Notes under the pieces: generated by a model
Told to the model about the DNA's origin: nothing
Databases searched by the model: none
What the model saw: the letters and a program-made list of their open reading frames with translations, nothing else
Assembly (NCBI GenBank): GCA_019115745.1
Contig: DXDA01000036.1
Coordinates: forward strand, 29,601 to 93,600
From: Candidatus Alistipes intestinigallinarum
Lineage (GTDB): Bacteria; Bacteroidota; Bacteroidia; Bacteroidales; Rikenellaceae
Reading direction: 5' to 3'
Length of the DNA stretch: 64,000 nt
Shown here: positions 1 through 64,000 of the stretch, in pieces
How the letters are laid out: every line of letters begins with the position of its first letter
Position numbering within the stretch: the first letter of the stretch is position 1
Position numbers and translations under genes: made by a program

Positions 1-2712
1 ACGCCCGGTTCGTCGGCCCGCATTACGATCCGCGGTACGACGTCGATCAACTCCGACAGTAACCCGCTCTATGTCATTGACGGTGTGATTGCCGAGAATG
101 TCAATATCAGCCCGGGCGACATTCAGGAGATCTCGGTGCTGAAGGACGCCGCCTCGACGGCCATCTACGGATCGCGGGGTGCCAACGGTGTCATCCTGAT
201 TACGACCAAGCGGGGCGGGAAGAACGAACCCATGGTGGATATCTATGCGATGGCCGGTGTGCAGTATATGGCCAAGGACATTCCGATGATGAACAGCCGG
301 GAGTTCGTGGAGAAGAACTACATGCGCAGCTTCGTCTATCGGACGGCGGCCGAAGGGGTCTCGGATATCAATACCGTGGGCTCGCACGGCTATGAGGTTT
401 TCCAGGATCCGGAAGGCAACTTCTACTATGTCTCCAAGACGGCGGCCTATTCCGGCGAGTATTACCGCACGACCCCGCTCTATTACAACACGAACTGGCA
501 GAAGGAGATGACGCAGTATGCTCCGCTCTACGATTTCCGGGTGAGCGTGAGCGGCAGCACGAACAGCAACGATTATGCGATCATGCTCAACGCCCAGGAT
601 CAGGACGGTATCATGATCAATACGGGCTGGGACCAGAAGGGTGCGCGTGTCAACTTCAATCAGAAGGTGGCCAAGTGGCTCGACGTGGGGACGAATCTCT
701 CCTATACGCGGAGCAATTCGTATGGAAATGCCGGCAACCGCCACGACGGTATTATCTATAACACGTTGACCCAGAGCCCGCTTTATCCGACGGATTTCGG
801 AATGGATTACGAAACGCCGGACGGGATTCCGATGCTCAACCTCTCCAACCCGGTGAGCCTCGCCGAACTCAACTTCCGGGAGAAGCGAAATTCGTCGTTC
901 TCCGGAACCCTGGCCATCAACATCAAGCCGATCGAAGGGCTGGTCTTCAACCTCAACCAGACCTATTTCTCGAACGACGAGGAGACGCATCTCTATTATC
1001 CGTCCACGGTCGTCGAGGGTAACTCGGCACAGGGCCGTGCGCGTCTCGAACGGGGCTTCAGCGAAGGGTGGAGCAGCGAGAACACGGTGACCTACGCCCG
1101 CGATATCAACAAGATTCACCGCATTACCGGAATGCTTGGTATGTCGATCCGCTCGACCCGCTGGGAGAACTTCAATGTCGAGGGCAACCAGTTCGAGCAG
1201 GAGGATCTGGGTTATTACGGCTTCCCGTCGGCCAAGTCGGTTTTGCCGCCGGAGCTCTCCGATACGAAGGTGAACGAGGTCTCCTTCTTCGGACGTCTGA
1301 ACTACAGCCTGATGGACAAGTACATCTTCCAGGCAACGGTCCGCGGCGACGGCTCCTCGCGTTTTGCGCAGAACAACAAATGGGGTTATTTCCCCTCGGC
1401 TTCGGCCGCATGGCGTATTTCGGAGGAGGGATGGATGAAGAATGTCGAATTCATCAACAACCTCAAGCTCCGCGCCAGTTGGGGTATCAGCGGCAAGCAG
1501 GCCATCGGGGCCTATGAGTCGCTGGCCAAGGTGGGGACGTACGTGACGACGATCAACGGTGTGGATCCGGTGATGGCCAGCTACTTCTCGTCGCTGGCGA
1601 ACGACAACCTCAAGTGGGAGACGACCACCGAGTATAACATCGGTCTCGATCTCGGACTGTGGAACAACCGCTTGGGCATTGTCGTCGACATGTACGACAA
1701 GACGACCTCGAATCTGCTCTATGCGAACCCGATTCCGGAGTACACCGGTTTTACGACCGTTACCGAAAACATGGGTAAGATCCGCAACCGCGGTGTCGAG
1801 TTCACGGTCAATACCATCCCGGTCCAGACCAAGAACTTCGAGTGGACGTTCGACTTCAACATCGGACTGAACCGTTCGAAGGTGCTTGCTCTCGGTATTC
1901 AGGACTGGATGACGCTCGGGTGCGGATGGCGCACCGGCGACCAGGGGTATCTCCAGGTCGGGATGCCGCTGGGCAACTGGTACGGACTGAAGGTGCTCGG
2001 CATCTGGCAGAGCCAGTCGGAGATCGATCAGGCGATCGCTCAGGGACTGGTCGACGAGAGCCAGCGACCCATCCCGGGACAGTATCGTTTCTACGACAAG
2101 AACGGCGACGGCAAGACGACCTCCGACGACCGTGTGATTATCGGTACGGCCGAACCGGACTTCACGGGCGGCTTCTCGACGGCATTCCGTTACAAGGGGC
2201 TGACGCTGAGTGCCAACTTCGTGTTCACCTACGGAAACCAGATCTTCAACGGAAACTCCTATGAGCTGAGCGGTTCGAACAACTACAACAACGCCTACAA
2301 GTCGGCTGCAAACCGTTGGAAACCGACGCTGTACTATTACGATGCGGTTCATGGCGTGCGCGGCGACCTGTTCATGGAGGGCAATCCGAGTAATACGCTT
2401 CCGGTTTCGAGCGGAGGTCTCACGCCGATCGAGATCGTCAACGACACGTGGATCGAGGACGGTTCCTACCTGCGTCTGCAGGACATCACGCTCAGTTACG
2501 AACTTCCCGAGAAGTTCGTGCGCAAACTGCGGCTGGGCAAGGTGCGGGTCTTCCTGACCGGTACCAACCTCTTCTGCTGGACCAACTATTCGGGCTTCGA
2601 TCCCGATGTGAACGTTTCGTCGGGTATGGCGCAATACCTGTTGCCGGGTCTCGACTATTTTTCCTATCCGCGGGCGAGAACCTTCTCGGGCGGTATCAAC
2701 ATTTCTTTCTAA
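1..2712 (+). CDS. SusC/RagA-family TonB-linked outer membrane protein, 5' end outside the window
   Basis: Frame is open from base 1 ([34 protein letters not shown]...). Plug motif [33 protein letters not shown] and C-terminal barrel ending in ...[16 protein letters not shown]. Confidence 0.95.
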
Positions 2713-2724
2713 AAAACGAGAACT

Positions 2725-4437
2725 ATGAAAAGTGTGCATAAGCTTCTGGTCGCAATGGCCGGTGCGGGATCGCTGGTTTTCGCATCGTGTACGGAGTTCC
2801 TGCGCGAAGAACCCAAAGCCATTCGGTCGAGCAATTCGTATTACGGAGATGTCACGACCCTGAAGTCGGGGCTGATGGGCATTTACCTCTCGTTCCAGAA
2901 CCTCTATCGGGACGAATTGCCCTATATCGGCGAGTTGGGAACCGACGAATCCATTCCTCAGTTCTACATGCCGGATTTCAATACCGTTTTCCGTTATCAG
3001 TTGGACGCCAATAACGAGATGTTCGTCGGAAAGTGGTACCGGAAACATTACGAGATGATCTCCCGTGCGAACGTCGTGATCTCCCGAGGCAGTTCGCTGG
3101 CGGCGTCCGATGCCGAAGCGGCCGCTATCGTGGCGGAGGCCAAGATGTTGCGGGCGTGGGCCTATTTCCGGCTGGCTCAGACCTACGGACCGGTACCTCT
3201 GGTCATCGGCGAGACGACGCCTCCGGTCGACTATTCGCTGCCGCGGGCTCCGCTGAAGGATGTCTATGGCCAGATTGTCCAGGATATGAGCGAGGCAACG
3301 GTCGAAGGCGTGCTTCCGAAGGAGAAGTCGACGACCGAACCCGGACGACTCTATTACTATTCGGCCGTGGGCCTCTACGGCAAGGTGCTGTTGACGATGG
3401 CCTCGCACAAGGAGTCGGGCAAGGTGGATGCCGCTCTGGCGAAGATCGGGCGCGAAGCCTGGGGATACGGGCCGATTGCCGAGAGCGTCGAGGACCTCTA
3501 TGCGGCAGCCGAGAAGGAGCTTGCCAAGGTGATCGGTCATGTGGATCTCTATCCGGAGTATTCGCATCTGTTCTGCCAGAAGTTCAAGAACACGATTCCG
3601 GAGAACATGTGGGAGATTCAGTTTGCCTCGGGGCGTCCGACGGGAAACTGGTTCCTGAAGCGTTACGGTGCGACGACCTATCCCTTCGTGCAGGAGCGCG
3701 ACCAGCGGACGAACGGCTGCTCCGTGAACCAGATCATGTACAATACGCGTCTCTACTTCACCTATGGCGAGGGCGATGCCCGTCGGGAGTGGAACTGCTC
3801 GGTTCACGCCTACGATTACAGCATCAACGATCCGGAAACGGGGGTTCCTCCCGGACTGCTCAACATCAACGTTGCCGAAGCCAAGACCGCGGATGCGCCT
3901 CAGTCGTGGCTGGGTTGCATCAAGTTCCGCTGGGATCCCGATCTGCCGCTCAATGCCTCCAACGGCGAGGATGATTACGAGTATATGTCGAGCAACTTCC
4001 CGCTGCTGCGTTATGCGGATGTGCTGCTGATGTACGTGGAGGCGAACCTGAAGTGCAATGGCGGTTCTCCGGATGCGGAGGCGACCGACCTGTTCAACAG
4101 CCTGCGGGCCCGTGCGCGGGGCTTCGACGAAAAGGGAAACCCCATCACGGCGGCCCAGACCCCGGATTTCCCCAACCTGCCCTCGAACATCATCAATGCC
4201 GACACGGTGCTCAACGAACGGATGCGTGAACTTTGCTTCGAGAGCCAGCGGTGGTTCGACCTGGCCCGGACCGGACAGTTGGATGTCCGCTACAACAAGA
4301 ATATCGACGATGGAATGATGCCGCCCAACTACACGCCGGCCAAGATCGACGAGCACGACTATCTGTGGCCGATTCCGCAGCAGCAGATCGATCGTTCGAC
4401 CAACAAGGAGGGCTTCTTCCAGAATCCCGAATACTAA
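2725..4437 (+). CDS. SusD/RagB-family nutrient-binding outer membrane lipoprotein
   Basis: Lipoprotein signal (VFASC), directly follows SusC, SusD-type sequence (AEAKMLRAWAYFRLAQTYGPVPLV; RMRELCFESQRWFDLARTGQ). Confidence 0.95.
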   Translation: MKSVHKLLVAMAGAGSLVFASCTEFLREEPKAIRSSNSYYGDVTTLKSGLMGIYLSFQNLYRDELPYIGELGTDESIPQFYMPDFNTVFRYQLDANNEMFVGKWYRKHYEMISRANVVISRGSSLAASDAEAAAIVAEAKMLRAWAYFRLAQTYGPVPLVIGETTPPVDYSLPRAPLKDVYGQIVQDMSEATVEGVLPKEKSTTEPGRLYYYSAVGLYGKVLLTMASHKESGKVDAALAKIGREAWGYGPIAESVEDLYAAAEKELAKVIGHVDLYPEYSHLFCQKFKNTIPENMWEIQFASGRPTGNWFLKRYGATTYPFVQERDQRTNGCSVNQIMYNTRLYFTYGEGDARREWNCSVHAYDYSINDPETGVPPGLLNINVAEAKTADAPQSWLGCIKFRWDPDLPLNASNGEDDYEYMSSNFPLLRYADVLLMYVEANLKCNGGSPDAEATDLFNSLRARARGFDEKGNPITAAQTPDFPNLPSNIINADTVLNERMRELCFESQRWFDLARTGQLDVRYNKNIDDGMMPPNYTPAKIDEHDYLWPIPQQQIDRSTNKEGFFQNPEY

Positions 4438-4461
4438 TAGACCACGTAAAAACGACAATTC

Positions 4462-6300
4462 ATGAAAACGATATTCAGATATGGCGCGGCATACGGTCGG
4501 CTGGTCCTGCTTCTGACCCTTGCCGGAGCATTCCTGACGGGATGCCGGGAGGATTTCTCCCCGGAACCCGAGGATATTGAACTGATCGAATATTCGCGTC
4601 CGAAGGACCGTCCGAAGGATTTCCTCTTTTTGCCGACGGCTCCGGCCGAGGCGAAGCGGGATGTCGTGGCGGTGAAGCTGGAGGATGAAAAGGGCCATCG
4701 TTCCACGGAGGAGATCCTGGCGATCGTCTCGCTGCAGGGCCTGACCAACCGTGTCAGCCCCGAGATCTACACCCACTGCAACTCCGACGAGTGGCTGCTG
4801 GAGTGGTACAAGGAGAACGGCTATATCGACAACTATACCTATAGCGATGATATCATTGGACTGCTGAAGCGTTACCGACAGTATTACAAGGGTGTCGTGG
4901 TTTACGACCCGGACAAGAAATACACGGTCAACCTGGCGTCGAACATCGCCGGTGTGGAGGATCGGGTGATCCTGTCGCCCGCAATGCTGGAGACCTTCCT
5001 GCAAGATCCAGAGGTGGATGCCTTGATCGACGTGTTCGATCTGCGGGAGCTGAATTTCCGGGACCAGACCGAGGCCTTCATGTGGTATCGGCTGAACGTG
5101 GTTCCGCGTCAGACCAACGCCCTGCTCGGTTTTGCCGACAACTCGTTCATGTACAACGTACACCGCGACTACCTGATCGAGCATCGGGTGCCGACCTTCT
5201 GGCTCCCGGGCCCGAGCGATACGGACTATTCGATCTCCTATGACGGCATGGTGCGGATGTTCCTTACGGACAGCCATGCCAACCTGGCGATCTTCGGATT
5301 CCCGGCCGGTGTCGATGACAAGGGCGACAATATCGGCTACTCGGAGTACGAAGGGGTCAAGAACATGGGCTTCTACGGGAAATACTGGATCGGAAACACC
5401 TGGATCGGAAACTACAGCTTCCATTCGGCTGTCAAGGTCGACAACAAGACCTTCAAGCAGGAGGCTCCCCGCAGCAAGACACACCCGGTTTACAATCCGA
5501 ACAAGAAGTATGTGGCGCTGGCCATGACCGACAGCGGGGATGCCATCTGTTATTTCGCCTACGACGGATTCTTCTCGCGGCAGTGGCTGGAGGAGCGGAA
5601 GCAACTCGGCGTTGTCGCCAGCTATTCGGTGACCCCTTCGCTGCCGTTCCTGCTTCCGGCCGTGGCACGGCGGATGTATGACGAGCAGACCGCGAACGAC
5701 TTCTTCTTCGGATGCGTCTCGGGATTGGGTTATTGCTATCCGTTCGAGGGTTACGGGCAGTTGCTCGGCAACCGGGATGCGACGTTCCGGGAGTATTACC
5801 TCGAACTCGGCTCCAGCCTGCTGCGGAACATGGACCTCGACATGTTCGTGACCTACGCTCACCCGTTCAACAAGATCTGGGACGACAACGAACTCTCGAT
5901 CGCCAACGCATACATGGCCCGGATGGAGGGCATCCGCTCGATCATCGGCAATATCCACAGTTCGGGCTATACGGCCGCCAACGGCAGCTTCATGCTCCCG
6001 GACTCGGAGGTCAGCGTCCACCAGACCCTGACGCACTGGGACCAGTCGACGACCAACGACGTGCTCCAGAACGGCGACGACGACTCGAAGAACGAGGAGG
6101 CTGCCGAATATATGGTCGACGAGGTGCTGAAGTACGGAAAAGACGGAAATTTCATCCTCTGCATGTTCTACAGTTGGGAGTACGGCCCGAAGCGTCTGCG
6201 CATGATCATGGATATGCTGGAGGCCGAGTCGCCGGGAACCTATGAGTTTGTGACCATGAACGACTTCGACGATCTCTATCGTCAGAGTCTTCAACAATAG
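4462..6300 (+). CDS. GxGYxYP-family lipoprotein, putative glycoside hydrolase-like, copy 1
   Basis: Lipobox LAGAFLTGC. Family-naming motif present as GLGYCYP. Block VVVYDPDKKYTVNLASNIAGVEDRVILSPAMLE is shared with the next two genes. Confidence 0.85.
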   Translation: MKTIFRYGAAYGRLVLLLTLAGAFLTGCREDFSPEPEDIELIEYSRPKDRPKDFLFLPTAPAEAKRDVVAVKLEDEKGHRSTEEILAIVSLQGLTNRVSPEIYTHCNSDEWLLEWYKENGYIDNYTYSDDIIGLLKRYRQYYKGVVVYDPDKKYTVNLASNIAGVEDRVILSPAMLETFLQDPEVDALIDVFDLRELNFRDQTEAFMWYRLNVVPRQTNALLGFADNSFMYNVHRDYLIEHRVPTFWLPGPSDTDYSISYDGMVRMFLTDSHANLAIFGFPAGVDDKGDNIGYSEYEGVKNMGFYGKYWIGNTWIGNYSFHSAVKVDNKTFKQEAPRSKTHPVYNPNKKYVALAMTDSGDAICYFAYDGFFSRQWLEERKQLGVVASYSVTPSLPFLLPAVARRMYDEQTANDFFFGCVSGLGYCYPFEGYGQLLGNRDATFREYYLELGSSLLRNMDLDMFVTYAHPFNKIWDDNELSIANAYMARMEGIRSIIGNIHSSGYTAANGSFMLPDSEVSVHQTLTHWDQSTTNDVLQNGDDDSKNEEAAEYMVDEVLKYGKDGNFILCMFYSWEYGPKRLRMIMDMLEAESPGTYEFVTMNDFDDLYRQSLQQ

Positions 6301-6309
6301 TCGAATGCA

Positions 6310-8082
6310 ATGATGTCGGATCGGATGAATACCTGTGTAATGCATACGGAATCCTGGTTGCAGCGGCTGCGGATCGTACTGCTGGTGTCGGTGGCGCTGT
6401 GCTGCGGCGCCTGCCGCTCCGGCGTGCGGATCGATTACATGCCGCAGTGCCCTCCGGCTTCGTCGGCCATCGTGAGTTTCGACCTGCAGGGCATTGACCA
6501 GCCGCATCTGCTGGCACTCGTCTCGCTGCAGGGGCTGGTCAACCGCCACGAACCGCAGTTGTACACCTACTCTTCGGGGTATTCGGATGGCCTGCTGAAG
6601 CTCTACAAACGCATCGGCGTGGTCACCTCCGAGGAGCGGTGCGACGATGTGATGGCCCTGCTGGACCGTTACCGGGAGCACTATCGGGGCGTCGTGATCT
6701 ACGATCCGGCGAAACGTTATACGATCAATCTGGCGTCGAACATCGCGGGTGTCGAGGATCGGGTGATCCTGGCCCCGTCGCTGCTGGAGTCGTTCCGGGA
6801 ACGGGTGGACTCGACGGTGGATGTGCTGGACCTGCGCGAATTGGATCTGCGTTCGGCCGGGGAGGCCTTCGACTGGTATCGGGAGAAGGTCTTCCCGCAC
6901 CAGAACCATCGGATGCTGGGTGTGGCCAAGGATGTCTACATGTACGATGTCTTCCGCGACTATCTGATCGCCTGCAAGATCCCGACCTTCTGGCTTCCGG
7001 GCGAAGGGGACGACGACTGGTCCGAGGAGGCGGTCGAGGATGTGATCTGGCTCTATGAACATACGCCGGCGAACATCCCGGTCTTCGGGTTCTGGCCCGG
7101 GCTCGATCAGGGCAAGGATGTCGGTTACAACGAATACTTCGGGACGAAACTGGCCGGAAACTACGGCAAGTTCACGATCGTATGCACGTGGGTGGGCAGC
7201 TACAGCTACCACAGCGGCGTGCAGATCAGCAGTGACGAGTTCCGCCAGACCCGGGTCCGTTCCAAGCGTTTCCGCGACTACGATCCGACGAAAAAGTACG
7301 TGGCGCTGGTGATGGTCGAGAGCGGCGATGCTCCGGGGTACTTCCAGTTTGACGGCTTCTTCCCGCGGCAGTGGGACGATTCGCTGCGGGGCAGCGTCCC
7401 GATCAGCTACGGCATCAGCATGTCGCTGCGCTGGTTGATGCCCGGGGTGATGCGCCACCTCTACGACACGGCCACCGAGAACGACTACTTCTTCTGTCCG
7501 ATCTCCGGGGCGGGATATTGCTATCCGCTGCTGGGATACTGCGACTCGGTTCCCGACCGGGAGGCGCACCTGGATGCGTATTTCGATCTGACGGCCCGCA
7601 ACATGGCGCAGCTCGACATGGATATGCTGGCGCTTTACACCCATCCGGACCGGGTGCCCTGGAGTGCGGCGGACAGTGCGCTGATCCGTCGTTATGTGGA
7701 GCCGTTGCCGCAGGTGCGTTCGATCATCTCGGGGATGCACCGCACGGGTTATGCGCCGTCGCAGGGAAACGGATTTCTGGCAAACGGAACAACGACCGTC
7801 CATCACGTGATGACACACTGGTCGTGGGAGGATTGGGACCTGTTCCGGAGCGGGACTGCGGCGGATATTCCGGCCGCCGAGTTTCTGGCACAGGAGATCC
7901 GAAACGGCTGCGAAGGGACGAATTTCGTGACGGCCATGTTCTACAGTTGGCATTACGGACCCCGCCGTCTGGCTCTGGTCCGGGAGATGCTCGAAAAGGA
8001 GGGGTATGTCTTTGTCACGATGAACGAATTCGACGATCTGTATCGGAAAAGCAAACAAGCAAATAACGAAAACAAGCTATGA
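6310..8082 (+). CDS. GxGYxYP-family lipoprotein, copy 2
   Basis: Paralogue of 4462..6300. Motif GAGYCYPLLGY; shared block VVIYDPAKRYTINLASNIAGVEDRVILAPSLLE. Confidence 0.85.
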   Translation: MMSDRMNTCVMHTESWLQRLRIVLLVSVALCCGACRSGVRIDYMPQCPPASSAIVSFDLQGIDQPHLLALVSLQGLVNRHEPQLYTYSSGYSDGLLKLYKRIGVVTSEERCDDVMALLDRYREHYRGVVIYDPAKRYTINLASNIAGVEDRVILAPSLLESFRERVDSTVDVLDLRELDLRSAGEAFDWYREKVFPHQNHRMLGVAKDVYMYDVFRDYLIACKIPTFWLPGEGDDDWSEEAVEDVIWLYEHTPANIPVFGFWPGLDQGKDVGYNEYFGTKLAGNYGKFTIVCTWVGSYSYHSGVQISSDEFRQTRVRSKRFRDYDPTKKYVALVMVESGDAPGYFQFDGFFPRQWDDSLRGSVPISYGISMSLRWLMPGVMRHLYDTATENDYFFCPISGAGYCYPLLGYCDSVPDREAHLDAYFDLTARNMAQLDMDMLALYTHPDRVPWSAADSALIRRYVEPLPQVRSIISGMHRTGYAPSQGNGFLANGTTTVHHVMTHWSWEDWDLFRSGTAADIPAAEFLAQEIRNGCEGTNFVTAMFYSWHYGPRRLALVREMLEKEGYVFVTMNEFDDLYRKSKQANNENKL

Positions 8083-9869
8083 AAAACGAACGATCGAATA
8101 AACGGATACTGCTGTTGATCGGCCTGTTGGCAGGCCTGCTGCCCGGTATGTTGCTGGGATCGGGCGGATGCGCGCAACAGGTTGCAGCCCAGATCGATAC
8201 TCTTGATATGGTTCCGCAGTCGCCGCCGGCCGCAACCGATGTGGTGAAGGTGGTCTTTACTCCGGGGATCTCCCAGGAGAAGGTGCTGGCAATCGTCTCG
8301 CTGCAGGGGCTGGTGAACCGCGTGAAACCGCAGATCTTCACCTACGCGCCGAATGCAAACTATCCCGACGGCACGCAGCGGCTCTACGAGCAGGACGGTT
8401 ACATCACCTCCGTACGTACGTGCGAGGATCTTTGGGAGCTGCTCCGGGAGTTCTCCGACTACTACGATGGCGTGGTTGTCTACGATCCGCAGAAGCGCTA
8501 TACGGTCAATCTGGCCTCGAACATCGCGGGGGCCGACAAGCGGGTGATTCTCTCCCCGGCGATGCTGGAGGAGTTCCGGCAGCGGGTCGATGCCGATGTC
8601 GATGTGGAGGACCTGCGGAGTTACGATTTTGCCAACGAACACGCGGCGTTCGAGTGGTACCGCGAGCATGTCTTCCCGCGTCAGAACCACCGGATGCTGG
8701 GCGTCGTGAAGGACTTCTACATGTACGACGTGGTTCGTGACTACCTGATCTCCAGCAACGCCCCGACCTTCTGGCTCTACGGCAAGAACGACGAGGGCGC
8801 CTATCCGGAGAATCTGGCCGATGTGGAGTGGCTGATGGAGAATACGCCTTCGGGCATTCCGGTTTTCGGGTCGTGGATCGGCATCGAGAACGGCCGGGAA
8901 GTCGGTTACAACGAGTATTACGGTACGCAGTTCGGCAGTTGGTACGGCAAATATTCGCTGGCCTGTACGTGGGTGGGCGGTTTCAGCTACCACAGCGGCG
9001 TGCAGATCGGTGATTACGAATTCAAACAGACCAAGGTCCGCGCGAAGCACATGCGCGATTATGATCCGACGAAAAAATACGTCGCCCTGGTCATGGTCGA
9101 CAGCGGGGATGCTCCGGCCTACTACGTCTACGACGGTCTTTTCGCCCGGCAATGGGATGATCCCTACCGGGGTCAGGTGCCGTTGAGCTACGGATTGGCG
9201 CTGTCGATGCGCCAGTTGATGCCCGGAGTGATGCGCCACCTCTACGACACGGCTACCGAGAACGACTACTTCTTCTGTGCCGTGGGCGGGTTGGGCTACT
9301 CGTATGCCCTGCTGGGGCTCTGCGACTCCACCCGGATGCCCGACCGGAACTACCACGACTACTTCCTGCGGACGGATGCCAACATGCGGGCGCTCGACAT
9401 GGACATGATGATGATCTACACCTACTCGGGCCTTCAGAAGTGGAGCTCGGCCGACAGCCTGAAGGTAACGCGCCACATTGCGACGATGCCGCATCTGAAG
9501 TCGCTCATCTCGGGGCTTCACCGGACCGGTTATGCCCCGTCGGAGGGGAACGGCTTTATCGGCGACCGCGGCGTGACGGTCCACCACGTGATGAACCACT
9601 GGTCGGACGAACACGACTGGGAGTTGTTCCGCAGCGGTTTGGCCGGGGACGGTCCCGCGGTGGACCATCTGGAGGCCGAACTGCGGGAGAATGCGAAGAC
9701 GGCCGACTTCATCACGACGATGTTCTACAGTTGGCATTACGGGCCGCGACGCCTGAAACAACTGGTCGACCGCATGGAGAAGGACGGTTTTGTCTTTGTG
9801 ACCCTGAACGAATTCGATCACCTCTACCGGCAGAGTTGTGCCGTGAAAGGTCAGCAAGCGCATGAATAG
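8079..9869 (+). CDS. GxGYxYP-family protein, copy 3 with a variant motif (GLGYSYA)
   Basis: Paralogue of the two preceding genes. ATGA overlap with the upstream stop. Shared block VVVYDPQKRYTVNLASNIAGADKRVILSPAMLE. Confidence 0.85.
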   Translation: MKNERSNKRILLLIGLLAGLLPGMLLGSGGCAQQVAAQIDTLDMVPQSPPAATDVVKVVFTPGISQEKVLAIVSLQGLVNRVKPQIFTYAPNANYPDGTQRLYEQDGYITSVRTCEDLWELLREFSDYYDGVVVYDPQKRYTVNLASNIAGADKRVILSPAMLEEFRQRVDADVDVEDLRSYDFANEHAAFEWYREHVFPRQNHRMLGVVKDFYMYDVVRDYLISSNAPTFWLYGKNDEGAYPENLADVEWLMENTPSGIPVFGSWIGIENGREVGYNEYYGTQFGSWYGKYSLACTWVGGFSYHSGVQIGDYEFKQTKVRAKHMRDYDPTKKYVALVMVDSGDAPAYYVYDGLFARQWDDPYRGQVPLSYGLALSMRQLMPGVMRHLYDTATENDYFFCAVGGLGYSYALLGLCDSTRMPDRNYHDYFLRTDANMRALDMDMMMIYTYSGLQKWSSADSLKVTRHIATMPHLKSLISGLHRTGYAPSEGNGFIGDRGVTVHHVMNHWSDEHDWELFRSGLAGDGPAVDHLEAELRENAKTADFITTMFYSWHYGPRRLKQLVDRMEKDGFVFVTLNEFDHLYRQSCAVKGQQAHE

Positions 9870-9897
9870 ATTCAATGAAACCCAAAATTATTAACCT

Positions 9898-11277
9898 ATG
9901 AAACGACATTTCTATTTGCCGCTCGTTGCGATTCTGCTGGCGGGAGCGGCGTGGTCATGCAGCGAACCGGAGAATTCTCCCGTAGAGAACGCGTTCGCTC
10001 CATTGACGGATATCGAGGTTCCGGACAATTTCTGGTTCGCACAGGGGCAGACCTTTTCGATCCAGGGCCGGGGCTTCAGCCAACTGGACTCCGTGGTGTT
10101 GAAGCCTGCCGTGGGCGGTTTCGACTATCGTCCGGTGAAGTGTTCGGCCGGGGCTTACAGTTATTCCGTGACTCTGCCGACGGACATCCCGGTCGGGGAG
10201 TATGAACTGATGCTGTATCGTTACGACGGCGAGAGTCACGACCTGGGTCCCATCACGATCCATTCGCAGATCGTGATCGAAGGGCTCGAAGGCGATGAGA
10301 AGACCTCGCTCGAAGGGGGCGTGGAGTTGTTGGCCTCCGAGCAGGGGACGTCGCAGTTCTGCCCGGGCGACTCGATCATGCTCATCGACAAGCAGACCTC
10401 CGAGGTCTTCAAGCTGGCGACGAGCATCGACGAACGCTCTCCGTGGAAGCTCTCCTACCAGGCTCCCGAAGAGTATCTGGGCGAGGCGAAGACCTATCTG
10501 ATGCGTGGGTCGACCGTGTCGTACCTGCAGGATCTGGAGACGCTGGACATCAAGGTCGGGGATTATTACGAAGGGGGTATCATCATCTGGTTCGACCCCT
10601 CCCAGGCCCTGAGCGGCATCTGCATGAACATCTTCAACGGTGCAACGACCGAGCGTACGTCGAGCAGCGACAACAAGCGCCTGCCGATGGGTACGGAGTA
10701 CAAGGCCGGGGATGCCAACGGCACGGAGAAGCCCGAGGCCTACGCCATCGGTATGGGCGACGAGAATACCGAGAAGTTCTACAAGTTCGAGACCAAGCGC
10801 GGGTATGATCCTGCGGCAATCCACCACCGCGACTACAACGGTACGAATCCGCTGCCGTCGGTCTCCTACATGGCCCTCAACTATTCGCTGAAGGGACTGG
10901 ACGGTGAGACGTACGACGACTGGTTCATTCCGTCGTTCGAGACCTTGCGACTGATGCTCTACAACCGCGATGAGCTGAACGAGATCTGCGATGAACTGGG
11001 TGGTGAACCGCTGCCGGGCAGCAAGTATGTCTACAAGACCGAGCCCTTCAAGGGGGAGAACTGCTGGGGGTACGGCGACGGTATGACCACCGTTTCGTCG
11101 AACGTGGACAGCGATCCGAATGCTTACTACAATGTTCGTGCGATTCGGTTTGCCCCGACGGCTGCCGAGGAGAACGGCGGGGAGTTCGTCGAGGCGGACC
11201 ACCTCACCTCGTACATGATCCAGGCTCCGGACTATGCCTTCCGCCTGGTGCGCAAATTTGGGTATGACAAAGACTAA
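9898..11277 (+). CDS. Surface lipoprotein with one IPT/TIG-like module and a DUF1566-like C-terminal module; candidate surface glycan-binding protein
   Basis: Signal LLAGAAWSC; FSIQGRGFSQLDSVVLKP resembles IPT/TIG; C-terminus VGDYYEGGIIIWFDPSQALSGICMNIFNG...YDDWFIPSFETL matches the downstream gene. Confidence 0.65.
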   Translation: MKRHFYLPLVAILLAGAAWSCSEPENSPVENAFAPLTDIEVPDNFWFAQGQTFSIQGRGFSQLDSVVLKPAVGGFDYRPVKCSAGAYSYSVTLPTDIPVGEYELMLYRYDGESHDLGPITIHSQIVIEGLEGDEKTSLEGGVELLASEQGTSQFCPGDSIMLIDKQTSEVFKLATSIDERSPWKLSYQAPEEYLGEAKTYLMRGSTVSYLQDLETLDIKVGDYYEGGIIIWFDPSQALSGICMNIFNGATTERTSSSDNKRLPMGTEYKAGDANGTEKPEAYAIGMGDENTEKFYKFETKRGYDPAAIHHRDYNGTNPLPSVSYMALNYSLKGLDGETYDDWFIPSFETLRLMLYNRDELNEICDELGGEPLPGSKYVYKTEPFKGENCWGYGDGMTTVSSNVDSDPNAYYNVRAIRFAPTAAEENGGEFVEADHLTSYMIQAPDYAFRLVRKFGYDKD

Positions 11278-11289
11278 AAACTGCAGGAT

Positions 11290-13722
11290 ATGAAAAAGTT
11301 GTCAGGAATGGCCGGAGCGTTGGCTCTGTCGTTGTTCGCATTGGCGGGTTGCAAGGACGATCCTACCGACCTGTTGCCTCCGCACGTGCCCTTTGAGGTT
11401 ACGGACCTCACCAACGTGATGCTTCCGGAGGTCTCCATCGTTCCGGGAATGACCGTTGCCGTAAACGGCGTCGGGTTCGTCGAGACCGATACGGATCTGG
11501 TGCTGAAAGCCGCGCAGACCGGAGAACAGGTTGTTCCCGAGTCGGTTGCCGTCGACGAGAAGTTGACGAACGTACGATTTACGATCCCCGAGGCGTGCCC
11601 CGAGGCGGAGTATGCTGTCCTGCTGACCCGTGTGGACGGCCAACAGGTCGAACTGGGCCGTATCGAGGTTGGACATACGATCGCTATCCGGGAGCTTCTG
11701 GCCAGCGAGACCTATGACCGTGACAGTTGGATCACGATCCACGGCCAGGGTTTTTACGAAGGGGATGAAATCATCCTGAATGCCTACGATGAGTCGTATA
11801 CCTGCGCGACGACCGTCTCTTCGGCCAATGCGGATGGCGGGTCGGTCAAGTTCGAGAGCCCTTCGGGGCTGACGGGCCGGGTCGAGGCGCAGATCAAACG
11901 CGGTGTGGTGACCTCCGATCTGACGGAGTTCGTGATCGGGGAGCTGCTGCCCGAAATTTCGGAGGTGGTGGTTCCTGCGGTTTCGATCGCCCCGGGCATG
12001 ACGCTCGACGTTACGGCCGAGGGTATTGCCACCACGGACAAGGATTTGCTGCTGGTCCGGGAGGGTACGGAACTGCCGCTTGAGGAGATTGAGCTCTCCG
12101 AGACGGGCTTCCGCTTTACGATCCCGTCGACGGCGGAGTTCGGAACCTACAAGCTGTGCGTCGACCGGGTCGACAATACGCGGGTTGAACTGGCCGACAT
12201 CGAACTGGTCGACGAGATCGAGGTGTCGGACGTACATCTGGCGCTCGACGAGTGCCCGGTCAACGAACCGATCGTGGTCTACGGAACGGGATTCTATGCC
12301 GGAGACGTGATTCGCTTCGTCAGCAAGGAGGCCGGGATCGACGAGAAGGTCGAGACGGAGTCGGTTCTCTCTTCTGAGGAGGAGGTCCTGGGTGTGAAGT
12401 TGACCCCTCCCGCCGACTTTATCGGTGAGGCCGAGTTGCATGTCTGCCGCGGAACGGTGAGCAGCCTGCTCCTCTCCGTACAGGTGATGGATGCCATCGG
12501 CAACGTGGTCATTCCGTCGTTCTCGATCGTGCCGGGGCAGACCGTGACCATCGCCGCCACGAACGTCGATCCGGAGGATCTGTTCGAACTTCGCTCGGCT
12601 TCGGCGGAGCCGATTCGCCCGACGCGGGTTGCATCCGACAATGCCGGTTATACGATGACCCTTCCCGAAGATATTCCGGCGGGGATCTATACGCTGGTCT
12701 CGACCCGTACGGAGCAGGAACTGGGCGAACTGACCGTCAGCGATGCAATCGAGTTGGATGACCTGCGCTTCTCGGACGACATGTTTATCCAGGGCGCTTC
12801 GTACGAGGTTGAGGTGACGACCTCCTCCGCACCGCAGGCGAAGACCTTCGCTCCGGGCGACCGGATCCGCGTGGAGAACGAATCTTCGGACGTACTGCTC
12901 GAAGAGGAGATCGTGCTGGATGCCTCGAATGCCTCGTTCTCGTTCCAGACGCCGGCCGAACTGCAGGGCAAGGGGCGTGTGCTGCTGCTCCGCGGCGCAC
13001 TGAGTCTCGAACTGGGTACGATCGACCTGATCGAAGAGGTGAAGGTTGGCGACTATTTCAAGGGCGGTATCGTGGTATGGCTTGATCCGCAGAATCCGGC
13101 TCACGGTATCACCATGAACCTCTTCCACGGCAATGCTACGCAGCGCAATGCCGGTCTGCTGCACAACCGCCGTACGGCATTCGGTCATGAAAACCTCGAT
13201 CACGGTACGGACCGGGATGAGTTCATGGAGATCGGCATGGGGGATGTCTGCACGCAGATGATTCTCGATGCGGAGGAGGCTGCCGGCTACGATTCGACAC
13301 AGCCCGTACGGGAGGATCCTCCCACGGACGGAGAGGCGCTCTCTGCGGCCCGGATCTGCACCGACCTGGTGACGACGGACAAATATACGGGTGAAACCTA
13401 TGACGACTGGTTCCTGCCGACGGTCAAACTGCTCAACCATGTCTATACGATCCGTAAAGAGCTGAACGAGTGCTTCGACCGGGAGGGCGGCGAGTCGTTT
13501 GCCGGAACCGGCTATGTCTACCAGTACGGGCCGGAGGCCGGGCAGAACGGTTACGATTCCACGGACGGCAGCTCGAACTACATCTCCTCCAACCAGTCGA
13601 AACTCGATCCGGAGAACGGACTGAATCAGGCCCGTTTCCAGAGCTTCACCGATGCGGGGGCTTCCGGATGGTTCAACAAACTCGATCCGTACTATTACGT
13701 GCGTGCTGCGCGGAAGTTCTGA
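11290..13722 (+). CDS. Surface lipoprotein with three tandem IPT/TIG-like modules and the same C-terminal module as the upstream gene
   Basis: Lipobox FALAGC. Repeated module starts VMLPEVSIVPGMTV, VVVPAVSIAPGMTL, VVIPSFSIVPGQTV. C-terminus VGDYFKGGIVVWLDPQNPAHGITMNLFHG...YDDWFLPTVKLL. Confidence 0.65.
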   Translation: MKKLSGMAGALALSLFALAGCKDDPTDLLPPHVPFEVTDLTNVMLPEVSIVPGMTVAVNGVGFVETDTDLVLKAAQTGEQVVPESVAVDEKLTNVRFTIPEACPEAEYAVLLTRVDGQQVELGRIEVGHTIAIRELLASETYDRDSWITIHGQGFYEGDEIILNAYDESYTCATTVSSANADGGSVKFESPSGLTGRVEAQIKRGVVTSDLTEFVIGELLPEISEVVVPAVSIAPGMTLDVTAEGIATTDKDLLLVREGTELPLEEIELSETGFRFTIPSTAEFGTYKLCVDRVDNTRVELADIELVDEIEVSDVHLALDECPVNEPIVVYGTGFYAGDVIRFVSKEAGIDEKVETESVLSSEEEVLGVKLTPPADFIGEAELHVCRGTVSSLLLSVQVMDAIGNVVIPSFSIVPGQTVTIAATNVDPEDLFELRSASAEPIRPTRVASDNAGYTMTLPEDIPAGIYTLVSTRTEQELGELTVSDAIELDDLRFSDDMFIQGASYEVEVTTSSAPQAKTFAPGDRIRVENESSDVLLEEEIVLDASNASFSFQTPAELQGKGRVLLLRGALSLELGTIDLIEEVKVGDYFKGGIVVWLDPQNPAHGITMNLFHGNATQRNAGLLHNRRTAFGHENLDHGTDRDEFMEIGMGDVCTQMILDAEEAAGYDSTQPVREDPPTDGEALSAARICTDLVTTDKYTGETYDDWFLPTVKLLNHVYTIRKELNECFDREGGESFAGTGYVYQYGPEAGQNGYDSTDGSSNYISSNQSKLDPENGLNQARFQSFTDAGASGWFNKLDPYYYVRAARKF

Positions 13723-13764
13723 TCCGAAAAAGCTGATTGTCAAAACCGAAAAACTATATTTTAG

Positions 13765-16700
13765 ATGAACATGAAAAAGAACTGGATATTCGCCGCCCTG
13801 AGCGCAATGATGGTGGTGTCGGGCGGATATGCCCAGGAGAAGGGCGGCGAAGGTCTCGATCAGGAACCCAGCAAACCCAAGGCGAAGGTCGATCTGTTCG
13901 CCATTGCGAAGGAGCGGATGACCGCCAAGCGGGTTCTCAATACCTCCACGATCACCGACACTCCCCTTGCGGGAGGTCGGCGGGTCGTGTGGAGCATCGG
14001 CGCGAAGGATCGTTCGGCGTCCGATCTGGCTCTGGGCCCCGACGGTTTCCGGCAGTTTCTGGCCCGGGATTTCGGCTTCGAGGACCGCAACTTCATCGTC
14101 GGAGCCGACGATGCACGGGAGATGTTCCCCTACGTGTTGCCGGGACCCGTCGACACGTGGGGCGGAAGCTGGCCCACTTCGGGGTGGCATACGCACCAGT
14201 TGAATATCGATTTCGGGGTCGACCGGCTCCCGGAGTCGGGCGACTGGACCCTGGTGGTGAACCTGCTCGATTATGCCAAGGAGTTCCTGCCGCTGGTTAA
14301 GGTCAGCATCAACGAGCAGGATTATAAACTGCAGCTTTCGGCCGAGGGTTACGACGTCAAGACCCAGAAAAAACCGCTCTACGATCAGCCGCTGGTCGAT
14401 ACGCTGCCCATTTCGGGCGACCTGCGCCGCATTACGCCGCTCACGCTGGAGATTCCCATCGAGAAGGGGATGATCCGTCCGGGCGGGAACCGCGTGGTGA
14501 TCTACGTGCTCGAAGGCTCCTGGATCATGTTCGACAACGTGGAGATGCACGCTCCGGCCGAGGCTCGAATCTCCGTTCCCGGGCGGGCATTTGTCGGGAA
14601 GGTCGAGGCGGCGAACTACAGCCTCCGGGAGTCGGACGGGGTATTCCAGCCGCTGCTGGTTGCTGTCGAGCAGCTCTCCGGCACCCCGACGGTCGAGGTT
14701 CGTCTCGACGGTGAGCGGATCTTCCGGACCAAGGCCGAAACCGGAACCTATAACTTCGAAGCGCCGATGCCGGCCGTGGAGCGCCCGACGGAGAGCGAAT
14801 ACGAAATTCTGGTCGACGGGAAGTCCGTCCGCCGGGGCAGCGTGCTGCGTTCGGCACAGCCCGAGCAGACTCCGGCCGATTACGTCGACACGTGGATCGG
14901 AACGGCTCACTCCCGCTGGATGATCGCTCCGGGACCGTGGATGCCCTTCGGTATGGTCAAGATGGCTCCGGACAACCAGAATGGCGGCTGGCAGGCCGGT
15001 TATCAGCCGACGTTCGAGAATCTGGGTGCGATCAGCCATATCCACTGCTGGTCGATGGCCGGACTGGGCATGTTGCCCGTCAACGGACCGCTGCAGATCC
15101 ATGTGGGAGACCAGTGGGATCCGGACAGCGGCTACCGTTCGCGCATCGACAAGCGTTCGGAGAAGACTCCGCTCGGAGAGTACAGCGTACACCTGACCGA
15201 TTATGACATCGAACTGGAGGTGACGGGTACGACGCGCTGCGGTTTCCAGCGCTACACCTTCCCGAAGGATCGCGGCAACGGACGTGTGATGATCGACATG
15301 CGGGTTCAGGGCGAATTCGACTACCGGATCGAGAATTTCGAGATCCGCAAGCTCGACGACCATACGATCCAGGGCTTCAGCCACCAGTTCTCGCCGTCGA
15401 TCTACTACGGGGATTCGGACCAGGAGTATACGGTCTACTTTACGCTTGAATTCGACCGTCCGATCGTGAAATACGGCGGCTGGGTCGAAGATCGGATCCA
15501 GGAGGGCGGCGTGATCCGCGGTGACGATGTCCGGGAGGCGGGAGCCTTCGTGGAGTTCGACCTCGGGGAGTCTCAGGTCGTACAGGTCCGTTCGGGCATC
15601 TCGTACGTGGGGCTCGAAAATTCGCAGCTCAACCTGCAGACGGAGATTACGGAGCCCTTCGGGTGGGATTTCGACGCCGTGTGCGCCTACAACAAGGCCA
15701 CGTGGAACGACCTGATCGCCCGTACGCTCATCACCACCTCCGACCGCAACGAAAAGGTCAAGTTCTATACGAACGTCTACCGGTCGCTTTGCAGCCGGTC
15801 GATCTACAGCGACGTCAACGGCGAGTGGGTCTCCGCGGATTTCGTGACGCGGCGGCTGAAGGATTCCGACGACCGGATGCTGGGCGGTGACGCCTTCTGG
15901 AACTCGTTCTGGAACCTGAACCAGTATTGGAATCTGGTGACTCCCGAGTGGAGCAAGCGTTGGGTCAACTCCGAACTGGCGATGTACGATGCGCTGGGAT
16001 GGCTCTCGAAGGGTGCCGGCGGTATGAAGTACATCAACGTGATGGTGGCCGAGCACGAGATCCCGATGATGGTAGCCGCACACCAGATGGGCATCGGCCC
16101 CTTCGATACGGGCAAGATGACCGCGGCGTTCGATGTCATGGAGAACTGTGCGCCGCGCCGTCTGGCCGGCGGGTATGTCGGCAACCGCGATATGATTCCC
16201 TACCTCAAGTACAAATACGTTCCCTATGAGTTGGGAATCTTCTCCAACACGATGGAGTACAGCTTCGACAACTGGGTCGTGGGTCAGTTCGCCAAGTCGA
16301 TCGGCGACGAGAAGCGCTACGAACTCTACAACGACCGGGGATACTGGTGGCGGAATGCGATCAATCCCGCGAACGGTTACGCCCAGATGCGGGATACGCT
16401 GGGTCGGTTCGTGCCGGATTTCGATCCGTTTGCTTCGGGAGCGCACGTCGAGTATGTCGAGGGCAATGCCTGGCAGCTCACCTTCTTCGTGCCTCAGGAT
16501 GTTCCGGCATTGGTCGATGCCATCGGGCAGAAGGAGTTCGTGGATCGGCTGCAGTGGGGCTTCGAGGCCAGCGAGCCGTGGCGCTACAACGCTCCCAACG
16601 ACCAGTATTGGGACTATCCGGTGGTGCAGGGCAACCAGCAGTCGATGCACTTTGCCTACCTGTTCAACTGGGCCGGGAAGCCGTGGCTGACGCAGCGCTG

Positions 16701-17106
16701 GAGCCGTTCGATCGCCGAACGCTACTACAACATTGGAGCCGCCAATGCCTACCTGGGTGACGAGGATCAGGGACAGATGAGCGCCTGGTTCGTCATGACG
16801 GCCATGGGGCTCTTCCAGACCGACGGCGGAGCGCGTGTCGATCCGGTCTATGAGATCGGCAGCCCGATTTACGAGAAGATCGTCATCGACCTGGGCAATC
16901 GTTTCGGCCGCGGCAAGACCTTCACCATCGAGGCGAAGAACACGTCCCGCAAGAACATCTACGTCCAGCGGGCATGGCTCAACGGAGAGCGTCTCGACTC
17001 CTTCTGCTTCCCGGCGAGCGAACTGCTCAAGGGCGGGAATCTGACGCTGGAGATGGGTCCGACGCCCAACAAGAAGTGGGGGCTCCGTCCGTATGAGAAG
17101 AAGTGA
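13765..17106 (+). CDS. GH92-family glycosyl hydrolase (alpha-mannosidase-like) with an N-terminal polysaccharide-lyase-type accessory domain
   Basis: GH92-type sequence (MIAPGPWMPFGMVKMAPDNQ; DEDQGQMSAWFVMTAMGLFQTDGG; YEIGSPIYEKIVIDL). N-terminus VVWSIGAKDRSASDLALGPDGFRQFLARDFGFED resembles the W-x-IG-x-x-D region of PL4/rhamnogalacturonan-lyase-like proteins. Confidence 0.85.
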   Translation: MNMKKNWIFAALSAMMVVSGGYAQEKGGEGLDQEPSKPKAKVDLFAIAKERMTAKRVLNTSTITDTPLAGGRRVVWSIGAKDRSASDLALGPDGFRQFLARDFGFEDRNFIVGADDAREMFPYVLPGPVDTWGGSWPTSGWHTHQLNIDFGVDRLPESGDWTLVVNLLDYAKEFLPLVKVSINEQDYKLQLSAEGYDVKTQKKPLYDQPLVDTLPISGDLRRITPLTLEIPIEKGMIRPGGNRVVIYVLEGSWIMFDNVEMHAPAEARISVPGRAFVGKVEAANYSLRESDGVFQPLLVAVEQLSGTPTVEVRLDGERIFRTKAETGTYNFEAPMPAVERPTESEYEILVDGKSVRRGSVLRSAQPEQTPADYVDTWIGTAHSRWMIAPGPWMPFGMVKMAPDNQNGGWQAGYQPTFENLGAISHIHCWSMAGLGMLPVNGPLQIHVGDQWDPDSGYRSRIDKRSEKTPLGEYSVHLTDYDIELEVTGTTRCGFQRYTFPKDRGNGRVMIDMRVQGEFDYRIENFEIRKLDDHTIQGFSHQFSPSIYYGDSDQEYTVYFTLEFDRPIVKYGGWVEDRIQEGGVIRGDDVREAGAFVEFDLGESQVVQVRSGISYVGLENSQLNLQTEITEPFGWDFDAVCAYNKATWNDLIARTLITTSDRNEKVKFYTNVYRSLCSRSIYSDVNGEWVSADFVTRRLKDSDDRMLGGDAFWNSFWNLNQYWNLVTPEWSKRWVNSELAMYDALGWLSKGAGGMKYINVMVAEHEIPMMVAAHQMGIGPFDTGKMTAAFDVMENCAPRRLAGGYVGNRDMIPYLKYKYVPYELGIFSNTMEYSFDNWVVGQFAKSIGDEKRYELYNDRGYWWRNAINPANGYAQMRDTLGRFVPDFDPFASGAHVEYVEGNAWQLTFFVPQDVPALVDAIGQKEFVDRLQWGFEASEPWRYNAPNDQYWDYPVVQGNQQSMHFAYLFNWAGKPWLTQRWSRSIAERYYNIGAANAYLGDEDQGQMSAWFVMTAMGLFQTDGGARVDPVYEIGSPIYEKIVIDLGNRFGRGKTFTIEAKNTSRKNIYVQRAWLNGERLDSFCFPASELLKGGNLTLEMGPTPNKKWGLRPYEKK

Positions 17107-17191
17107 TCGAATTTGCAAATGAGAGTTGTGCGGGGATTCCGGCATCCCGATCGTTGCGGGGTGCCGGAATCCTCCCGATAACCGGAAACAA

Positions 17192-19537
17192 ATGACCATG
17201 AAACGAATCTGTTTGTTGATCGCAGCGCTTTGGGCAATGGCGGCCGTTGCCGAGGAGCGGGACTATACGCGCTACGTGCTGCCGATGGTTGGGACGGACA
17301 ATGAGTTCATCCTCTCCAACGGCAACGTGCTTCCCTTTGCGGCCCGCCCGTGGGGAATGAACCACTGGACGCCGCAGACGGCCGTGAACTGCGAGCCGTG
17401 GCAGTATGTCTACGATGCCACCCACATCACCGGACTCAAGCAAACCCACCAGCCGAGTCCGTGGGGCGGGGACTATGCGATGTTCTCGCTGATGCCGACC
17501 GTCGGGCCGATGAAGTTCCGGGAGGAGGAGCGCAAGAGCTGGTTTTCGCACAAGGCCGAGGAGTCGAAACCTCACTATTACCGGGTCTACCTGGCGGATT
17601 ACGACATTACGGCCGAGATGACGCCCTCGTCGCGGGGGTGCCTCATGCGCTTTACATATCCGCAGAGCGATGCGGCGAACGTCGTGATCGACGCCTTCGA
17701 CGAAGATTCCTACGTACAGGTGATTCCCGAGGAACGCAAGGTGATCGGCTATACGACGCAGTATTACCATAGCGGCAAGAAGGCTCCGGACAACTTCCGG
17801 AACTATTTCGTCATCGTGTTCGACACGCCGTTCGAGGAGTTTGCCGTCTGGCTCGGCAACGGTTTCGACCGGAAGGCCTGTGAGGCACAGGGTGGCCGGA
17901 CCGGTGTTGTTGTGCGTTTCAAGACCCGCCGGGGCCAGCAGGTCCAGGCCCGGATCGCCTCGTCGTTCATCAGTTACGAACAGGCCGAAATCTCGTTGAA
18001 GCGCGAAATCGGGGAGAAGAGCTTCGAGACGCTCTGCGAGGAGGGGCGTCGTGCGTGGAACGATTGCCTGAGCCGCTTCCGGGTGAAGGACGACCGGCTG
18101 GATGATCTGGACAACGTCCGGATGTTCTATACGGCTCTCTATCGGATGTTCCTCTATCCGCGGGAGTTCTTCGAATACGACGCTGCGGGGCAGATGATCC
18201 ACTACAGCCCCTTTACCGGAGAGGTTTGTCCGGGGCGGATGCACACCGATAACGGCTATTGGGATACGTTCCGTGCGGCGCGTCCGTTCTTCGACCTCTT
18301 CTTCCCCGACTGGCACGCCGGGTACATGGAGTCCGTGGCCAATACGTTCCGGGAGAGCGGCTGGCTGCCGGAGTGGGTCTCCCCGGGGCATATCGACGCG
18401 ATGATCGGTTCGAATTCGGCGTCGGTGATTGCTTCGGCCTACTTTGCGGGGGTTCCCGGCATGGATATGGAGACGCTCTGGGAGGGAATGTACAAGATGG
18501 CATACCATGCCCATCCGAAGTTGTCGTCCGTCGGTCGGGCCGGTGCGGAGGCTTACGACCGGCTGGGATACGTCCCGAACGACATCGGGGTCAAGGAGAG
18601 TGCTGCGCGGACACTCGAATATGCCTATGACGACTATTGCGTGTTGAAGGTGGCCGAGGCCCTGGGAAAGAGCCCCGAGATCATCGACACGTTCCGCAAA
18701 CGGGCCCTGAACTATCGGAATCTCTTCCACCGGCAGTTCAATCTGATGGCCGGGAAGGACTCTTCGGGACGCTTCCGGCCCGATTTCAACCCGCTGGCCT
18801 GGGGCGGAGACTTTACCGAGGGCAACAGTTGGCACTATACGTGGAGTGCCTTCCACGATCCGGCCGGACTGGCCGATCTGATGGGTGGCGACCGGGCCTT
18901 TATCCGGATGCTGGATTCGGTCTTCGAGCAGCCTCCTGTGTTCGACGTCTCGAACTACGGGGGACAGGTGATCCACGAGGTGCGCGAGATGCAGATCATG
19001 AATTTCGGACAGTACGCCCACGGCAACCAGCCGATCCAGCACATGATCTATCTTTACGACTGGACTTCGGAGCCGTGGAAGACGCAATACCATGTCCGGG
19101 ATGTGCTTGCGCGGTTGTACCGCCCGACGCCCGACGGCTATTGCGGCGACGAGGACAACGGTCAGACCTCGGCGTGGTATGTCTTTTCGGCGCTGGGCAT
19201 CTACCCGGTGAATCCCGTATCGGGAGAGTATGCGATCGGATCGCCGCTGTTCCGGGAGGTGGAGATCACGCTTCCCGACGGGAAGATCCTGACGATCTCG
19301 GCCCCGGAGAACGACGACCGCAACCGCTATGTGGACCGCGTCCGGGTCAACGGCAAGGCCTGCACGGTGAATTACCTGACGCGCGAACAACTTCGGCAGG
19401 GCGGGACGATCGAATTCCGGATGGCTGCCGAACCCAATACGAAACGGGGTGTCGACAAGGCATCGCGACCCTATTCGTTCTCCGAGGAGTACGGTGCGGC
19501 GGCCGGATCGGAGCAAGCTCCCGCCGCCTCATTTTAA
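17192..19537 (+). CDS. GH92-family glycosyl hydrolase (alpha-mannosidase-like)
   Basis: Signal peptide MKRICLLIAALWAMAAVA; YVLPMVGTDNEF; CGDEDNGQTSAWYVFSALGIYPVNP; YAIGSPLFREVEITLPDG. The ORF track starts at 17126, but the signal peptide supports 17192 or 17198. Confidence 0.9.
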   Translation: MTMKRICLLIAALWAMAAVAEERDYTRYVLPMVGTDNEFILSNGNVLPFAARPWGMNHWTPQTAVNCEPWQYVYDATHITGLKQTHQPSPWGGDYAMFSLMPTVGPMKFREEERKSWFSHKAEESKPHYYRVYLADYDITAEMTPSSRGCLMRFTYPQSDAANVVIDAFDEDSYVQVIPEERKVIGYTTQYYHSGKKAPDNFRNYFVIVFDTPFEEFAVWLGNGFDRKACEAQGGRTGVVVRFKTRRGQQVQARIASSFISYEQAEISLKREIGEKSFETLCEEGRRAWNDCLSRFRVKDDRLDDLDNVRMFYTALYRMFLYPREFFEYDAAGQMIHYSPFTGEVCPGRMHTDNGYWDTFRAARPFFDLFFPDWHAGYMESVANTFRESGWLPEWVSPGHIDAMIGSNSASVIASAYFAGVPGMDMETLWEGMYKMAYHAHPKLSSVGRAGAEAYDRLGYVPNDIGVKESAARTLEYAYDDYCVLKVAEALGKSPEIIDTFRKRALNYRNLFHRQFNLMAGKDSSGRFRPDFNPLAWGGDFTEGNSWHYTWSAFHDPAGLADLMGGDRAFIRMLDSVFEQPPVFDVSNYGGQVIHEVREMQIMNFGQYAHGNQPIQHMIYLYDWTSEPWKTQYHVRDVLARLYRPTPDGYCGDEDNGQTSAWYVFSALGIYPVNPVSGEYAIGSPLFREVEITLPDGKILTISAPENDDRNRYVDRVRVNGKACTVNYLTREQLRQGGTIEFRMAAEPNTKRGVDKASRPYSFSEEYGAAAGSEQAPAASF

Positions 19538-19550
19538 ATAGTTTCGTGTT

Positions 19551-20753
19551 ATGGAAATGAAAACTTCGGGGCGAGCCCAGGGTCGTATTTCGATGCTGCT
19601 GCCCGTTCTCTTCTGCTTTTTCATCATGGGTTTCGTCGACATCGTCGGCACGGCCGTGGCCAACATCAAGGATGTGCTGGGCCTGAGCTCGACGATGGCG
19701 GGGTTGTTGCCCAACTTCATCTTTATCTGGTTCCTCTTCTGCTCGATCCCGGCCGGGATGCTGATGCGCCGCTACGGCCGGAAGCGCATGGTGCTGGTCA
19801 GCAATCTGATCACGTGCGTCGCCATGCTGCTGCCGCTGGTGCTGATTTTCGGTGTGGCCAAACCGGGCCTCGACGTCTATATCCCGGTTTTCGTGCTGAT
19901 GGGTGTCGGGAACACGATCATCCAGGTGGCTCTGAATCCGCTGTTGACCAACGTCGTCTCGGGCGACCGGCTGGCAAGTGCCATGACGTTGGGACAGTTC
20001 GTGAAGGCGCTCTCCTCGCTGCTCGGGCCCCAGATCGTTCTGTTTGCCTCCGTGTGGCTCGGCGACTGGAACTACGTCTTCCCGATCTACGCGATTCTGA
20101 CGATTCTCTCCTCCGTATGGCTCTTCTTCACGCCGATTCCGCGTGAGGCGTCGGATCCGTCGGGAAGTGCTACCTTCGGCGGGGCCTTCGGGTTGCTGCG
20201 TGACGGCTATCTGCTGCTGATGTTCCTGGTTATCCTGCTGATCGTCGGCGTCGATGTCGGGCTGAACTTCTTCATCCCGGAGATCTTCCGGGAGGTCTTC
20301 GCTGCGGAGAATCCGGCGTCGATGAACACGCTCTATTTCGGAGCCCGTGCCCTGGGGTCGTTCGTGTGCGCCATGCTGCTAGTGCGCTTTTCAGCCCGCA
20401 AGATCTTCGTCTGGACGATGGTCGTGGCTATTGCCGCCTATCTCTGGATGATGTTCCTGGCCGGATCGGCCGGAACGGCCAGCGCCCGCATCATCTTCAT
20501 CCTGCTCTTCCTGCCGGTAGGGTTTGCGACGGGAAACGTCTTCTCGATCGCCTTTTCGTTCGCCATGCAGCATCGTCCGGAGAAGGCCGACCTGATCTCG
20601 TCGCTGCTGATCATGGGGGTGGCCGGAGGCGGAGCCGTGACACTCGTCACCGGCGCCCTGTCCGATGCGCTGGGTATTCTGGGTGGCATGTCCGTGCTGC
20701 TGGTTTGCCTGCTTTTCATCTTTGGCGTATCGCTCTACGCTGCCCGGCGATAG
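19551..20753 (+). CDS. MFS transporter, sugar-transporter-like
   Basis: Multi-pass hydrophobic protein with FIFIWFLFCSIPAGMLMRRYGRKRMV; follows the GH92 genes co-directionally. Confidence 0.85.
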   Translation: MEMKTSGRAQGRISMLLPVLFCFFIMGFVDIVGTAVANIKDVLGLSSTMAGLLPNFIFIWFLFCSIPAGMLMRRYGRKRMVLVSNLITCVAMLLPLVLIFGVAKPGLDVYIPVFVLMGVGNTIIQVALNPLLTNVVSGDRLASAMTLGQFVKALSSLLGPQIVLFASVWLGDWNYVFPIYAILTILSSVWLFFTPIPREASDPSGSATFGGAFGLLRDGYLLLMFLVILLIVGVDVGLNFFIPEIFREVFAAENPASMNTLYFGARALGSFVCAMLLVRFSARKIFVWTMVVAIAAYLWMMFLAGSAGTASARIIFILLFLPVGFATGNVFSIAFSFAMQHRPEKADLISSLLIMGVAGGGAVTLVTGALSDALGILGGMSVLLVCLLFIFGVSLYAARR

Positions 20754-20768
20754 CCCGGGTGGCGTGCC

Positions 20769-20810
20769 AATAAAAATTCCCCGAACCATGTGGTTCGGGG
20801 AATTTTTATT
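20769..20810. terminator. Bidirectional intrinsic terminator between convergent genes
   Basis: Perfect inverted repeat AATAAAAATTCCCCGAACCA-TG-TGGTTCGGGGAATTTTTATT (20-nt arms), with an A/T tract on each side. Confidence 0.9.
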
Positions 20811-20825
20811 GAGCCGGAGAACCTT

Positions 20826-21938
20826 CTATCGGTCGATCCGGTCGAGCTCCCGGTAGAGGTGCAGGAAGAAGGCGCGGTTGTCGGCCGAGACGTAGTGCAT
20901 CGACCGGGCCTTGGCCCGCGAGAAGGACTTGCAGTAGCGGAGGTAGTATTCCGGACGATTCTCGGGCGGTTCTCCGTTGGCCATCCAGTCCCACTTGGAC
21001 TCCGCCAGGTCGACGACGACGATCTTGTGTCGGGTCATGCGGCATCCGGCAGCGATGCGGACGTTTTGCGACATGGAGAGGGCCTTTTCGAAGATCATGG
21101 GCGAGGCGACCGAGGAGCCGACGGAGAGGTAGACGCCGTCTTCGAGTCGGCAGACGCTGTCGGTGAAGCAGAGGAAATCGACCTCGGCGGTCCGCCCGAC
21201 GGCGGCGAACGAGCAGAGCGGATGCATGAAGAAGACGTCGAGCCCGAACATCGGATGGACCGTCAGCGGAATCCCCGCCTGCCAGGCGGCATACTGAAGA
21301 CTGTACTCCCGGTACGGGAACTGGATGTCGATGCGCCCGGGGCGGAGGTTGTATTTTTCGATCTTTTCCAGCAGGTCGGCTGCGGCCGCCGAACGGTTCG
21401 GGTCCTCGGTGTTGGCGATGTCACGCTGCAGGAGCTCCGGGTTCGGAATGGTCAATCCCTGCTCTGCCAGGGTCCGGGCGATCGATTCGCCCATTCCGAG
21501 CCCTTGCCAGGCTCCGACGAGCAGGGCGAGGCTAATGGATCGGTCGGGCTCCTCCTGCAATCCGAAACTGCCGGCCGGGAGGCTGTTGCGCGTATCTTCG
21601 CAGGCGCAGCCGTGGAAGGCGAATTCCCAGTCGTCGGCGATCGAGGTGCCGGTAGTGGCCAGATGGGTCAGCCAGCCGCGGCGAACGAATTCTCCCACGA
21701 GCGGCCCCAGCCCGTTTCGAATCAGGTGGGTTCCGAAGGTCAGTATCCGGGAAGCCCCCTTTTCCCGGGCTTCGAGGAGGTCGCGGGCCGTGTTGCGGAT
21801 CGTCTCCATGGCCTCTTCGGGCAGCGGAGCCGGAGTCTGGTCGGGGCGGATCACCGCATCGGCGATCCGGACCTGTCTCGCGCATTCGGACAACGGCCGG
21901 AAGCGGATGTCGTCTCGGTTGAAACGGATGTTTTTCAT
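20826..21938 (-). CDS. Uncharacterised ~370 aa protein, family I cannot name, paralogue B
   Basis: Long ORF in coding context. Contains FGTHLIRNGLGPLVGEFVRRGWLTHLATTGTSIADDWEFAFHG, homologous to the next gene. Starts 1 nt after the stop of 21940..23052. Confidence 0.75.
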   Translation of the reverse strand: MKNIRFNRDDIRFRPLSECARQVRIADAVIRPDQTPAPLPEEAMETIRNTARDLLEAREKGASRILTFGTHLIRNGLGPLVGEFVRRGWLTHLATTGTSIADDWEFAFHGCACEDTRNSLPAGSFGLQEEPDRSISLALLVGAWQGLGMGESIARTLAEQGLTIPNPELLQRDIANTEDPNRSAAAADLLEKIEKYNLRPGRIDIQFPYREYSLQYAAWQAGIPLTVHPMFGLDVFFMHPLCSFAAVGRTAEVDFLCFTDSVCRLEDGVYLSVGSSVASPMIFEKALSMSQNVRIAAGCRMTRHKIVVVDLAESKWDWMANGEPPENRPEYYLRYCKSFSRAKARSMHYVSADNRAFFLHLYRELDRIDR

Positions 21939-21939
21939 G

Positions 21940-23052
21940 TCAGCTCATCTTGGAAAGTTCGTGGAAAAGTTTCAGCAGGAAGGCGCGGTTGTCGGCCGTC
22001 AGGAACTCCATGCCGAGCGGTTTGCTGCGGAGGAAGGTCTTCATGAAGGGGGTGTTGTACTCGGGGTTCTCCCGGGGCGGTTCGCCCTGTCGGAACCAGT
22101 CCCACCGCGGTTCGGCCAGGTCGACGACGGCAATGCGGTGGCGGTTGAGTTGCTCACCGTGCTGCAGCGCGACGTTCTGGGCCATGGAGAAGGCCTTCTC
22201 GAAGACCGTGGGCGACATGATCGCCGTCCCGACTGACAGATAAACACCGCCGTTGAGTTCGCTCACCGAATGGGCATAGGAGAGGAAATCGAGTTCGGCG
22301 GCGCGTCCGATGGCGGCTCCCGAGTTGAGGTGGTGCGTGTAGATGATGTCGTGGCCGAACATGGGGTGAGCCGTCGACGCGACGCCGAACTGGAAGGCTC
22401 CGGCTTGCAGGCTGTATTCCCGACAGGGGGTCGGGATCTCGTGCCAGCCCGCCTCCAGGCGGGCCTTGCGGATCACGTTCAACAGGTCTGCCGATGCGGC
22501 TTTCTGCGCGATGTCGCCATCCCGGATCAGGTTGATCAGCTCCTGCTCCGAGGGGATCCGCAGCCCCTGTTCCGCAATGGCCTTGCCGACCGAGGCGCCG
22601 TATCCGTATCCCTGCCATACACCGACGGCAATGGCCAGGTTGATCGAAAATCCGGTCTCCTCCCAGGTCCCGAAGCACCCTTCGGGCAGGTTTTCGTAGA
22701 CGGCTTCGCTGCTTTTGCCCTGGAAGGCGAACTCCCAGTCGTGAATGATCCCGGCTCCATTCGTTGCCAGGTGTGTGATCCAGCCCCGGCGGAGGTACTC
22801 GACCAGCAGCGGACCAAGTCCGTTTTTGATCGAGTGGGCTCCGAAGGCCAGGATGACCGGACGCCCGTTGGTGCGGGCTTCGAGAATGTATTCGGCCGTG
22901 CGGGCAATCATCTCGCAGGCCTCGGGACGCATCTCCGGATCGGGATCCGAGGGGTGGATGTAGATCTCGGCGATGTTCACCTTGTTTTTCCGCTCGGCCA
23001 GAGGCCGTTGGTGGATTTTGCTTCGGTCAAATTGGGGAAGACTCATGGTCAA
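21940..23052 (-). CDS. Uncharacterised ~370 aa protein, paralogue A
   Basis: FGAHSIKNGLGPLLVEYLRRGWITHLATNGAGIIHDWEFAFQGKSSEAV; 4-nt overlap with the stop of the upstream kinase-HAD gene. Confidence 0.75.
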   Translation of the reverse strand: MTMSLPQFDRSKIHQRPLAERKNKVNIAEIYIHPSDPDPEMRPEACEMIARTAEYILEARTNGRPVILAFGAHSIKNGLGPLLVEYLRRGWITHLATNGAGIIHDWEFAFQGKSSEAVYENLPEGCFGTWEETGFSINLAIAVGVWQGYGYGASVGKAIAEQGLRIPSEQELINLIRDGDIAQKAASADLLNVIRKARLEAGWHEIPTPCREYSLQAGAFQFGVASTAHPMFGHDIIYTHHLNSGAAIGRAAELDFLSYAHSVSELNGGVYLSVGTAIMSPTVFEKAFSMAQNVALQHGEQLNRHRIAVVDLAEPRWDWFRQGEPPRENPEYNTPFMKTFLRSKPLGMEFLTADNRAFLLKLFHELSKMS

Positions 23053-24953
23053 AGCTCTTTTTTCAACAGGAACGATGCGAGTTGGCGGTACTCCGTGAAG
23101 TCGGGGATGAGCAGGTCGGCACCGGCTCGGAGCAGCCGTTTGTGTTTGGATTCATTCCATCCGTAGCGGCGCACTTCGTGGCTCTGCACGCCGATGCCCA
23201 GGGCGCCGCAACTGCGTGCAACGCGCATCTCTACGGGCCCGTCGCCGAAGATGACCAGCTTTTCGGGATCGACCTGTTCCTGCTTCAGAATGTTGCGCAG
23301 CACCTGCCGCTTGGGGTCGTTGTGCATGTCGCCGACCGATCCGAAAATCCCGCCGGTGAAGCACTCCGCATATCCCAGCAGTTGCGCTTCGCGGAGTACA
23401 TCCTCCTGATCCGTTCCGCTGGCGAGGTAGATTTTCACACCGTTTGCGGCCAGCGTCCTGAGCAGCGCGATGCTCCCGGCGATGGTCACCTCCTCGGGGG
23501 ATAGCAGTTGCTTCCGGACCCGCTCCACGCGGTGTTCGATGAATGCCAGCAGGGCGTCGTTGTAGATGCGTTTGTACTCCTGGGGCGTACGGATCTCGGA
23601 CTCGGGAACGAGCCCCCATTTCCGGACCGCCTCGACGAGCATCACCATCTGGTTGATCGTCTGAATGCCGGTCGAGCGGACGATGAAGTCCCGGCAGTAG
23701 GCGCGAACCCGTGCCTTGAGCTCTTCGTCGTCGGCTTTGGAGCCCATGATTGCATCGATCATGCAGGCCTCCATGATCTCCTCCCAGCCTTCGCGGAGGG
23801 TTGAGATCGTGCCGTCGTGGTCGAATACGGCGTATTCGATGGCCGGGCGACGGCGGATTGTTTCGAGATCCGTGATGATCTCCGCCGTAAAGGGTTCGCT
23901 CCGGCGGACGGGATGCTCGTCGGCATTGTAGTTGAGGTCGCGGGTCTCTACGATTGCGCGGAGCTCCTCCGGAGAGCAGGTGCCGGTCTGGTGCAGTTTC
24001 TGGACGGTGACGCCGGCCACCGAGTTGCCGATGTGGAGGGCGGGACCGATCGGAAGCCCTGCAGCCAGCGCCAGGGCGAATCCGGAGAAGAAACTGTCTC
24101 CGGCACCGACCGTGTCGAGTTCGGTCAGGAGCGAGAGCCCTTCGGCCGAGGTGAACGTTCCGTCGTAGGCCGTCGCCCCGAGGTCGCCCCGGCTCACGAT
24201 CAGCGGATCTCCGGTCTGCTCGTGGTAACGGCGCATCAGCTCCCGGAGCTCGTCGGCCGGAACGTAGCTGCGCATGGGGTCGAGTTCGATGCCCAGTTCG
24301 GCTGCCACTTCATGCGTGTTGAGTTTGTGCCACATCCCCTTGAAGCGGCGCTGCATGGTCCGGGAGTCCACGATGAAGGGGACTTCGGGATGCTCTGCGG
24401 CCAGGCGGTTCAGCCCGTCGATGAATTCGTCGGTGTAGATCGTGTCTTCGAGCTGCTGGTTGATCAGCACGACATCGGCCTTGGCGACGGCTTCGGTAAC
24501 GCGGTCGAGCAGCAACCGGGCGGTCTCGGCCGAGATTCGGTTGCGGACGCCGGTGTCGATGCGTTCCTGCTCCTTGCTGTCTACGATCGGTTTGATGTAG
24601 GCCGGGGTCATCCACTGCTCGGACTGGACCGTCAGCGGCGCACCGGCGGGAAGTAACTGTTTCATCAGCCGACTCATCTCCGCTCCGAACATGTCCGGTC
24701 CGATGACGCCGATCGGTATGATCTCCCCGGCCCCCAGGGCGCAGAGGTTGGCGAAGACGTTTCCGGCTCCACCGAGCGATGTGGTCAGTTTGTGGGCGCG
24801 GCGGACCTGGAAACCGGTTTCGAGCGAGGGCTCCATGTCGGAACTGTTGACGTGGAAATAGACATCCAGGCAGAAGTCGCCGATCAGGACGAGGGTGGTC
24901 GTTTTCGCGGAAGCGAGCATGGTTTCGACCGCCTGATTGAGTTCTCGTGTCAT
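23049..24953 (-). CDS. Fusion of PfkB-family (HldE/RfaE-like) sugar kinase and HAD-family phosphatase
   Basis: PfkB motifs LIGDFCLDVYFHV, SLGGAGNVFANLCALGA, LDTVGAGDSFFSGFALALAAG. HAD motifs YAVFDHDGTIS, KIYLASGTDQED, KLVIFGDGPVEMRVA. Confidence 0.85.
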   Translation of the reverse strand: MTRELNQAVETMLASAKTTTLVLIGDFCLDVYFHVNSSDMEPSLETGFQVRRAHKLTTSLGGAGNVFANLCALGAGEIIPIGVIGPDMFGAEMSRLMKQLLPAGAPLTVQSEQWMTPAYIKPIVDSKEQERIDTGVRNRISAETARLLLDRVTEAVAKADVVLINQQLEDTIYTDEFIDGLNRLAAEHPEVPFIVDSRTMQRRFKGMWHKLNTHEVAAELGIELDPMRSYVPADELRELMRRYHEQTGDPLIVSRGDLGATAYDGTFTSAEGLSLLTELDTVGAGDSFFSGFALALAAGLPIGPALHIGNSVAGVTVQKLHQTGTCSPEELRAIVETRDLNYNADEHPVRRSEPFTAEIITDLETIRRRPAIEYAVFDHDGTISTLREGWEEIMEACMIDAIMGSKADDEELKARVRAYCRDFIVRSTGIQTINQMVMLVEAVRKWGLVPESEIRTPQEYKRIYNDALLAFIEHRVERVRKQLLSPEEVTIAGSIALLRTLAANGVKIYLASGTDQEDVLREAQLLGYAECFTGGIFGSVGDMHNDPKRQVLRNILKQEQVDPEKLVIFGDGPVEMRVARSCGALGIGVQSHEVRRYGWNESKHKRLLRAGADLLIPDFTEYRQLASFLLKKEL

Positions 24954-24993
24954 TTCAGTAGCTTTTTGGGTTGATAATTCATTTATTTAAACG

Positions 24994-25025
24994 TAAAAGT
25001 AGCTATTCTTTCCGCGATTTCCAAA
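24994..25025 (-). promoter_or_regulatory. Bacteroidetes-type promoter for the kinase-HAD operon
   Basis: Minus strand TTTG (25022-25025), 20 nt, then TACTTTTA (24994-25001), close to TTTG-N19-21-TAnnTTTG. Confidence 0.5.
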
Positions 25026-25222
25026 TCTTTTTTCCGGACACTCCGAAAACGGCCCGTTTCGTCCTGACTTGGCCCTGACGAGCCGTGAAAGGCTTTTGCG
25101 GGTCTCTCGGGGCGTTTTTTCGAGGCCGGGAATTTCGCGGCCTCAGTCATTGGATACATACGCGCAATAATTGTGTGTGAATTTAGCAATAATAAGACGG
25201 ATAAGAAAGGGACGTTCCGTTG

Positions 25223-25230
25223 TATATTTG
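25223..25230 (+). promoter_or_regulatory. Candidate -7 element for the corrinoid cassette
   Basis: TATATTTG matches TAnnTTTG ~50 nt before the ATG at 25281. No clear -33 TTTG seen. Confidence 0.4.
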
Positions 25231-25280
25231 TACTGTCGGAATCAATTTATACGATTAAATACCTATTAAATACCTGAATC

Positions 25281-25916
25281 ATGACAAACTTGAATGAACT
25301 TTACGAAGCGATCCTGAACGGAAAACTCGAACAGGCGCAGGAAGTGACCCGGCAAGCCATTGCCGAAGGTGTCGATCCGCAGGCCATCATCAATAACTAT
25401 ATGGTGAAGGGCATGGAGGAGATCGGAGCCCGTTTCGAGGCGGGCAAGGCCTTTGTGCCGAATCTGCTGATGAGCGCCCGTGCGATGAAGGGCTCGCTCG
25501 AACTGCTCAAGCCGCTGCTCAAGGGTGACCGGAGCTCGTCGGCCGGCAAGGTCGTTATCGGAACGGTGAAGGGCGACCTGCACGACATCGGCAAGAATCT
25601 CGTGGCTTCGATGCTCGAAGGCTGCGGCTTCGAGGTCATCAACCTCGGTGTCGACGTGTCGAGCGAGAAGTTCATCGATGCGGCCCGTGCCAACAACGCC
25701 GATATCATCTGCATGTCGGCGCTCCTGACCACGACGATGAACTACATGAAGGAGGTTGTTGCGGCCGTTGAGGCATCGGGCCTCAAGGGGAAGGTGAAGA
25801 CCATGGTCGGAGGTGCGCCTCTGAACAACGATTTCGCCATGTCCATTGGTGCGGACGGTTACAGCTCGAATGCCAACGATGCCGTCGCTCTGGCGCGTCG
25901 GCTGGTAAATGCCTGA
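25281..25916 (+). CDS. Corrinoid (cobalamin-binding) methyltransferase protein, MtaC/MtbC-like
   Basis: N-terminal helical cap plus B12-binding domain with the DxHxxG signature (GDLHDIGKNLVASMLEGCGFEVINLGVDV) and MVGGAPLN. Confidence 0.9.
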   Translation: MTNLNELYEAILNGKLEQAQEVTRQAIAEGVDPQAIINNYMVKGMEEIGARFEAGKAFVPNLLMSARAMKGSLELLKPLLKGDRSSSAGKVVIGTVKGDLHDIGKNLVASMLEGCGFEVINLGVDVSSEKFIDAARANNADIICMSALLTTTMNYMKEVVAAVEASGLKGKVKTMVGGAPLNNDFAMSIGADGYSSNANDAVALARRLVNA

Positions 25917-25922
25917 CGGAAT

Positions 25923-26618
25923 ATGTTCACGCGGTCCGTATCGTTCTCCGAACTGGAGATTGCCTGGGAGAACATCTGGCAGGAGAGCGGCTGCGAGGGG
26001 TATGTCCCTGATGCTGCGACGCGTCAGTTGTTCGACGAGGTGGCCGGAGAGATCGCACGCACGTGCCGTCCGTCATACGGGTATGTGTCGTATCCCAACG
26101 AGGGGAGCGACAAGACGACGCTGCACTTGGGCGGACGTAGTCTCCGGGCCGGCGGCATCATCAGCCGCTATCTTTACGAGGCGGATGAATTCGTACTCTT
26201 CGTGGCCACGGCGGGCCGGGATTTCGAAGCCTTGCAACGCCGCTTTCACGAGGAGGGAGACATCGTCAAGCAATATTTTGCCGACATCATCGGTTCGGAG
26301 ATCGCCGAGGCGTTGGGCCGCCTGCTCTCCCGGGAACTGGAGGCTGCCCAGGCGGCCCGCGGCTTCCGGATCAGCAACAGCTACAGTCCGGGTTATTGCG
26401 GCTGGCCGGTCAGCGAACAACAGATTCTCTTCTCGCTGCTGCCGCCCGCCCCGTGCGGAATTACGCTGACGGATTCGAGCCTGATGCTGCCGATCAAGTC
26501 GATCAGCGGCGTGATTGCCGTCGGCACGCGGATCGAGAAGAAACCCTACGGGTGTGCGATCTGCGGAAAGAAGGATTGTTACAAGAACAGACTGCGCAAA
26601 AAACAGGAAAAACAATGA
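25923..26618 (+). CDS. MetH activation-domain-like (vitamin B12-dependent methionine synthase activation) protein with C-terminal Cys cluster
   Basis: RISNSYSPGYCGWPVSEQQILFSLLP resembles the SAM-binding region of the MetH activation domain; C-terminus YGCAICGKKDCYKNR. Lies between the corrinoid protein and UroD-like methyltransferase genes. Confidence 0.8.
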   Translation: MFTRSVSFSELEIAWENIWQESGCEGYVPDAATRQLFDEVAGEIARTCRPSYGYVSYPNEGSDKTTLHLGGRSLRAGGIISRYLYEADEFVLFVATAGRDFEALQRRFHEEGDIVKQYFADIIGSEIAEALGRLLSRELEAAQAARGFRISNSYSPGYCGWPVSEQQILFSLLPPAPCGITLTDSSLMLPIKSISGVIAVGTRIEKKPYGCAICGKKDCYKNRLRKKQEKQ

Positions 26619-27619
26619 ATACATCAGCATGGATTGATTCGCTCATCGGGGCGAAGCAGGTGGCTGCGGTTCCGATCATGACGCACCCCGGGATCGAGCT
26701 GTTGGGACTGCAGGTACGGGATGCCGTGATGGACGGACAACGCCATTTCGAGGCTATCGAGGCCCTCAACAAGCGCTTCCCGCAGTCGGCGGCGTGTACC
26801 GTGATCATGGATCTGACGGTCGAGGCCGAGGCGTTTGGCGCCGAGTTGCACGTCACGGAGAACGAGGTTCCGAGTGTGGTCGGGCGCCTGGTTTCTTCCT
26901 ACGAGGAGGTGTGTGCCCTGCAGGTGCCGTCGCTCGACGCGGCGCGCGTGCCCGAATACCTCAAGGCCAACCGTCTGGCGGCCTCCCGCATCGCCAAGCC
27001 GGTTTTTGCGGGGTGTATCGGCCCCTATTCGCTGGCCGGGCGCCTTTACGACATGACGGAGATCATGATGGCAATCTATACCGAGCCGGAGACGGTCGAG
27101 GCGCTTCTGGAGAAGTGCACGGCGTTCATCCTTTCGTATTGCCGGGCTCTGAAGGATTGCGGCGTGGCCGGCGTGATCATTGCGGAACCCGCGGCGGGAT
27201 TGCTGCCGGACGAGGATTGCCGCCGTTACTCGTCGGTCTACGTCCGGCGCATCATCGAGGCGGTGCAGGACGATACCTTCGCGGTGATTCTCCACAACTG
27301 CGGTAATGCGGGTCACTGTACGGGAGCGATGGTTGCGACCGGAGCGAAGGGCTACCACTTCGGCAACCGGATCGATATGCTGGATGCCTTGCGTGACTGC
27401 CCGGCCGATACGTTGGTCATGGGCAATCTGGATCCGGTCGGGATCTTCAAGAATGCCACCCCCGAGCAGGTGGAGACCGCGACGCGGGAGTTGCTGGAGC
27501 GGGCCGCCGGGTATCCGAATTTCGTCATCTCCACCGGATGTGATACGCCGCCGGAGATTCCCATGGCGAATATCGAGGCGTTTTACCGGGCGGTCGATGC
27601 ATTTAATGCCAAGCGTTAG
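26615..27619 (+). CDS. Uroporphyrinogen decarboxylase-family methyltransferase (MtaA/CmuA-like)
   Basis: UroD-fold sequence with AVILHNCGNAGH (His-x-Cys-Gly type metal site) and YHFGNRIDMLDAL; ATGA overlap with the upstream stop. The ORF track start at 26396 lies inside the upstream gene. Confidence 0.85.
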   Translation: MNTSAWIDSLIGAKQVAAVPIMTHPGIELLGLQVRDAVMDGQRHFEAIEALNKRFPQSAACTVIMDLTVEAEAFGAELHVTENEVPSVVGRLVSSYEEVCALQVPSLDAARVPEYLKANRLAASRIAKPVFAGCIGPYSLAGRLYDMTEIMMAIYTEPETVEALLEKCTAFILSYCRALKDCGVAGVIIAEPAAGLLPDEDCRRYSSVYVRRIIEAVQDDTFAVILHNCGNAGHCTGAMVATGAKGYHFGNRIDMLDALRDCPADTLVMGNLDPVGIFKNATPEQVETATRELLERAAGYPNFVISTGCDTPPEIPMANIEAFYRAVDAFNAKR

Positions 27620-27640
27620 TTTGGATATTGGGTTATGGGT

Positions 27641-27679
27641 CGAAGTCTCCTGCCTTTCCGGGCGGGAGGCTTCGTTTTT
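27641..27679 (+). terminator. Intrinsic terminator after the corrinoid cassette
   Basis: CGAAGTCTCCTGCC...GGCGGGAGGCTTCG followed by TTTTT, stem with G-T wobble pairs. Confidence 0.65.
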
Positions 27680-28566
27680 CAGAGGCGGAAGTCCTGTTTG
27701 CGGAATTCGGAGGCCGAGATGCCCACGATGTGCTTGAACGTGCGGGAGAAGTGGTCGGCATTCCCGAATCCGAGTTTTGCGGCGATCTGGGAGATGGTCA
27801 TGGAGGTCTTCAGGAGATAGATGGTCGCCTTGTTGATCTTCAGGTGGATGAAGTAGTCGATCGGGGCCATCGAGGTTTGTCGGACGAACTGCCGGTAGAG
27901 ATACGAGGGACTGTATCCGGCGAATCGGGCGATTTCGTCTATGGTGAGTTTGCGGTCGATGTTCTCGTTCATGAAGTGGGTGACGCGGTTGACAATCCCT
28001 TCGATGTGGCGGGGCTGTTCGTGGACGGTCCCGAAGAGCTTCATGAAGCGGAACGAGGCGATGAAGTGCGCGAAGGCGAGGTTGGCATAGTTGAGGCGGT
28101 CGAGCGAGAGCGTCCCGCACAGGACGGCATAGAGGTTCTCGAAGAGTTCGATGCGTTGTTCGATGCGGATGTGCACCGAGGGCGGGACGGTGATCGGGGA
28201 CTCCATGTCGCGGGCGAAGATCTTGCCCTTCTCGCCGTTGAACCGGATCCAGTAGATGCTCCAGGGGTCGTCGTTTTCGGCCCCGTATGCGAGCGGGGTT
28301 TTCCGGGGCAGGACGATGTATTGGTTGGCCTTGACGGGGATGGTCTGCTGCCGGATCCGGATGAACCCGCTTCCCCAGACGCAGTAGATAAAGATATAGG
28401 CATCGTCGCCGTTCGGACGTTCGACCAGGTGGTGCCGGGCGTGTGCCATGTATCCCAGCGAGTGAATGTAGAGATCCCCGCTCAGCGGATCGTCCTGGAT
28501 CAGATCCAGAAACTGCTGAGGAATGACGATTCGGCGTTCGCCGGGGAAACCGGTTTCGATACCCAT
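27679..28566 (-). CDS. AraC-family transcriptional regulator
   Basis: N-terminal cupin-like sensing region; C-terminal HTH RKLTIDEIARFAGYSPSYLYRQFVRQ...ISQIAAKLGFGNADHFSRTFKHIVGISASEFRK. Confidence 0.9.
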   Translation of the reverse strand: MGIETGFPGERRIVIPQQFLDLIQDDPLSGDLYIHSLGYMAHARHHLVERPNGDDAYIFIYCVWGSGFIRIRQQTIPVKANQYIVLPRKTPLAYGAENDDPWSIYWIRFNGEKGKIFARDMESPITVPPSVHIRIEQRIELFENLYAVLCGTLSLDRLNYANLAFAHFIASFRFMKLFGTVHEQPRHIEGIVNRVTHFMNENIDRKLTIDEIARFAGYSPSYLYRQFVRQTSMAPIDYFIHLKINKATIYLLKTSMTISQIAAKLGFGNADHFSRTFKHIVGISASEFRKQDFRL

Positions 28567-28679
28567 CTGGTAGCTTGTTTTCAGGGAATAAAGGTAGGAA
28601 AAAATTCTGTTCCCGGGACATGGAATCCTCGAAATTTGCCCGTGCGGGGATATTCGGCGCCGCGGGATTGCCCGGCGAA

Positions 28680-28710
28680 TTGGCGATGCGGAAAATTTGC
28701 CCTATTTTTG
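28680..28710 (+). promoter_or_regulatory. Promoter for the NhaC-family gene
   Basis: TTGG (28680-28683), 19 nt, then TATTTTTG (28703-28710), upstream of the ATG at 28739. Confidence 0.5.
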
Positions 28711-28738
28711 CACCCTGTTCGTACACGATTTTGACGTT

Positions 28739-30028
28739 ATGACTCCTGAACCCCTTCATCGGGGCGGTTTTTTCGCCCTTACGCCGCTGCTGGTTTTTCT
28801 GGGCTGCTACCTCGCGGTCTCGATTCTGGCCGGCGACTTCTATAAGATGCCCATCTCCGTGGCCTTTGTTTTCGCGTCGGTTTACGCCGTGGCGGTGATG
28901 CGCCGCCTGCCGTTTGCCGAGCGCATCAATCACTTCTCCCGCGGCGCTTCGGATCCCAACATCCTGCTGATGATCTGGATCTTCGTGCTGGCCGGTGCTT
29001 TTGCCGAATCGGCCCGGAGCATGGGAGCCGTGGATGCGACCGTCGCCCTGACGCAGCATCTTCTGCCCGGAAGCCTCCTTCCGGCGGGCCTCTTTCTGGC
29101 TGCGTGTTTCGTCTCCTTCTCCATCGGGACGTCGGTCGGTACGGTCGTGGCGCTGGTCCCGGTGGCGGCCGGACTGGCCGAGCAGACCGGAATGAACGAT
29201 GCCTGGCTTACGGCGATCGTCGTCGGCGGAGCCTTCTTCGGCGACAACCTCTCGTTTATCTCCGATACGACCATCGCCGCGACGCGCACCCAGGAGTGCG
29301 ATCTGCGTGACAAATTCCGGGTCAATGTCCGGATTGTGGCCCCGGCGGCGCTCCTGACGCTGGCGATCTACCTTGTGACGGGAAGTGTCGCGGCTGTCCC
29401 GAGCAATCCTGAACCGATTGCCTGGGTACGGGTCATTCCCTACCTGTTGGTGCTGGTGACGGCCATTGCGGGTCTGAACGTCATGAAGGTACTGCTGCTG
29501 GGAATCGCCGCCTCGGGGGTGATCGGACTCGCCTCGGGAAGCTTTAGTCTGATGGACTGGTGCGGCGGCATGGGGCGGGGAATCACCGGAATGGGCGAGT
29601 TGATCATCATTACGCTCCTGGCGGGCGGCCTGCTGGAGATGATCCGCCTGAACGGCGGTATCGACTGGATCATCGATCGCATGACGCGCCGGATCTCGGG
29701 GCGTCGCGGTGCGGAGGGGACGATTGCGGGTCTGGTCTGCCTGGCGAACCTCTGTACGGCGAACAACACCATCGCCATTTTGACTGTGGGACCGATTGCG
29801 CGGTCGATTGCCGATCGCTTCGGGGTGAGTCGGCGGCGGAGTGCGAGCCTGCTCGATACGTTTTCGTGTTTCACGCAGGGATTGCTTCCCTACGGGGCCC
29901 AGTTGCTGATGGCTGCGGGGCTGGCGGGCTTGTCGTCGCTGGAGATTATCCGCTATCTTTATTATCCGATTCTGCTGGGCATTGTCGCCCTGCTGGCCAT
30001 CCTGCTGCGCTATCCGCGCAAAGGCTGA
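28739..30028 (+). CDS. Na+/H+ antiporter, NhaC family
   Basis: Multi-pass protein with SFSIGTSVGTVVALVPVAAGLAEQTGMNDAWLTAIVVGGAFFGDNLSFISDTTIAATRTQEC. Start placed at 28739 after the TATTTTTG element. Confidence 0.85.
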   Translation: MTPEPLHRGGFFALTPLLVFLGCYLAVSILAGDFYKMPISVAFVFASVYAVAVMRRLPFAERINHFSRGASDPNILLMIWIFVLAGAFAESARSMGAVDATVALTQHLLPGSLLPAGLFLAACFVSFSIGTSVGTVVALVPVAAGLAEQTGMNDAWLTAIVVGGAFFGDNLSFISDTTIAATRTQECDLRDKFRVNVRIVAPAALLTLAIYLVTGSVAAVPSNPEPIAWVRVIPYLLVLVTAIAGLNVMKVLLLGIAASGVIGLASGSFSLMDWCGGMGRGITGMGELIIITLLAGGLLEMIRLNGGIDWIIDRMTRRISGRRGAEGTIAGLVCLANLCTANNTIAILTVGPIARSIADRFGVSRRRSASLLDTFSCFTQGLLPYGAQLLMAAGLAGLSSLEIIRYLYYPILLGIVALLAILLRYPRKG

Positions 30029-30097
30029 CCGGTTAACAGCTTCAGGGGCTGAACCGAACCTGGAGTGCTGAGATTGAGAAAGATTTGCAACCCGTTG

Positions 30098-30125
30098 AAG
30101 AGCATCGATCGATGCTCTTTTTTAT
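30098..30125 (+). terminator. Intrinsic terminator
   Basis: Perfect palindrome AAGAGCATCGATCGATGCTCTT followed by a T-rich tract. Confidence 0.8.
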
Positions 30126-30395
30126 TGGATAGCGTGATGGTGCGAGTTTCCGGCTGGATACGTGTATTGAGCCTGAAAGGGGAGGGCGGATCTTTGCCGA
30201 ACTGAATTTTTTGAAGACAATTTTGGAAATTAGCACAGAAAGTCGTTTCTTTGTTATAGATGGAAAGTTAAAATGACCGGAAAAAGCCAGGTAGTACCGT
30301 ATTGAGAAGAAATGGCTTTCGAAACGTTGCTGGTTTCCCGGTATATCGAGCCTGATGGTTGTTTCCGTGTGTCTCGGGCTATAAATGAGTGCTTT

Positions 30396-31535
30396 ATGAT
30401 ATTACGTTCCGTTTTCTGTAGTGCCATCCTGTTTGTCTTTGCTGCTTGCAGCCCTCATTCGCCAAGTTTGGAGACCTTGCCATTTGGCTCGCTCTCTTCA
30501 GGGGATTCCGTTACATTGTACCGGCTGACTCAAACAAACGGAGCTTCGATGGAAGTCATCGATTACGGATGCCGCATCGTCCGAATTTGCGTGCCCGACC
30601 GCAATGGAAATTTGACCGATGTCGTGGTGGGATATGGCGATATAGCGTCGTTCGAAACCGGAAGCGAACGCTTTTTCGGGGCTTTGATCGGCCGTTACGG
30701 AAATCGGATCAACGGAGCCGAATTCGAACTGGATGGCAAGAGGATTCACTTGACGCCCAATGAACTGCTGGACGGGAAATCGGTCCATTTGCATGGCGGA
30801 ACGAAAGGTTTCGATCGCGTGATGTGGAAAGGGGAACCCGTAACGGAAAAAGAACGGGTCGGTGTGAGATTCCGTCGCCGAAGTCCGGACGGGGAAGAAG
30901 GATACCCCGGGAATCTGGATTGTACGGTAACCTATTGGTGGCAGCCCGATAATACCTGTCGGATCGAATACGAGGCCGTGACGGATGCACCCACGATTGT
31001 CAATTTGTCAAACCATACGTACTTCAATTTGAAAGGTGCGAACGGCGGCTCCATCATGGATCTTGTCATGCAGGTAAACGCCGATCATTACCTGCAAAAC
31101 AATACGCAATTTGTTCCGGAAGGCGGCCCGATTCCTGTGGCGGGGACTCCGTTTGATCTGCGCGAACCGCATCGGATCGATTATGCCCTTGACCGTCCGA
31201 ATCGACAGATCGAAATCATGAGCGGATTCTCGGTCTGCTGGGTTCTCCGCAATAGTTCCGGTGCACTGGCTCGGGCTGCAGACCTTTATGACCCGAATAG
31301 CGGCCGAGGGGTAGAGGTCTGGACGACCGAACCCGGATTATTGACCTATACCGGTCGAGGCCTCAGCGAAAAAATAATTGGGAAGAATCAGATCCCGCTT
31401 CAACAGTTCGGAGGTATGCTCCTTGAGACGCTCCATTTTGCGGATTCTCCCAATCGGTCCGATTTCCCGACGACCGTGTTACGCCCCGGGGAGCGTTATC
31501 GGTCTGTGACCGAGTTCCGATTCTATACGAAATAA
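30396..31535 (+). CDS. Aldose 1-epimerase (GalM-like) lipoprotein
   Basis: Lipobox LFVFAAC; GALIGRYGNRINGAEFELDGKRIHLTPNE; NLSNHTYFNLKG; LPFxTGRG-type TYTGRGL region. Start at 30396 is preferred over 30312 because of the signal peptide. Confidence 0.85.
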   Translation: MILRSVFCSAILFVFAACSPHSPSLETLPFGSLSSGDSVTLYRLTQTNGASMEVIDYGCRIVRICVPDRNGNLTDVVVGYGDIASFETGSERFFGALIGRYGNRINGAEFELDGKRIHLTPNELLDGKSVHLHGGTKGFDRVMWKGEPVTEKERVGVRFRRRSPDGEEGYPGNLDCTVTYWWQPDNTCRIEYEAVTDAPTIVNLSNHTYFNLKGANGGSIMDLVMQVNADHYLQNNTQFVPEGGPIPVAGTPFDLREPHRIDYALDRPNRQIEIMSGFSVCWVLRNSSGALARAADLYDPNSGRGVEVWTTEPGLLTYTGRGLSEKIIGKNQIPLQQFGGMLLETLHFADSPNRSDFPTTVLRPGERYRSVTEFRFYTK

Positions 31536-31547
31536 CCGCTATACATC

Positions 31548-34500
31548 TTGGCCGATCGTCAAAACCATACATTCCGAAGCAGAATAACCGGTATTGCAAT
31601 ATGCTGGTTTCTTTTGCTTTGCACAATCTCGGAGGCCGCCACGCCCGAGTACAAGTTTACGCATTATACGTCGACAAACAGCGGGCTGCCTTACAACATG
31701 GTCAACAAGATCATTCAGGATGAAAAGGGCTTTATCTGGTTCGGGACCTCTTCCGGCTTGAGCCGGTTTGACGGAACCCGATTCCGGAACTATACCAAAG
31801 AGGAACTTGGTCTTCAGTCGGTATATATTACGGCCTTGTGTAAGGATGGCGACGGTAACCTTTGGGTTGGAACCGATTTGGGGGTTACGGTTTACAACGT
31901 CCACACGGATCGATTTGAACCGTTCACGCAGAAAAGCGATTTGGAAACCACTATCCATAACAAAGCCAATGCAATTTGCAAGGGCCCCGATGGTATAATC
32001 TGGATCTCGGTCAACGGTCAAGGTCTGTTTGCGTATGATCCGACCTCGAAATTACTCCGCAATTACTTTTTTGAACACGGCAAACAGACTCTTCCGGTCA
32101 ATATTCGAACGTTGCATGTCGATGCGGAAAACGGATTGTGGCTCTCTCTTTTCTACCATTCGCTTTTATATATTGCCCCCGGGCAGCCAATTCCTCGGTC
32201 GATAGAGGAAGAGTTGATTATCAGACCATTCCAACATGATGATGTTACGGCCATACAGACTCTTCCCGGAAAGCCCCGGAGTGCATACATAGCAAGTGTC
32301 ATCCAGGGATTATGCCTGCTGGACCAGACTTCCGGGGCTATTCGAACACTCATTCCTCCGCCACAATCCGATTTTTCGGCCGAGGATCTGTTCGTCGATG
32401 CGCGAGGGCAAGTTTGGATGCCAACCAATCTCGGCGTGTATGTTTATAATCCGGAGGATGAAACGGTTCGTTGTTATTCGGCCGATGAACAGGATCGTTT
32501 TTCTCTGTCGGACAATCATGCCTTTGCCGTTTATATGGATGCGAATGACGGGCTGTGGATCGGCACCAATGTCGGAGGAGTGAATTACAGCAGTGCCATA
32601 CAGCGGAATTTTGAAAAACAATATCTGGTCAAAGGGCAGGCTCTCGGAGATTGTTTGGTCCGGGGTTTTGCCGATGATCAAAACGGCCATATTTGGATCG
32701 CAACCGAAAAAGAGGGCTTGTTGGTCTATGACAAAGAGGCAAAACATCTGGCGCAAATCACGGATACCTGCCTTCCCAAAACTCAATTTACGGTTTGTTA
32801 CGATTCCGGAATCCTGTGGATCGGTACAATTCAGGGTCTCTATCGTTTCAATCCACGCACCCGGGAGTGCAAAGCCTATGAGACCCTTGGTATTCCATTT
32901 TCCATGCAGGATCGAAGGGTTTTTGTCGTATTTCGCACCTCGCATCGGGAGTTGTTTGTAGGAACGACCGTAGGATTGTTTCGCTATGATCGGGCTCAGG
33001 ACCATTTTGATCCGATCAAGGGCTTCGAAGGCGTTTTCGTAACCGATATGGACGAAGATGAGGAACAAACCCTTTGGATTTCGACCTATGCCAAAGGCCT
33101 TATCCGTTATGATCCGCTTGTTGATCGCATCCAGGAACACTATATCAACGATCCATCTGCTCCGACTGATGGGAGGAGTATTCCTTCCAATAAGCTTTTT
33201 TCGGTGTCCGTCGGGTCGAATGACCGGATCTGGACTACCAGTTTCAATGATGGTTTCTGTGGCTACGATAAAACGACCGGAGAGTTTAAGTGTTATACTA
33301 CAACACAGCATGATCTGCTCCCGACCGACATCTGCTTCATGATTCTGGAGGATGACCAGGGTATGTTGTGGATCTCTTCGGACAAGGGGCTTTTGTCGCT
33401 CGATCCCGCGACGGATGAGATTCGCCTGTTCTCGGTTTATGACGGCCTTCTCGACAATGAATTTAAAAATTGCGGATGGAAAGACCGTAATGGCGATCTC
33501 TATTTCGGATCGCGGAGTGGATTCATTCGATTTAATCCCGAACGTTTTACTTCGAAAAGCGGGAACTCACGCCTGGTGATTACGGGACTGAGGATTGGAG
33601 ACGATTTGGTAACCCCGTCCGAAGCGGAGAAAGGTCCGCTTGCCTGCAATGTCGACGAAACGTCTGAAATTCACCTTTCGCCGCGACAGAATTCATTCGG
33701 ATTCGGTTTTGCCATTCTCAATTCAAATGCGTCCGGATCGAATGCCATTCAATGCAAACTGGAGGGTTTTGATTCCGTATGGCGGCATACAACGATCGAT
33801 AATACCGTTTTCTATTATAATGTCCCTGCCGGGACCTATACGTTGAAAACGAAAGCCTTAAACGGAATCGGGAACGAAGAGATTCAGCGTTCCGATCTGA
33901 CGATTACCGTGGCTCAGCGCTTTTACAAGAGTACGGTGGCGATTCTTCTTTATATGGTTGTCCTTGTTTCCATGGTGGCGGGGATCTTCGTCTTTTACTA
34001 TCGCCGGGCCATTGCCCGGGAGAAGCGGAAACACGAAATTTATAAACAGCAGAAGGAAGAAGAACTTTTTCAACAGAAACTGTCGTTTTTTTCGAGTGTT
34101 GTCCATGAGATCAAGACGCCGCTTACCGTTATTCGAACCCCCTTGCAAAACATTATGGCTTCGGAGCGGCTTGATCCGTCACTCTTGGATGAACTGGCAA
34201 CTATTGGAAACGGTACGGAATATCTGGATCGGTTGGTTCGGGAGTTACTTGATTTTATCCGTATCGAAAAACACGGCTACCAACTCAATCGTCGGATGCT
34301 GGACCTTGTCGAAAGAATTGGTTTTTTGTGTTCGAATTTTGCCGAGACGGTGAAGGCCCGGAATCTGAAACTGTCGTTTTCGTATGAGCCGGAGTCCATT
34401 TATATCGAGGCCGACGAGAGTGCGCTCGATAAGATCCTGAACAATCTGCTTCACAATGCCGTTAAATATGCGGAGACCTATATTCGGGTAACTGTCATCC

Positions 34501-35546
34501 GGAAAACGGGAGTAGCGGTGGTTGAGATCAGCAATGACGGACCAGCAATTGCTCCCGAACAGCGGCCCGAGATTTTCAAACCGTTCGTAAAATACGGCAC
34601 CGACGAAGCACCCAGTGAACAAAGTTTCGGAATCGGACTTCCTTTGGCGCGAACACTGGCCGAAATGCATGACGGAACGTTGGAGTTGTCGGACGATGCG
34701 ACGGTTACGACGTTTGTGTTGACGCTTCCGGTCCAGGAACATCCGACGGAGCCTGTCCCCGGGAATGTGGAGGTCCCTGCCGCCAGACCGTTGGGAGCCT
34801 CGATCCTGCTGGTGGAAGACAACCGCGAACTTTCGGCCTATCTGACACGCAAACTAAGTGCGGATTTCCGGATTCAGACCGCTCGTTCGGCAGAGGAGGC
34901 GTGTACATTGCTTCGAAAATATGAACCTGATATCATTGTAACCGATATCGCATTGCCCGGCATGAACGGAGTCGAGTTCTGCAGGACGATTTCCGCCGAT
35001 TTCAATTGTTCGCATATTCCGATTATTGTGGTCTCAGCCATTTCGGCTACTGATACGAAAATAGCCTGTATCGAGGCGGGTGCCAGTACCTATATTGAGA
35101 AGCCGTTCAGTATCGAGTATCTTCAGGCTTGTATCAAGGGAATTCTCGATAAGCGTGCGGGATTGAAAAAGGCATACCAGAACCCTTCTGTTCAGGTCGA
35201 TCCCAAACAGTTCAATCTCCAAGGAGCCGACGAAGAGTTCCTGCACCGACTCGATGAGGTGATCATGCAACATCTCAAAGACCCGGCTTTTTCCAGCAAA
35301 CAGATCGAAGAAGCTCTTTTCCTGAGCCGTTCGACCCTGATCCGGAAAGTACGTGCTCTGCTCGATACAACCCCCAACGATTATCTGCGGTTCAAACGTT
35401 TGTCGGTAGCCGCCCAATTGCTCTCTCGAAACAAATGCCGGGTCAGCGATGTCTGCTTTGCCGTCGGGTTTAATTCCCCCTCCTATTTTGCCAAATGTTT
35501 CAAGGAGCAATTCGGCATTCTTCCGGCAGAATATCAGAAAAAATAG
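31548..35546 (+). CDS. Hybrid two-component system regulator (HTCS)
   Basis: N-terminal two-component propeller repeats (GFIWFGTSSGLSRFDG; GNLWVGTDLGVTVYN), Y_Y_Y-like domain, TM segment, histidine kinase (VVHEIKTPLTVIRTPLQN), receiver (PDIIVTDIALPGMNGVEF), AraC HTH (VSDVCFAVGFNSPSYFAKCFKEQFG). Confidence 0.95.
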   Translation: MADRQNHTFRSRITGIAICWFLLLCTISEAATPEYKFTHYTSTNSGLPYNMVNKIIQDEKGFIWFGTSSGLSRFDGTRFRNYTKEELGLQSVYITALCKDGDGNLWVGTDLGVTVYNVHTDRFEPFTQKSDLETTIHNKANAICKGPDGIIWISVNGQGLFAYDPTSKLLRNYFFEHGKQTLPVNIRTLHVDAENGLWLSLFYHSLLYIAPGQPIPRSIEEELIIRPFQHDDVTAIQTLPGKPRSAYIASVIQGLCLLDQTSGAIRTLIPPPQSDFSAEDLFVDARGQVWMPTNLGVYVYNPEDETVRCYSADEQDRFSLSDNHAFAVYMDANDGLWIGTNVGGVNYSSAIQRNFEKQYLVKGQALGDCLVRGFADDQNGHIWIATEKEGLLVYDKEAKHLAQITDTCLPKTQFTVCYDSGILWIGTIQGLYRFNPRTRECKAYETLGIPFSMQDRRVFVVFRTSHRELFVGTTVGLFRYDRAQDHFDPIKGFEGVFVTDMDEDEEQTLWISTYAKGLIRYDPLVDRIQEHYINDPSAPTDGRSIPSNKLFSVSVGSNDRIWTTSFNDGFCGYDKTTGEFKCYTTTQHDLLPTDICFMILEDDQGMLWISSDKGLLSLDPATDEIRLFSVYDGLLDNEFKNCGWKDRNGDLYFGSRSGFIRFNPERFTSKSGNSRLVITGLRIGDDLVTPSEAEKGPLACNVDETSEIHLSPRQNSFGFGFAILNSNASGSNAIQCKLEGFDSVWRHTTIDNTVFYYNVPAGTYTLKTKALNGIGNEEIQRSDLTITVAQRFYKSTVAILLYMVVLVSMVAGIFVFYYRRAIAREKRKHEIYKQQKEEELFQQKLSFFSSVVHEIKTPLTVIRTPLQNIMASERLDPSLLDELATIGNGTEYLDRLVRELLDFIRIEKHGYQLNRRMLDLVERIGFLCSNFAETVKARNLKLSFSYEPESIYIEADESALDKILNNLLHNAVKYAETYIRVTVIRKTGVAVVEISNDGPAIAPEQRPEIFKPFVKYGTDEAPSEQSFGIGLPLARTLAEMHDGTLELSDDATVTTFVLTLPVQEHPTEPVPGNVEVPAARPLGASILLVEDNRELSAYLTRKLSADFRIQTARSAEEACTLLRKYEPDIIVTDIALPGMNGVEFCRTISADFNCSHIPIIVVSAISATDTKIACIEAGASTYIEKPFSIEYLQACIKGILDKRAGLKKAYQNPSVQVDPKQFNLQGADEEFLHRLDEVIMQHLKDPAFSSKQIEEALFLSRSTLIRKVRALLDTTPNDYLRFKRLSVAAQLLSRNKCRVSDVCFAVGFNSPSYFAKCFKEQFGILPAEYQKK

Positions 35547-35623
35547 GCTCCGGTTTTTCGAGAGGTTTCGATGCAACAATATTTCCAACCGATACGACGA
35601 TTTTCCCAAACCGTCGTCAGACC

Positions 35624-35654
35624 TTTCATATCATGCTGAGTCCGCTTATTTTTG
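35624..35654 (+). promoter_or_regulatory. Promoter of the second susC gene
   Basis: TTTC (35624-35627), 19 nt, then TATTTTTG (35647-35654), ~75 nt before the ATG at 35728. Confidence 0.6.
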
Positions 35655-35727
35655 TATTGGGCTCATGAACCACCTGTTTGGGGTCGGCGACCGGAAGCCG
35701 ATCAATACTAACTTAAAACCAACCATT

Positions 35728-38700
35728 ATGAAGCACGAACGACACCTCTGTGCTGCGAGGAAACTGTTTTTCCGAATTTCCGTTCTGTGTCTTGCATTCC
35801 TGTGCTTATGGCCGGGTGCTGCATTACCACAGTCCGGGAATACAATCAACACCATTGAAAATTGCACGGTCCGTATAGTGGACTCCGAAGGACAGCCCGT
35901 ATCGGGAGCCGCCGTTGTTGTCAAAGGCAGCAATCGAGGCGAAATCTCCGATGCGAAGGGCCTTTGCCGGTTTCGCAAGATCCCGGGCAATGCCATTCTG
36001 ACCGTTACCTATCTCGGAATGACTGCTCGGGAAACTCCCTTGAATGGACGTACTGAAATTACCATCACGTTGGCAGAGGAGAGCCTTCAAATGGATGAGC
36101 TCGTTGTGGTCGGGTATGGAGTACAACGCAAGCGGGATTTGTCCGGGGCCATTGCCCAGGTGAAAGGTGATGTGATCAATGAATTTGCCAATCTTTCGGT
36201 AGCCTCGGCTCTTCAGGGCCGAGTCTCGGGTGTCCAGATCAATCAACTCAACGGACAGCCCGGAGCCGGTATTCAGGTTCGTATCCGCGGTGCTAATTCG
36301 ATTAAGGGCGATAACGAGCCGCTGTGGATCATCAACGGATTTCCCGGGGATATCAATATGATCAATACTTCGGATATTGAATCGGTCGAGATTCTGAAAG
36401 ATGCCTCGGCAACGGCTATCTACGGATCCCGAGGAGCCAATGGCGTAGTCATCGTTACGACGAAAAGCGCCAAACAGGGCGATGTGAAAGTCACCTATGA
36501 CGGCAGTGTCGGAATTCAAAGCCTTGCCAAACAGATGGAGATGCTCAGCGGCGACGAGTATATGATCTATCTGAATAAAAAGGCCGAAATCAACGATCTG
36601 CCGGCCGTCTTCACGGAAAAACAAATTCAGGAAAACACGTTCAATACCAATTGGCAGGATGAGGTTTTCCGGACGGCGGTCATTACCAACCATGCCGTAG
36701 ACATTACTGGCGGCAACTCTAAGTTCCAGGGTTCGCTCGGTGCCAGTTATTTCAATCAGGAGGGAATCGTCAAAAAAAGCGGATATGAGCGTATCTCGCT
36801 GCGTACCGATCTCAACTACAATATTTCGAAATATGTGTCAGCTTCTGCGAATATCATTTTCAGCCGTTCGAACCATGATCAGATGAATTCCCAGGGCGGC
36901 AGCCGCGGTTCCTCGGTAATCGGAGCTGCATTGGTTACCTCACCGCTTGCTACGCCGCATTATGATGATGGAACCTGGAATGATTTCCAGACTCAACCGG
37001 CGGCCGGGACCAATCCGCTTGCCTATCTTTACGAAATCAAGAACAAGTGGTATGCAAACCGTATTTTGGCCAATGCTGCGCTGACGATTAAACCGGTCGA
37101 CGGCCTGTCCATACAGCTTGCCGCAAACATTTCCAATAATCAGAACAGAAAGGATTATACCAAATCACTCGACTATCCGAATTCCGACGGTGCGGCATCC
37201 ATTTCGTTGGGTGAAACTCTGGGTATTACCAGCAACAATATCATTACATACGACAAGGGCTTCGGGAAACATCATATCAACGTCATGGGCGGTATTACGT
37301 ATGAAGAGAGTACGTCGAAAACCGTTGGGACCGGCACCGGTACCGGATTCCTCAGTGATGTGGTGGAGTCCTACGACATGAATGCCGCTGAAGTAAAAGG
37401 GTTGCCGACATCGGGGTATTCGAACTGGAAATTACTTTCATTTCTTGGGCGTTTCAATTATAATTACGACAATCGGTACCTTCTGACCGTGAATTTCCGG
37501 GCCGACGGATCGTCGCGTTACAGCAGAGGCAACAAATGGGGATATTTCCCTTCGGCGGCTGTGGCGTGGCGTATTTCCCAGGAACGTTTCATGAAGGATC
37601 TCGACTGGTTGTCGGATCTTAAGTTGCGTGTTGGGTACGGCGTGACAGGCAGTACGGCCATTTCGCCCTATTCGACGCAGAATACGCTGGAATCCGTCAA
37701 TGTCGTGTTTGATAAGACGACGGTTGTGGGGTATGCTCCGAGCGATACATATCTTGGCGGACTGCGGTGGGAGACGACCGCGCAATTAAATGTCGGTATT
37801 GATCTGGCCCTTCTTAACAACCGGATTCGTCTGACGGCCGATTATTACCATAAAAAGACGACGGACCTGCTTAATGATGTCGAGATGCCTCGGTCGAGCG
37901 GCTATACGACGGCATTGCGCAACATCGGATCGATCCGCAACTCCGGAGTCGAGGTCCAGTTCGATTCCCGTATCATCAATAAAGCTGTGAAATGGGATTT
38001 TGGGATCAACTTCTCGCTGAACCGTTCGAAAATCCTGTCGCTTTCGGAGGGTAAGGATATTTTCGGCGGCACGGTCAGCAACACGCTTCTCAGCGATCAA
38101 TTGAATTTGATGCGGGAAGGAGAGCCGATGTATCTCTTCTATGGCTACGTGGAGGATGGTTATGACGACAAGGGTCAGATCGTTTATAAGGATCTCGATG
38201 GCGTAGAGGGCATTTCGGCCGCCGATAAGACTATTATCGGGAATCCCAATCCCGATTTTCTGCTCAATTTCAACACCTCGGTCAGTTACAAGGGGTTCAC
38301 GTTGAGCGCGTTTTTCCAGGGTTCGTTCGGGAATGACATCTATTCGCTCAGTATGGTCAGCGTAGCTTACGACTATGGATATAATGCCAATGCGCTGCGC
38401 GAGGTGCTTTATGACCATTGGACCCCGGAGAATCCGAACGCGAAATATCCGAATTTGTCGCAGAATATTTCGTTGAAGATGTCCGATCGTTTTGTCTACG
38501 ACGGCAGCTACCTGCGTCTCAAGAATCTGGAACTGGGTTATGACATACCTTGCGGAAAAGGCAAGTTTATCAGCCGGGCGCGTGTTTTTGTCAGTGCTCA
38601 GAATCTGTTCACGATCACGTCCTATCCGTTTTGGGATCCGGATGTAAATGCGAATGGCGGAGGCAACTCCCTCATTCAAGGCGTAGACTCCAACTGTTAT

Positions 38701-38745
38701 CCCAGTGCCCGGACTTTCTCGCTGGGTTGCAGGCTCGTATTCTAA
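35728..38745 (+). CDS. SusC/RagA-family TonB-linked outer membrane protein
   Basis: Signal peptide, carboxypeptidase-like regulatory domain (CTVRIVDSEGQPVSGAAVVVKGS), plug ([31 protein letters not shown]), barrel. The ORF track start at 35449 lies inside the HTCS gene. Confidence 0.95.
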   Translation: MKHERHLCAARKLFFRISVLCLAFLCLWPGAALPQSGNTINTIENCTVRIVDSEGQPVSGAAVVVKGSNRGEISDAKGLCRFRKIPGNAILTVTYLGMTARETPLNGRTEITITLAEESLQMDELVVVGYGVQRKRDLSGAIAQVKGDVINEFANLSVASALQGRVSGVQINQLNGQPGAGIQVRIRGANSIKGDNEPLWIINGFPGDINMINTSDIESVEILKDASATAIYGSRGANGVVIVTTKSAKQGDVKVTYDGSVGIQSLAKQMEMLSGDEYMIYLNKKAEINDLPAVFTEKQIQENTFNTNWQDEVFRTAVITNHAVDITGGNSKFQGSLGASYFNQEGIVKKSGYERISLRTDLNYNISKYVSASANIIFSRSNHDQMNSQGGSRGSSVIGAALVTSPLATPHYDDGTWNDFQTQPAAGTNPLAYLYEIKNKWYANRILANAALTIKPVDGLSIQLAANISNNQNRKDYTKSLDYPNSDGAASISLGETLGITSNNIITYDKGFGKHHINVMGGITYEESTSKTVGTGTGTGFLSDVVESYDMNAAEVKGLPTSGYSNWKLLSFLGRFNYNYDNRYLLTVNFRADGSSRYSRGNKWGYFPSAAVAWRISQERFMKDLDWLSDLKLRVGYGVTGSTAISPYSTQNTLESVNVVFDKTTVVGYAPSDTYLGGLRWETTAQLNVGIDLALLNNRIRLTADYYHKKTTDLLNDVEMPRSSGYTTALRNIGSIRNSGVEVQFDSRIINKAVKWDFGINFSLNRSKILSLSEGKDIFGGTVSNTLLSDQLNLMREGEPMYLFYGYVEDGYDDKGQIVYKDLDGVEGISAADKTIIGNPNPDFLLNFNTSVSYKGFTLSAFFQGSFGNDIYSLSMVSVAYDYGYNANALREVLYDHWTPENPNAKYPNLSQNISLKMSDRFVYDGSYLRLKNLELGYDIPCGKGKFISRARVFVSAQNLFTITSYPFWDPDVNANGGGNSLIQGVDSNCYPSARTFSLGCRLVF

Positions 38746-38764
38746 TGATCAAACAGTTAAAACT

Positions 38765-40240
38765 ATGAAACGGACTCTTTTATTAATACTCGCATTGTTC
38801 GGAGCCTCAACGCTCATCACATCCTGTGAAGAGTGGTCCTTTCTTGATGAACATCCCAAAAAAGTGGATGCCACGACCTTCATGTCCAATGCCGAAGAGG
38901 TACAAAGTGTCATTAATTCGATCTATTATCAGTTGCGCCGTGATCCCGGTTTCGGCCGTTATCTTTCGGTCTTGAGCGAAAGTCTTGCCGATTACTGTTA
39001 TGGGCGGGGGAATTATGCGACGTCTTATGCCAGCGGCCTGACGAGCGGCGGAATCGGTCTTTCCAAAGACACGTGGGCCGTACTGTACCGGGCCATCCGT
39101 TTTTCGAATCAAATCCTCTCCCAGATCGACGGCGCATCCCTCTCTCGGCTCCAGTATGAACAACTGACAGGAGAAACCCGTTATCTGCGGGCATTCAGCT
39201 ACTCATATCTTGTCAAATATTTCGGTGCCGTACCCTTTTTCGACGAAACCAACATGACCGATTTCAACAAGCCGAGAACTCCGGAGCGTGAGATCTGGGA
39301 ATTTATCGCCCGAGAGGCTGCCGATGCTGCCGGTTTGCTGCCGGAAACGGTCGTTATGGCGGGACATCCGACTCGCTATGCGGCTTTGATGTTGCGGACA
39401 GAGGCCTGCCTGTATCTGGAGGATTGGAGCGGCGCAGCCTCGGCGGCCGAAGAGATCGTGACCTCCGGGCGCTATGCGCTTGTGGAGGTTTCGGCGGCCG
39501 ATGATTTCGATGACCTCTACGGCTACAAGGCCAATGCCACGCAAGAGGAGATATTTTATTTTAAATACAATCGGGATGAAGGAGCCACTTTCCCCTGGAT
39601 GTATTTGTGCAAACCCAATCCGGTTTTTGCCACAGGTGCTTTGGGCATCTATACCGACTATGCCAACAATCGGTTTATTGCCGATTGGGATCCTGCGGAT
39701 CTTCGCTATCAGTACAGTCTTTATAAACAAACGGAGAATGGAACACTCAACAGTTTGACCAAAACCGGAATGATCTGTCTGAAGTATCGGGATCAGGAGA
39801 CCGACGGATCCACTATGGCCAACGACTTTCCCGTCTATCGCTATGCCGATGCGTTGCTCTATTATGCCGAGGCAATCTGCCGCAGGGATGGGAAACCCAA
39901 TAGTACAGCCCTGGAAATGATCAACCGGATACACCGTCGAGCCTATGGTCTGAACCCGATGCAGGCACATGCTTCGGATTACAAACTGGCGGATTATTCG
40001 ACGCAAGAGGCTTTTATGGAGTTGCTGCTCAAAGAGCGCGGTTATGAGACCATTTTTGAAGGGAAACGTTACTGCGATCTGAAGCGATGCGGAAAACTGG
40101 CCGAATATGCCGTAAAGGCCGGTCGCATCGCATCGGAGTCGGAAGTCGGAGATGCCGCTTATTGGTGGCCGATTCCGACCGATGAATTCAATTACAACAC
40201 GGCTCTTGATCCGGCTAAGGATCAAAATCCCGGATATTAA
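38765..40240 (+). CDS. SusD/RagB-family nutrient-binding lipoprotein
   Basis: Lipobox LITSC; GETRYLRAFSYSYLVKYFGAVPFFDE; LLKERGYETIFEGKRYCDLKRCG; directly follows SusC. Confidence 0.95.
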   Translation: MKRTLLLILALFGASTLITSCEEWSFLDEHPKKVDATTFMSNAEEVQSVINSIYYQLRRDPGFGRYLSVLSESLADYCYGRGNYATSYASGLTSGGIGLSKDTWAVLYRAIRFSNQILSQIDGASLSRLQYEQLTGETRYLRAFSYSYLVKYFGAVPFFDETNMTDFNKPRTPEREIWEFIAREAADAAGLLPETVVMAGHPTRYAALMLRTEACLYLEDWSGAASAAEEIVTSGRYALVEVSAADDFDDLYGYKANATQEEIFYFKYNRDEGATFPWMYLCKPNPVFATGALGIYTDYANNRFIADWDPADLRYQYSLYKQTENGTLNSLTKTGMICLKYRDQETDGSTMANDFPVYRYADALLYYAEAICRRDGKPNSTALEMINRIHRRAYGLNPMQAHASDYKLADYSTQEAFMELLLKERGYETIFEGKRYCDLKRCGKLAEYAVKAGRIASESEVGDAAYWWPIPTDEFNYNTALDPAKDQNPGY

Positions 40241-40249
40241 ATATTTCGT

Positions 40250-41356
40250 ATGATCATGAAACAAAAATTGATTTTTTCGATAGCCTCGTTATTGGCTGCC
40301 GTATCCTGTGCCGCTCCGTCGACAGAGCTCGCCGGACGATGGCCGGAAGAGCGGGCGAATGCCTGGTATGCTTCGCTCGACTGGCCTGTTGGATTCAACT
40401 ATGTGACGGCCACGGCAATCAATCAATTCGAAATGTGGCAACAGGAATCTTTCGATCCTCAAACCATGGAGCATGAAATGAGTCTTGCAGAGGGGCTGGG
40501 TTTCAATACGGTTCGCATATTCCTGCATGATATGGTTTGGGAGGCGGATCCGGATGGGTTCAAGCAACGTATCGATCAGTTTCTCGGAATCTGTGATCAC
40601 CATGGGATCAAGGTTATAATAACCTTTTTTACCAATGGCGGACGTTTTGAAAATCCCAAACTTGGCAAACAACCGGAATCCATATCCGGAGTGCATAATT
40701 CACAGTGGATTCAAAGTCCCGGAGCTCCGGCCGTCAATGATCCTGCAGCCTGGCCGCGACTGAAAAAGTATGTGACGGATATTATGACTACATTCCGGGA
40801 CGATAATCGCATTTTGTTCTGGTGCCTTTACAACGAGCCGGAAAACTTCAAACAGGGAGCTCGAAGTCTGCCTTTGTTGCGTGAGGTATTCCGCTGGGGC
40901 CGCGAGGTCAACCCTTCGCAACCGCTTTCGTCTCCCATTTGGCTCTGTCCCGGATATCATGGCACTCGAAGCAATTATCCGATCATCAGTTTCCTGGGTG
41001 AGAACTGCGATATCATGACGTTCCATTGTTATTACGAGCCGGAAGAGATGGAGACCTTCATTTCGTACATGAAACAGTTCAACCGACCGATTGTTTGTCA
41101 GGAGTACATGGGTCGTCCGCGCTCCACATTCGCGGAGATCATGCCCATTCTCAAACGTGAACATGTCGGGGCTGTCAGTTGGGGGCTTACGGCCGGGAAA
41201 TGCAATTTTCATTTGCATTGGTCCAGCAAGTCCGGGGATCCCGAGCCGGAAATCTGGTTCCATGACATTTATCGGATGGATGGAACACCATACGATCCGC
41301 AAGAAATAGATTTCATCCGATCCATGACGCGAGATAAAAATATGAATATTCAATAA
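40250..41356 (+). CDS. GH5-like (clan GH-A) glycoside hydrolase lipoprotein
   Basis: Lipobox LAAVSC; TIM-barrel pattern LGFNTVRIFLHDMVW, ILFWCLYNEPEN (candidate acid/base Glu), IVCQEYMGRP (candidate nucleophile Glu). Confidence 0.75.
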   Translation: MIMKQKLIFSIASLLAAVSCAAPSTELAGRWPEERANAWYASLDWPVGFNYVTATAINQFEMWQQESFDPQTMEHEMSLAEGLGFNTVRIFLHDMVWEADPDGFKQRIDQFLGICDHHGIKVIITFFTNGGRFENPKLGKQPESISGVHNSQWIQSPGAPAVNDPAAWPRLKKYVTDIMTTFRDDNRILFWCLYNEPENFKQGARSLPLLREVFRWGREVNPSQPLSSPIWLCPGYHGTRSNYPIISFLGENCDIMTFHCYYEPEEMETFISYMKQFNRPIVCQEYMGRPRSTFAEIMPILKREHVGAVSWGLTAGKCNFHLHWSSKSGDPEPEIWFHDIYRMDGTPYDPQEIDFIRSMTRDKNMNIQ

Positions 41357-41366
41357 TTCTACAGTC

Positions 41367-43268
41367 ATGAAATACAATCGATTAATAAATAGAATTTTCT
41401 TTTCGGGCTTGCTTTTGGCATGGGTCGCATGTGCCAAGCCGTCCGCCGATGAACATCCGAATCCGAGACCGGGAACGAATTCGGACCCGGAGCCTGTGGA
41501 TACGGAAATCACCTCGATTCAGGAGCTTAATACCGGAGAAGGATTCCTCAATTCCCATGCGAACGAGTGGCAAAACAGCCTGCTTGAAATGAATTACCGT
41601 TCGTTCATCACCTTGGAAAGCCCGCTTCTGTCGGCTGTCAATGCCCGTTATCCCCGGATCAAAAAAATGCAGGACGGCTCCTATTTGCTGATTTACCAGC
41701 AAGGATTGACGGCTCACGACGTGTATTATGCCCGCAGCAACAACCTGACTTCCTGGCAGAATGCCGAAGAGCAGCTTTTTGCAAAAACCGACATGAACCA
41801 GTATGAAAGCAATGTGGCGGATCGCGTGCTTTTTTCGTCGGCCGACGCCATTGTGCTCGATAATGGAGATGTTCTTGCCTTCGCTTCCTTCCGGCTCAAC
41901 AAGGGCTATCTGCTCAATCCCCTTAACAACGGGATCATGATGCGCCGCTCGACCGACAACGGTCGGACCTGGTCTCCGACGGAGGTGATCTACCGCGGTA
42001 CGACCTGGGAACCGTCGGCCCTTCAACTGTCGAGCAAGGAGGTTCATCTCTATTTTACGGATGCCGATCCGCTTACCGGTAATTCGGGGACCTCATTGCT
42101 TCGCTCTACGGACCGCGGTGCGACCTGGACGGCTGTAGGTAAGATCATTCGGCAAAAAGCCGGTGTGGCGACCGACGGTTCCGGACAAACGATATTTACC
42201 GATCAGATGCCCGTACCCATCCAATTGAACGGATCGGAGCGGATTGCCGTAGCATTCGAGTCTCGTTTCGGCCGTACCGGAACTTCGGAGGACCGTTATC
42301 ATCTGGGGCTGGCTTACACGTCGGACAACTGGGCGGCAGGACCTCCTGCCGGGGAGGAGGACGGCCCCGCCGAACGTCAGAGCAACCTGTTCCTGGATGA
42401 AGCCGCGCCCTATCTGCGTCAGTTCCGTTCGGGTGAAACCGTTCTCTCCTGCAACATCAACTATCTGTTCAACATGCGTATCGGCGATGCCAAAGCCTGG
42501 GAGTTCGGCCAGCCGATGCAGGCTTTTCCGGGCCGAGGCTCGTGGGGTTCCGTCGAACTGATCGATAATCACACGCTTGTAGGAGTTTATCCCGAGGCCT
42601 TTTCTCAGACGATCGATGGAACGCAGACGGATTGTGCTCGGATCCAACTGGCCAAGTTTGTCCTGAACCACCGTATCAATGCTACGCAGTTTACGCCCGA
42701 GATCATCGGCAGCAGCAAGGGATGGACACATGTACAGGATGCCCTTTTCATCGGCAGTGTCTCGGAAGCTCAGGCCGTATTCCGGTTCGCGTATGATAGC
42801 GAAAATCTGTATTGCCTTGTAGAGCGACTGGACAAGAATCTCTCCGGGGCTGATGGCCTGGACCTTCTGATTCAGAGCGGGAATGCCACGGGAGATCCCT
42901 TGCTCGTCAAGATTTCCCCTGATGCGGCCAACGGAACGCTGGTCTGCGACGACCCGGATCTCCAAATGGCGGCAAACGTGCTCGGAACCTTCGACGAAAC
43001 GGAAAACGACCGCGGATATGTCGTGGTGGTCGCCATCCCGCGCAGCAAGCTCAACACAACGATGGATCGCATTCTCTTCAACGCCATTTTGCATGATGCG
43101 GCCGGCGACGATACGTTCTCGGGGCTGACGACTTCCAACTATGAAAAATGGCTGCCTGTCGAACTCAAAGAGCCGTCGGAACCTCAACCGGAACCTGAAC
43201 CGGGCGATAACGACAACGGGCAAGGTCCTCAATGGGACAATGGAGAAGAGATAAATCCGTGGAATTAA
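41367..43268 (+). CDS. BNR/sialidase-superfamily lipoprotein with C-terminal CBM9-like domain
   Basis: Lipobox LAWVAC; YPRIKKMQDGSYLLIYQQG; Asp-box-like STDNGRTWSP and STDRGATWTA; C-terminal FRFAYDSENLYCLVERLDKNLSGADGLDLLIQ. Confidence 0.75.
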   Translation: MKYNRLINRIFFSGLLLAWVACAKPSADEHPNPRPGTNSDPEPVDTEITSIQELNTGEGFLNSHANEWQNSLLEMNYRSFITLESPLLSAVNARYPRIKKMQDGSYLLIYQQGLTAHDVYYARSNNLTSWQNAEEQLFAKTDMNQYESNVADRVLFSSADAIVLDNGDVLAFASFRLNKGYLLNPLNNGIMMRRSTDNGRTWSPTEVIYRGTTWEPSALQLSSKEVHLYFTDADPLTGNSGTSLLRSTDRGATWTAVGKIIRQKAGVATDGSGQTIFTDQMPVPIQLNGSERIAVAFESRFGRTGTSEDRYHLGLAYTSDNWAAGPPAGEEDGPAERQSNLFLDEAAPYLRQFRSGETVLSCNINYLFNMRIGDAKAWEFGQPMQAFPGRGSWGSVELIDNHTLVGVYPEAFSQTIDGTQTDCARIQLAKFVLNHRINATQFTPEIIGSSKGWTHVQDALFIGSVSEAQAVFRFAYDSENLYCLVERLDKNLSGADGLDLLIQSGNATGDPLLVKISPDAANGTLVCDDPDLQMAANVLGTFDETENDRGYVVVVAIPRSKLNTTMDRILFNAILHDAAGDDTFSGLTTSNYEKWLPVELKEPSEPQPEPEPGDNDNGQGPQWDNGEEINPWN

Positions 43269-43289
43269 CCGACTCAAAAATTCAAACCC

Positions 43290-45170
43290 ATGAAAACTCG
43301 TCATATTCTGACTATTTTCGCGCTGTCCTTCGTTTTTGGATCATGCTCAAATTACGAAGAGACCGATGTGATTCCCGAATCTCTACAAACAGAGTCTATC
43401 ATCGGCATATTGAATCCGCTGTCGCGTACCTCGTTGGATCTCTCGCGGAATGTCGTATGGAATTCCGGGGACCGGATCCGTATTTTCGGGGAAAGCGTTC
43501 CTGCGGGAGCCGTTTACACAACTACATCGGACAATACCCGTACCGGGATTTTTTTGCCGGAAGAGGAACAGTCCGTCGTAAACGATGCGGTTCGTTATGC
43601 AGTCTATCCGGCCGATGCTGCCTCCGGAACTCTTGCTGCAACTTCGCTTGAGGTTGATTTCTCGGCCTTGGCGGAACAATCCTATTATTCGGCGCTTGGC
43701 GGAGGAACCGGCATTTCGACATTGCCGATGATTGCGAGATCGGAAGACAAAGCCTTTTCGTTCCAGAATCTTTGCGGCGGCGTGTTGTTGCAGCTCAACG
43801 ACTACCAATCGCTTGGAATCAAGATTAAAACGGTGGTCATGACCGCTGCTGACGGCAAACAAATTGCGGGAATGGCTTCGGTGGATCTCGAAAGCGGAAC
43901 GATCGCACTGGGATCGGACGGTGATCACTCGTCCGTTACGGTGAATTGCGGCGACGGGGCCAATATTTCTTCCGGCGGGGATCTGTCGAAAAATGCGGGA
44001 TTCATCCTGTTCCTTCCGGCGGCAACCTATGATGGTCTCGAATTCGTCCTCACCGACACCGAAGGGCGGTGTTACGAAATTGCGACCCGACAATCGGTAA
44101 CCGTAACGGCCGGAGTCGTTACGCCGCTGCAGGCTCTTCCCCTGACGATCTATTATGGCTCGTCGAACTGTTACTGGACGTCAGGTGCCGGGAGTGTCGA
44201 GATCGACGTAACGCCTTATTATACCTTCAGCGAAAAATTCGAACACGAGAATTTGAAATGCCTCAACGAATCCGGAGCCGTTGCCGGGCTTCCGACCCAG
44301 GTGCGGATCGTCTGGCAGCAGGCTGCAACCGACGAATCCGGGGATGTGATCTCGACCCCGACACTCGACCATGCGACGCTCCGGGTCCCGACGACCGGGA
44401 AAAAGGGCAATGCCGTAGTTGCCGTATGCGATTCCGAGGGGACGATTCTCTGGTCGTATCACATTTGGGTCAGTGAAGCCGAAGACATCGCCTGGAAAAA
44501 TGAGGCTTTGGGCAACTTCCACATGCTTGACCGGAATCTGGGCGCTACATCGACCACACAGAAGGATCCGAATGCCTATGGCCTCTTTTATCAGTGGGGT
44601 CGCAAAGATCCTTTAGCCCGGAATCTGGCAGCCGTACGGCCCACGGGAAATCCTTATGAGAGTGAAACGAGCTCTTTGGAACAGACCCTCGAAGCGACGG
44701 CCGAGACCGGAACCATCGCTTATGCCATCCAGCACCCGGATACACGTTTGCTGGCTGCAACCGACTGGCAGGTTGCCGGACGTATCAATGGACTGTGGGG
44801 GAATGCGAATGGGACGATCGAGGAGGGAACGGGAATCAAGACGGTTTTCGATCCGTGCCCTGCGGGGTACCGCGTGCCTGAAGAGCTGGCCTATGCCGGC
44901 CTGACCGACAAGGACAAGGGTAACTGCAACAATCAATACGGGCATATGTTTGATGTCGACGGAGCCGGGACGACTTCGTATTTCCCGACGGCCGGCTATC
45001 TGGAAAAGAATAAGGATGTGATCAAATACCTGGAATACCGCGGTTATTTGTGGACCAATGTCCCCGGGGCAACCGGAGCCTATTATTTCTATTACAACAA
45101 TGCCAATCTGAATCGAACGGGGCTCGATCGGGCTGCCGGATGCCCGATTCGCTGCATCAAGGTCGAGTAG
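43290..45170 (+). CDS. Fimbrillin-like surface lipoprotein with a C-terminal Fibrobacter-major-paralogous-type domain
   Basis: Lipobox FVFGSC; fimbrillin-like RTSLDLSRNVVWNSGDRIRIFG; C-terminal NFHMLDRNLGATSTTQKDPNAYGLFYQWGRKDP...FDPCPAGYRVP...GCPIRCIKVE. Confidence 0.65.
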   Translation: MKTRHILTIFALSFVFGSCSNYEETDVIPESLQTESIIGILNPLSRTSLDLSRNVVWNSGDRIRIFGESVPAGAVYTTTSDNTRTGIFLPEEEQSVVNDAVRYAVYPADAASGTLAATSLEVDFSALAEQSYYSALGGGTGISTLPMIARSEDKAFSFQNLCGGVLLQLNDYQSLGIKIKTVVMTAADGKQIAGMASVDLESGTIALGSDGDHSSVTVNCGDGANISSGGDLSKNAGFILFLPAATYDGLEFVLTDTEGRCYEIATRQSVTVTAGVVTPLQALPLTIYYGSSNCYWTSGAGSVEIDVTPYYTFSEKFEHENLKCLNESGAVAGLPTQVRIVWQQAATDESGDVISTPTLDHATLRVPTTGKKGNAVVAVCDSEGTILWSYHIWVSEAEDIAWKNEALGNFHMLDRNLGATSTTQKDPNAYGLFYQWGRKDPLARNLAAVRPTGNPYESETSSLEQTLEATAETGTIAYAIQHPDTRLLAATDWQVAGRINGLWGNANGTIEEGTGIKTVFDPCPAGYRVPEELAYAGLTDKDKGNCNNQYGHMFDVDGAGTTSYFPTAGYLEKNKDVIKYLEYRGYLWTNVPGATGAYYFYYNNANLNRTGLDRAAGCPIRCIKVE

Positions 45171-45193
45171 GAATCAATCACGGAAGAGGAAAA

Positions 45194-48100
45194 ATGAATC
45201 GAATGAAAAGAATCGTGTGTGCGGCTCTGGCCCTTTTTACGTGCGGCTGCATGATGGCTCAGAACGGGCCTGTGAAATTGTGGGAGGGGACTCTTGCCAT
45301 TCCGGCGTATCGGGTGAATCCACCCGAAAAGGCCCCTCTTTTTGAACGGGATTTTGCCTATCAACGCGCCAAACGAGGGGTCTATCCCTATGCGATGAAC
45401 GACAATCCGACCCATGTCAAGACCGATACCGTATATCGGGCCTTGTATCTCGAAAACGATTACCTGAAGGTTTGTGTGCTTCCCGACATCGGCGGACGGT
45501 TGTTTTACGCTACGGACAAGACGAACGGGTACGAAATCTTCTACCGTCAGCACGTCATCAAGCCCGCGAATGTCGGAATGCTCGGGGCGTGGATCTCGGG
45601 CGGAGTTGAATGGAACGTCTTTCATCATCACCGGGCGACCAGCCAATATCCGATTGATTACAAGTTGGTCGACAACGGCGACGGATCCAAGACGATCTGG
45701 GTTGGGGAGATTGAAAAGCGCCATCGCATGTCGTGGGCCATCGGCATGACGCTCTATCCCGACCGATCCTACATTGAAGTGAAGGGCCGTTTCTTCAACA
45801 ACAGCCCCGATCGGAACTCCATGCTTCATTGGAACAACGTCGCAACGCACGCCAACGAGAATTATCAGATTGTTTTCCCGGAGAATACGGAATTCGGGAC
45901 CTTCCATCACAAAAACAGTTTCATGCGGTGGCCGGTTCCCGATGCCCCGTATTGCGACAATCCGGATTACATCGGCAAGGATGTCAGTTATTGGAAAAAC
46001 CTTCCGGCATTGATGGGCGGGTCTGTTTTCGTGTACGATCTGCAGGATGATTTCATCGCCGGTTATGATTACGGGCGGAATGCCGGTACGATGCTGGCCG
46101 GAAACCGCCATATCAACAAGGGAGGTAAATTCTGGACCTGGGGTCACATGAATTACGGACATGCGTGGGATTGCGAGACCTTGACCGATGAGGATGGTCC
46201 CTACGTCGAGTTGATGACGGCGGCTTATTCGGACAACCAGCCCGATTACTGTTGGATCAACCCGTATGAGATGAAGGAATTTACAGCCTACTGGTATGGG
46301 ATTCGGGATTTGCAGCATGTGAATCGGGGCAATGAAGAGGCAACGGTCAATATGGAAATCCACCCCGACGGACGGCTGCATTTGGCCGCAAATGTTACCC
46401 GGATCCAACGCAATGCCCGGATCGTTGTGCGCCGGAACGGGAAGACTTTGTATGAAACGAGGGCTGATATTGCGCCGGACGCCCCCTTTGCCATCGATAC
46501 GCAGGTGTCGGGAACGGACGTTTCGGAACCTTCGGAGGTGACGATGTATCTGTACGATGCGGCCGGAAATGAACTGATCAGCTATCATCCGTACAAACTG
46601 GATCGGACGAAACCGCTGCCGGATCCGGTTACGCCGCTGAATCCGGATCCGAAGCAGGTCTCCAACACTGAAGAACTCTATTATCTCGGAATGCGGAATC
46701 TTCAGTTCCACAATGCCCATGTCAATCCGAACGATTACTTCTTTGAGGTGATACGCCGGGACCCGGGCGACGTGCGGGCCAATACCCAGCTCGGCATATA
46801 TTACCGCAAGCAGGGCGATTATGCCCAAGCCAAAAAATATCTTCGGAAAGCCCTCGAACGGCAGACTGCCAATCAGACGCGTGTCAGCGATGGCGAATCG
46901 ATGTATAATCTGGGGCTGGTTCTGAAGGCGGAAGGACGTTACGCGGATGCCGTCGACACGTTATACCGGGCGGCCTGGGATTATGAATATGCTTCGGCGG
47001 CCTATTTCCAACTGGCGGAGATTTCGTCCATTTCGGGTGATCCCGCCCGGGCGATGCAGGAGGCACGGATGGCTGTCAACTACAATGGAATGAACCTGGA
47101 TGCCAAAAATCTGCTGACGACCTTGCTCCGGCACAACGGCCAGCGCGAAGAGGCAATCCTGCTTGCCACCGAGGTGCTTTCGGTGGATCCGCTTAACTAC
47201 TATGCCACCCATGAACTGATGAAGCTGGGGCAGAAATCGGAAGCGTCCTTTGCCCGGTTGCTTCGGGACGAAAGCGAGTCCTATCTGGAACTCGGATTGT
47301 ATTATTTGAACAATGGCTTTTACGGGGAAGCGGCCGACATTCTGTCCGGCAATGACCGGATTGCCTCCTATCCGACCGTAGCCTATTATCGGGCGTTTTT
47401 GGCCGACAAAAAGGGCGATACGGCGACGGCAAAAGCGCTGTTTGAGAGCGCGGAATCCGCCTCCGTGGATTACGTCTATCCGTTCCGCCTGGAGACCGTT
47501 GCGGTGTATGAGAAGGCGTTGGAGTATTTGCCGGCGAGTGCCCATACGTGGTATTATTTGGGCAATCTCTATTTCCAGAAACAACCGGCCCGAGCGATGG
47601 AATGTTGGGAAAAAGCGGTTGCAATCGAACCCGACTTTGCCATGGCTCTGCGCAATCTCGGTTGGGGTTGTCGATTCTTCAAGGAGGATTATCCCGCTGC
47701 AATCGATTGGTATCGGAAAGCCATCGATGCCGACAAGGACGGAAATGCCATCTTCCTGGCGGAGTGCGATGAAATCATGGAGCTCATCAATGCTCCCTTG
47801 AAAGATCGTTATGCACTCTTTGCCGGGCGGGAGCGGCTTTATGAGAAACGCTATGATTCCGAAACCAAGGCCATTCGGCAGCGGATTCTTCACGGAGAGT
47901 ACGAAGAGGTGCTCAAACCGCTGCTTACGCGATTCTACAGTCGCCGGGAACATATTGAAGACCTGCACGATATTTATGTCGATGCCTGTATGCTTTCCGG
48001 GTTTGCCGCCTGGAAGTCGGGCGATTATCAGAAAGGGCTCGAATATATGTTGATGGCGAACGAATATCCTGAAAATCATGGTTATGCGCATTTGGAATAT

Positions 48101-48526
48101 TATGTGCGGGATGCCCAGGTCTATTACAATATCGGTCGGGCCTATGAGAAGGTCGGGGATCCGAATAATGCCCGGAAATATTTTGAAATGGCGGCCCGGG
48201 TCGAGGTCAAGGATGCCGATTGCATCTACAACTATGAAAAGGGCCTTGCTATGAGAAAACTCGATCCTCACGCGGATGTAAACGAGATGTTCCGTACGAT
48301 TGTCCGCAATGGGGAGGCTGGTGTGACGGATTATGTCCAACGCTTTTTCGAGAGTTTCGGTTATGGCGAGTATCCTCAGGATGTGAATTCGCGGGCCTAT
48401 TATATGCAGGGTGTAGGCTATAAGGCGCTTGGAAAGGAAGGTAAAGCCCGGAAATGTTTCCAAAAAGCATTGGATCAGCGTAACGATCATGTTTGGGCCA
48501 ACTATTATCTCGGGAAAATTCAATAA
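45194..48526 (+). CDS. DUF5107-type domain protein with C-terminal TPR repeats
   Basis: NDYLKVCVLPDIGGRLFYATDKTNGYEIFYRQHVIKPANVGMLGAWISGGVEWNVFHHH, then many TPR-like helices. Confidence 0.75.
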   Translation: MNRMKRIVCAALALFTCGCMMAQNGPVKLWEGTLAIPAYRVNPPEKAPLFERDFAYQRAKRGVYPYAMNDNPTHVKTDTVYRALYLENDYLKVCVLPDIGGRLFYATDKTNGYEIFYRQHVIKPANVGMLGAWISGGVEWNVFHHHRATSQYPIDYKLVDNGDGSKTIWVGEIEKRHRMSWAIGMTLYPDRSYIEVKGRFFNNSPDRNSMLHWNNVATHANENYQIVFPENTEFGTFHHKNSFMRWPVPDAPYCDNPDYIGKDVSYWKNLPALMGGSVFVYDLQDDFIAGYDYGRNAGTMLAGNRHINKGGKFWTWGHMNYGHAWDCETLTDEDGPYVELMTAAYSDNQPDYCWINPYEMKEFTAYWYGIRDLQHVNRGNEEATVNMEIHPDGRLHLAANVTRIQRNARIVVRRNGKTLYETRADIAPDAPFAIDTQVSGTDVSEPSEVTMYLYDAAGNELISYHPYKLDRTKPLPDPVTPLNPDPKQVSNTEELYYLGMRNLQFHNAHVNPNDYFFEVIRRDPGDVRANTQLGIYYRKQGDYAQAKKYLRKALERQTANQTRVSDGESMYNLGLVLKAEGRYADAVDTLYRAAWDYEYASAAYFQLAEISSISGDPARAMQEARMAVNYNGMNLDAKNLLTTLLRHNGQREEAILLATEVLSVDPLNYYATHELMKLGQKSEASFARLLRDESESYLELGLYYLNNGFYGEAADILSGNDRIASYPTVAYYRAFLADKKGDTATAKALFESAESASVDYVYPFRLETVAVYEKALEYLPASAHTWYYLGNLYFQKQPARAMECWEKAVAIEPDFAMALRNLGWGCRFFKEDYPAAIDWYRKAIDADKDGNAIFLAECDEIMELINAPLKDRYALFAGRERLYEKRYDSETKAIRQRILHGEYEEVLKPLLTRFYSRREHIEDLHDIYVDACMLSGFAAWKSGDYQKGLEYMLMANEYPENHGYAHLEYYVRDAQVYYNIGRAYEKVGDPNNARKYFEMAARVEVKDADCIYNYEKGLAMRKLDPHADVNEMFRTIVRNGEAGVTDYVQRFFESFGYGEYPQDVNSRAYYMQGVGYKALGKEGKARKCFQKALDQRNDHVWANYYLGKIQ

Positions 48527-48537
48527 ATTTGTCAAAC

Positions 48538-48563
48538 TCCGGGGAGGGAGATCCCTCCCCGGA
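48538..48563. promoter_or_regulatory. Intercistronic hairpin without T tract
   Basis: TCCGGGGAGGGA-GA-TCCCTCCCCGGA, perfect 12-nt arms, between the DUF5107 gene and the last sialidase-like gene. Confidence 0.6.
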
Positions 48564-48583
48564 ATTCCTTTGCTCATTTGCTT

Positions 48584-50212
48584 ATGAATCGGTCTTTGTT
48601 TTTGCCGCTGGCGGCTTTTTCCCTTTTGTTGCCCTTTTCGATGGATGCTTCGGAAAAGGGCGACGTGATGCCTGCACATGATTCACATGCCGGGGAGGAA
48701 CGGCACAGTGTGCTCGAACCTGTTTATGAATACATGCAACTGATTCCGGCCTCGCATCTCCAGACCGATCGGACCGCGATTTATCCCCGGATCAAGAAGA
48801 TGGCTGACGGCCGTTATATCCTTTTTTGTCAGGGCGGTCAGATTGCTTCTCGGATCTATTACTATACGAGTGACGATTTGAAAAGTTGGAGTAAGGGACA
48901 GATGTTGTTCGGTCCTCGTAAAATCGAGACATCGAGAGGTCCCGACGTGCGTTGTTATTCGACGGCCGATGCCGTTGTCTTAGCCAATGGTGATCTGCTG
49001 GTAGCCTGTTCATTCCGGGCTTCGGCCGGATATAAATACGGTGTCGGGTGCGGAATTGTCCTGAAGCGCAGCCGGGATCACGGCCGGACCTGGTCCGACG
49101 AGCAAGTGATCTTCGAAGGAACCAACTGGGAGCCGTATCTGCTGCAGTTGCCGGATGGTCGTGTACAATGCTATTTTACCGATTGCCTCCCGGCTACCCG
49201 CAACTCCGGGACGTCCGTCATAACCTCTGCGGATAACGGCCATACCTGGGGGAACCATATGCGTGTTTGCCGCCAATACAAATATGACGACGAGGGGGTG
49301 GCGATTTTTACGGATCAGATGCCGTGTTTCCGGCTCTTGAAGGATGGAACGACGCTTTTCGGATTCCTGGAGGCACGACTCGAACCGGAAGGTCCCTCCG
49401 GGAAAAGCGTTTATAAGATGTCGATAGTCCGGAACCGGGGATTTGACTGGCAGCCTCTCGGAGAAACGAGTGCAGGTCCTGTTGACCGCGAGACGAATGT
49501 CGTTGAAGGGTGTGCCGGATATGTGTCGGTTTTCCCGTCGGGAGAAACGCTTGTATCCTGTAATATCGATCGGGTTTTCAGCTTGAAGATCGGCGATTGT
49601 GAAGGGCGTCGTTTCAATGGCCGGTCCTGGAACCGGGATTGGTTTCAACCCTTTGCCGGAGAGGGATTCTGGGGTAGTCTGGAGCCTTTGGACGCTCATC
49701 GGGTTATTGGGGCGATGCATTGTGATGCCGGGATTCAACTTGGCGTGTTTTACCTCAATCATCGTATCGATGCACCGCACGTCAATACTTTGTCTGACGG
49801 GAATGCGCTGGATTGGGAGAATCGTCAATCGCTGTTTATCGGAGGCGATTCGCCGTCCCGCGTTTTCTTCCGGGCAAGCCGTGATGATGACTTTTTCTAT
49901 CTGTATGTGGACTACAAGACGTGTTCGGACGATTTTTCGATCGATATGAGGCTGGATACGCTTCCGTTGACGATCAATGTGTCGGGATTGACCGATGCAA
50001 AGGAGGGTATTGAATGGGTTGAGGAGCCGCTTTCGGAACTTGAAAATCAGAACCGGCGGTTGAAAATAGCGATTCCCTTATCGCTGTTGGGTGTTCATGC
50101 TGGGGATGAACTTCGATTCAATGCGGTTTTGCGGGATCAGGAGGTTCGGGATACTTTTACTTTTGCCGATCCGTCCGATCCCGATACATGGATGAGAATT
50201 CGATTGAAATAA
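48584..50212 (+). CDS. BNR/sialidase-superfamily protein with C-terminal CBM9-like domain, paralogue of 41367..43268
   Basis: YPRIKKMADGRYILFCQGG; SRDHGRTWSD and SADNGHTWGN Asp-box-like motifs; C-terminal FFRASRDDDFFYLYVDYKT. Start at ATG 48584; the ORF track uses the TTG at 48578. Confidence 0.75.
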   Translation: MNRSLFLPLAAFSLLLPFSMDASEKGDVMPAHDSHAGEERHSVLEPVYEYMQLIPASHLQTDRTAIYPRIKKMADGRYILFCQGGQIASRIYYYTSDDLKSWSKGQMLFGPRKIETSRGPDVRCYSTADAVVLANGDLLVACSFRASAGYKYGVGCGIVLKRSRDHGRTWSDEQVIFEGTNWEPYLLQLPDGRVQCYFTDCLPATRNSGTSVITSADNGHTWGNHMRVCRQYKYDDEGVAIFTDQMPCFRLLKDGTTLFGFLEARLEPEGPSGKSVYKMSIVRNRGFDWQPLGETSAGPVDRETNVVEGCAGYVSVFPSGETLVSCNIDRVFSLKIGDCEGRRFNGRSWNRDWFQPFAGEGFWGSLEPLDAHRVIGAMHCDAGIQLGVFYLNHRIDAPHVNTLSDGNALDWENRQSLFIGGDSPSRVFFRASRDDDFFYLYVDYKTCSDDFSIDMRLDTLPLTINVSGLTDAKEGIEWVEEPLSELENQNRRLKIAIPLSLLGVHAGDELRFNAVLRDQEVRDTFTFADPSDPDTWMRIRLK

Positions 50213-50224
50213 TCCGTTGTAGTC

Positions 50225-50568
50225 TCAGTTTTTCGAACTGTCATAACGGAACGTCAGACGCTCGTCGTGCCCCGGTGGAATGATCCGTTTGCCCTCGTCT
50301 GCGACGATGCATCCGTATGAAGTCTGTATTTCGCTGATCACCAGCGGATTCTTGTCTGTATTCCAGATGCCGTAGGCAATCCACAACTCCTCGCCTTCCA
50401 GAATCGGATAATAGTGCTGGATCGGTGACCCGTTCGGTTTCACGGATATTCTCAATATGTCGCCTGCCGAAACACGCAGTTCGATCCGGGAAACGACTTT
50501 CGAATAAGGTTCGGATAATGGATTTGCGAATATTGGAGGATGTGTTTTCCTCGCAATGCACCTTTTTT
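50225..50568 (-). pseudogene. Decayed DUF1573-like fragment
   Basis: Minus-strand frame reads ...KVVSRIELRVSAGDILRISVKPNGSPIQHYYPILEGEELWIAYGIWNTDKNPLVISEIQTSYGCIVADEGKRIIPPGHDERLTFRYDSSKN*. It continues upstream of the listed ORF (TTG start) without an ATG, and the C-terminal DUF1573 strand is missing. Confidence 0.5.
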
Positions 50569-51040
50569 TGAATCATCATTATTCGAAGTGGGTAAGGAAT
50601 TCGAGTCTCTTTCAAAAAGTATGCCTTTGTTCCGGGGATTTCGAGTGTAGGAATTGAATGGGGTTTTGAGATTGTAGATTGGTGTGATCGGATGCTTTTC
50701 AAGGTTTGAACGGACCGAGAGACCTGTGCTGTTGAAGAAATTGTGTTTCGCGGGAGGCAATTTTTTATTTGAGAGTATGGTATTTGTTCAGTTTTTAATC
50801 GAAAGTAAATGTAGGTATATTTTAGATGAAAAACAAATTCGGGAGCCTCGATTTGTCGGTGGCTGGAAGATGTTTGGGGCATGATTGGGAAACGGATAGT
50901 CGGAGAGGGGCGAAATGGCTTGTTTTTGTCGGAAAGGAAGTCGGCAATAGGTTTTTGCAACACTTGTTTGCCTGTATTTTGGGATCGACCTTTTCCGATG
51001 TTTCACTTCGTTTGCTGGAGAATATCCTGCAAATTACCGA

Positions 51041-51080
51041 AAAAAACACCCTGCAAACTATGTTTGCAGGGTGTTTTTTT
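51041..51080 (-). terminator. Intrinsic terminator downstream of tRNA-Ala
   Basis: AAAAAACACCCTGCAAAC-TAT-GTTTGCAGGGTGTTTTTT, 18-nt perfect arms. Confidence 0.85.
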
Positions 51081-51105
51081 CGGGTCTCTATCGGCCCGCC
51101 ATGAG

Positions 51106-51179
<74 letters not shown>

Positions 51180-51190
51180 ATTTGTGGGTG

Positions 51191-51221
51191 CAAAGATAAA
51201 CGGAATTTTCGATTCTGCAAA
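51191..51221 (-). promoter_or_regulatory. Promoter of tRNA-Ala
   Basis: Minus strand TTTG (51218-51221), 19 nt, TATCTTTG (51191-51198): full match to TTTG-N19-TAnnTTTG just upstream of the tRNA. Confidence 0.75.
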
Positions 51222-51370
51222 ATTCCGCGTAAAAAAACTTTGCGGATCCAGCAAAACAGCTTCTTCCTGCAGCTTCTTCCGTCGACTGCCCCCCCAAAAA
51301 ATCCTGAACGTTCCCTGGAGTTCCCGTTGGGATGTTTGCCGAGGGGCGTTCCGCTTCCGGAACAGATCGC

Positions 51371-53038
51371 TCAAAACCGACATCCTATGCGCAACAATGC
51401 GGCATGACGCATCGCCCGCCCCAGATACTCCGTGCCGAAAGCCTTGCTCCAGGTGTATTCCAGAGCGGCGAATCCGCGAATTCCCCGATTCCCGAACCGG
51501 CGGCTCATCTCCAGATCGACCGACAAATCGAGCCGTCGGGCCGTCAGGTATTCGTACTCCTGCAGGAGCAGTTCGTCGAGCGTGCGGGTGAGGGTTTCGC
51601 TTGTGCCTGCCTCCTCGAAACTCCCGTCCGTACAGGGGGCGCCCGCACCTGCGGAGTAGCCGATCCCTAGCCCGGCGGTGAAGAGGTTCCGGCCCCGGAG
51701 GATGTTGCGCTTACCGTCCGCCCGGAGATGCCATGCCGTCAGCACCTGATTCCGATAGTCGGGATAGTTCATGGCGGAGCTCTTCCGACGGTCGACTCCG
51801 CCGTCGAACCGGGCCTGCCACGTATGGGAGCCCTGTTTGCGGCCGAACTGCCCGGTATAGAGGAGCGATGCCGATTGCCGGACCTTGCTGCCGACCTCCG
51901 TCTGGCCGAGATAGCGGATGTAACTGAGCCCGACCTCCTCGTTCTGGACGGTGTAGATGTTTTCGCGGTTGTCGACGCGCTTGCTGTCGAGGGTGAGTTG
52001 CAGCGTGTGGCGATGCCGCCCGGCGTCGTAGTTCCAGAGTCCGCGATAGGCGATGTCGCACCCGTCGTGTTCGGAGTAGACGACCGTCGAGGGCGACGGT
52101 TTGCCGTAGGATCCCTTGCGCCGGCGGACGGAGAACTCGTTGAAAAATGTCATCCGCGGAGCGATCCGCCAGTCGAGTTGGAAGGCGCCGCCGTGGTATT
52201 CGTCGAAGAGCGGTTTGGTTTCGTTCTCCTTGGTGTAGCCGTTTTCGCCGAAGACCTCCCGCATCCCGAAGAAGGCCCCGTAATCGATCAGCGACACGTA
52301 GACCTGGTCGGTCTTGCCGTAGATCTTCAGCAACAGGCTCTCGACTCGCCGACGATAGGTGTAGTTCACCCCGAGGGCGAGCGAGCGGCCGATGCGGACC
52401 TTCAGACCCGGACTGACGACCATCTCCATGAGCGAATTGACGTGTCGGAGATCCTTGTATTTCGAGTAGTTGGCCGTCGTGTAGTCGAACCGGGCCCCGA
52501 GGGCGATCCGGCGCGTGAGGTCGAACCCGACGCCACCCGTCACGCGATAGGTTTCGAGGCGTTTGTTTCCGGTGTTTTCGGTCGTGAACTCCACCAGGTT
52601 GAACGGAGCCTGCTCCGGGTCGATGAAGTAGGAGCCAGCCATGTGCTTCCCGGCGAAACGGCTGTAGCCGACCGCGCCGTACACGACGACGCGGCCGTTC
52701 AACCGATAGTAGGAGGCGGCCTCTGCCCCGAATTCGAAACTGTCGTCCGATTCGTTGTAGTTTCTCCAGTCGCCGTTCTCCTTGGTGGCGAAGAGCCCGG
52801 CTTCGGAGAGTTTCGGCAGCCGGAAGCGGGTGAGCCCTGCGGCGTTTTCGCTGCGGAGCCAACCCTCTCCGCGCTCCACGTCCGAAATAAGGAGCCACGC
52901 CTCCGCTGCCGTTCCCGCCTCCTCCGCCGTTTCCGCCGCCGAGGAGAGGGACGGAGACGCCGGCACCGTCCGGGCGGAGACGAACGCTCCGCCCGTGAGG
53001 AGCCCGCAAAGCAACAGATGCCGGATCGATCGCTTCAT
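51371..53038 (-). CDS. Outer membrane beta-barrel protein, DUF6850-like
   Basis: Signal peptide; alternating beta-barrel pattern (VVVYGAVGYSRFAGKHMAGSYFIDPEQAPFNLVEF); C-terminal aromatic (LLRIGCRF). Confidence 0.65.
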   Translation of the reverse strand: MKRSIRHLLLCGLLTGGAFVSARTVPASPSLSSAAETAEEAGTAAEAWLLISDVERGEGWLRSENAAGLTRFRLPKLSEAGLFATKENGDWRNYNESDDSFEFGAEAASYYRLNGRVVVYGAVGYSRFAGKHMAGSYFIDPEQAPFNLVEFTTENTGNKRLETYRVTGGVGFDLTRRIALGARFDYTTANYSKYKDLRHVNSLMEMVVSPGLKVRIGRSLALGVNYTYRRRVESLLLKIYGKTDQVYVSLIDYGAFFGMREVFGENGYTKENETKPLFDEYHGGAFQLDWRIAPRMTFFNEFSVRRRKGSYGKPSPSTVVYSEHDGCDIAYRGLWNYDAGRHRHTLQLTLDSKRVDNRENIYTVQNEEVGLSYIRYLGQTEVGSKVRQSASLLYTGQFGRKQGSHTWQARFDGGVDRRKSSAMNYPDYRNQVLTAWHLRADGKRNILRGRNLFTAGLGIGYSAGAGAPCTDGSFEEAGTSETLTRTLDELLLQEYEYLTARRLDLSVDLEMSRRFGNRGIRGFAALEYTWSKAFGTEYLGRAMRHAALLRIGCRF

Positions 53039-53047
53039 GGCGAGGAA

Positions 53048-54403
53048 TTACTCCTTCAGACTGGCTTTTGCCCGCTGATGGAAGTCGTTGCTGCTGTTGT
53101 TCGTATCGAGGTAGAGGATCCGCGCGCCGTTCCGGATCGAGGCTTCGGCATCGATGCCGCTCGGGTCGGTCGACTGGGCGCCCTTGTAGTCGAGCGTGCC
53201 GAGCGTATATCCGTAGACGATCTTTCCGGCATTTTCGCTCAACGCCTCGGTGGCCTCCTGGTCGACGTTTCGGTAGATCGAGTATCCCTGCTTGTTGGTC
53301 AGCACGGCATAACCCGCATCGAGAGCGGTTGTAAACCGGGGCAGCGATTCGGTTACGTTGTCGGAGCCATAGATCTCGACGGCATCGAGAATCCAGTCGT
53401 TCGGGATTTTGGCGCAACCGTAGACGTCGTTGTTCTCCTTGCCGGGGAAGTAGTATCGGTTTTCGGTTTTCAGGCCCCATGCCGCGGGATCCTCGTCGCC
53501 GGTCGAGAAGATGAACATGGCGGGCCCGACGATGCTCACGGGCCAGGCGGTTCCTTTTCCGAAGAAGACGGCCTTGAGGTAATTTTCGGCGGGAATCGAC
53601 TCTGCGGGTGCGGGGTAGTAGAGGGTGTTGGAGAAGACCTCGGGGTCATAGGTGCAGTAATCGGCCCGGCTGAGGTCTACGGAGTTCCGGTAGGTCACGG
53701 TGTGGTCGATGGCTCCGCACAGCACGATCGACGCCGAAGCGTAGGGTTCGAGAACGAGCTCCTTGGCCAGATACCAGTAGGCGCAGATCGTGGGGGTGTA
53801 TCCGGCATCGGCGTAGAAGAGCTTTCCGTCGACGTAGTTGTTGATGGAGGCGTTAGCGTTGTAGGGCCCGGCCATGCCGACACAGAAGTTCCGGATCTCG
53901 GCCTGCTGGTCCGAGTTGTTGTAGACGACCATGTATTTGTCGTACTGATAGGTTCCCGATCCGTCGTCCTTCTGGCAGCCGCCGCTGTAGACCTCCTTGA
54001 TGAGAATCTGCCCGGCGCGGCTGGCCACGAGCTCCAGGTCGACGGTCATCCCTTCGCTCCAGGTTGCGGCCGAGACGACGACGTTCGATTTCAGGGCGTT
54101 GAGCGTGTAGGTGTAGCCCTCCACGCTGCGGCGGTCGGTTGCGGCGGATTCGTAAATTCCTTCGGGGAGGTTGAAGACGGCGATTCCCGCGGCATCGGTC
54201 GTTGCCGTGGTCACGGTTCCGGAGCTGCCGTTGGTCATGCGGACCTCGACGCCCTCGACGGCTGCGAGTTCGCTCGCTTCGGGATAGACCAGGCGTACCG
54301 ATACGTCGTAGGTGCGGACCTTTCCGCCGTTGTCGTCATGTTCGTCGGTACATGCCGTAGCGAGGAGGGCGGCACATACGAGCAGGGTAAAGCATTTTTT
54401 CAT
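53048..54403 (-). CDS. Surface lipoprotein, DUF4876-like
   Basis: Lipobox LLATAC; ILIKEVYSGGCQKDDGSGTYQYDKYMVVYNNSDQQAEIRNFCVGMAGPYNAN; encoded between the TonB receptor and the barrel protein. Confidence 0.7.
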   Translation of the reverse strand: MKKCFTLLVCAALLATACTDEHDDNGGKVRTYDVSVRLVYPEASELAAVEGVEVRMTNGSSGTVTTATTDAAGIAVFNLPEGIYESAATDRRSVEGYTYTLNALKSNVVVSAATWSEGMTVDLELVASRAGQILIKEVYSGGCQKDDGSGTYQYDKYMVVYNNSDQQAEIRNFCVGMAGPYNANASINNYVDGKLFYADAGYTPTICAYWYLAKELVLEPYASASIVLCGAIDHTVTYRNSVDLSRADYCTYDPEVFSNTLYYPAPAESIPAENYLKAVFFGKGTAWPVSIVGPAMFIFSTGDEDPAAWGLKTENRYYFPGKENNDVYGCAKIPNDWILDAVEIYGSDNVTESLPRFTTALDAGYAVLTNKQGYSIYRNVDQEATEALSENAGKIVYGYTLGTLDYKGAQSTDPSGIDAEASIRNGARILYLDTNNSSNDFHQRAKASLKE

Positions 54404-54428
54404 CGTTCTGTTGTTTTTATGGTTTTGA

Positions 54429-57400
54429 TCACAGTTTCAAGCGCAGCGCCAGTCCGTAGTAGAACCGGGGGATGTAACTGCTCCCGAAGAGGGAGGTTTC
54501 GAGTCCGGTCCACGAGGATCGGACCTTGCCCATGTGGTAGAAGAAGTTGCGGGCGTAGAAGGTGACCGAGGCGAATCGTCCGATCTCTTTCGTGAGGTTG
54601 AAGTTGATGGCAAAAGAGGCCGAGACGCGGTTTTCGTCGAAGTAGTAGCTCGTGTTGCTCTTCACGACGAGCCGGGCGAGCTCCTGATAGAGCGCCGGGT
54701 CGTTGTCGCGTGCCCAGGCGAAGCGTTCGGCGAAGGGTATCTTCACGTCGGGGGCCTCCCAGGAGGTGTAGTATTCGGGATAGACGGCCACGTAGCGACC
54801 CTTCCCGTAGAGGTTTTCGGCGCTTCCGAAGTAGTCCGACGCCGCATCGAGCAGATAGCCGCGCGGCGATCCGTCGGCATACTCGCTCAGGTTCTGGCTG
54901 TAGTCGAGCAGCGAACTTTCGAGCCGCAGGGAGAAGATCATCCGGATCTTCGGGATGTGCGTGACGAGGGTCATGTTGAGGTTCACCTGCTTCTCCAGCG
55001 ATCCGTTGCTCACGGCCGCGGCTCCGGTGTAGTAACCTACATATTGGTAGGGATTCCCGTCGGCCGTCGACGAGGAGGAGGAGAGTGTGGAGGCGCTTTC
55101 GGTGAGGTCGAGACCCTTGTAGCGGTAGTAGTTGCCGTCGATGCGGATCTGGGTCCGCAGGGGCTGGATCCGGGCGAAATCGACCGAGAAGTCGATGCCG
55201 TATCGTTCGACGGGCGAACCGTTTGTGTACATCGTCTGTGCGACGAAGGTGTTTCGCTCCCGGTACCCGATCACCTGGTCGGCGAAGGCTCCCGTGCGGT
55301 CCGAGACGGTCACCACGCCGGTTTGCCGGTCGATCGTGTAGATGCGGTCCTGCGAGGGGATGGTGCATCCGGCTTCGAGGTCGGCCTGCGTGGTGAGCTT
55401 GTAGGTGAAGGGAACGTAGCGTGTCCGGCTTACATAGGGGTGGAGGGTTCGGTTGCGGAAGAGGGACACGGCGATCCGGCTCCCGAGGATCGTGGCTTCG
55501 GCGCCGATCTCATACTGGAGCGTGTACTGCCACTTCAGGTCGGGGTTGTAGACCGGGGTTGTGGGTTGCGTGTAGTAGGCATAGAAGGCGGTTCCGTCGG
55601 CGGTGGTTCCGGGCGCGAAGGCGAGCCGGTCGCTGTACGACGGGGCGGGGTAGAGGACCATGAACGAGGGCTGCTTGACCGACTTGCCCCACCCGGCGTA
55701 GAGGCTCAGCCGACTTACCGCGGCCTTCCGCTCCTCCCAGCAGAGATACCGGGCATTGATGCGCGGGGAGAGGTTGGCGATGGTTCCGTACTCCGAGCGG
55801 CGGATCCAGGTCATGTCGGAGCGCAGCCCGGCGGTCAGTTCGAATGTCGCCCGCCGGCCGACCGGCATCGAGAGGTGCTCCTCGGCGAAGAGTGCGGCGT
55901 TGTTCATGAAGGGCAGCTCGTCGTATCGGTATTCGCGCCAGGTCGGGGCGTAGCGCATCTCCTCGTAATAGAGACCCCGTCCGAGGTTTCCGCTTCCGGT
56001 GAGCTCGGCCCCGATCATCACGCGGTTGTGGCCCGGGCCGACACGCCGGGCCCAGTCGGCCCGGGCCTTGAAGGACCAGCTCAGGGGCTTGCTGTCGGTG
56101 AACGAGCGCAGGTACCAGTACCCCGTGGGGCTGAGGATGATCCCGGCATCGGGGTTGTCGTCGTACTTCTCGGCGATGTAGTATCCGGCTTCGGTGGTGT
56201 GGATGTAGGGCTGGGTCGAGGCGCTGCTTTTGTTTTCGTTCGTTTCGGAGCGCTTGTCGCTGTAGGAGACGGACCCCTGCAGCCGGAGGTTGGTGATCCA
56301 GCTCCGGTCGAGCAGCCACTCCATGCGGGCGCTGCCCCGGAAGGCGTAGTCCCGGGTCCGGGTGTAGGTCTCCTGGAACTCGTCGGGATCGGCCTTTGAG
56401 TTGTATCCGCCGAGGTTCCCCGCCGCCGAGATGCTCAGGCGAACGGGCTGCCGGCGCCGGTCGTAGAACGTGTTTGAGTAGGTGATGTTCAGGTTGTTGC
56501 GGTCGTATGAGGTGTAGGGTGAAGCGAGGTCGGTGACCGATCGGGCCCGCTCGGCATTGAGGTTGAGAATCCCGGCCTGACGCTCCCCCGATTTCCCGAG
56601 TAGGAATCCCTTGCTGAGCGCGATCTGCCGGGTTTTCGGTTCGAGGGTCATCTCGACGATGAAGGGGCTCTTTCCCTTTCGGGTGTGCATCTTGACAATC
56701 CCGTTCGAGAGGTCGCCGTACTCCACCGAGGGAATCCCGGTGATGACCTCTACGGATTCGATGTTCGAGACCCCGATGTTCCGCAGGTCGGCGCCTTTTG
56801 TCTCGGCGAGCGAGGCGTTGCTCTCCAGCCGGACGCCGTCCAGCTCGATGGCCGTCCCGAATGAGGCGTTCCCCATCTCGCTGCCGTTGCCCGCATGGAG
56901 GGCGATCCGGTCGGTGGAGGAGGCCAGGTTCTGATCTCCGACGCTCTTTCCGCCGGGGAGCAGCGTGGTGATGTGGTTGATGTTGATCATCTGGGCGTGT
57001 TCGAGCGTGTTTCGGTCGATGACATAGGAGCTGTTTGCGGTTTCGGGCCGTTTCTGGGCGGTGACGACGACCTCGTTGATCGAGAGGTTCGCCTCCCGGA
57101 GCGGGATGTCGCAGCGGTTGAGCGTGTCGCGCCGGAGCTGCACCCGGATGACCTGTGCGACATACCCCAGACAGGAGACCTGCAACTCGATCTCCGACTC
57201 GGCGATCCGGGCCATGAGATAGCGCCCTTCGGCATTGGAGACGGCCCATTGCCGCGAATCGCCCGCCACCAGCGCGGCTCCGCAGACGGCTTCGCCCGTG
57301 CGGGCGTTCGTCACGCGCCCTTCGATTCGATACTCGCGTGAGGGTTGGGCTTCGGCGCCGCGGGCCGGAAGGTGCCGAAGAGCGGGCAGCAGCAGGGCGG

Positions 57401-57458
57401 CCGCCGCCACGGCCCGCAGGGACCGCCTGTAGATGGAATATGAATTGCTTGTCGGCAT
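54429..57458 (-). CDS. TonB-dependent receptor with carboxypeptidase-like N-terminal domain
   Basis: YRIEGRVTNARTGEAVCGAALVAGDSRQWAVSNAEGRYLM; plug DLRNIGVSNIESVEVITGIPSVEYGDLSNGIVKMHTRKG; C-terminal barrel. Confidence 0.9.
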   Translation of the reverse strand: MPTSNSYSIYRRSLRAVAAAALLLPALRHLPARGAEAQPSREYRIEGRVTNARTGEAVCGAALVAGDSRQWAVSNAEGRYLMARIAESEIELQVSCLGYVAQVIRVQLRRDTLNRCDIPLREANLSINEVVVTAQKRPETANSSYVIDRNTLEHAQMININHITTLLPGGKSVGDQNLASSTDRIALHAGNGSEMGNASFGTAIELDGVRLESNASLAETKGADLRNIGVSNIESVEVITGIPSVEYGDLSNGIVKMHTRKGKSPFIVEMTLEPKTRQIALSKGFLLGKSGERQAGILNLNAERARSVTDLASPYTSYDRNNLNITYSNTFYDRRRQPVRLSISAAGNLGGYNSKADPDEFQETYTRTRDYAFRGSARMEWLLDRSWITNLRLQGSVSYSDKRSETNENKSSASTQPYIHTTEAGYYIAEKYDDNPDAGIILSPTGYWYLRSFTDSKPLSWSFKARADWARRVGPGHNRVMIGAELTGSGNLGRGLYYEEMRYAPTWREYRYDELPFMNNAALFAEEHLSMPVGRRATFELTAGLRSDMTWIRRSEYGTIANLSPRINARYLCWEERKAAVSRLSLYAGWGKSVKQPSFMVLYPAPSYSDRLAFAPGTTADGTAFYAYYTQPTTPVYNPDLKWQYTLQYEIGAEATILGSRIAVSLFRNRTLHPYVSRTRYVPFTYKLTTQADLEAGCTIPSQDRIYTIDRQTGVVTVSDRTGAFADQVIGYRERNTFVAQTMYTNGSPVERYGIDFSVDFARIQPLRTQIRIDGNYYRYKGLDLTESASTLSSSSSTADGNPYQYVGYYTGAAAVSNGSLEKQVNLNMTLVTHIPKIRMIFSLRLESSLLDYSQNLSEYADGSPRGYLLDAASDYFGSAENLYGKGRYVAVYPEYYTSWEAPDVKIPFAERFAWARDNDPALYQELARLVVKSNTSYYFDENRVSASFAINFNLTKEIGRFASVTFYARNFFYHMGKVRSSWTGLETSLFGSSYIPRFYYGLALRLKL

Positions 57459-57542
57459 GTTGGCTGCTCTGGGACGGACTCCCGACCGGGCCGCTCCGTC
57501 GAGGAGTTCCGGACGCCGTTTCGGGGAGTTTTTTCCGCCTCA

Positions 57543-57574
57543 CAAAAGTACCGCCTGCAGCCCGGGTCGACAAT
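57543..57574 (-). promoter_or_regulatory. Promoter of the TonB receptor operon
   Basis: Minus strand ATTG (57571-57574), 20 nt, TACTTTTG (57543-57550), upstream of the start at 57458. Confidence 0.6.
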
Positions 57575-57593
57575 CCCCAATAATGAGGGTAAT
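57575..57593. promoter_or_regulatory. Dyad-like box 1 (candidate operator)
   Basis: CCCCAATAATGAGGGTAAT, directly adjoining the -33 position of the minus-strand promoter. Confidence 0.4.
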
Positions 57594-57607
57594 CCGCCGG
57601 CCAATAT

Positions 57608-57623
57608 CCCCATAATTGGGTAT
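57608..57623. promoter_or_regulatory. Dyad-like box 2 (candidate operator)
   Basis: CCCCATAATTGGGTAT, 33 bp from box 1 and overlapping the expected -33 position of the plus-strand promoter. Confidence 0.4.
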
Positions 57624-57645
57624 GGACAGCCCGAGGATTTCTCAT

Positions 57646-57653
57646 TACCTTTG
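57646..57653 (+). promoter_or_regulatory. -7 element for the lipoprotein/ABC operon
   Basis: TACCTTTG matches TAnnTTTG, 60 nt before the ATG at 57713. Confidence 0.55.
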
Positions 57654-57712
57654 CCCCGGTCTTGCGCCCATCCCGCTGAATGAAATCTGTTTATATTAAA
57701 AAGAATAGTGTT

Positions 57713-58318
57713 ATGAAAAAGATGATTTTCCACCGCATGATGCTGCTTGTCGGCTGTTGTGCAATCGCTGTCTCCCTCGGGTCCTGCAGAGGGGGCAACG
57801 CCTCGAAAAAGTCGCAGGACACCCCGTCGTCGGCAGCCGTGCAGCCGGGCGTGCTGGAGGTCGACGACCTGCTGGCCGCGGCGGATTCGCTGGTCGGGAC
57901 GACGGTCACCTTCGAGGGGGTCTGCACACACACCTGCAAACACGGAGCGCGTAAGATCTTCCTCATGGGGAGCGACGATACCCGGGTGATCCGGGTCGAG
58001 AGCGGAGATCTGGGGAGTTTCGACCCGCAGTGTGTGAACAGCGTGGTTCGCGTGACGGGCCGCCTCGACGAACAGCGCGTGGACGAAGCCTACTTGGCCC
58101 GGTGGGAGGCGCAGACGCAGGCCGGTACGGGCGAGACGCACGGCACGACCGAGGCGGGCTGCAGCACCGAGAAGGCGGCGCGCGGGGAGACGGGCAACAC
58201 CGTCAGTGAGCGGATTGCCGATTTCCGGGCCCGGATTGCGGCGCGTCAGGCCGCCGAGGGCAAATCCTACCTTTCGTTCTACTACGTGACGGCCACTTCG
58301 TATGAGATCGCGCAGTGA
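57713..58318 (+). CDS. Small lipoprotein with OB-fold-like domain and a CTHTCKH motif
   Basis: Signal with SLGSC; LVGTTVTFEGVCTHTCKHGARKIFLMGSDDTRVIRVESG...VNSVVRVTGRL resembles periplasmic OB-fold proteins. Confidence 0.65.
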   Translation: MKKMIFHRMMLLVGCCAIAVSLGSCRGGNASKKSQDTPSSAAVQPGVLEVDDLLAAADSLVGTTVTFEGVCTHTCKHGARKIFLMGSDDTRVIRVESGDLGSFDPQCVNSVVRVTGRLDEQRVDEAYLARWEAQTQAGTGETHGTTEAGCSTEKAARGETGNTVSERIADFRARIAARQAAEGKSYLSFYYVTATSYEIAQ

Positions 58319-58373
58319 GGCTCAGCCCTGCATCCTTCGCGCCTTTGCACCTTTATCCGATATCTGACACGCC

Positions 58374-59258
58374 ATGGAGCCCGTTATCGAATGCCGCCGC
58401 CTGACCCACTGCTACGGGCGGCGCACCATCTATGAAGATCTCTCGTTCGACGTTCCCCGGGGGCGGATCCTGGGATTGCTGGGCAAGAACGGCACGGGGA
58501 AGACCACGACGATCAACATCCTGAGCGGCTACCTCGAACCCCGCTCGGGCGAGTGCCTTATTTTCGGCGAGAACATCCGCCGAATGACCCCGCAGACGCG
58601 GCGGCGGATCGCGCTGCTGATCGAGGGTCACGTGCAGTACCAGTTCATGACGATCGAGCAGATCGAACGCTTCTACGCCTCGTTCTACCCGGCGTGGAAC
58701 CGCGAAGCCTACTACGGTCTGATGGAGAAGCTGCAGGTGGCCCCGGGCCAGCGCATCTCGCGCATGTCGTGCGGCCAGCGCTCGCAGGTCGCCCTGGGGC
58801 TGATCCTGGCCCAGAATGCCGACCTGCTGGTCCTCGACGACTTTTCGATGGGGCTTGACCCGGGTTACCGGCGGCTCTTCGTGGAGTACCTGCGGGAGTT
58901 CGCCAAGGCCGAGGGGAAGACCGTCTTCCTCACCTCGCATATCATTCAGGACATGGAGCGCCTGATCGACGACTGCATCATCCTGGACTACGGCCGTATC
59001 CTGGTCCAGATGCCGGTCGGGGAGCTGCTCGGGCGTTTCCGCCGCTATTCGTTCTGCTGCCCGGACGGGGCTTGTCTGCCGTCGGGCGAAGGGATCTACC
59101 ACCCGGCGGTGGTGCGGGGCCGGGGCGAACTCTACTCGTTTGCCTCGCCCGGGGAGGTGCGCTCCCGGCTTGACGCGGCGGGCATCCCCTGCGAGGGCCT
59201 TGCTGCCGAGTCCCTCAACCTCGAAGACGCCTTTATCGGCCTGACCGGAAAATATTGA
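58374..59258 (+). CDS. ABC transporter ATP-binding protein
   Basis: Walker A GLLGKNGTGKTTTINIL; signature-like ISRMSCGQRSQVALGLILAQNADLLVLDDFSMGLDPG; His-switch FLTSHI. Confidence 0.95.
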   Translation: MEPVIECRRLTHCYGRRTIYEDLSFDVPRGRILGLLGKNGTGKTTTINILSGYLEPRSGECLIFGENIRRMTPQTRRRIALLIEGHVQYQFMTIEQIERFYASFYPAWNREAYYGLMEKLQVAPGQRISRMSCGQRSQVALGLILAQNADLLVLDDFSMGLDPGYRRLFVEYLREFAKAEGKTVFLTSHIIQDMERLIDDCIILDYGRILVQMPVGELLGRFRRYSFCCPDGACLPSGEGIYHPAVVRGRGELYSFASPGEVRSRLDAAGIPCEGLAAESLNLEDAFIGLTGKY

Positions 59259-59264
59259 TCGACC

Positions 59265-59936
59265 ATGTGGAAAGCTCTTTTGTATAAGGAATGGATCAAA
59301 AGCCGCTGGTACCTGCTGCTGGCGCTGGTGGTGACACTCGGATTTGCGGCTTACGCGCTGTTGAAACTCCATCGGGCCGTTGCGCTGATGGGTGCCGACC
59401 ATATCTGGGAGGTGATGGTGACGCGCCAGGCGGTCTTCATCGATCCGATGCAGTATGTCCCGTTGCTGGCGGGCCTGGCGCTGGCGGCCGTGCAGTACCT
59501 CCCGGAGATGCACCGCAAATGCCTCAAACTGACACTCCATCTTCCCCTCCCGGCCCTGACCACCCTGGGTGTGATGCTCGCCTTCGGCGTAGCGGCCCTG
59601 GCCGTGCTGTTCGGTCTGGGGATCGCGCTGCTTGCCGCGGGGGCACGCCCGGTTCTGGCGCCCGAACTGGTCGGGAACATCCTCCATACGGCCCTTCCGT
59701 GGTACCTCGCCGGAGTTGCGGGCTACCTCCTCGGGGCGTGGACAATCCTCGAACCGACCTGGAAACGACGGCTTCTCTACCTGTTGATGTCGGTTCTGCT
59801 GCTTCGTCTCTTTTTTCTGGCCCCGGTTCCGCGCGCCTATGGGGGCTTCCTCCCCGTACTGGCTCTTCTGAGCCTCTGTGCGGCAGCGCTGAGCTGGCTT
59901 TCGGTCGTGCGCTTCATGGGCGGACGACAGGACTAA
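59265..59936 (+). CDS. ABC transporter permease-like membrane protein
   Basis: MWKALLYKEWIKSRWYLLLALVVTLGFA start typical of ABC-2 type permeases; multiple TM segments; follows the ATPase gene. Confidence 0.75.
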   Translation: MWKALLYKEWIKSRWYLLLALVVTLGFAAYALLKLHRAVALMGADHIWEVMVTRQAVFIDPMQYVPLLAGLALAAVQYLPEMHRKCLKLTLHLPLPALTTLGVMLAFGVAALAVLFGLGIALLAAGARPVLAPELVGNILHTALPWYLAGVAGYLLGAWTILEPTWKRRLLYLLMSVLLLRLFFLAPVPRAYGGFLPVLALLSLCAAALSWLSVVRFMGGRQD

Positions 59937-59957
59937 CCCCGTAAAATACTTGCAACG

Positions 59958-60992
59958 ATGACCCGTTTTGCCAAACTCTTTTTCTGGTTTCTGGCGCTTG
60001 TGCTGGTGGCGTGGCAACTGCCGTGGGCGGTCAACTACCTCCTGCTGGAGCCCCGGAACACCCCCTTTACACTCTACAGCGAGGTACTCGACGACTTTGT
60101 GATGATCCGCCACACCTCCGACAAGGAGGTCGAATACCGCGACCGGGCGGGCCATACATACACCCGACGGGCCTTCGATTCGCTGCTGCCCCTCTTCTAT
60201 GCGCGGCAGTTGACGGCCGACGGCCGGTTCCCCGATTCGGTCGCGGGACGCCCCGTCACGCTTCGTGAGGCGCAGACCGCTTCGTTCATCTTCCGCTCCG
60301 CCCCGAAGGATCTCAACCGCCCCTCGTCGGGACTCTACTTTCTGTTGGAATCGATGTCCGGGAGGGTTGACCTTGCGATGCCGTCGGATGCGTTCCGCCT
60401 GACCGACCGGGGGATCGAGTTCATCGACATGGCGGCCAACCGCATCGATACGGACAAGAGCGGCTGTTTCACGCGGATGCTGCTCCGCAAGGGGTGCCGG
60501 TTCCCGATCCGGGAGCTCTCCGGCAATCCTTCGGCGCGCAAGGAGTACGACGAAGGCTACCTGCTGCTCGATGCCGACGGCCGGCTGTTCCACCTGAAAA
60601 TGGTGCAGGGCCGGCCCTACGTGCGGGCCGTCGAGCTTCCCGAGGGCCTTCGGCTCCGACACCTCTTCCTCACCGAATTCCGCAGCCGCCGGACGCTGGC
60701 CTTCCTGACCGACGAGTTGCATCACCTCCATGTGCTGACGATGCCGGGCTATGTGCTCCGCCGGGTCGAGGGGGTGACGTTTGATCCCGAACGGGAGCCG
60801 ATGACGATCGTGGGGACGCTGCTCAACTGGACGGTCTGCGTCGACGGGGCATCGGCGGAGCGTTACTACGCCGTTTCGGCCGATGATTTCTCGCTGCTCG
60901 ACACGCTGAGCTACCCGCTCGCCGAACGCCGGATCCCGGGGCTTTCGTTCACCTCCTCTTCGGACCGCTACGTGAAGCCCCGTTTTCGATAA
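59958..60992 (+). CDS. DUF4857-like membrane-anchored protein
   Basis: N-terminal TM (FFWFLALVLVAWQLPWAVNYLLLEP) and a long soluble domain; third gene of the ABC operon. The DUF assignment is from memory. Confidence 0.5.
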   Translation: MTRFAKLFFWFLALVLVAWQLPWAVNYLLLEPRNTPFTLYSEVLDDFVMIRHTSDKEVEYRDRAGHTYTRRAFDSLLPLFYARQLTADGRFPDSVAGRPVTLREAQTASFIFRSAPKDLNRPSSGLYFLLESMSGRVDLAMPSDAFRLTDRGIEFIDMAANRIDTDKSGCFTRMLLRKGCRFPIRELSGNPSARKEYDEGYLLLDADGRLFHLKMVQGRPYVRAVELPEGLRLRHLFLTEFRSRRTLAFLTDELHHLHVLTMPGYVLRRVEGVTFDPEREPMTIVGTLLNWTVCVDGASAERYYAVSADDFSLLDTLSYPLAERRIPGLSFTSSSDRYVKPRFR

Positions 60993-61079
60993 CCCTGTTT
61001 CCGATAACCTCGGAATCATGGCCTTCGGAAGCGCCGAAAAGAGACTCCTGCTTCCGGCCGAGAGCCGCCATCCGCTCAA

Positions 61080-61115
61080 AAAAGAGGTCCCGGCAGAGCT
61101 GCCGGGACCTCTTTT
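61080..61115. terminator. Bidirectional intrinsic terminator between convergent genes
   Basis: AAAAGAGGTCCCGGCAG-AG-CTGCCGGGACCTCTTTT, perfect 17-nt arms. Confidence 0.9.
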
Positions 61116-61136
61116 CGTAAGCGCTTTCGCCGCGGG

Positions 61137-62168
61137 CTATTCCACCTCCCAGGTGGCACCCGAACGCAGCAGATCGTCCACACAGTGAATCTTGCTCGAC
61201 GCCTTGACCTCCTCGACCTGATGTTCCACGGCGCGGTCGTAGACGGCATCGTCCTCCACGGCGCGGATCACGCCCAGCGCTACCGGATAGTCCGGATACT
61301 TCATCGCGGCGAGCATCGTGTGCAGCGTCGTGTCGCGCTCGTGGGCGTCGTGCGTCAGCACGTCGTCCAGCGTGTAGCCGTCCTGACCGACGGTAACGAC
61401 CTTCAATTTCATGTTTTCGAAGACCAGACCCTTCTCCCGATTGGCTCCGAACAGCATCTTCTCGCCGTGACGCAGCACGACCGTATGTTCGGCGCGCGTA
61501 GCCTTGTCACCGGCGTATGCGGCGTGGGTCTTGTCGTTGAAGATCACGCAGTTCTGCAGCGCCTCGACCACCGACATTCCCTTGTGCTTGGCGGCCTCCA
61601 CGAGACACTCCTTCGTCAACTGCACCTCCATGTCGACCGTGCGGGCGAAGAACGTGCCCTTGGCACCGATGACCAGCTCACCGGGGTTGAAGGGCTTCTC
61701 GACGGTTCCGTAGGGCGACGTCTTGGTGATCTTGCCCAGCTTCGACGTGGGGGAGTACTGGCCTTTGGTGAGGCCGTAGATCTCGTTGTTGAAGAGGATG
61801 ACGTTGAGGTCGACGTTGCGGCGGATGGCGTGGATGAAGTGGTTTCCGCCGATGGCCAGGGAGTCGCCGTCACCGGTCGTCACCCACACCGAGAGTCGGG
61901 GGTTTGCCGTCTTGACGCCCGTGGCGACGGCCGTGGCACGTCCGTGCACGGAGTGGAACCCGAAGGTCTTCATGTAGTAGATGAAGCGCGACGAGCAGCC
62001 GATACCCGAGATGAAGGTAAAGAGGTTGTGGGGCGTATCGAGCGCATCGGCGATTTCGGGCAGGGCGCGCTGCACGGCATTCAGAATGGCGTGGTCGCCG
62101 CAACCGGGGCACCAGCGTACCTCCTGATCGCTTTTGAAATCCGCGGGGGTGTATTTGTAGTCAGCCAT
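61137..62168 (-). CDS. korB: 2-oxoacid:ferredoxin oxidoreductase, beta subunit (KorB-like)
   Basis: RWCPGCGDHAILNAVQRALPEI; TPP-binding region VTTGDGDSLAIGGNHFIHAIRRNVDLNVILFNNEIYGLTKGQYSPTS. Confidence 0.9.
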   Translation of the reverse strand: MADYKYTPADFKSDQEVRWCPGCGDHAILNAVQRALPEIADALDTPHNLFTFISGIGCSSRFIYYMKTFGFHSVHGRATAVATGVKTANPRLSVWVTTGDGDSLAIGGNHFIHAIRRNVDLNVILFNNEIYGLTKGQYSPTSKLGKITKTSPYGTVEKPFNPGELVIGAKGTFFARTVDMEVQLTKECLVEAAKHKGMSVVEALQNCVIFNDKTHAAYAGDKATRAEHTVVLRHGEKMLFGANREKGLVFENMKLKVVTVGQDGYTLDDVLTHDAHERDTTLHTMLAAMKYPDYPVALGVIRAVEDDAVYDRAVEHQVEEVKASSKIHCVDDLLRSGATWEVE

Positions 62169-62172
62169 GGCG

Positions 62173-64000
62173 TTATTTCAGTAAGGATTCGAATTTTTCT
62201 TTGAGTTCGACAACGGTGAAGGGCTGTCCTTCGCACTTGTTGTACTGCTCGTAATGGAACTCCTGGAAGTTCTGTCGGAGGTAGTTTGCGAACTGGCCTT
62301 CGTTGAGTTCGCAGACGACGATGCGGCGGAACCGGGCGAAGATTTCGCGCACGCCGTGTGGGAGCGGATTGATGTAGTTGAAGTGGCAGAGCGAGACCTT
62401 GTGGCCTTCACGGCGCATCTCGTCGACGGCGTTCTGGAGGTGTCCGTGGGTGCCGCCCCATCCTACGACGAGGAGTTCGCCCTCCTGGTCGCCCCAAACC
62501 GTCTGGGCCGGAATATCCTCGACGACGCGGGCGACCTTCTCGGCGCGCGTCTTGACCATCTTCTGATGGTTGGCCGGATCGTGCGAGATGCTGCCCTTGA
62601 CGGCATCCTTTTCGAGACCGCCGACGCGGTGCTCCAGTCCCACTTTGCCGGGGAATGCCCATCCGCGGGCGAGTTTCTCATTGCGGACGTAGGGCATGAA
62701 CCCGCCCTCGGGGGCCTTGTCGACGATCGGCGGACAGATCGTCGGGTAATCCTTCATCGAGGGGATGCGCCAGGGCTCCGAACCGTTGGCAATGAATCCG
62801 TCGGAAAGCAAAACGACGGGTGTCATGTGCTCCATGGCCAGACGTCCGGCCTCGAAGGCGTAGTGGAAACAGTCGCTGGGCGACGAGGCGGCCAGAACAA
62901 TCACCGGACACTCCCCGTTTCGGCCGTAGAGGGCCTGAGCGAGATCGCTCTGCTCGGTTTTGGTGGGCAGTCCGGTCGAGGGTCCGCCGCGCTGTACGTC
63001 GACGACGACTAACGGCAATTCGGTCATCACGGCCAGTCCGAGGGCTTCGCTCTTGAGCGAGAGACCCGGCCCGGAGGTGGTCGTCACGGCAAAGTTCCCG
63101 GCGAAGGCGGCGCCGATGGCGGTGCAGATTCCGGCGATCTCGTCTTCGGCCTGCACGGTTTTCACGCCGAGGTCCTTGCGCTTGGCCAGCTCTTCGAGGA
63201 TGACCGTGGCGGGGGTGATGGGGTACGAACCGCAGAAGAGCGGCAGTCCGGCCTTTTCGGCTGCGGCGCAGAGCCCCCAAGCCGTCGCGACGTTTCCGCT
63301 GATCGAGCGGTAGGTTCCCTTTTCACGCGGCGCCGGGGCCACGGTGTAGTTGTTGGCGAACTGGTGGGTATTGGCGGCGTAGTTGTACCCGGCCTTGATG
63401 GCGAGCTTGTTGGCTTCGGCCACGGCGGGGTTCTTCCTGGCGAATTTCGTGTCGAGGTATCGGACGGCATACTCCTCCGGGCGGTCGAAGAGCCAGAAGC
63501 AGATGCCCAGGGCGAACATGTTCTTGCACTTCGTGACGGCCTTGTTGTCGAGTCCGGTCTCTTTGAGGGCCTCGCGGGTCATGGAGGTGATGTCGGGGAC
63601 GACGACGTTGTACTCGTCGAGTTTGAGTTCGGCCAGCGGGTCGAGGGTTGCGAATCCTGCCTTTTTGAGGTGTTCCTCGGTGATCGAGTCTCCGTCGATG
63701 ATGACCGTTGCGCCGGGTTTGAGCCATTTGCGGTTGGCTTTCAGCGCCGCGGGGTTCATGGCCACGAGCACGTCGCAATAGTCTCCGGGGTTGAGTTCGC
63801 GGTGGTCGCCGAAGTGGACCTGGAAACCGGATACGCCGGCGACGGTGCCCTGCGGGGCGCGGATTTCGGCGGGGTAGTCGGGGAATGTGGAGATTCCGTT
63901 CCCGAGCAGAGCCGAGGTGTCGGAGAAGAGCGTACCGGTGAGTTGCATGCCGTCGCCCGAATCGCCGGAGAAACGGATGACCACATCCTGCAACGCCCTC
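62173..64000 (-). CDS. korA: 2-oxoacid:acceptor oxidoreductase, alpha subunit (KorA-like), start outside the window
   Basis: VVIRFSGDSGDGMQLTGTLFSDTSALLGNGISTFPDYPAEIRAPQGTVAGVSGFQVHFG; GNVATAWGLCAAAEKAGLPLFCGSYPITPATVILEELAK. The frame stays open to the window edge; the listed start at 63993 is an internal TTG. Confidence 0.9.
   Translation of the reverse strand, partial: RALQDVVIRFSGDSGDGMQLTGTLFSDTSALLGNGISTFPDYPAEIRAPQGTVAGVSGFQVHFGDHRELNPGDYCDVLVAMNPAALKANRKWLKPGATVIIDGDSITEEHLKKAGFATLDPLAELKLDEYNVVVPDITSMTREALKETGLDNKAVTKCKNMFALGICFWLFDRPEEYAVRYLDTKFARKNPAVAEANKLAIKAGYNYAANTHQFANNYTVAPAPREKGTYRSISGNVATAWGLCAAAEKAGLPLFCGSYPITPATVILEELAKRKDLGVKTVQAEDEIAGICTAIGAAFAGNFAVTTTSGPGLSLKSEALGLAVMTELPLVVVDVQRGGPSTGLPTKTEQSDLAQALYGRNGECPVIVLAASSPSDCFHYAFEAGRLAMEHMTPVVLLSDGFIANGSEPWRIPSMKDYPTICPPIVDKAPEGGFMPYVRNEKLARGWAFPGKVGLEHRVGGLEKDAVKGSISHDPANHQKMVKTRAEKVARVVEDIPAQTVWGDQEGELLVVGWGGTHGHLQNAVDEMRREGHKVSLCHFNYINPLPHGVREIFARFRRIVVCELNEGQFANYLRQNFQEFHYEQYNKCEGQPFTVVELKEKFESLLK

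Follow-up and report, generated by a model that had tools for sequence, protein, structure and literature searches.

Within the window, a stretch of 64,000 nucleotides from the genome of a gut Bacteroidales species, three open reading frames on the minus strand form one operon (23049-24953, 21940-23052 and 20826-21938). The first gene (23049-24953) encodes a fusion protein of 634 residues that consists of an HldA-like PfkB kinase (residues 1-345, PfkB E=1.8e-21) and a capped HAD hydrolase (residues 360-634, HAD E=8.8e-15), with the GAGD and the DxDGT, SGxD, K and GDG motifs intact. The second (21940-23052) and third genes (20826-21938) encode two paralogous proteins of the 370-residue type. 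An earlier note on this DNA had described just such an operon of a PfkB-HAD fusion and two paralogues, and the open reading frames and domain matches confirm it, as the sequence does for its statement that the third gene starts 1 nucleotide past the stop codon of the second. The 4-nucleotide overlap which it reported for the first two genes exists only if the second starts with a TTG at 23052. Since the junction reads ...ctt TGA cc ATG agt... and homologues of the second gene product align from the ATG at 23046, this ATG is the probable start, leaving a gap of 2 nucleotides. No promoter signal above chance was found around the operon.

The operon constitutes the end of a 30-kb polysaccharide-utilisation locus. 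LacI, GmhA, ROK and URO-D genes (contig C17, 24867-29072) precede the gene for a SusC-like TonB transporter, which begins about 515 bases before the window and has its 3' part at 1-2712 on the plus strand. On the same strand follow genes for a SusD-like outer-membrane glycan-binding protein (2725-4437), three GxGYxYP putative glycoside hydrolases (4462-6300, 6310-8082 and 8079-9869, the first with a Pfam match and the other two assigned by sequence likeness), two GH92 alpha-mannosidase-family enzymes (13765-17106, with an N-terminal CBM-like region, and 17126-19537) and an MFS sugar transporter similar to FucP/NagP (19551-20753), which is convergent with the operon. The GmhA passes the cut-off of PRK00414 (266.8 against 265) and lies just under that of TIGR00441 (206.4 against 209.45). 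On the other side of the operon, at 25281-27619, genes for a corrinoid protein, a MetH-activation-domain protein and an MtaA/URO-D-type methyltransferase are found; URO-D-type genes recur near related loci in other genomes (L081, L082, L109, L128, L150 and L170), hinting at a methylated substrate.

How does the fusion protein relate to the known enzymes of heptose metabolism? The best solved relative of the kinase-half profile is HldA (4e84, E=5.5e-26), in agreement with the HldE-like sugar kinase domain proposed earlier, and TIGR02198, the HldA heptose-7-phosphate kinase family, is the nearest kinase family for all 40 of 40 fusion members. The operon kinase is not filed as HldA, since it scores 109 bits against the TIGR02198 cut-off of 345; it also differs from HldA/HldE in being fused to a HAD domain. 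The catalytic motifs of both halves are invariant among the aligned members, the PfkB GAGD motif being present and D286 invariant in 40 of 40. In Planctomycetes the two halves are separate genes on either side of the 370-residue protein gene. Like GmhB, the HAD half is a HAD hydrolase in a heptose-like context, but its fold is that of a capped HAD of the beta-phosphoglucomutase type, and TIGR00213 (GmhB) is absent among the NCBIfam matches listed for the operon proteins. An assignment of the HAD half as GmhB was rejected on account of this difference in fold.

This bears on the pathway that the earlier note had in mind, ADP-heptose biosynthesis with the fusion protein as joined HldA and GmhB. 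The HldA-like kinase, its GmhA partner and the adjacency of HldC to PfkB-HAD in one Calditrichota genome would be in keeping with such a pathway. However, HldC, HldD and an above-cut-off GmhB were not found in the window genome (89% complete), nor was HldC in four other sampled genomes with the kinase-HAD and 370-residue protein pair, and the locus carries SusC/D, LacI, glycosidases and importers. ADP-heptose synthesis is therefore disfavoured as the end point and very unlikely here, and the locus fits sugar uptake and use better.

The two paralogues are 49% identical and both exceed the cut-off of 250 for NF052581, the "GSU2086 family" of NCBIfam, with 258.1 and 295.2 bits. They can consequently be placed in a named family, which the earlier note had not been able to do. 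The family is named and uncharacterised, and the paralogues accordingly match no enzyme with an assigned pathway. Family and paralogues have the GAHxIKxG, HDxE and GGV...GSAxxxP motifs in common. The paralogues are about 60 residues longer than GSU2086 of Geobacter and pair with PfkB-HAD and glycosidases, whereas the Geobacter type is found with HldE or heptosyltransferase genes. Foldseek searches with the predicted structure of the first paralogue (AlphaFold, pLDDT 93.8) return deoxyhypusine synthase (DHS), 3c2q, MMP1218 and the C-terminal domain of AgrE/ArgZ, including AgrE with NAD, with E-values down to 3.8e-7 and TM-scores of 0.4-0.45 for DHS, AgrE and MMP1218. A single-protein sequence search against the PDB yielded nothing significant. 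The profile of the 370-residue family matches AgrE with E=1.6e-5, a weak but significant sequence link to the group of DHS, AgrE/ArgZ C-terminal domain and MMP1218 (LOR/SDH), to which identity is about 10-14%. According to the predicted structure the paralogues are members of the DHS/AgrE superfamily and their fold is not new. As this fold is shared with the NAD-binding DHS and AgrE, NAD binding by GSU2086-type proteins is likely.

The DHS-like fold and the weak sequence similarity to this enzyme could also indicate a polyamine enzyme akin to deoxyhypusine or homospermidine synthase. The scores for PF01916 (deoxyhypusine synthase), 13.7 and 11 bits for the two paralogues, lie below the gathering cut-off of 27. 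Moreover, an hhalign register stretched beyond its reported end places Met279 opposite the lysine with which DHS catalyses its reaction (GGGVPK), and the alignment rows that were inspected have Met, Ala, Thr or Ile at this position. As the paralogues lack the DHS lysine, polyamine chemistry was rejected; it is highly improbable also in view of the sugar genes that surround them.

Two copies of the 370-residue protein were found in six genomes. In a tree the first copies form one clade and the second copies another, each with 100% support and the second copies on a long stem, so that a single duplication explains the pairs. Across the 83 other proteins of the 370-residue type, conservation of K76, N98, H104 and H234 (positions as in the first paralogue) is 99% or higher; these conserved residues are intact in the first paralogue of the operon and changed in six of six second copies, including the one encoded at 20826-21938. 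The second paralogue probably partners the first as a degenerate subunit, non-catalytic or altered. The earlier proposal that the pair acts as an enzyme or a heteromer can therefore be refined, one partner being consistently degenerate at conserved positions. A precedent is provided by Trypanosoma brucei, where a dead paralogue raises the activity of DHS about 3000-fold (PMC3663545). The trypanosomatid DHS prozyme resembles the operon pair in that an active and a degenerate protein of one superfamily are combined, but the reactions differ, and for the operon a heteromer is proposed by analogy.

How widespread is this gene arrangement? One scan detected 419 genome loci that encode relatives of the 370-residue protein. 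The best 80 of the 419, a selection that leans to close relatives and contains many short contigs, come from at least 10 phylum-level groups. In 42 of these best 80 loci the 370-residue protein gene has a PfkB or HAD gene as its immediate same-strand neighbour, and 40 of the 80 contain both PfkB and HAD; among those 40, a GmhA-like SIS protein is encoded in 22, ROK in 11, GH92 in 11 and AGE in 9. The number of loci and the frequency of adjacency together indicate conservation far above chance. Frequent neighbours of the relatives are a GmhA-like isomerase, a ROK kinase, GH92 and GH38 alpha-mannosidases and sugar transporters, and where the adjacent partner is missing the HAD half (38-48% identity) is often found elsewhere in the genome. 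Of 149 genomes from the order of the window genome, five encode the kinase-HAD fusion, and it is these five that encode the 370-residue protein. The co-occurrence in other genomes that the earlier note anticipated is thus seen within the order and across many phyla. In KSB1 and Calditrichaceae the GmhA adjoining the 370-residue protein gene passes the TIGR00441 cut-off; the commonest type of SIS partner scores well below the GmhA cut-offs, and nearly all SIS partners retain the catalytic Glu and His of GmhA. HldC, PfkB, HAD, GH38 and SSS genes are clustered in a Calditrichota genome.

Some of these loci contain additional genes. In a Calditrichota locus (L172, 7108-8025) a dapA-like aldolase-family gene lies between the SSS symporter and HldC-PfkB-HAD, and a relative of it adjoins the 370-residue protein gene in L114. 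Two Bacteroidales encode a divergent GSU2086 relative of 343 residues (L062, 9631-10662; L064, 9263-10288) that is distant from both main types and partners PfkB-HAD, ROK and SIS. In some Bacteroidales a MurQ/GKRP-like SIS protein and a BadF-like kinase, the latter without a Pfam match and named by eye, are encoded upstream of SIS-PfkB-HAD-GSU (L084, 64-2048; L122, 5677-7430), which suggests a link to peptidoglycan sugar recycling. In genome G303 the kinase-HAD and 370-residue protein genes also occur as a decayed duplicate with internal stops (L065, 6090-6828), next to SIS and AGE genes that are intact.

Further indications come from the short GSU2086 type, which occurs in 13 of 297 genomes of the phylum. 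HldC is present in 13 of these 13 and HldD in 0 of 13. Outside the class of the window genome, 14 genomes have HldC and lack HldD, and 13 of them are carriers of the short type. The mutual exclusion of GSU2086 and HldD has a Fisher p of 8e-15, a value that ignores shared descent and is drawn from five families of one phylum. One family (f31) shows what looks like a swap, with HldD but no GSU2086 in two of its genomes and GSU2086 but no HldD in two others. In Geobacter, GSU2086 is located between hldE and gmhA, and mutants in hldE (-3.1), GSU2086 (-3.2) and gmhA (-3.7) have electrode-growth defects of comparable size (PMC5585712). The exclusion pattern and the mutant defects suggest that the GSU2086 family stands in for the heptose 6-epimerase or acts alongside it. 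Alternatively, it may simply be D,D-heptose that HldD-less bacteria use. No description of an alternative HldD was found in the literature searched.

What could the operon then do? Our tentative reading, held with clearly less than even confidence, is that it is the intracellular arm of a utilisation locus for a manno-configured heptose, with C6 inversion as the most likely activity of the GSU2086-type protein. This reading rests on the GmhA cut-off passes, the kinase being nearest to HldA, the NAD-type fold, the co-occurrence of the genes, the pattern of short type, HldC and HldD, the Geobacter mutants and the residue loss in the second copies. We infer the substrate, the order of the steps, the use of NAD, the C6 epimerisation and the heteromer from these data. 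The source would possibly be L- or D-glycero-D-manno-heptose of bacterial surface glycans. Briefly, the sugar would be released by SusC/D and the GH92 and GxGYxYP enzymes and taken up through the MFS carrier. The PfkB domain would phosphorylate the heptose at C1, and the GSU2086-type protein, with its probable degenerate subunit as partner, would act on the heptose phosphate in an NAD-dependent manner, most likely oxidising and re-reducing it so that C6 is inverted. Removal or relocation of the phosphate would fall to the HAD domain, and ROK and GmhA would lead to sedoheptulose-7-phosphate. A point against this route is that a 1-phosphate can be turned back into a 7-phosphate only by another kinase reaction or by mutase activity. 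Heptose catabolism with GH92 and PfkB-HAD/GmhA operons was not found described in the literature searched. The more general claim of the earlier note, a cytoplasmic sugar-phosphate pathway, gains from the HldA-like kinase, the co-occurrence with GmhA and the recurrence across many phyla.

The main rival to heptose as the real substrate is mannose with its phosphates. It could be imagined that mannose released by alpha-mannosidases is converted by ROK to mannose-6-phosphate, which the SIS protein then isomerises, and that the kinase-HAD and the GSU2086-type enzyme process a hexose phosphate. Plain mannose fits the recurrent GH92, GH38, AGE (mannose/cellobiose epimerase-like) and SSS/MFS genes as well as heptose does, and the low GmhA scores of the commonest SIS type would also agree with it. 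However, a GmhA passes a curated cut-off in the window genome, KSB1 and Calditrichaceae, the kinase is nearest to HldA, and the long and the short GSU2086 subfamilies both travel with heptose genes, so that mannose, a serious candidate, is on balance rather unlikely. The heptose reading may also be right in the substrate and wrong in the reaction. DHS and AgrE catalyse NAD-dependent oxidation followed by C-N bond cleavage, without epimerisation. As these are the closest folds, GSU2086-type proteins could be net oxidoreductases or lyases that convert a heptose phosphate to a keto, deoxy or cyclitol product. The mutual exclusion of the short type and HldD in HldC-positive genomes points, by correlation, to replacement of the epimerase instead, and a net oxidoreductase or lyase is considered doubtful.

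For the family as a whole, heptose salvage by C6 inversion would be one part of a broader and more speculative picture, which we consider possible and not probable: the GSU2086 superfamily would consist of so far unrecognised heptose C6-epimerases that have the DHS fold and depend on NAD, the short type replacing HldD in LPS synthesis, the long type serving heptose salvage together with PfkB-HAD in many phyla, and a dead paralogue joining as partner in gut Bacteroidales. A family that has a name and Geobacter mutant phenotypes but no characterised function thereby acquires a concrete one that can be tested, and a candidate emerges for the apparently missing heptose 6-epimerase of HldD-less bacteria. 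If real, the active and degenerate pair of DHS fold would be a bacterial parallel to the trypanosome prozyme, and for the gut Bacteroidales a possible heptose-utilisation locus is indicated.

Follow-up and report, generated by a model that had tools for sequence, protein, structure and literature searches.

Consecutive genes for a corrinoid protein, a MetH-like activator and an MtaA-like methyltransferase in Bacteroidales: a candidate module for O-methyl-sugar demethylation

Several described systems move methyl groups from a substrate methyltransferase (MT1) to a corrinoid protein and on to an acceptor through a second methyltransferase (MT2). In the MtaB-MtaC-MtaA and MtbA systems of Methanosarcina, the corrinoid protein is combined with a UroD-fold MT2 carrying an H-x-C...C zinc motif, the acceptor of these soluble methyltransferases is CoM, and the activator is RamA. 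The OdmB/VdmB/MtvB and CdmBCA systems have a UroD-superfamily MT1 that feeds a small corrinoid protein, a pterin-binding H4folate methyltransferase as MT2, and the activase RACE (PMC13222342). The type 1 mlp clusters of anaerobic bacteria combine a corrinoid protein with the His-Cys-Cys MtaA-like proteins Mlp2 and Mlp3 and a RACE activase, and they point to sulfur and selenium compounds, Mlp2 acting on selenide (Kountz and Balskus, PMC10418091). In the split methionine synthase of Phaeobacter inhibens, the MtbC-like corrinoid protein is separate and activation can be the task of a free protein (PMC5764234). A cytochrome P450 acting on 6-O-methyl-galactose strips the O-methyl group from a sugar for catabolism, but does so in an oxygen-dependent manner; anaerobic demethylation of methyl-galactose was stated to be unexplained, with a mechanism still to be discovered (PMC12316285). 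No paper on corrinoid-dependent demethylation of sugars was found in the open-access literature searched.

Here, we examined a 64,000-nucleotide stretch of the Candidatus Alistipes intestinigallinarum genome (the window; positions 29601-93600 of contig C17, in an assembly of 80 contigs that is 89% complete). As the initial annotation had recognized, genes for a corrinoid protein (CP), a MetH-activation-like protein (ACT) and a UroD-type methyltransferase (MT2) lie consecutively on one strand as three intact ORFs (Table 1). CP and ACT are separated by 6 nt, and ACT and MT2 overlap by 4 nt (ATGA) when the ATG at 26615 is taken as the MT2 start rather than the longer mechanical ORF from 26396. 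CP is a cap and B12-binding protein with a DLHDIG motif; 1y80 is its best solved relative, and the nearest NCBIfam model is MtgC/MtbC-like, with a score below the cut-off. The sequence TATATTTG at window positions 25223-25230, some 50 nt upstream of the CP start codon, matches the Bacteroidetes -7 promoter element TAnnTTTG.

Table 1. Window features discussed in the text (positions are those of the window)
Feature	Position	Strand	Length and matches
GH92 glycosidase	17126..19537	+	PF07971 (6.8e-155)
MFS sugar transporter, adjoining GH92	19551..20753	+	PF07690
CP, corrinoid (methyl-carrier) protein	25281..25916	+	211 aa; PF02607 (4.5e-23), PF02310 (9.7e-30); PDB 1y80 (1e-57)
ACT, free-standing MetH-activation-like protein, putative reductive activator	25923..26618	+	231 aa; PF02965 (2.2e-12)
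MT2, UroD/MtaA-like methyltransferase, predicted methyl-corrinoid:thiol	26615..27619	+	334 aa; PF01208 (7e-54)
AraC-type regulator, next to MT2	27679..28566	-	PF00165, PF12833, PF02311

The module resembles the Methanosarcina systems in its corrinoid protein and UroD-fold MT2, but its acceptor is presumably not CoM and its activator is MetH-like rather than RamA. Whereas the OdmB/VdmB/MtvB and CdmBCA systems use a pterin-binding MT2 and RACE, here the MT2 is of the UroD type, the activator is MetH-like and the MT1s are linked to sugar genes; among the components of H4folate-dependent three-component O-demethylases, the UroD-type MT1 has counterparts in the genome (three predicted O-type proteins) and the pterin-binding MT2 has none. 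Compared with the type 1 mlp clusters, in which Mlp2, Mlp3, a corrinoid protein and RACE are encoded together, the module has one MtaA-like protein, no RACo and a sugar context. Compared with the P. inhibens enzyme, it has no folate or homocysteine part.

ACT scored 47.4 bits against PF02965 (cut-off, 25), the match covering its C-terminal part. Its AlphaFold model (pLDDT 92.6) superimposed on the Thermotoga maritima activation protein 1j6r with a Z score of 22.5 (rmsd 2.0, 193 residues aligned), and RACo (RACo_C_ter domain) was found neither in the 89% complete genome nor in the module, which bears out the proposal that the activator resembles the MetH reactivation domain and not RamA. ACT retains the PGY motif and an invariant Glu. 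Five residues ahead of the Tyr, where an Arg is expected as an AdoMet ligand, the window protein has Ser and many homologues have Arg, and the N-terminal DW..FF..W motif of MetH was not found in ACT in the alignment. Furthermore, ACT reaches past the MetH-like fold with a Y-x-C-x2-C-x4-C segment, whose cysteines (C211, C214 and C219) are conserved without exception in 28 homologues. At least 90% of these also have C159, in the SPGYC loop, and the ACT of one Alistipes locus (L054) has a Cys four positions earlier in place of a C159 equivalent. We infer that ACT may be the physiological activator of CP and that its Cys set may form a metal or Fe-S site. Nitroreductases appeared as relatives of ACT in Foldseek at low scores only and were not accepted. 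In the related locus L029 (8274-9854, + strand), a CobW/G3E GTPase is fused to a MetH-activation-like domain (526 aa) behind UroD, CP, MT2 and a small cupin-like gene, and in L048 (11775-14105, + strand), a large flavin/Fe-S oxidoreductase (Fer4_20, Pyr_redox_2, DHODB Fe-S) directly follows MT2 and ACT and could possibly be an electron donor for the activator.

MT2 scored 132 bits against the MtaA/CmuA model (TIGR01463; family cut-off, 235), making it a relative rather than a member by the curated cut-off, and it also fell below the cut-offs of the MtaA and MtbA models. Its score against the hemE equivalog model was 74 bits (cut-off, 303 bits); this score and the zinc motif rule out a HemE identity, and the earlier description of the protein as MtaA-like holds. 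It matched PDB 4ay7 at 8.5e-16, and its predicted zinc ligands (H227, C229 and C309) align with the LHICGN and GC motifs of that structure. The H-x-C...C set was invariant in 10 of 10 orthologues, the nine others being 47-62% identical to the window protein. In contrast, the third Cys was kept in none of the 42 MT1-like UroD proteins compared, being replaced by His in most and by Asn or another residue in the rest, and the second Cys is Asp in some. Within the UroD superfamily, His-Cys-Cys is the mark of S-methyltransferases, and O-methyltransferases replace one or both Cys (PMC10418091). Because the ligand sets differ in this way, we predict a thiol as the target of MT2 and oxygen ethers as those of its paralogues in the same genome.

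Besides MT2, the genome encodes three UroD proteins, all among the 42 and all with the third Cys replaced, the O-demethylase pattern. Two lie on contig C17 (27834-29069 and 23313-24380), the first 0.5 kb and the second 5-6 kb upstream of the window, among genes for LacI, a GmhA-like isomerase, a ROK kinase, GH92 and a GxGYxYP hydrolase (the GH92 label, of L008:2999-5239, was given from its sequence and not by a family scan); the third is on another contig (C72:17574-18740). The earlier statement that no MT1 lies in the window is thus literally true, but UroD-type candidates for this role occur just before its start and on C72. An MT1 matched to an established substrate, named earlier as a refuting finding, is not among these candidates. 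A complete MetH gene is present on contig C37 with MetF behind it (recognized by eye from sequence), which weakens the idea that the module replaces a missing methionine synthase. Searches of the 89% complete assembly found no MetE, no MtgB/MttB or MtaB, and no MtrH or separate folate methyltransferase, and the only carriers of a Pterin_bind domain were MetH and a FolP-like frame of 289 aa. Because FolP and MetH are the only pterin-binding proteins, the folate-independent route suggested earlier is plausible.

The source genome is tied to related loci by several shared genes. The C72 UroD gene is followed by MFS transporter and aldo-keto reductase genes, and the same trio directly precedes CP, ACT and MT2 in the Alistipes metagenome-assembled genome (MAG) L054 (71, 66 and 56% identical, respectively). 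The GH92 protein of the window has a 62% homologue (L043|10) that is co-operonic with MT1, CP and ACT, and the adjoining MFS transporter has a 63% homologue (L042|5) beside MT2 and CP, where a 68% homologue of the C17 LacI is also found. The AraC-type gene recurs with 53-58% identity in four related loci (L040, L041, L043 and L052) and probably encodes the regulator of the module. With no MT1 adjacent in the window, the proposed link of its module to an MT1 rests on these homologous loci. Between the transporter and CP, the window also encodes two members of the GSU2086 family in tandem (20826-21938 and 21940-23052, - strand; both score above the cut-off of NCBIfam NF052581) and, next to them, an HldE-like PfkB kinase that carries a fused HAD phosphatase (23049-24953); these three genes, divergent from the module, were not counted as parts of the module because no homologue with at least 35% identity occurs in the 80 module loci described below.

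An MT2-alignment scan of 84,980 species genomes gave 583 matches, and the best 80 of these were taken as loci; all 80 are from Bacteroidota and, by title, mostly from Bacteroidales. Although many contigs are short, CP (free or fused) was present in 67 of these loci, ACT in 54 and an MT1 or the protein family U30 in 55, and the recurrence of CP and ACT indicates that the arrangement is not due to chance. Unrelated genes also occur among the neighbors. U30 has no Pfam match; its model has a UroD fold, with a Z score of 17.4 to MtaA 4ay7 (rmsd 4.5, 284 residues), and HemE structures score like MtaA against it. Fourteen of the 80 loci have a U30-CP fusion, direct in 10 of them and in four (L059, L066, L094 and L110) with a homocysteine S-methyltransferase domain (PF02574) in between; this domain scored 8e-90 and 2e-87 in the two fusions scanned with Pfam, and the other fusions are 52-62% identical to that of L059. 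Unlike the P. inhibens system, these fusions have a UroD-fold MT1 in the place of the folate part. One genome (G111, 86% complete) contains such a three-part fusion, and no MT2 was found in it.

In two loci (L098 and L111), MtaB itself is the module partner, and in L098, the one inspected, the order is CP-MT2-MtaB-CobW GTPase-RACo, with RACo replacing ACT. By gene content, the MT1 is exchanged in both loci and the activator also in L098. These two loci come from Bacteroidia MAGs with an MtaB-type methanol methyltransferase and MtaC-like and MtaA-like partners, and methanol use by these systems is possible. The H-x-C...C motif, the partnership with MtaB, and the constancy of the protein beside varying MT1s point to the window UroD being an MT2 (methyl-corrinoid:thiol) enzyme. 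The same features speak against the initial suggestion that it is itself a novel demethylase. UroD relatives such as CmuA and CdmB can serve as MT1, the window has no adjacent MT1, and in the four three-part fusions a homocysteine methyltransferase domain already accompanies MT1 and CP; even so, with its thiol-type ligands and its pairing with MtaB, we regard it as improbable that the window UroD is the substrate demethylase and that service of the acceptor falls to MetH or another protein. A module of CP, activator and MT2 working with an MT1 encoded elsewhere, the option that the initial annotation had also raised, is very probable given the three O-type UroD proteins in the genome and the MT1 partners in homologous loci.

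The partners of the module are largely genes for sugar utilization. In the 29 U30 loci, GH31, a family that includes α-xylosidases, was in the operon in 23 and GH141 in 21. The founder of GH141, BT1002, releases 2-O-Me-Xyl-α1,3-Fuc (2-O-methyl-D-xylose-α1,3-L-fucose) from chain A of RG-II (PMC10154630). L-fucose isomerase and a mutarotase are added in L066 and L071, and some loci have pentose-pathway genes. At the MT1 loci, the partners include rhaM with RhaT (L085 and L118), GH115 (L097), GH92 (L043) and GH38 (L053). Among 99 sampled operon partners, SSF transporters occurred 20 times, GH31 13, MFS 10 and rhaM 5; among 71 distal genes of the same loci, these four were absent from the families listed, and no family occurred more than twice. 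An MT2 orthologue (at least 47% identity) was present in 12 of 198 genomes of the order; O-type MT1s were found in 10 of these 12 and in 19 of the other 186 (p = 5e-8), and U30 in 5 and 2, respectively (p = 6e-6), the p values being indicative only, because the genomes are non-independent and some of the sequences behind the MT1 model were module neighbors, which biases the test upward. From these contexts, methyl sugars are the likely methyl donors, that is, the substrates of the MT1s.

Methoxylated aromatic aglycones of plant glycosides could also be considered as donors, since UroD-superfamily MT1s for methoxyaromatics exist (PMC13222342) and glycosidases lie near the module. We consider O-demethylation of this OdmB/VdmB/MtvB-like kind improbable, because the neighbors are of monosaccharide catabolism (mutarotases, RhaT, FucI, the GmhA-like isomerase, the ROK kinase, and GH141, GH31, GH115 and GH92) and the pterin-binding MT2 of those systems is absent here. 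Salvage of methyl-sulfur or methyl-selenium compounds, in which UroD proteins would shuttle methyl groups between S/Se compounds and thiols via CP as in type 1 mlp clusters, is a little less improbable but still unlikely. It agrees with the His-Cys-Cys set of the window UroD, with the selenide activity of Mlp2, and with the second UroD of L029, which also carries H-x-C...C; it is at odds with the loss of the third Cys in most partner UroD proteins, with operon partners that are sugar transporters and glycosidases rather than sulfur or selenium genes, and with the absence of RACo from the genome. In L065, L070, L078, L080, L055, L058 and L067, the module also adjoins another MT2-like UroD, which scores about 90-160 bits with the MT2 model; these additional proteins are possibly of an S/Se type like Mlp.

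We therefore favor, as fairly probable, a common module of CP, activator and MT2 that serves several O-methyl-sugar demethylases, with homocysteine as the likely acceptor. Its architecture is well supported by what the sequences show, namely the protein families, zinc ligands of the MT2 type, MT1 partners that recur, gene fusions, and neighborhoods of sugar genes. Glycosidases would release O-methylated monosaccharides, and separate UroD-superfamily MT1s, whose genes accompany those for sugar catabolism on C72 and on the upstream part of C17, would move the ether methyl group to Co(I)-CP and free the sugar. CP would hold the methyl group on its cobalamin, MT2 would transfer it to a thiol, most likely homocysteine to give methionine, and ACT would return oxidized CP to Co(I). 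Homocysteine is modestly favored as the acceptor because of the fusions of U30, homocysteine methyltransferase and CP. On the other hand, the genome already has MetH, and the demand for methionine may be too small for the methyl flux of growth on sugars. Since the homocysteine domain occurs beside MT2 in four loci, MT2 could also serve another thiol (e.g., sulfide) or another step.

RG-II, glucuronoxylan, red-algal porphyran and the glycans of invertebrates or fungi contain O-methyl sugars. We give roughly even weight, for and against, to the wider proposal that gut Bacteroidales have a corrinoid pathway in which several UroD-superfamily enzymes, U30 among them, remove the methyl group from O-methylated monosaccharides found in dietary and host-type glycans (e.g., the 2-O-methyl-xylose of RG-II), and in which the methyl group passes to homocysteine, making a sugar ether a folate-independent methyl donor for methionine. 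In this proposal, re-reduction of the carrier would fall to an activator that derives from MetH and has acquired a cluster of Cys residues, which may hold Fe-S. The proposal bears on a question left open in the literature, namely how anaerobes demethylate methyl-galactose, and this question can be addressed in tractable strains, since Phocaeicola vulgatus ATCC 8482, Bacteroides xylanisolvens XB1A and B. salyersiae all carry the module. If the proposal is true, vitamin B12 would be required for the use of methylated glycans, and dietary fiber would be linked to methionine synthesis in the gut.
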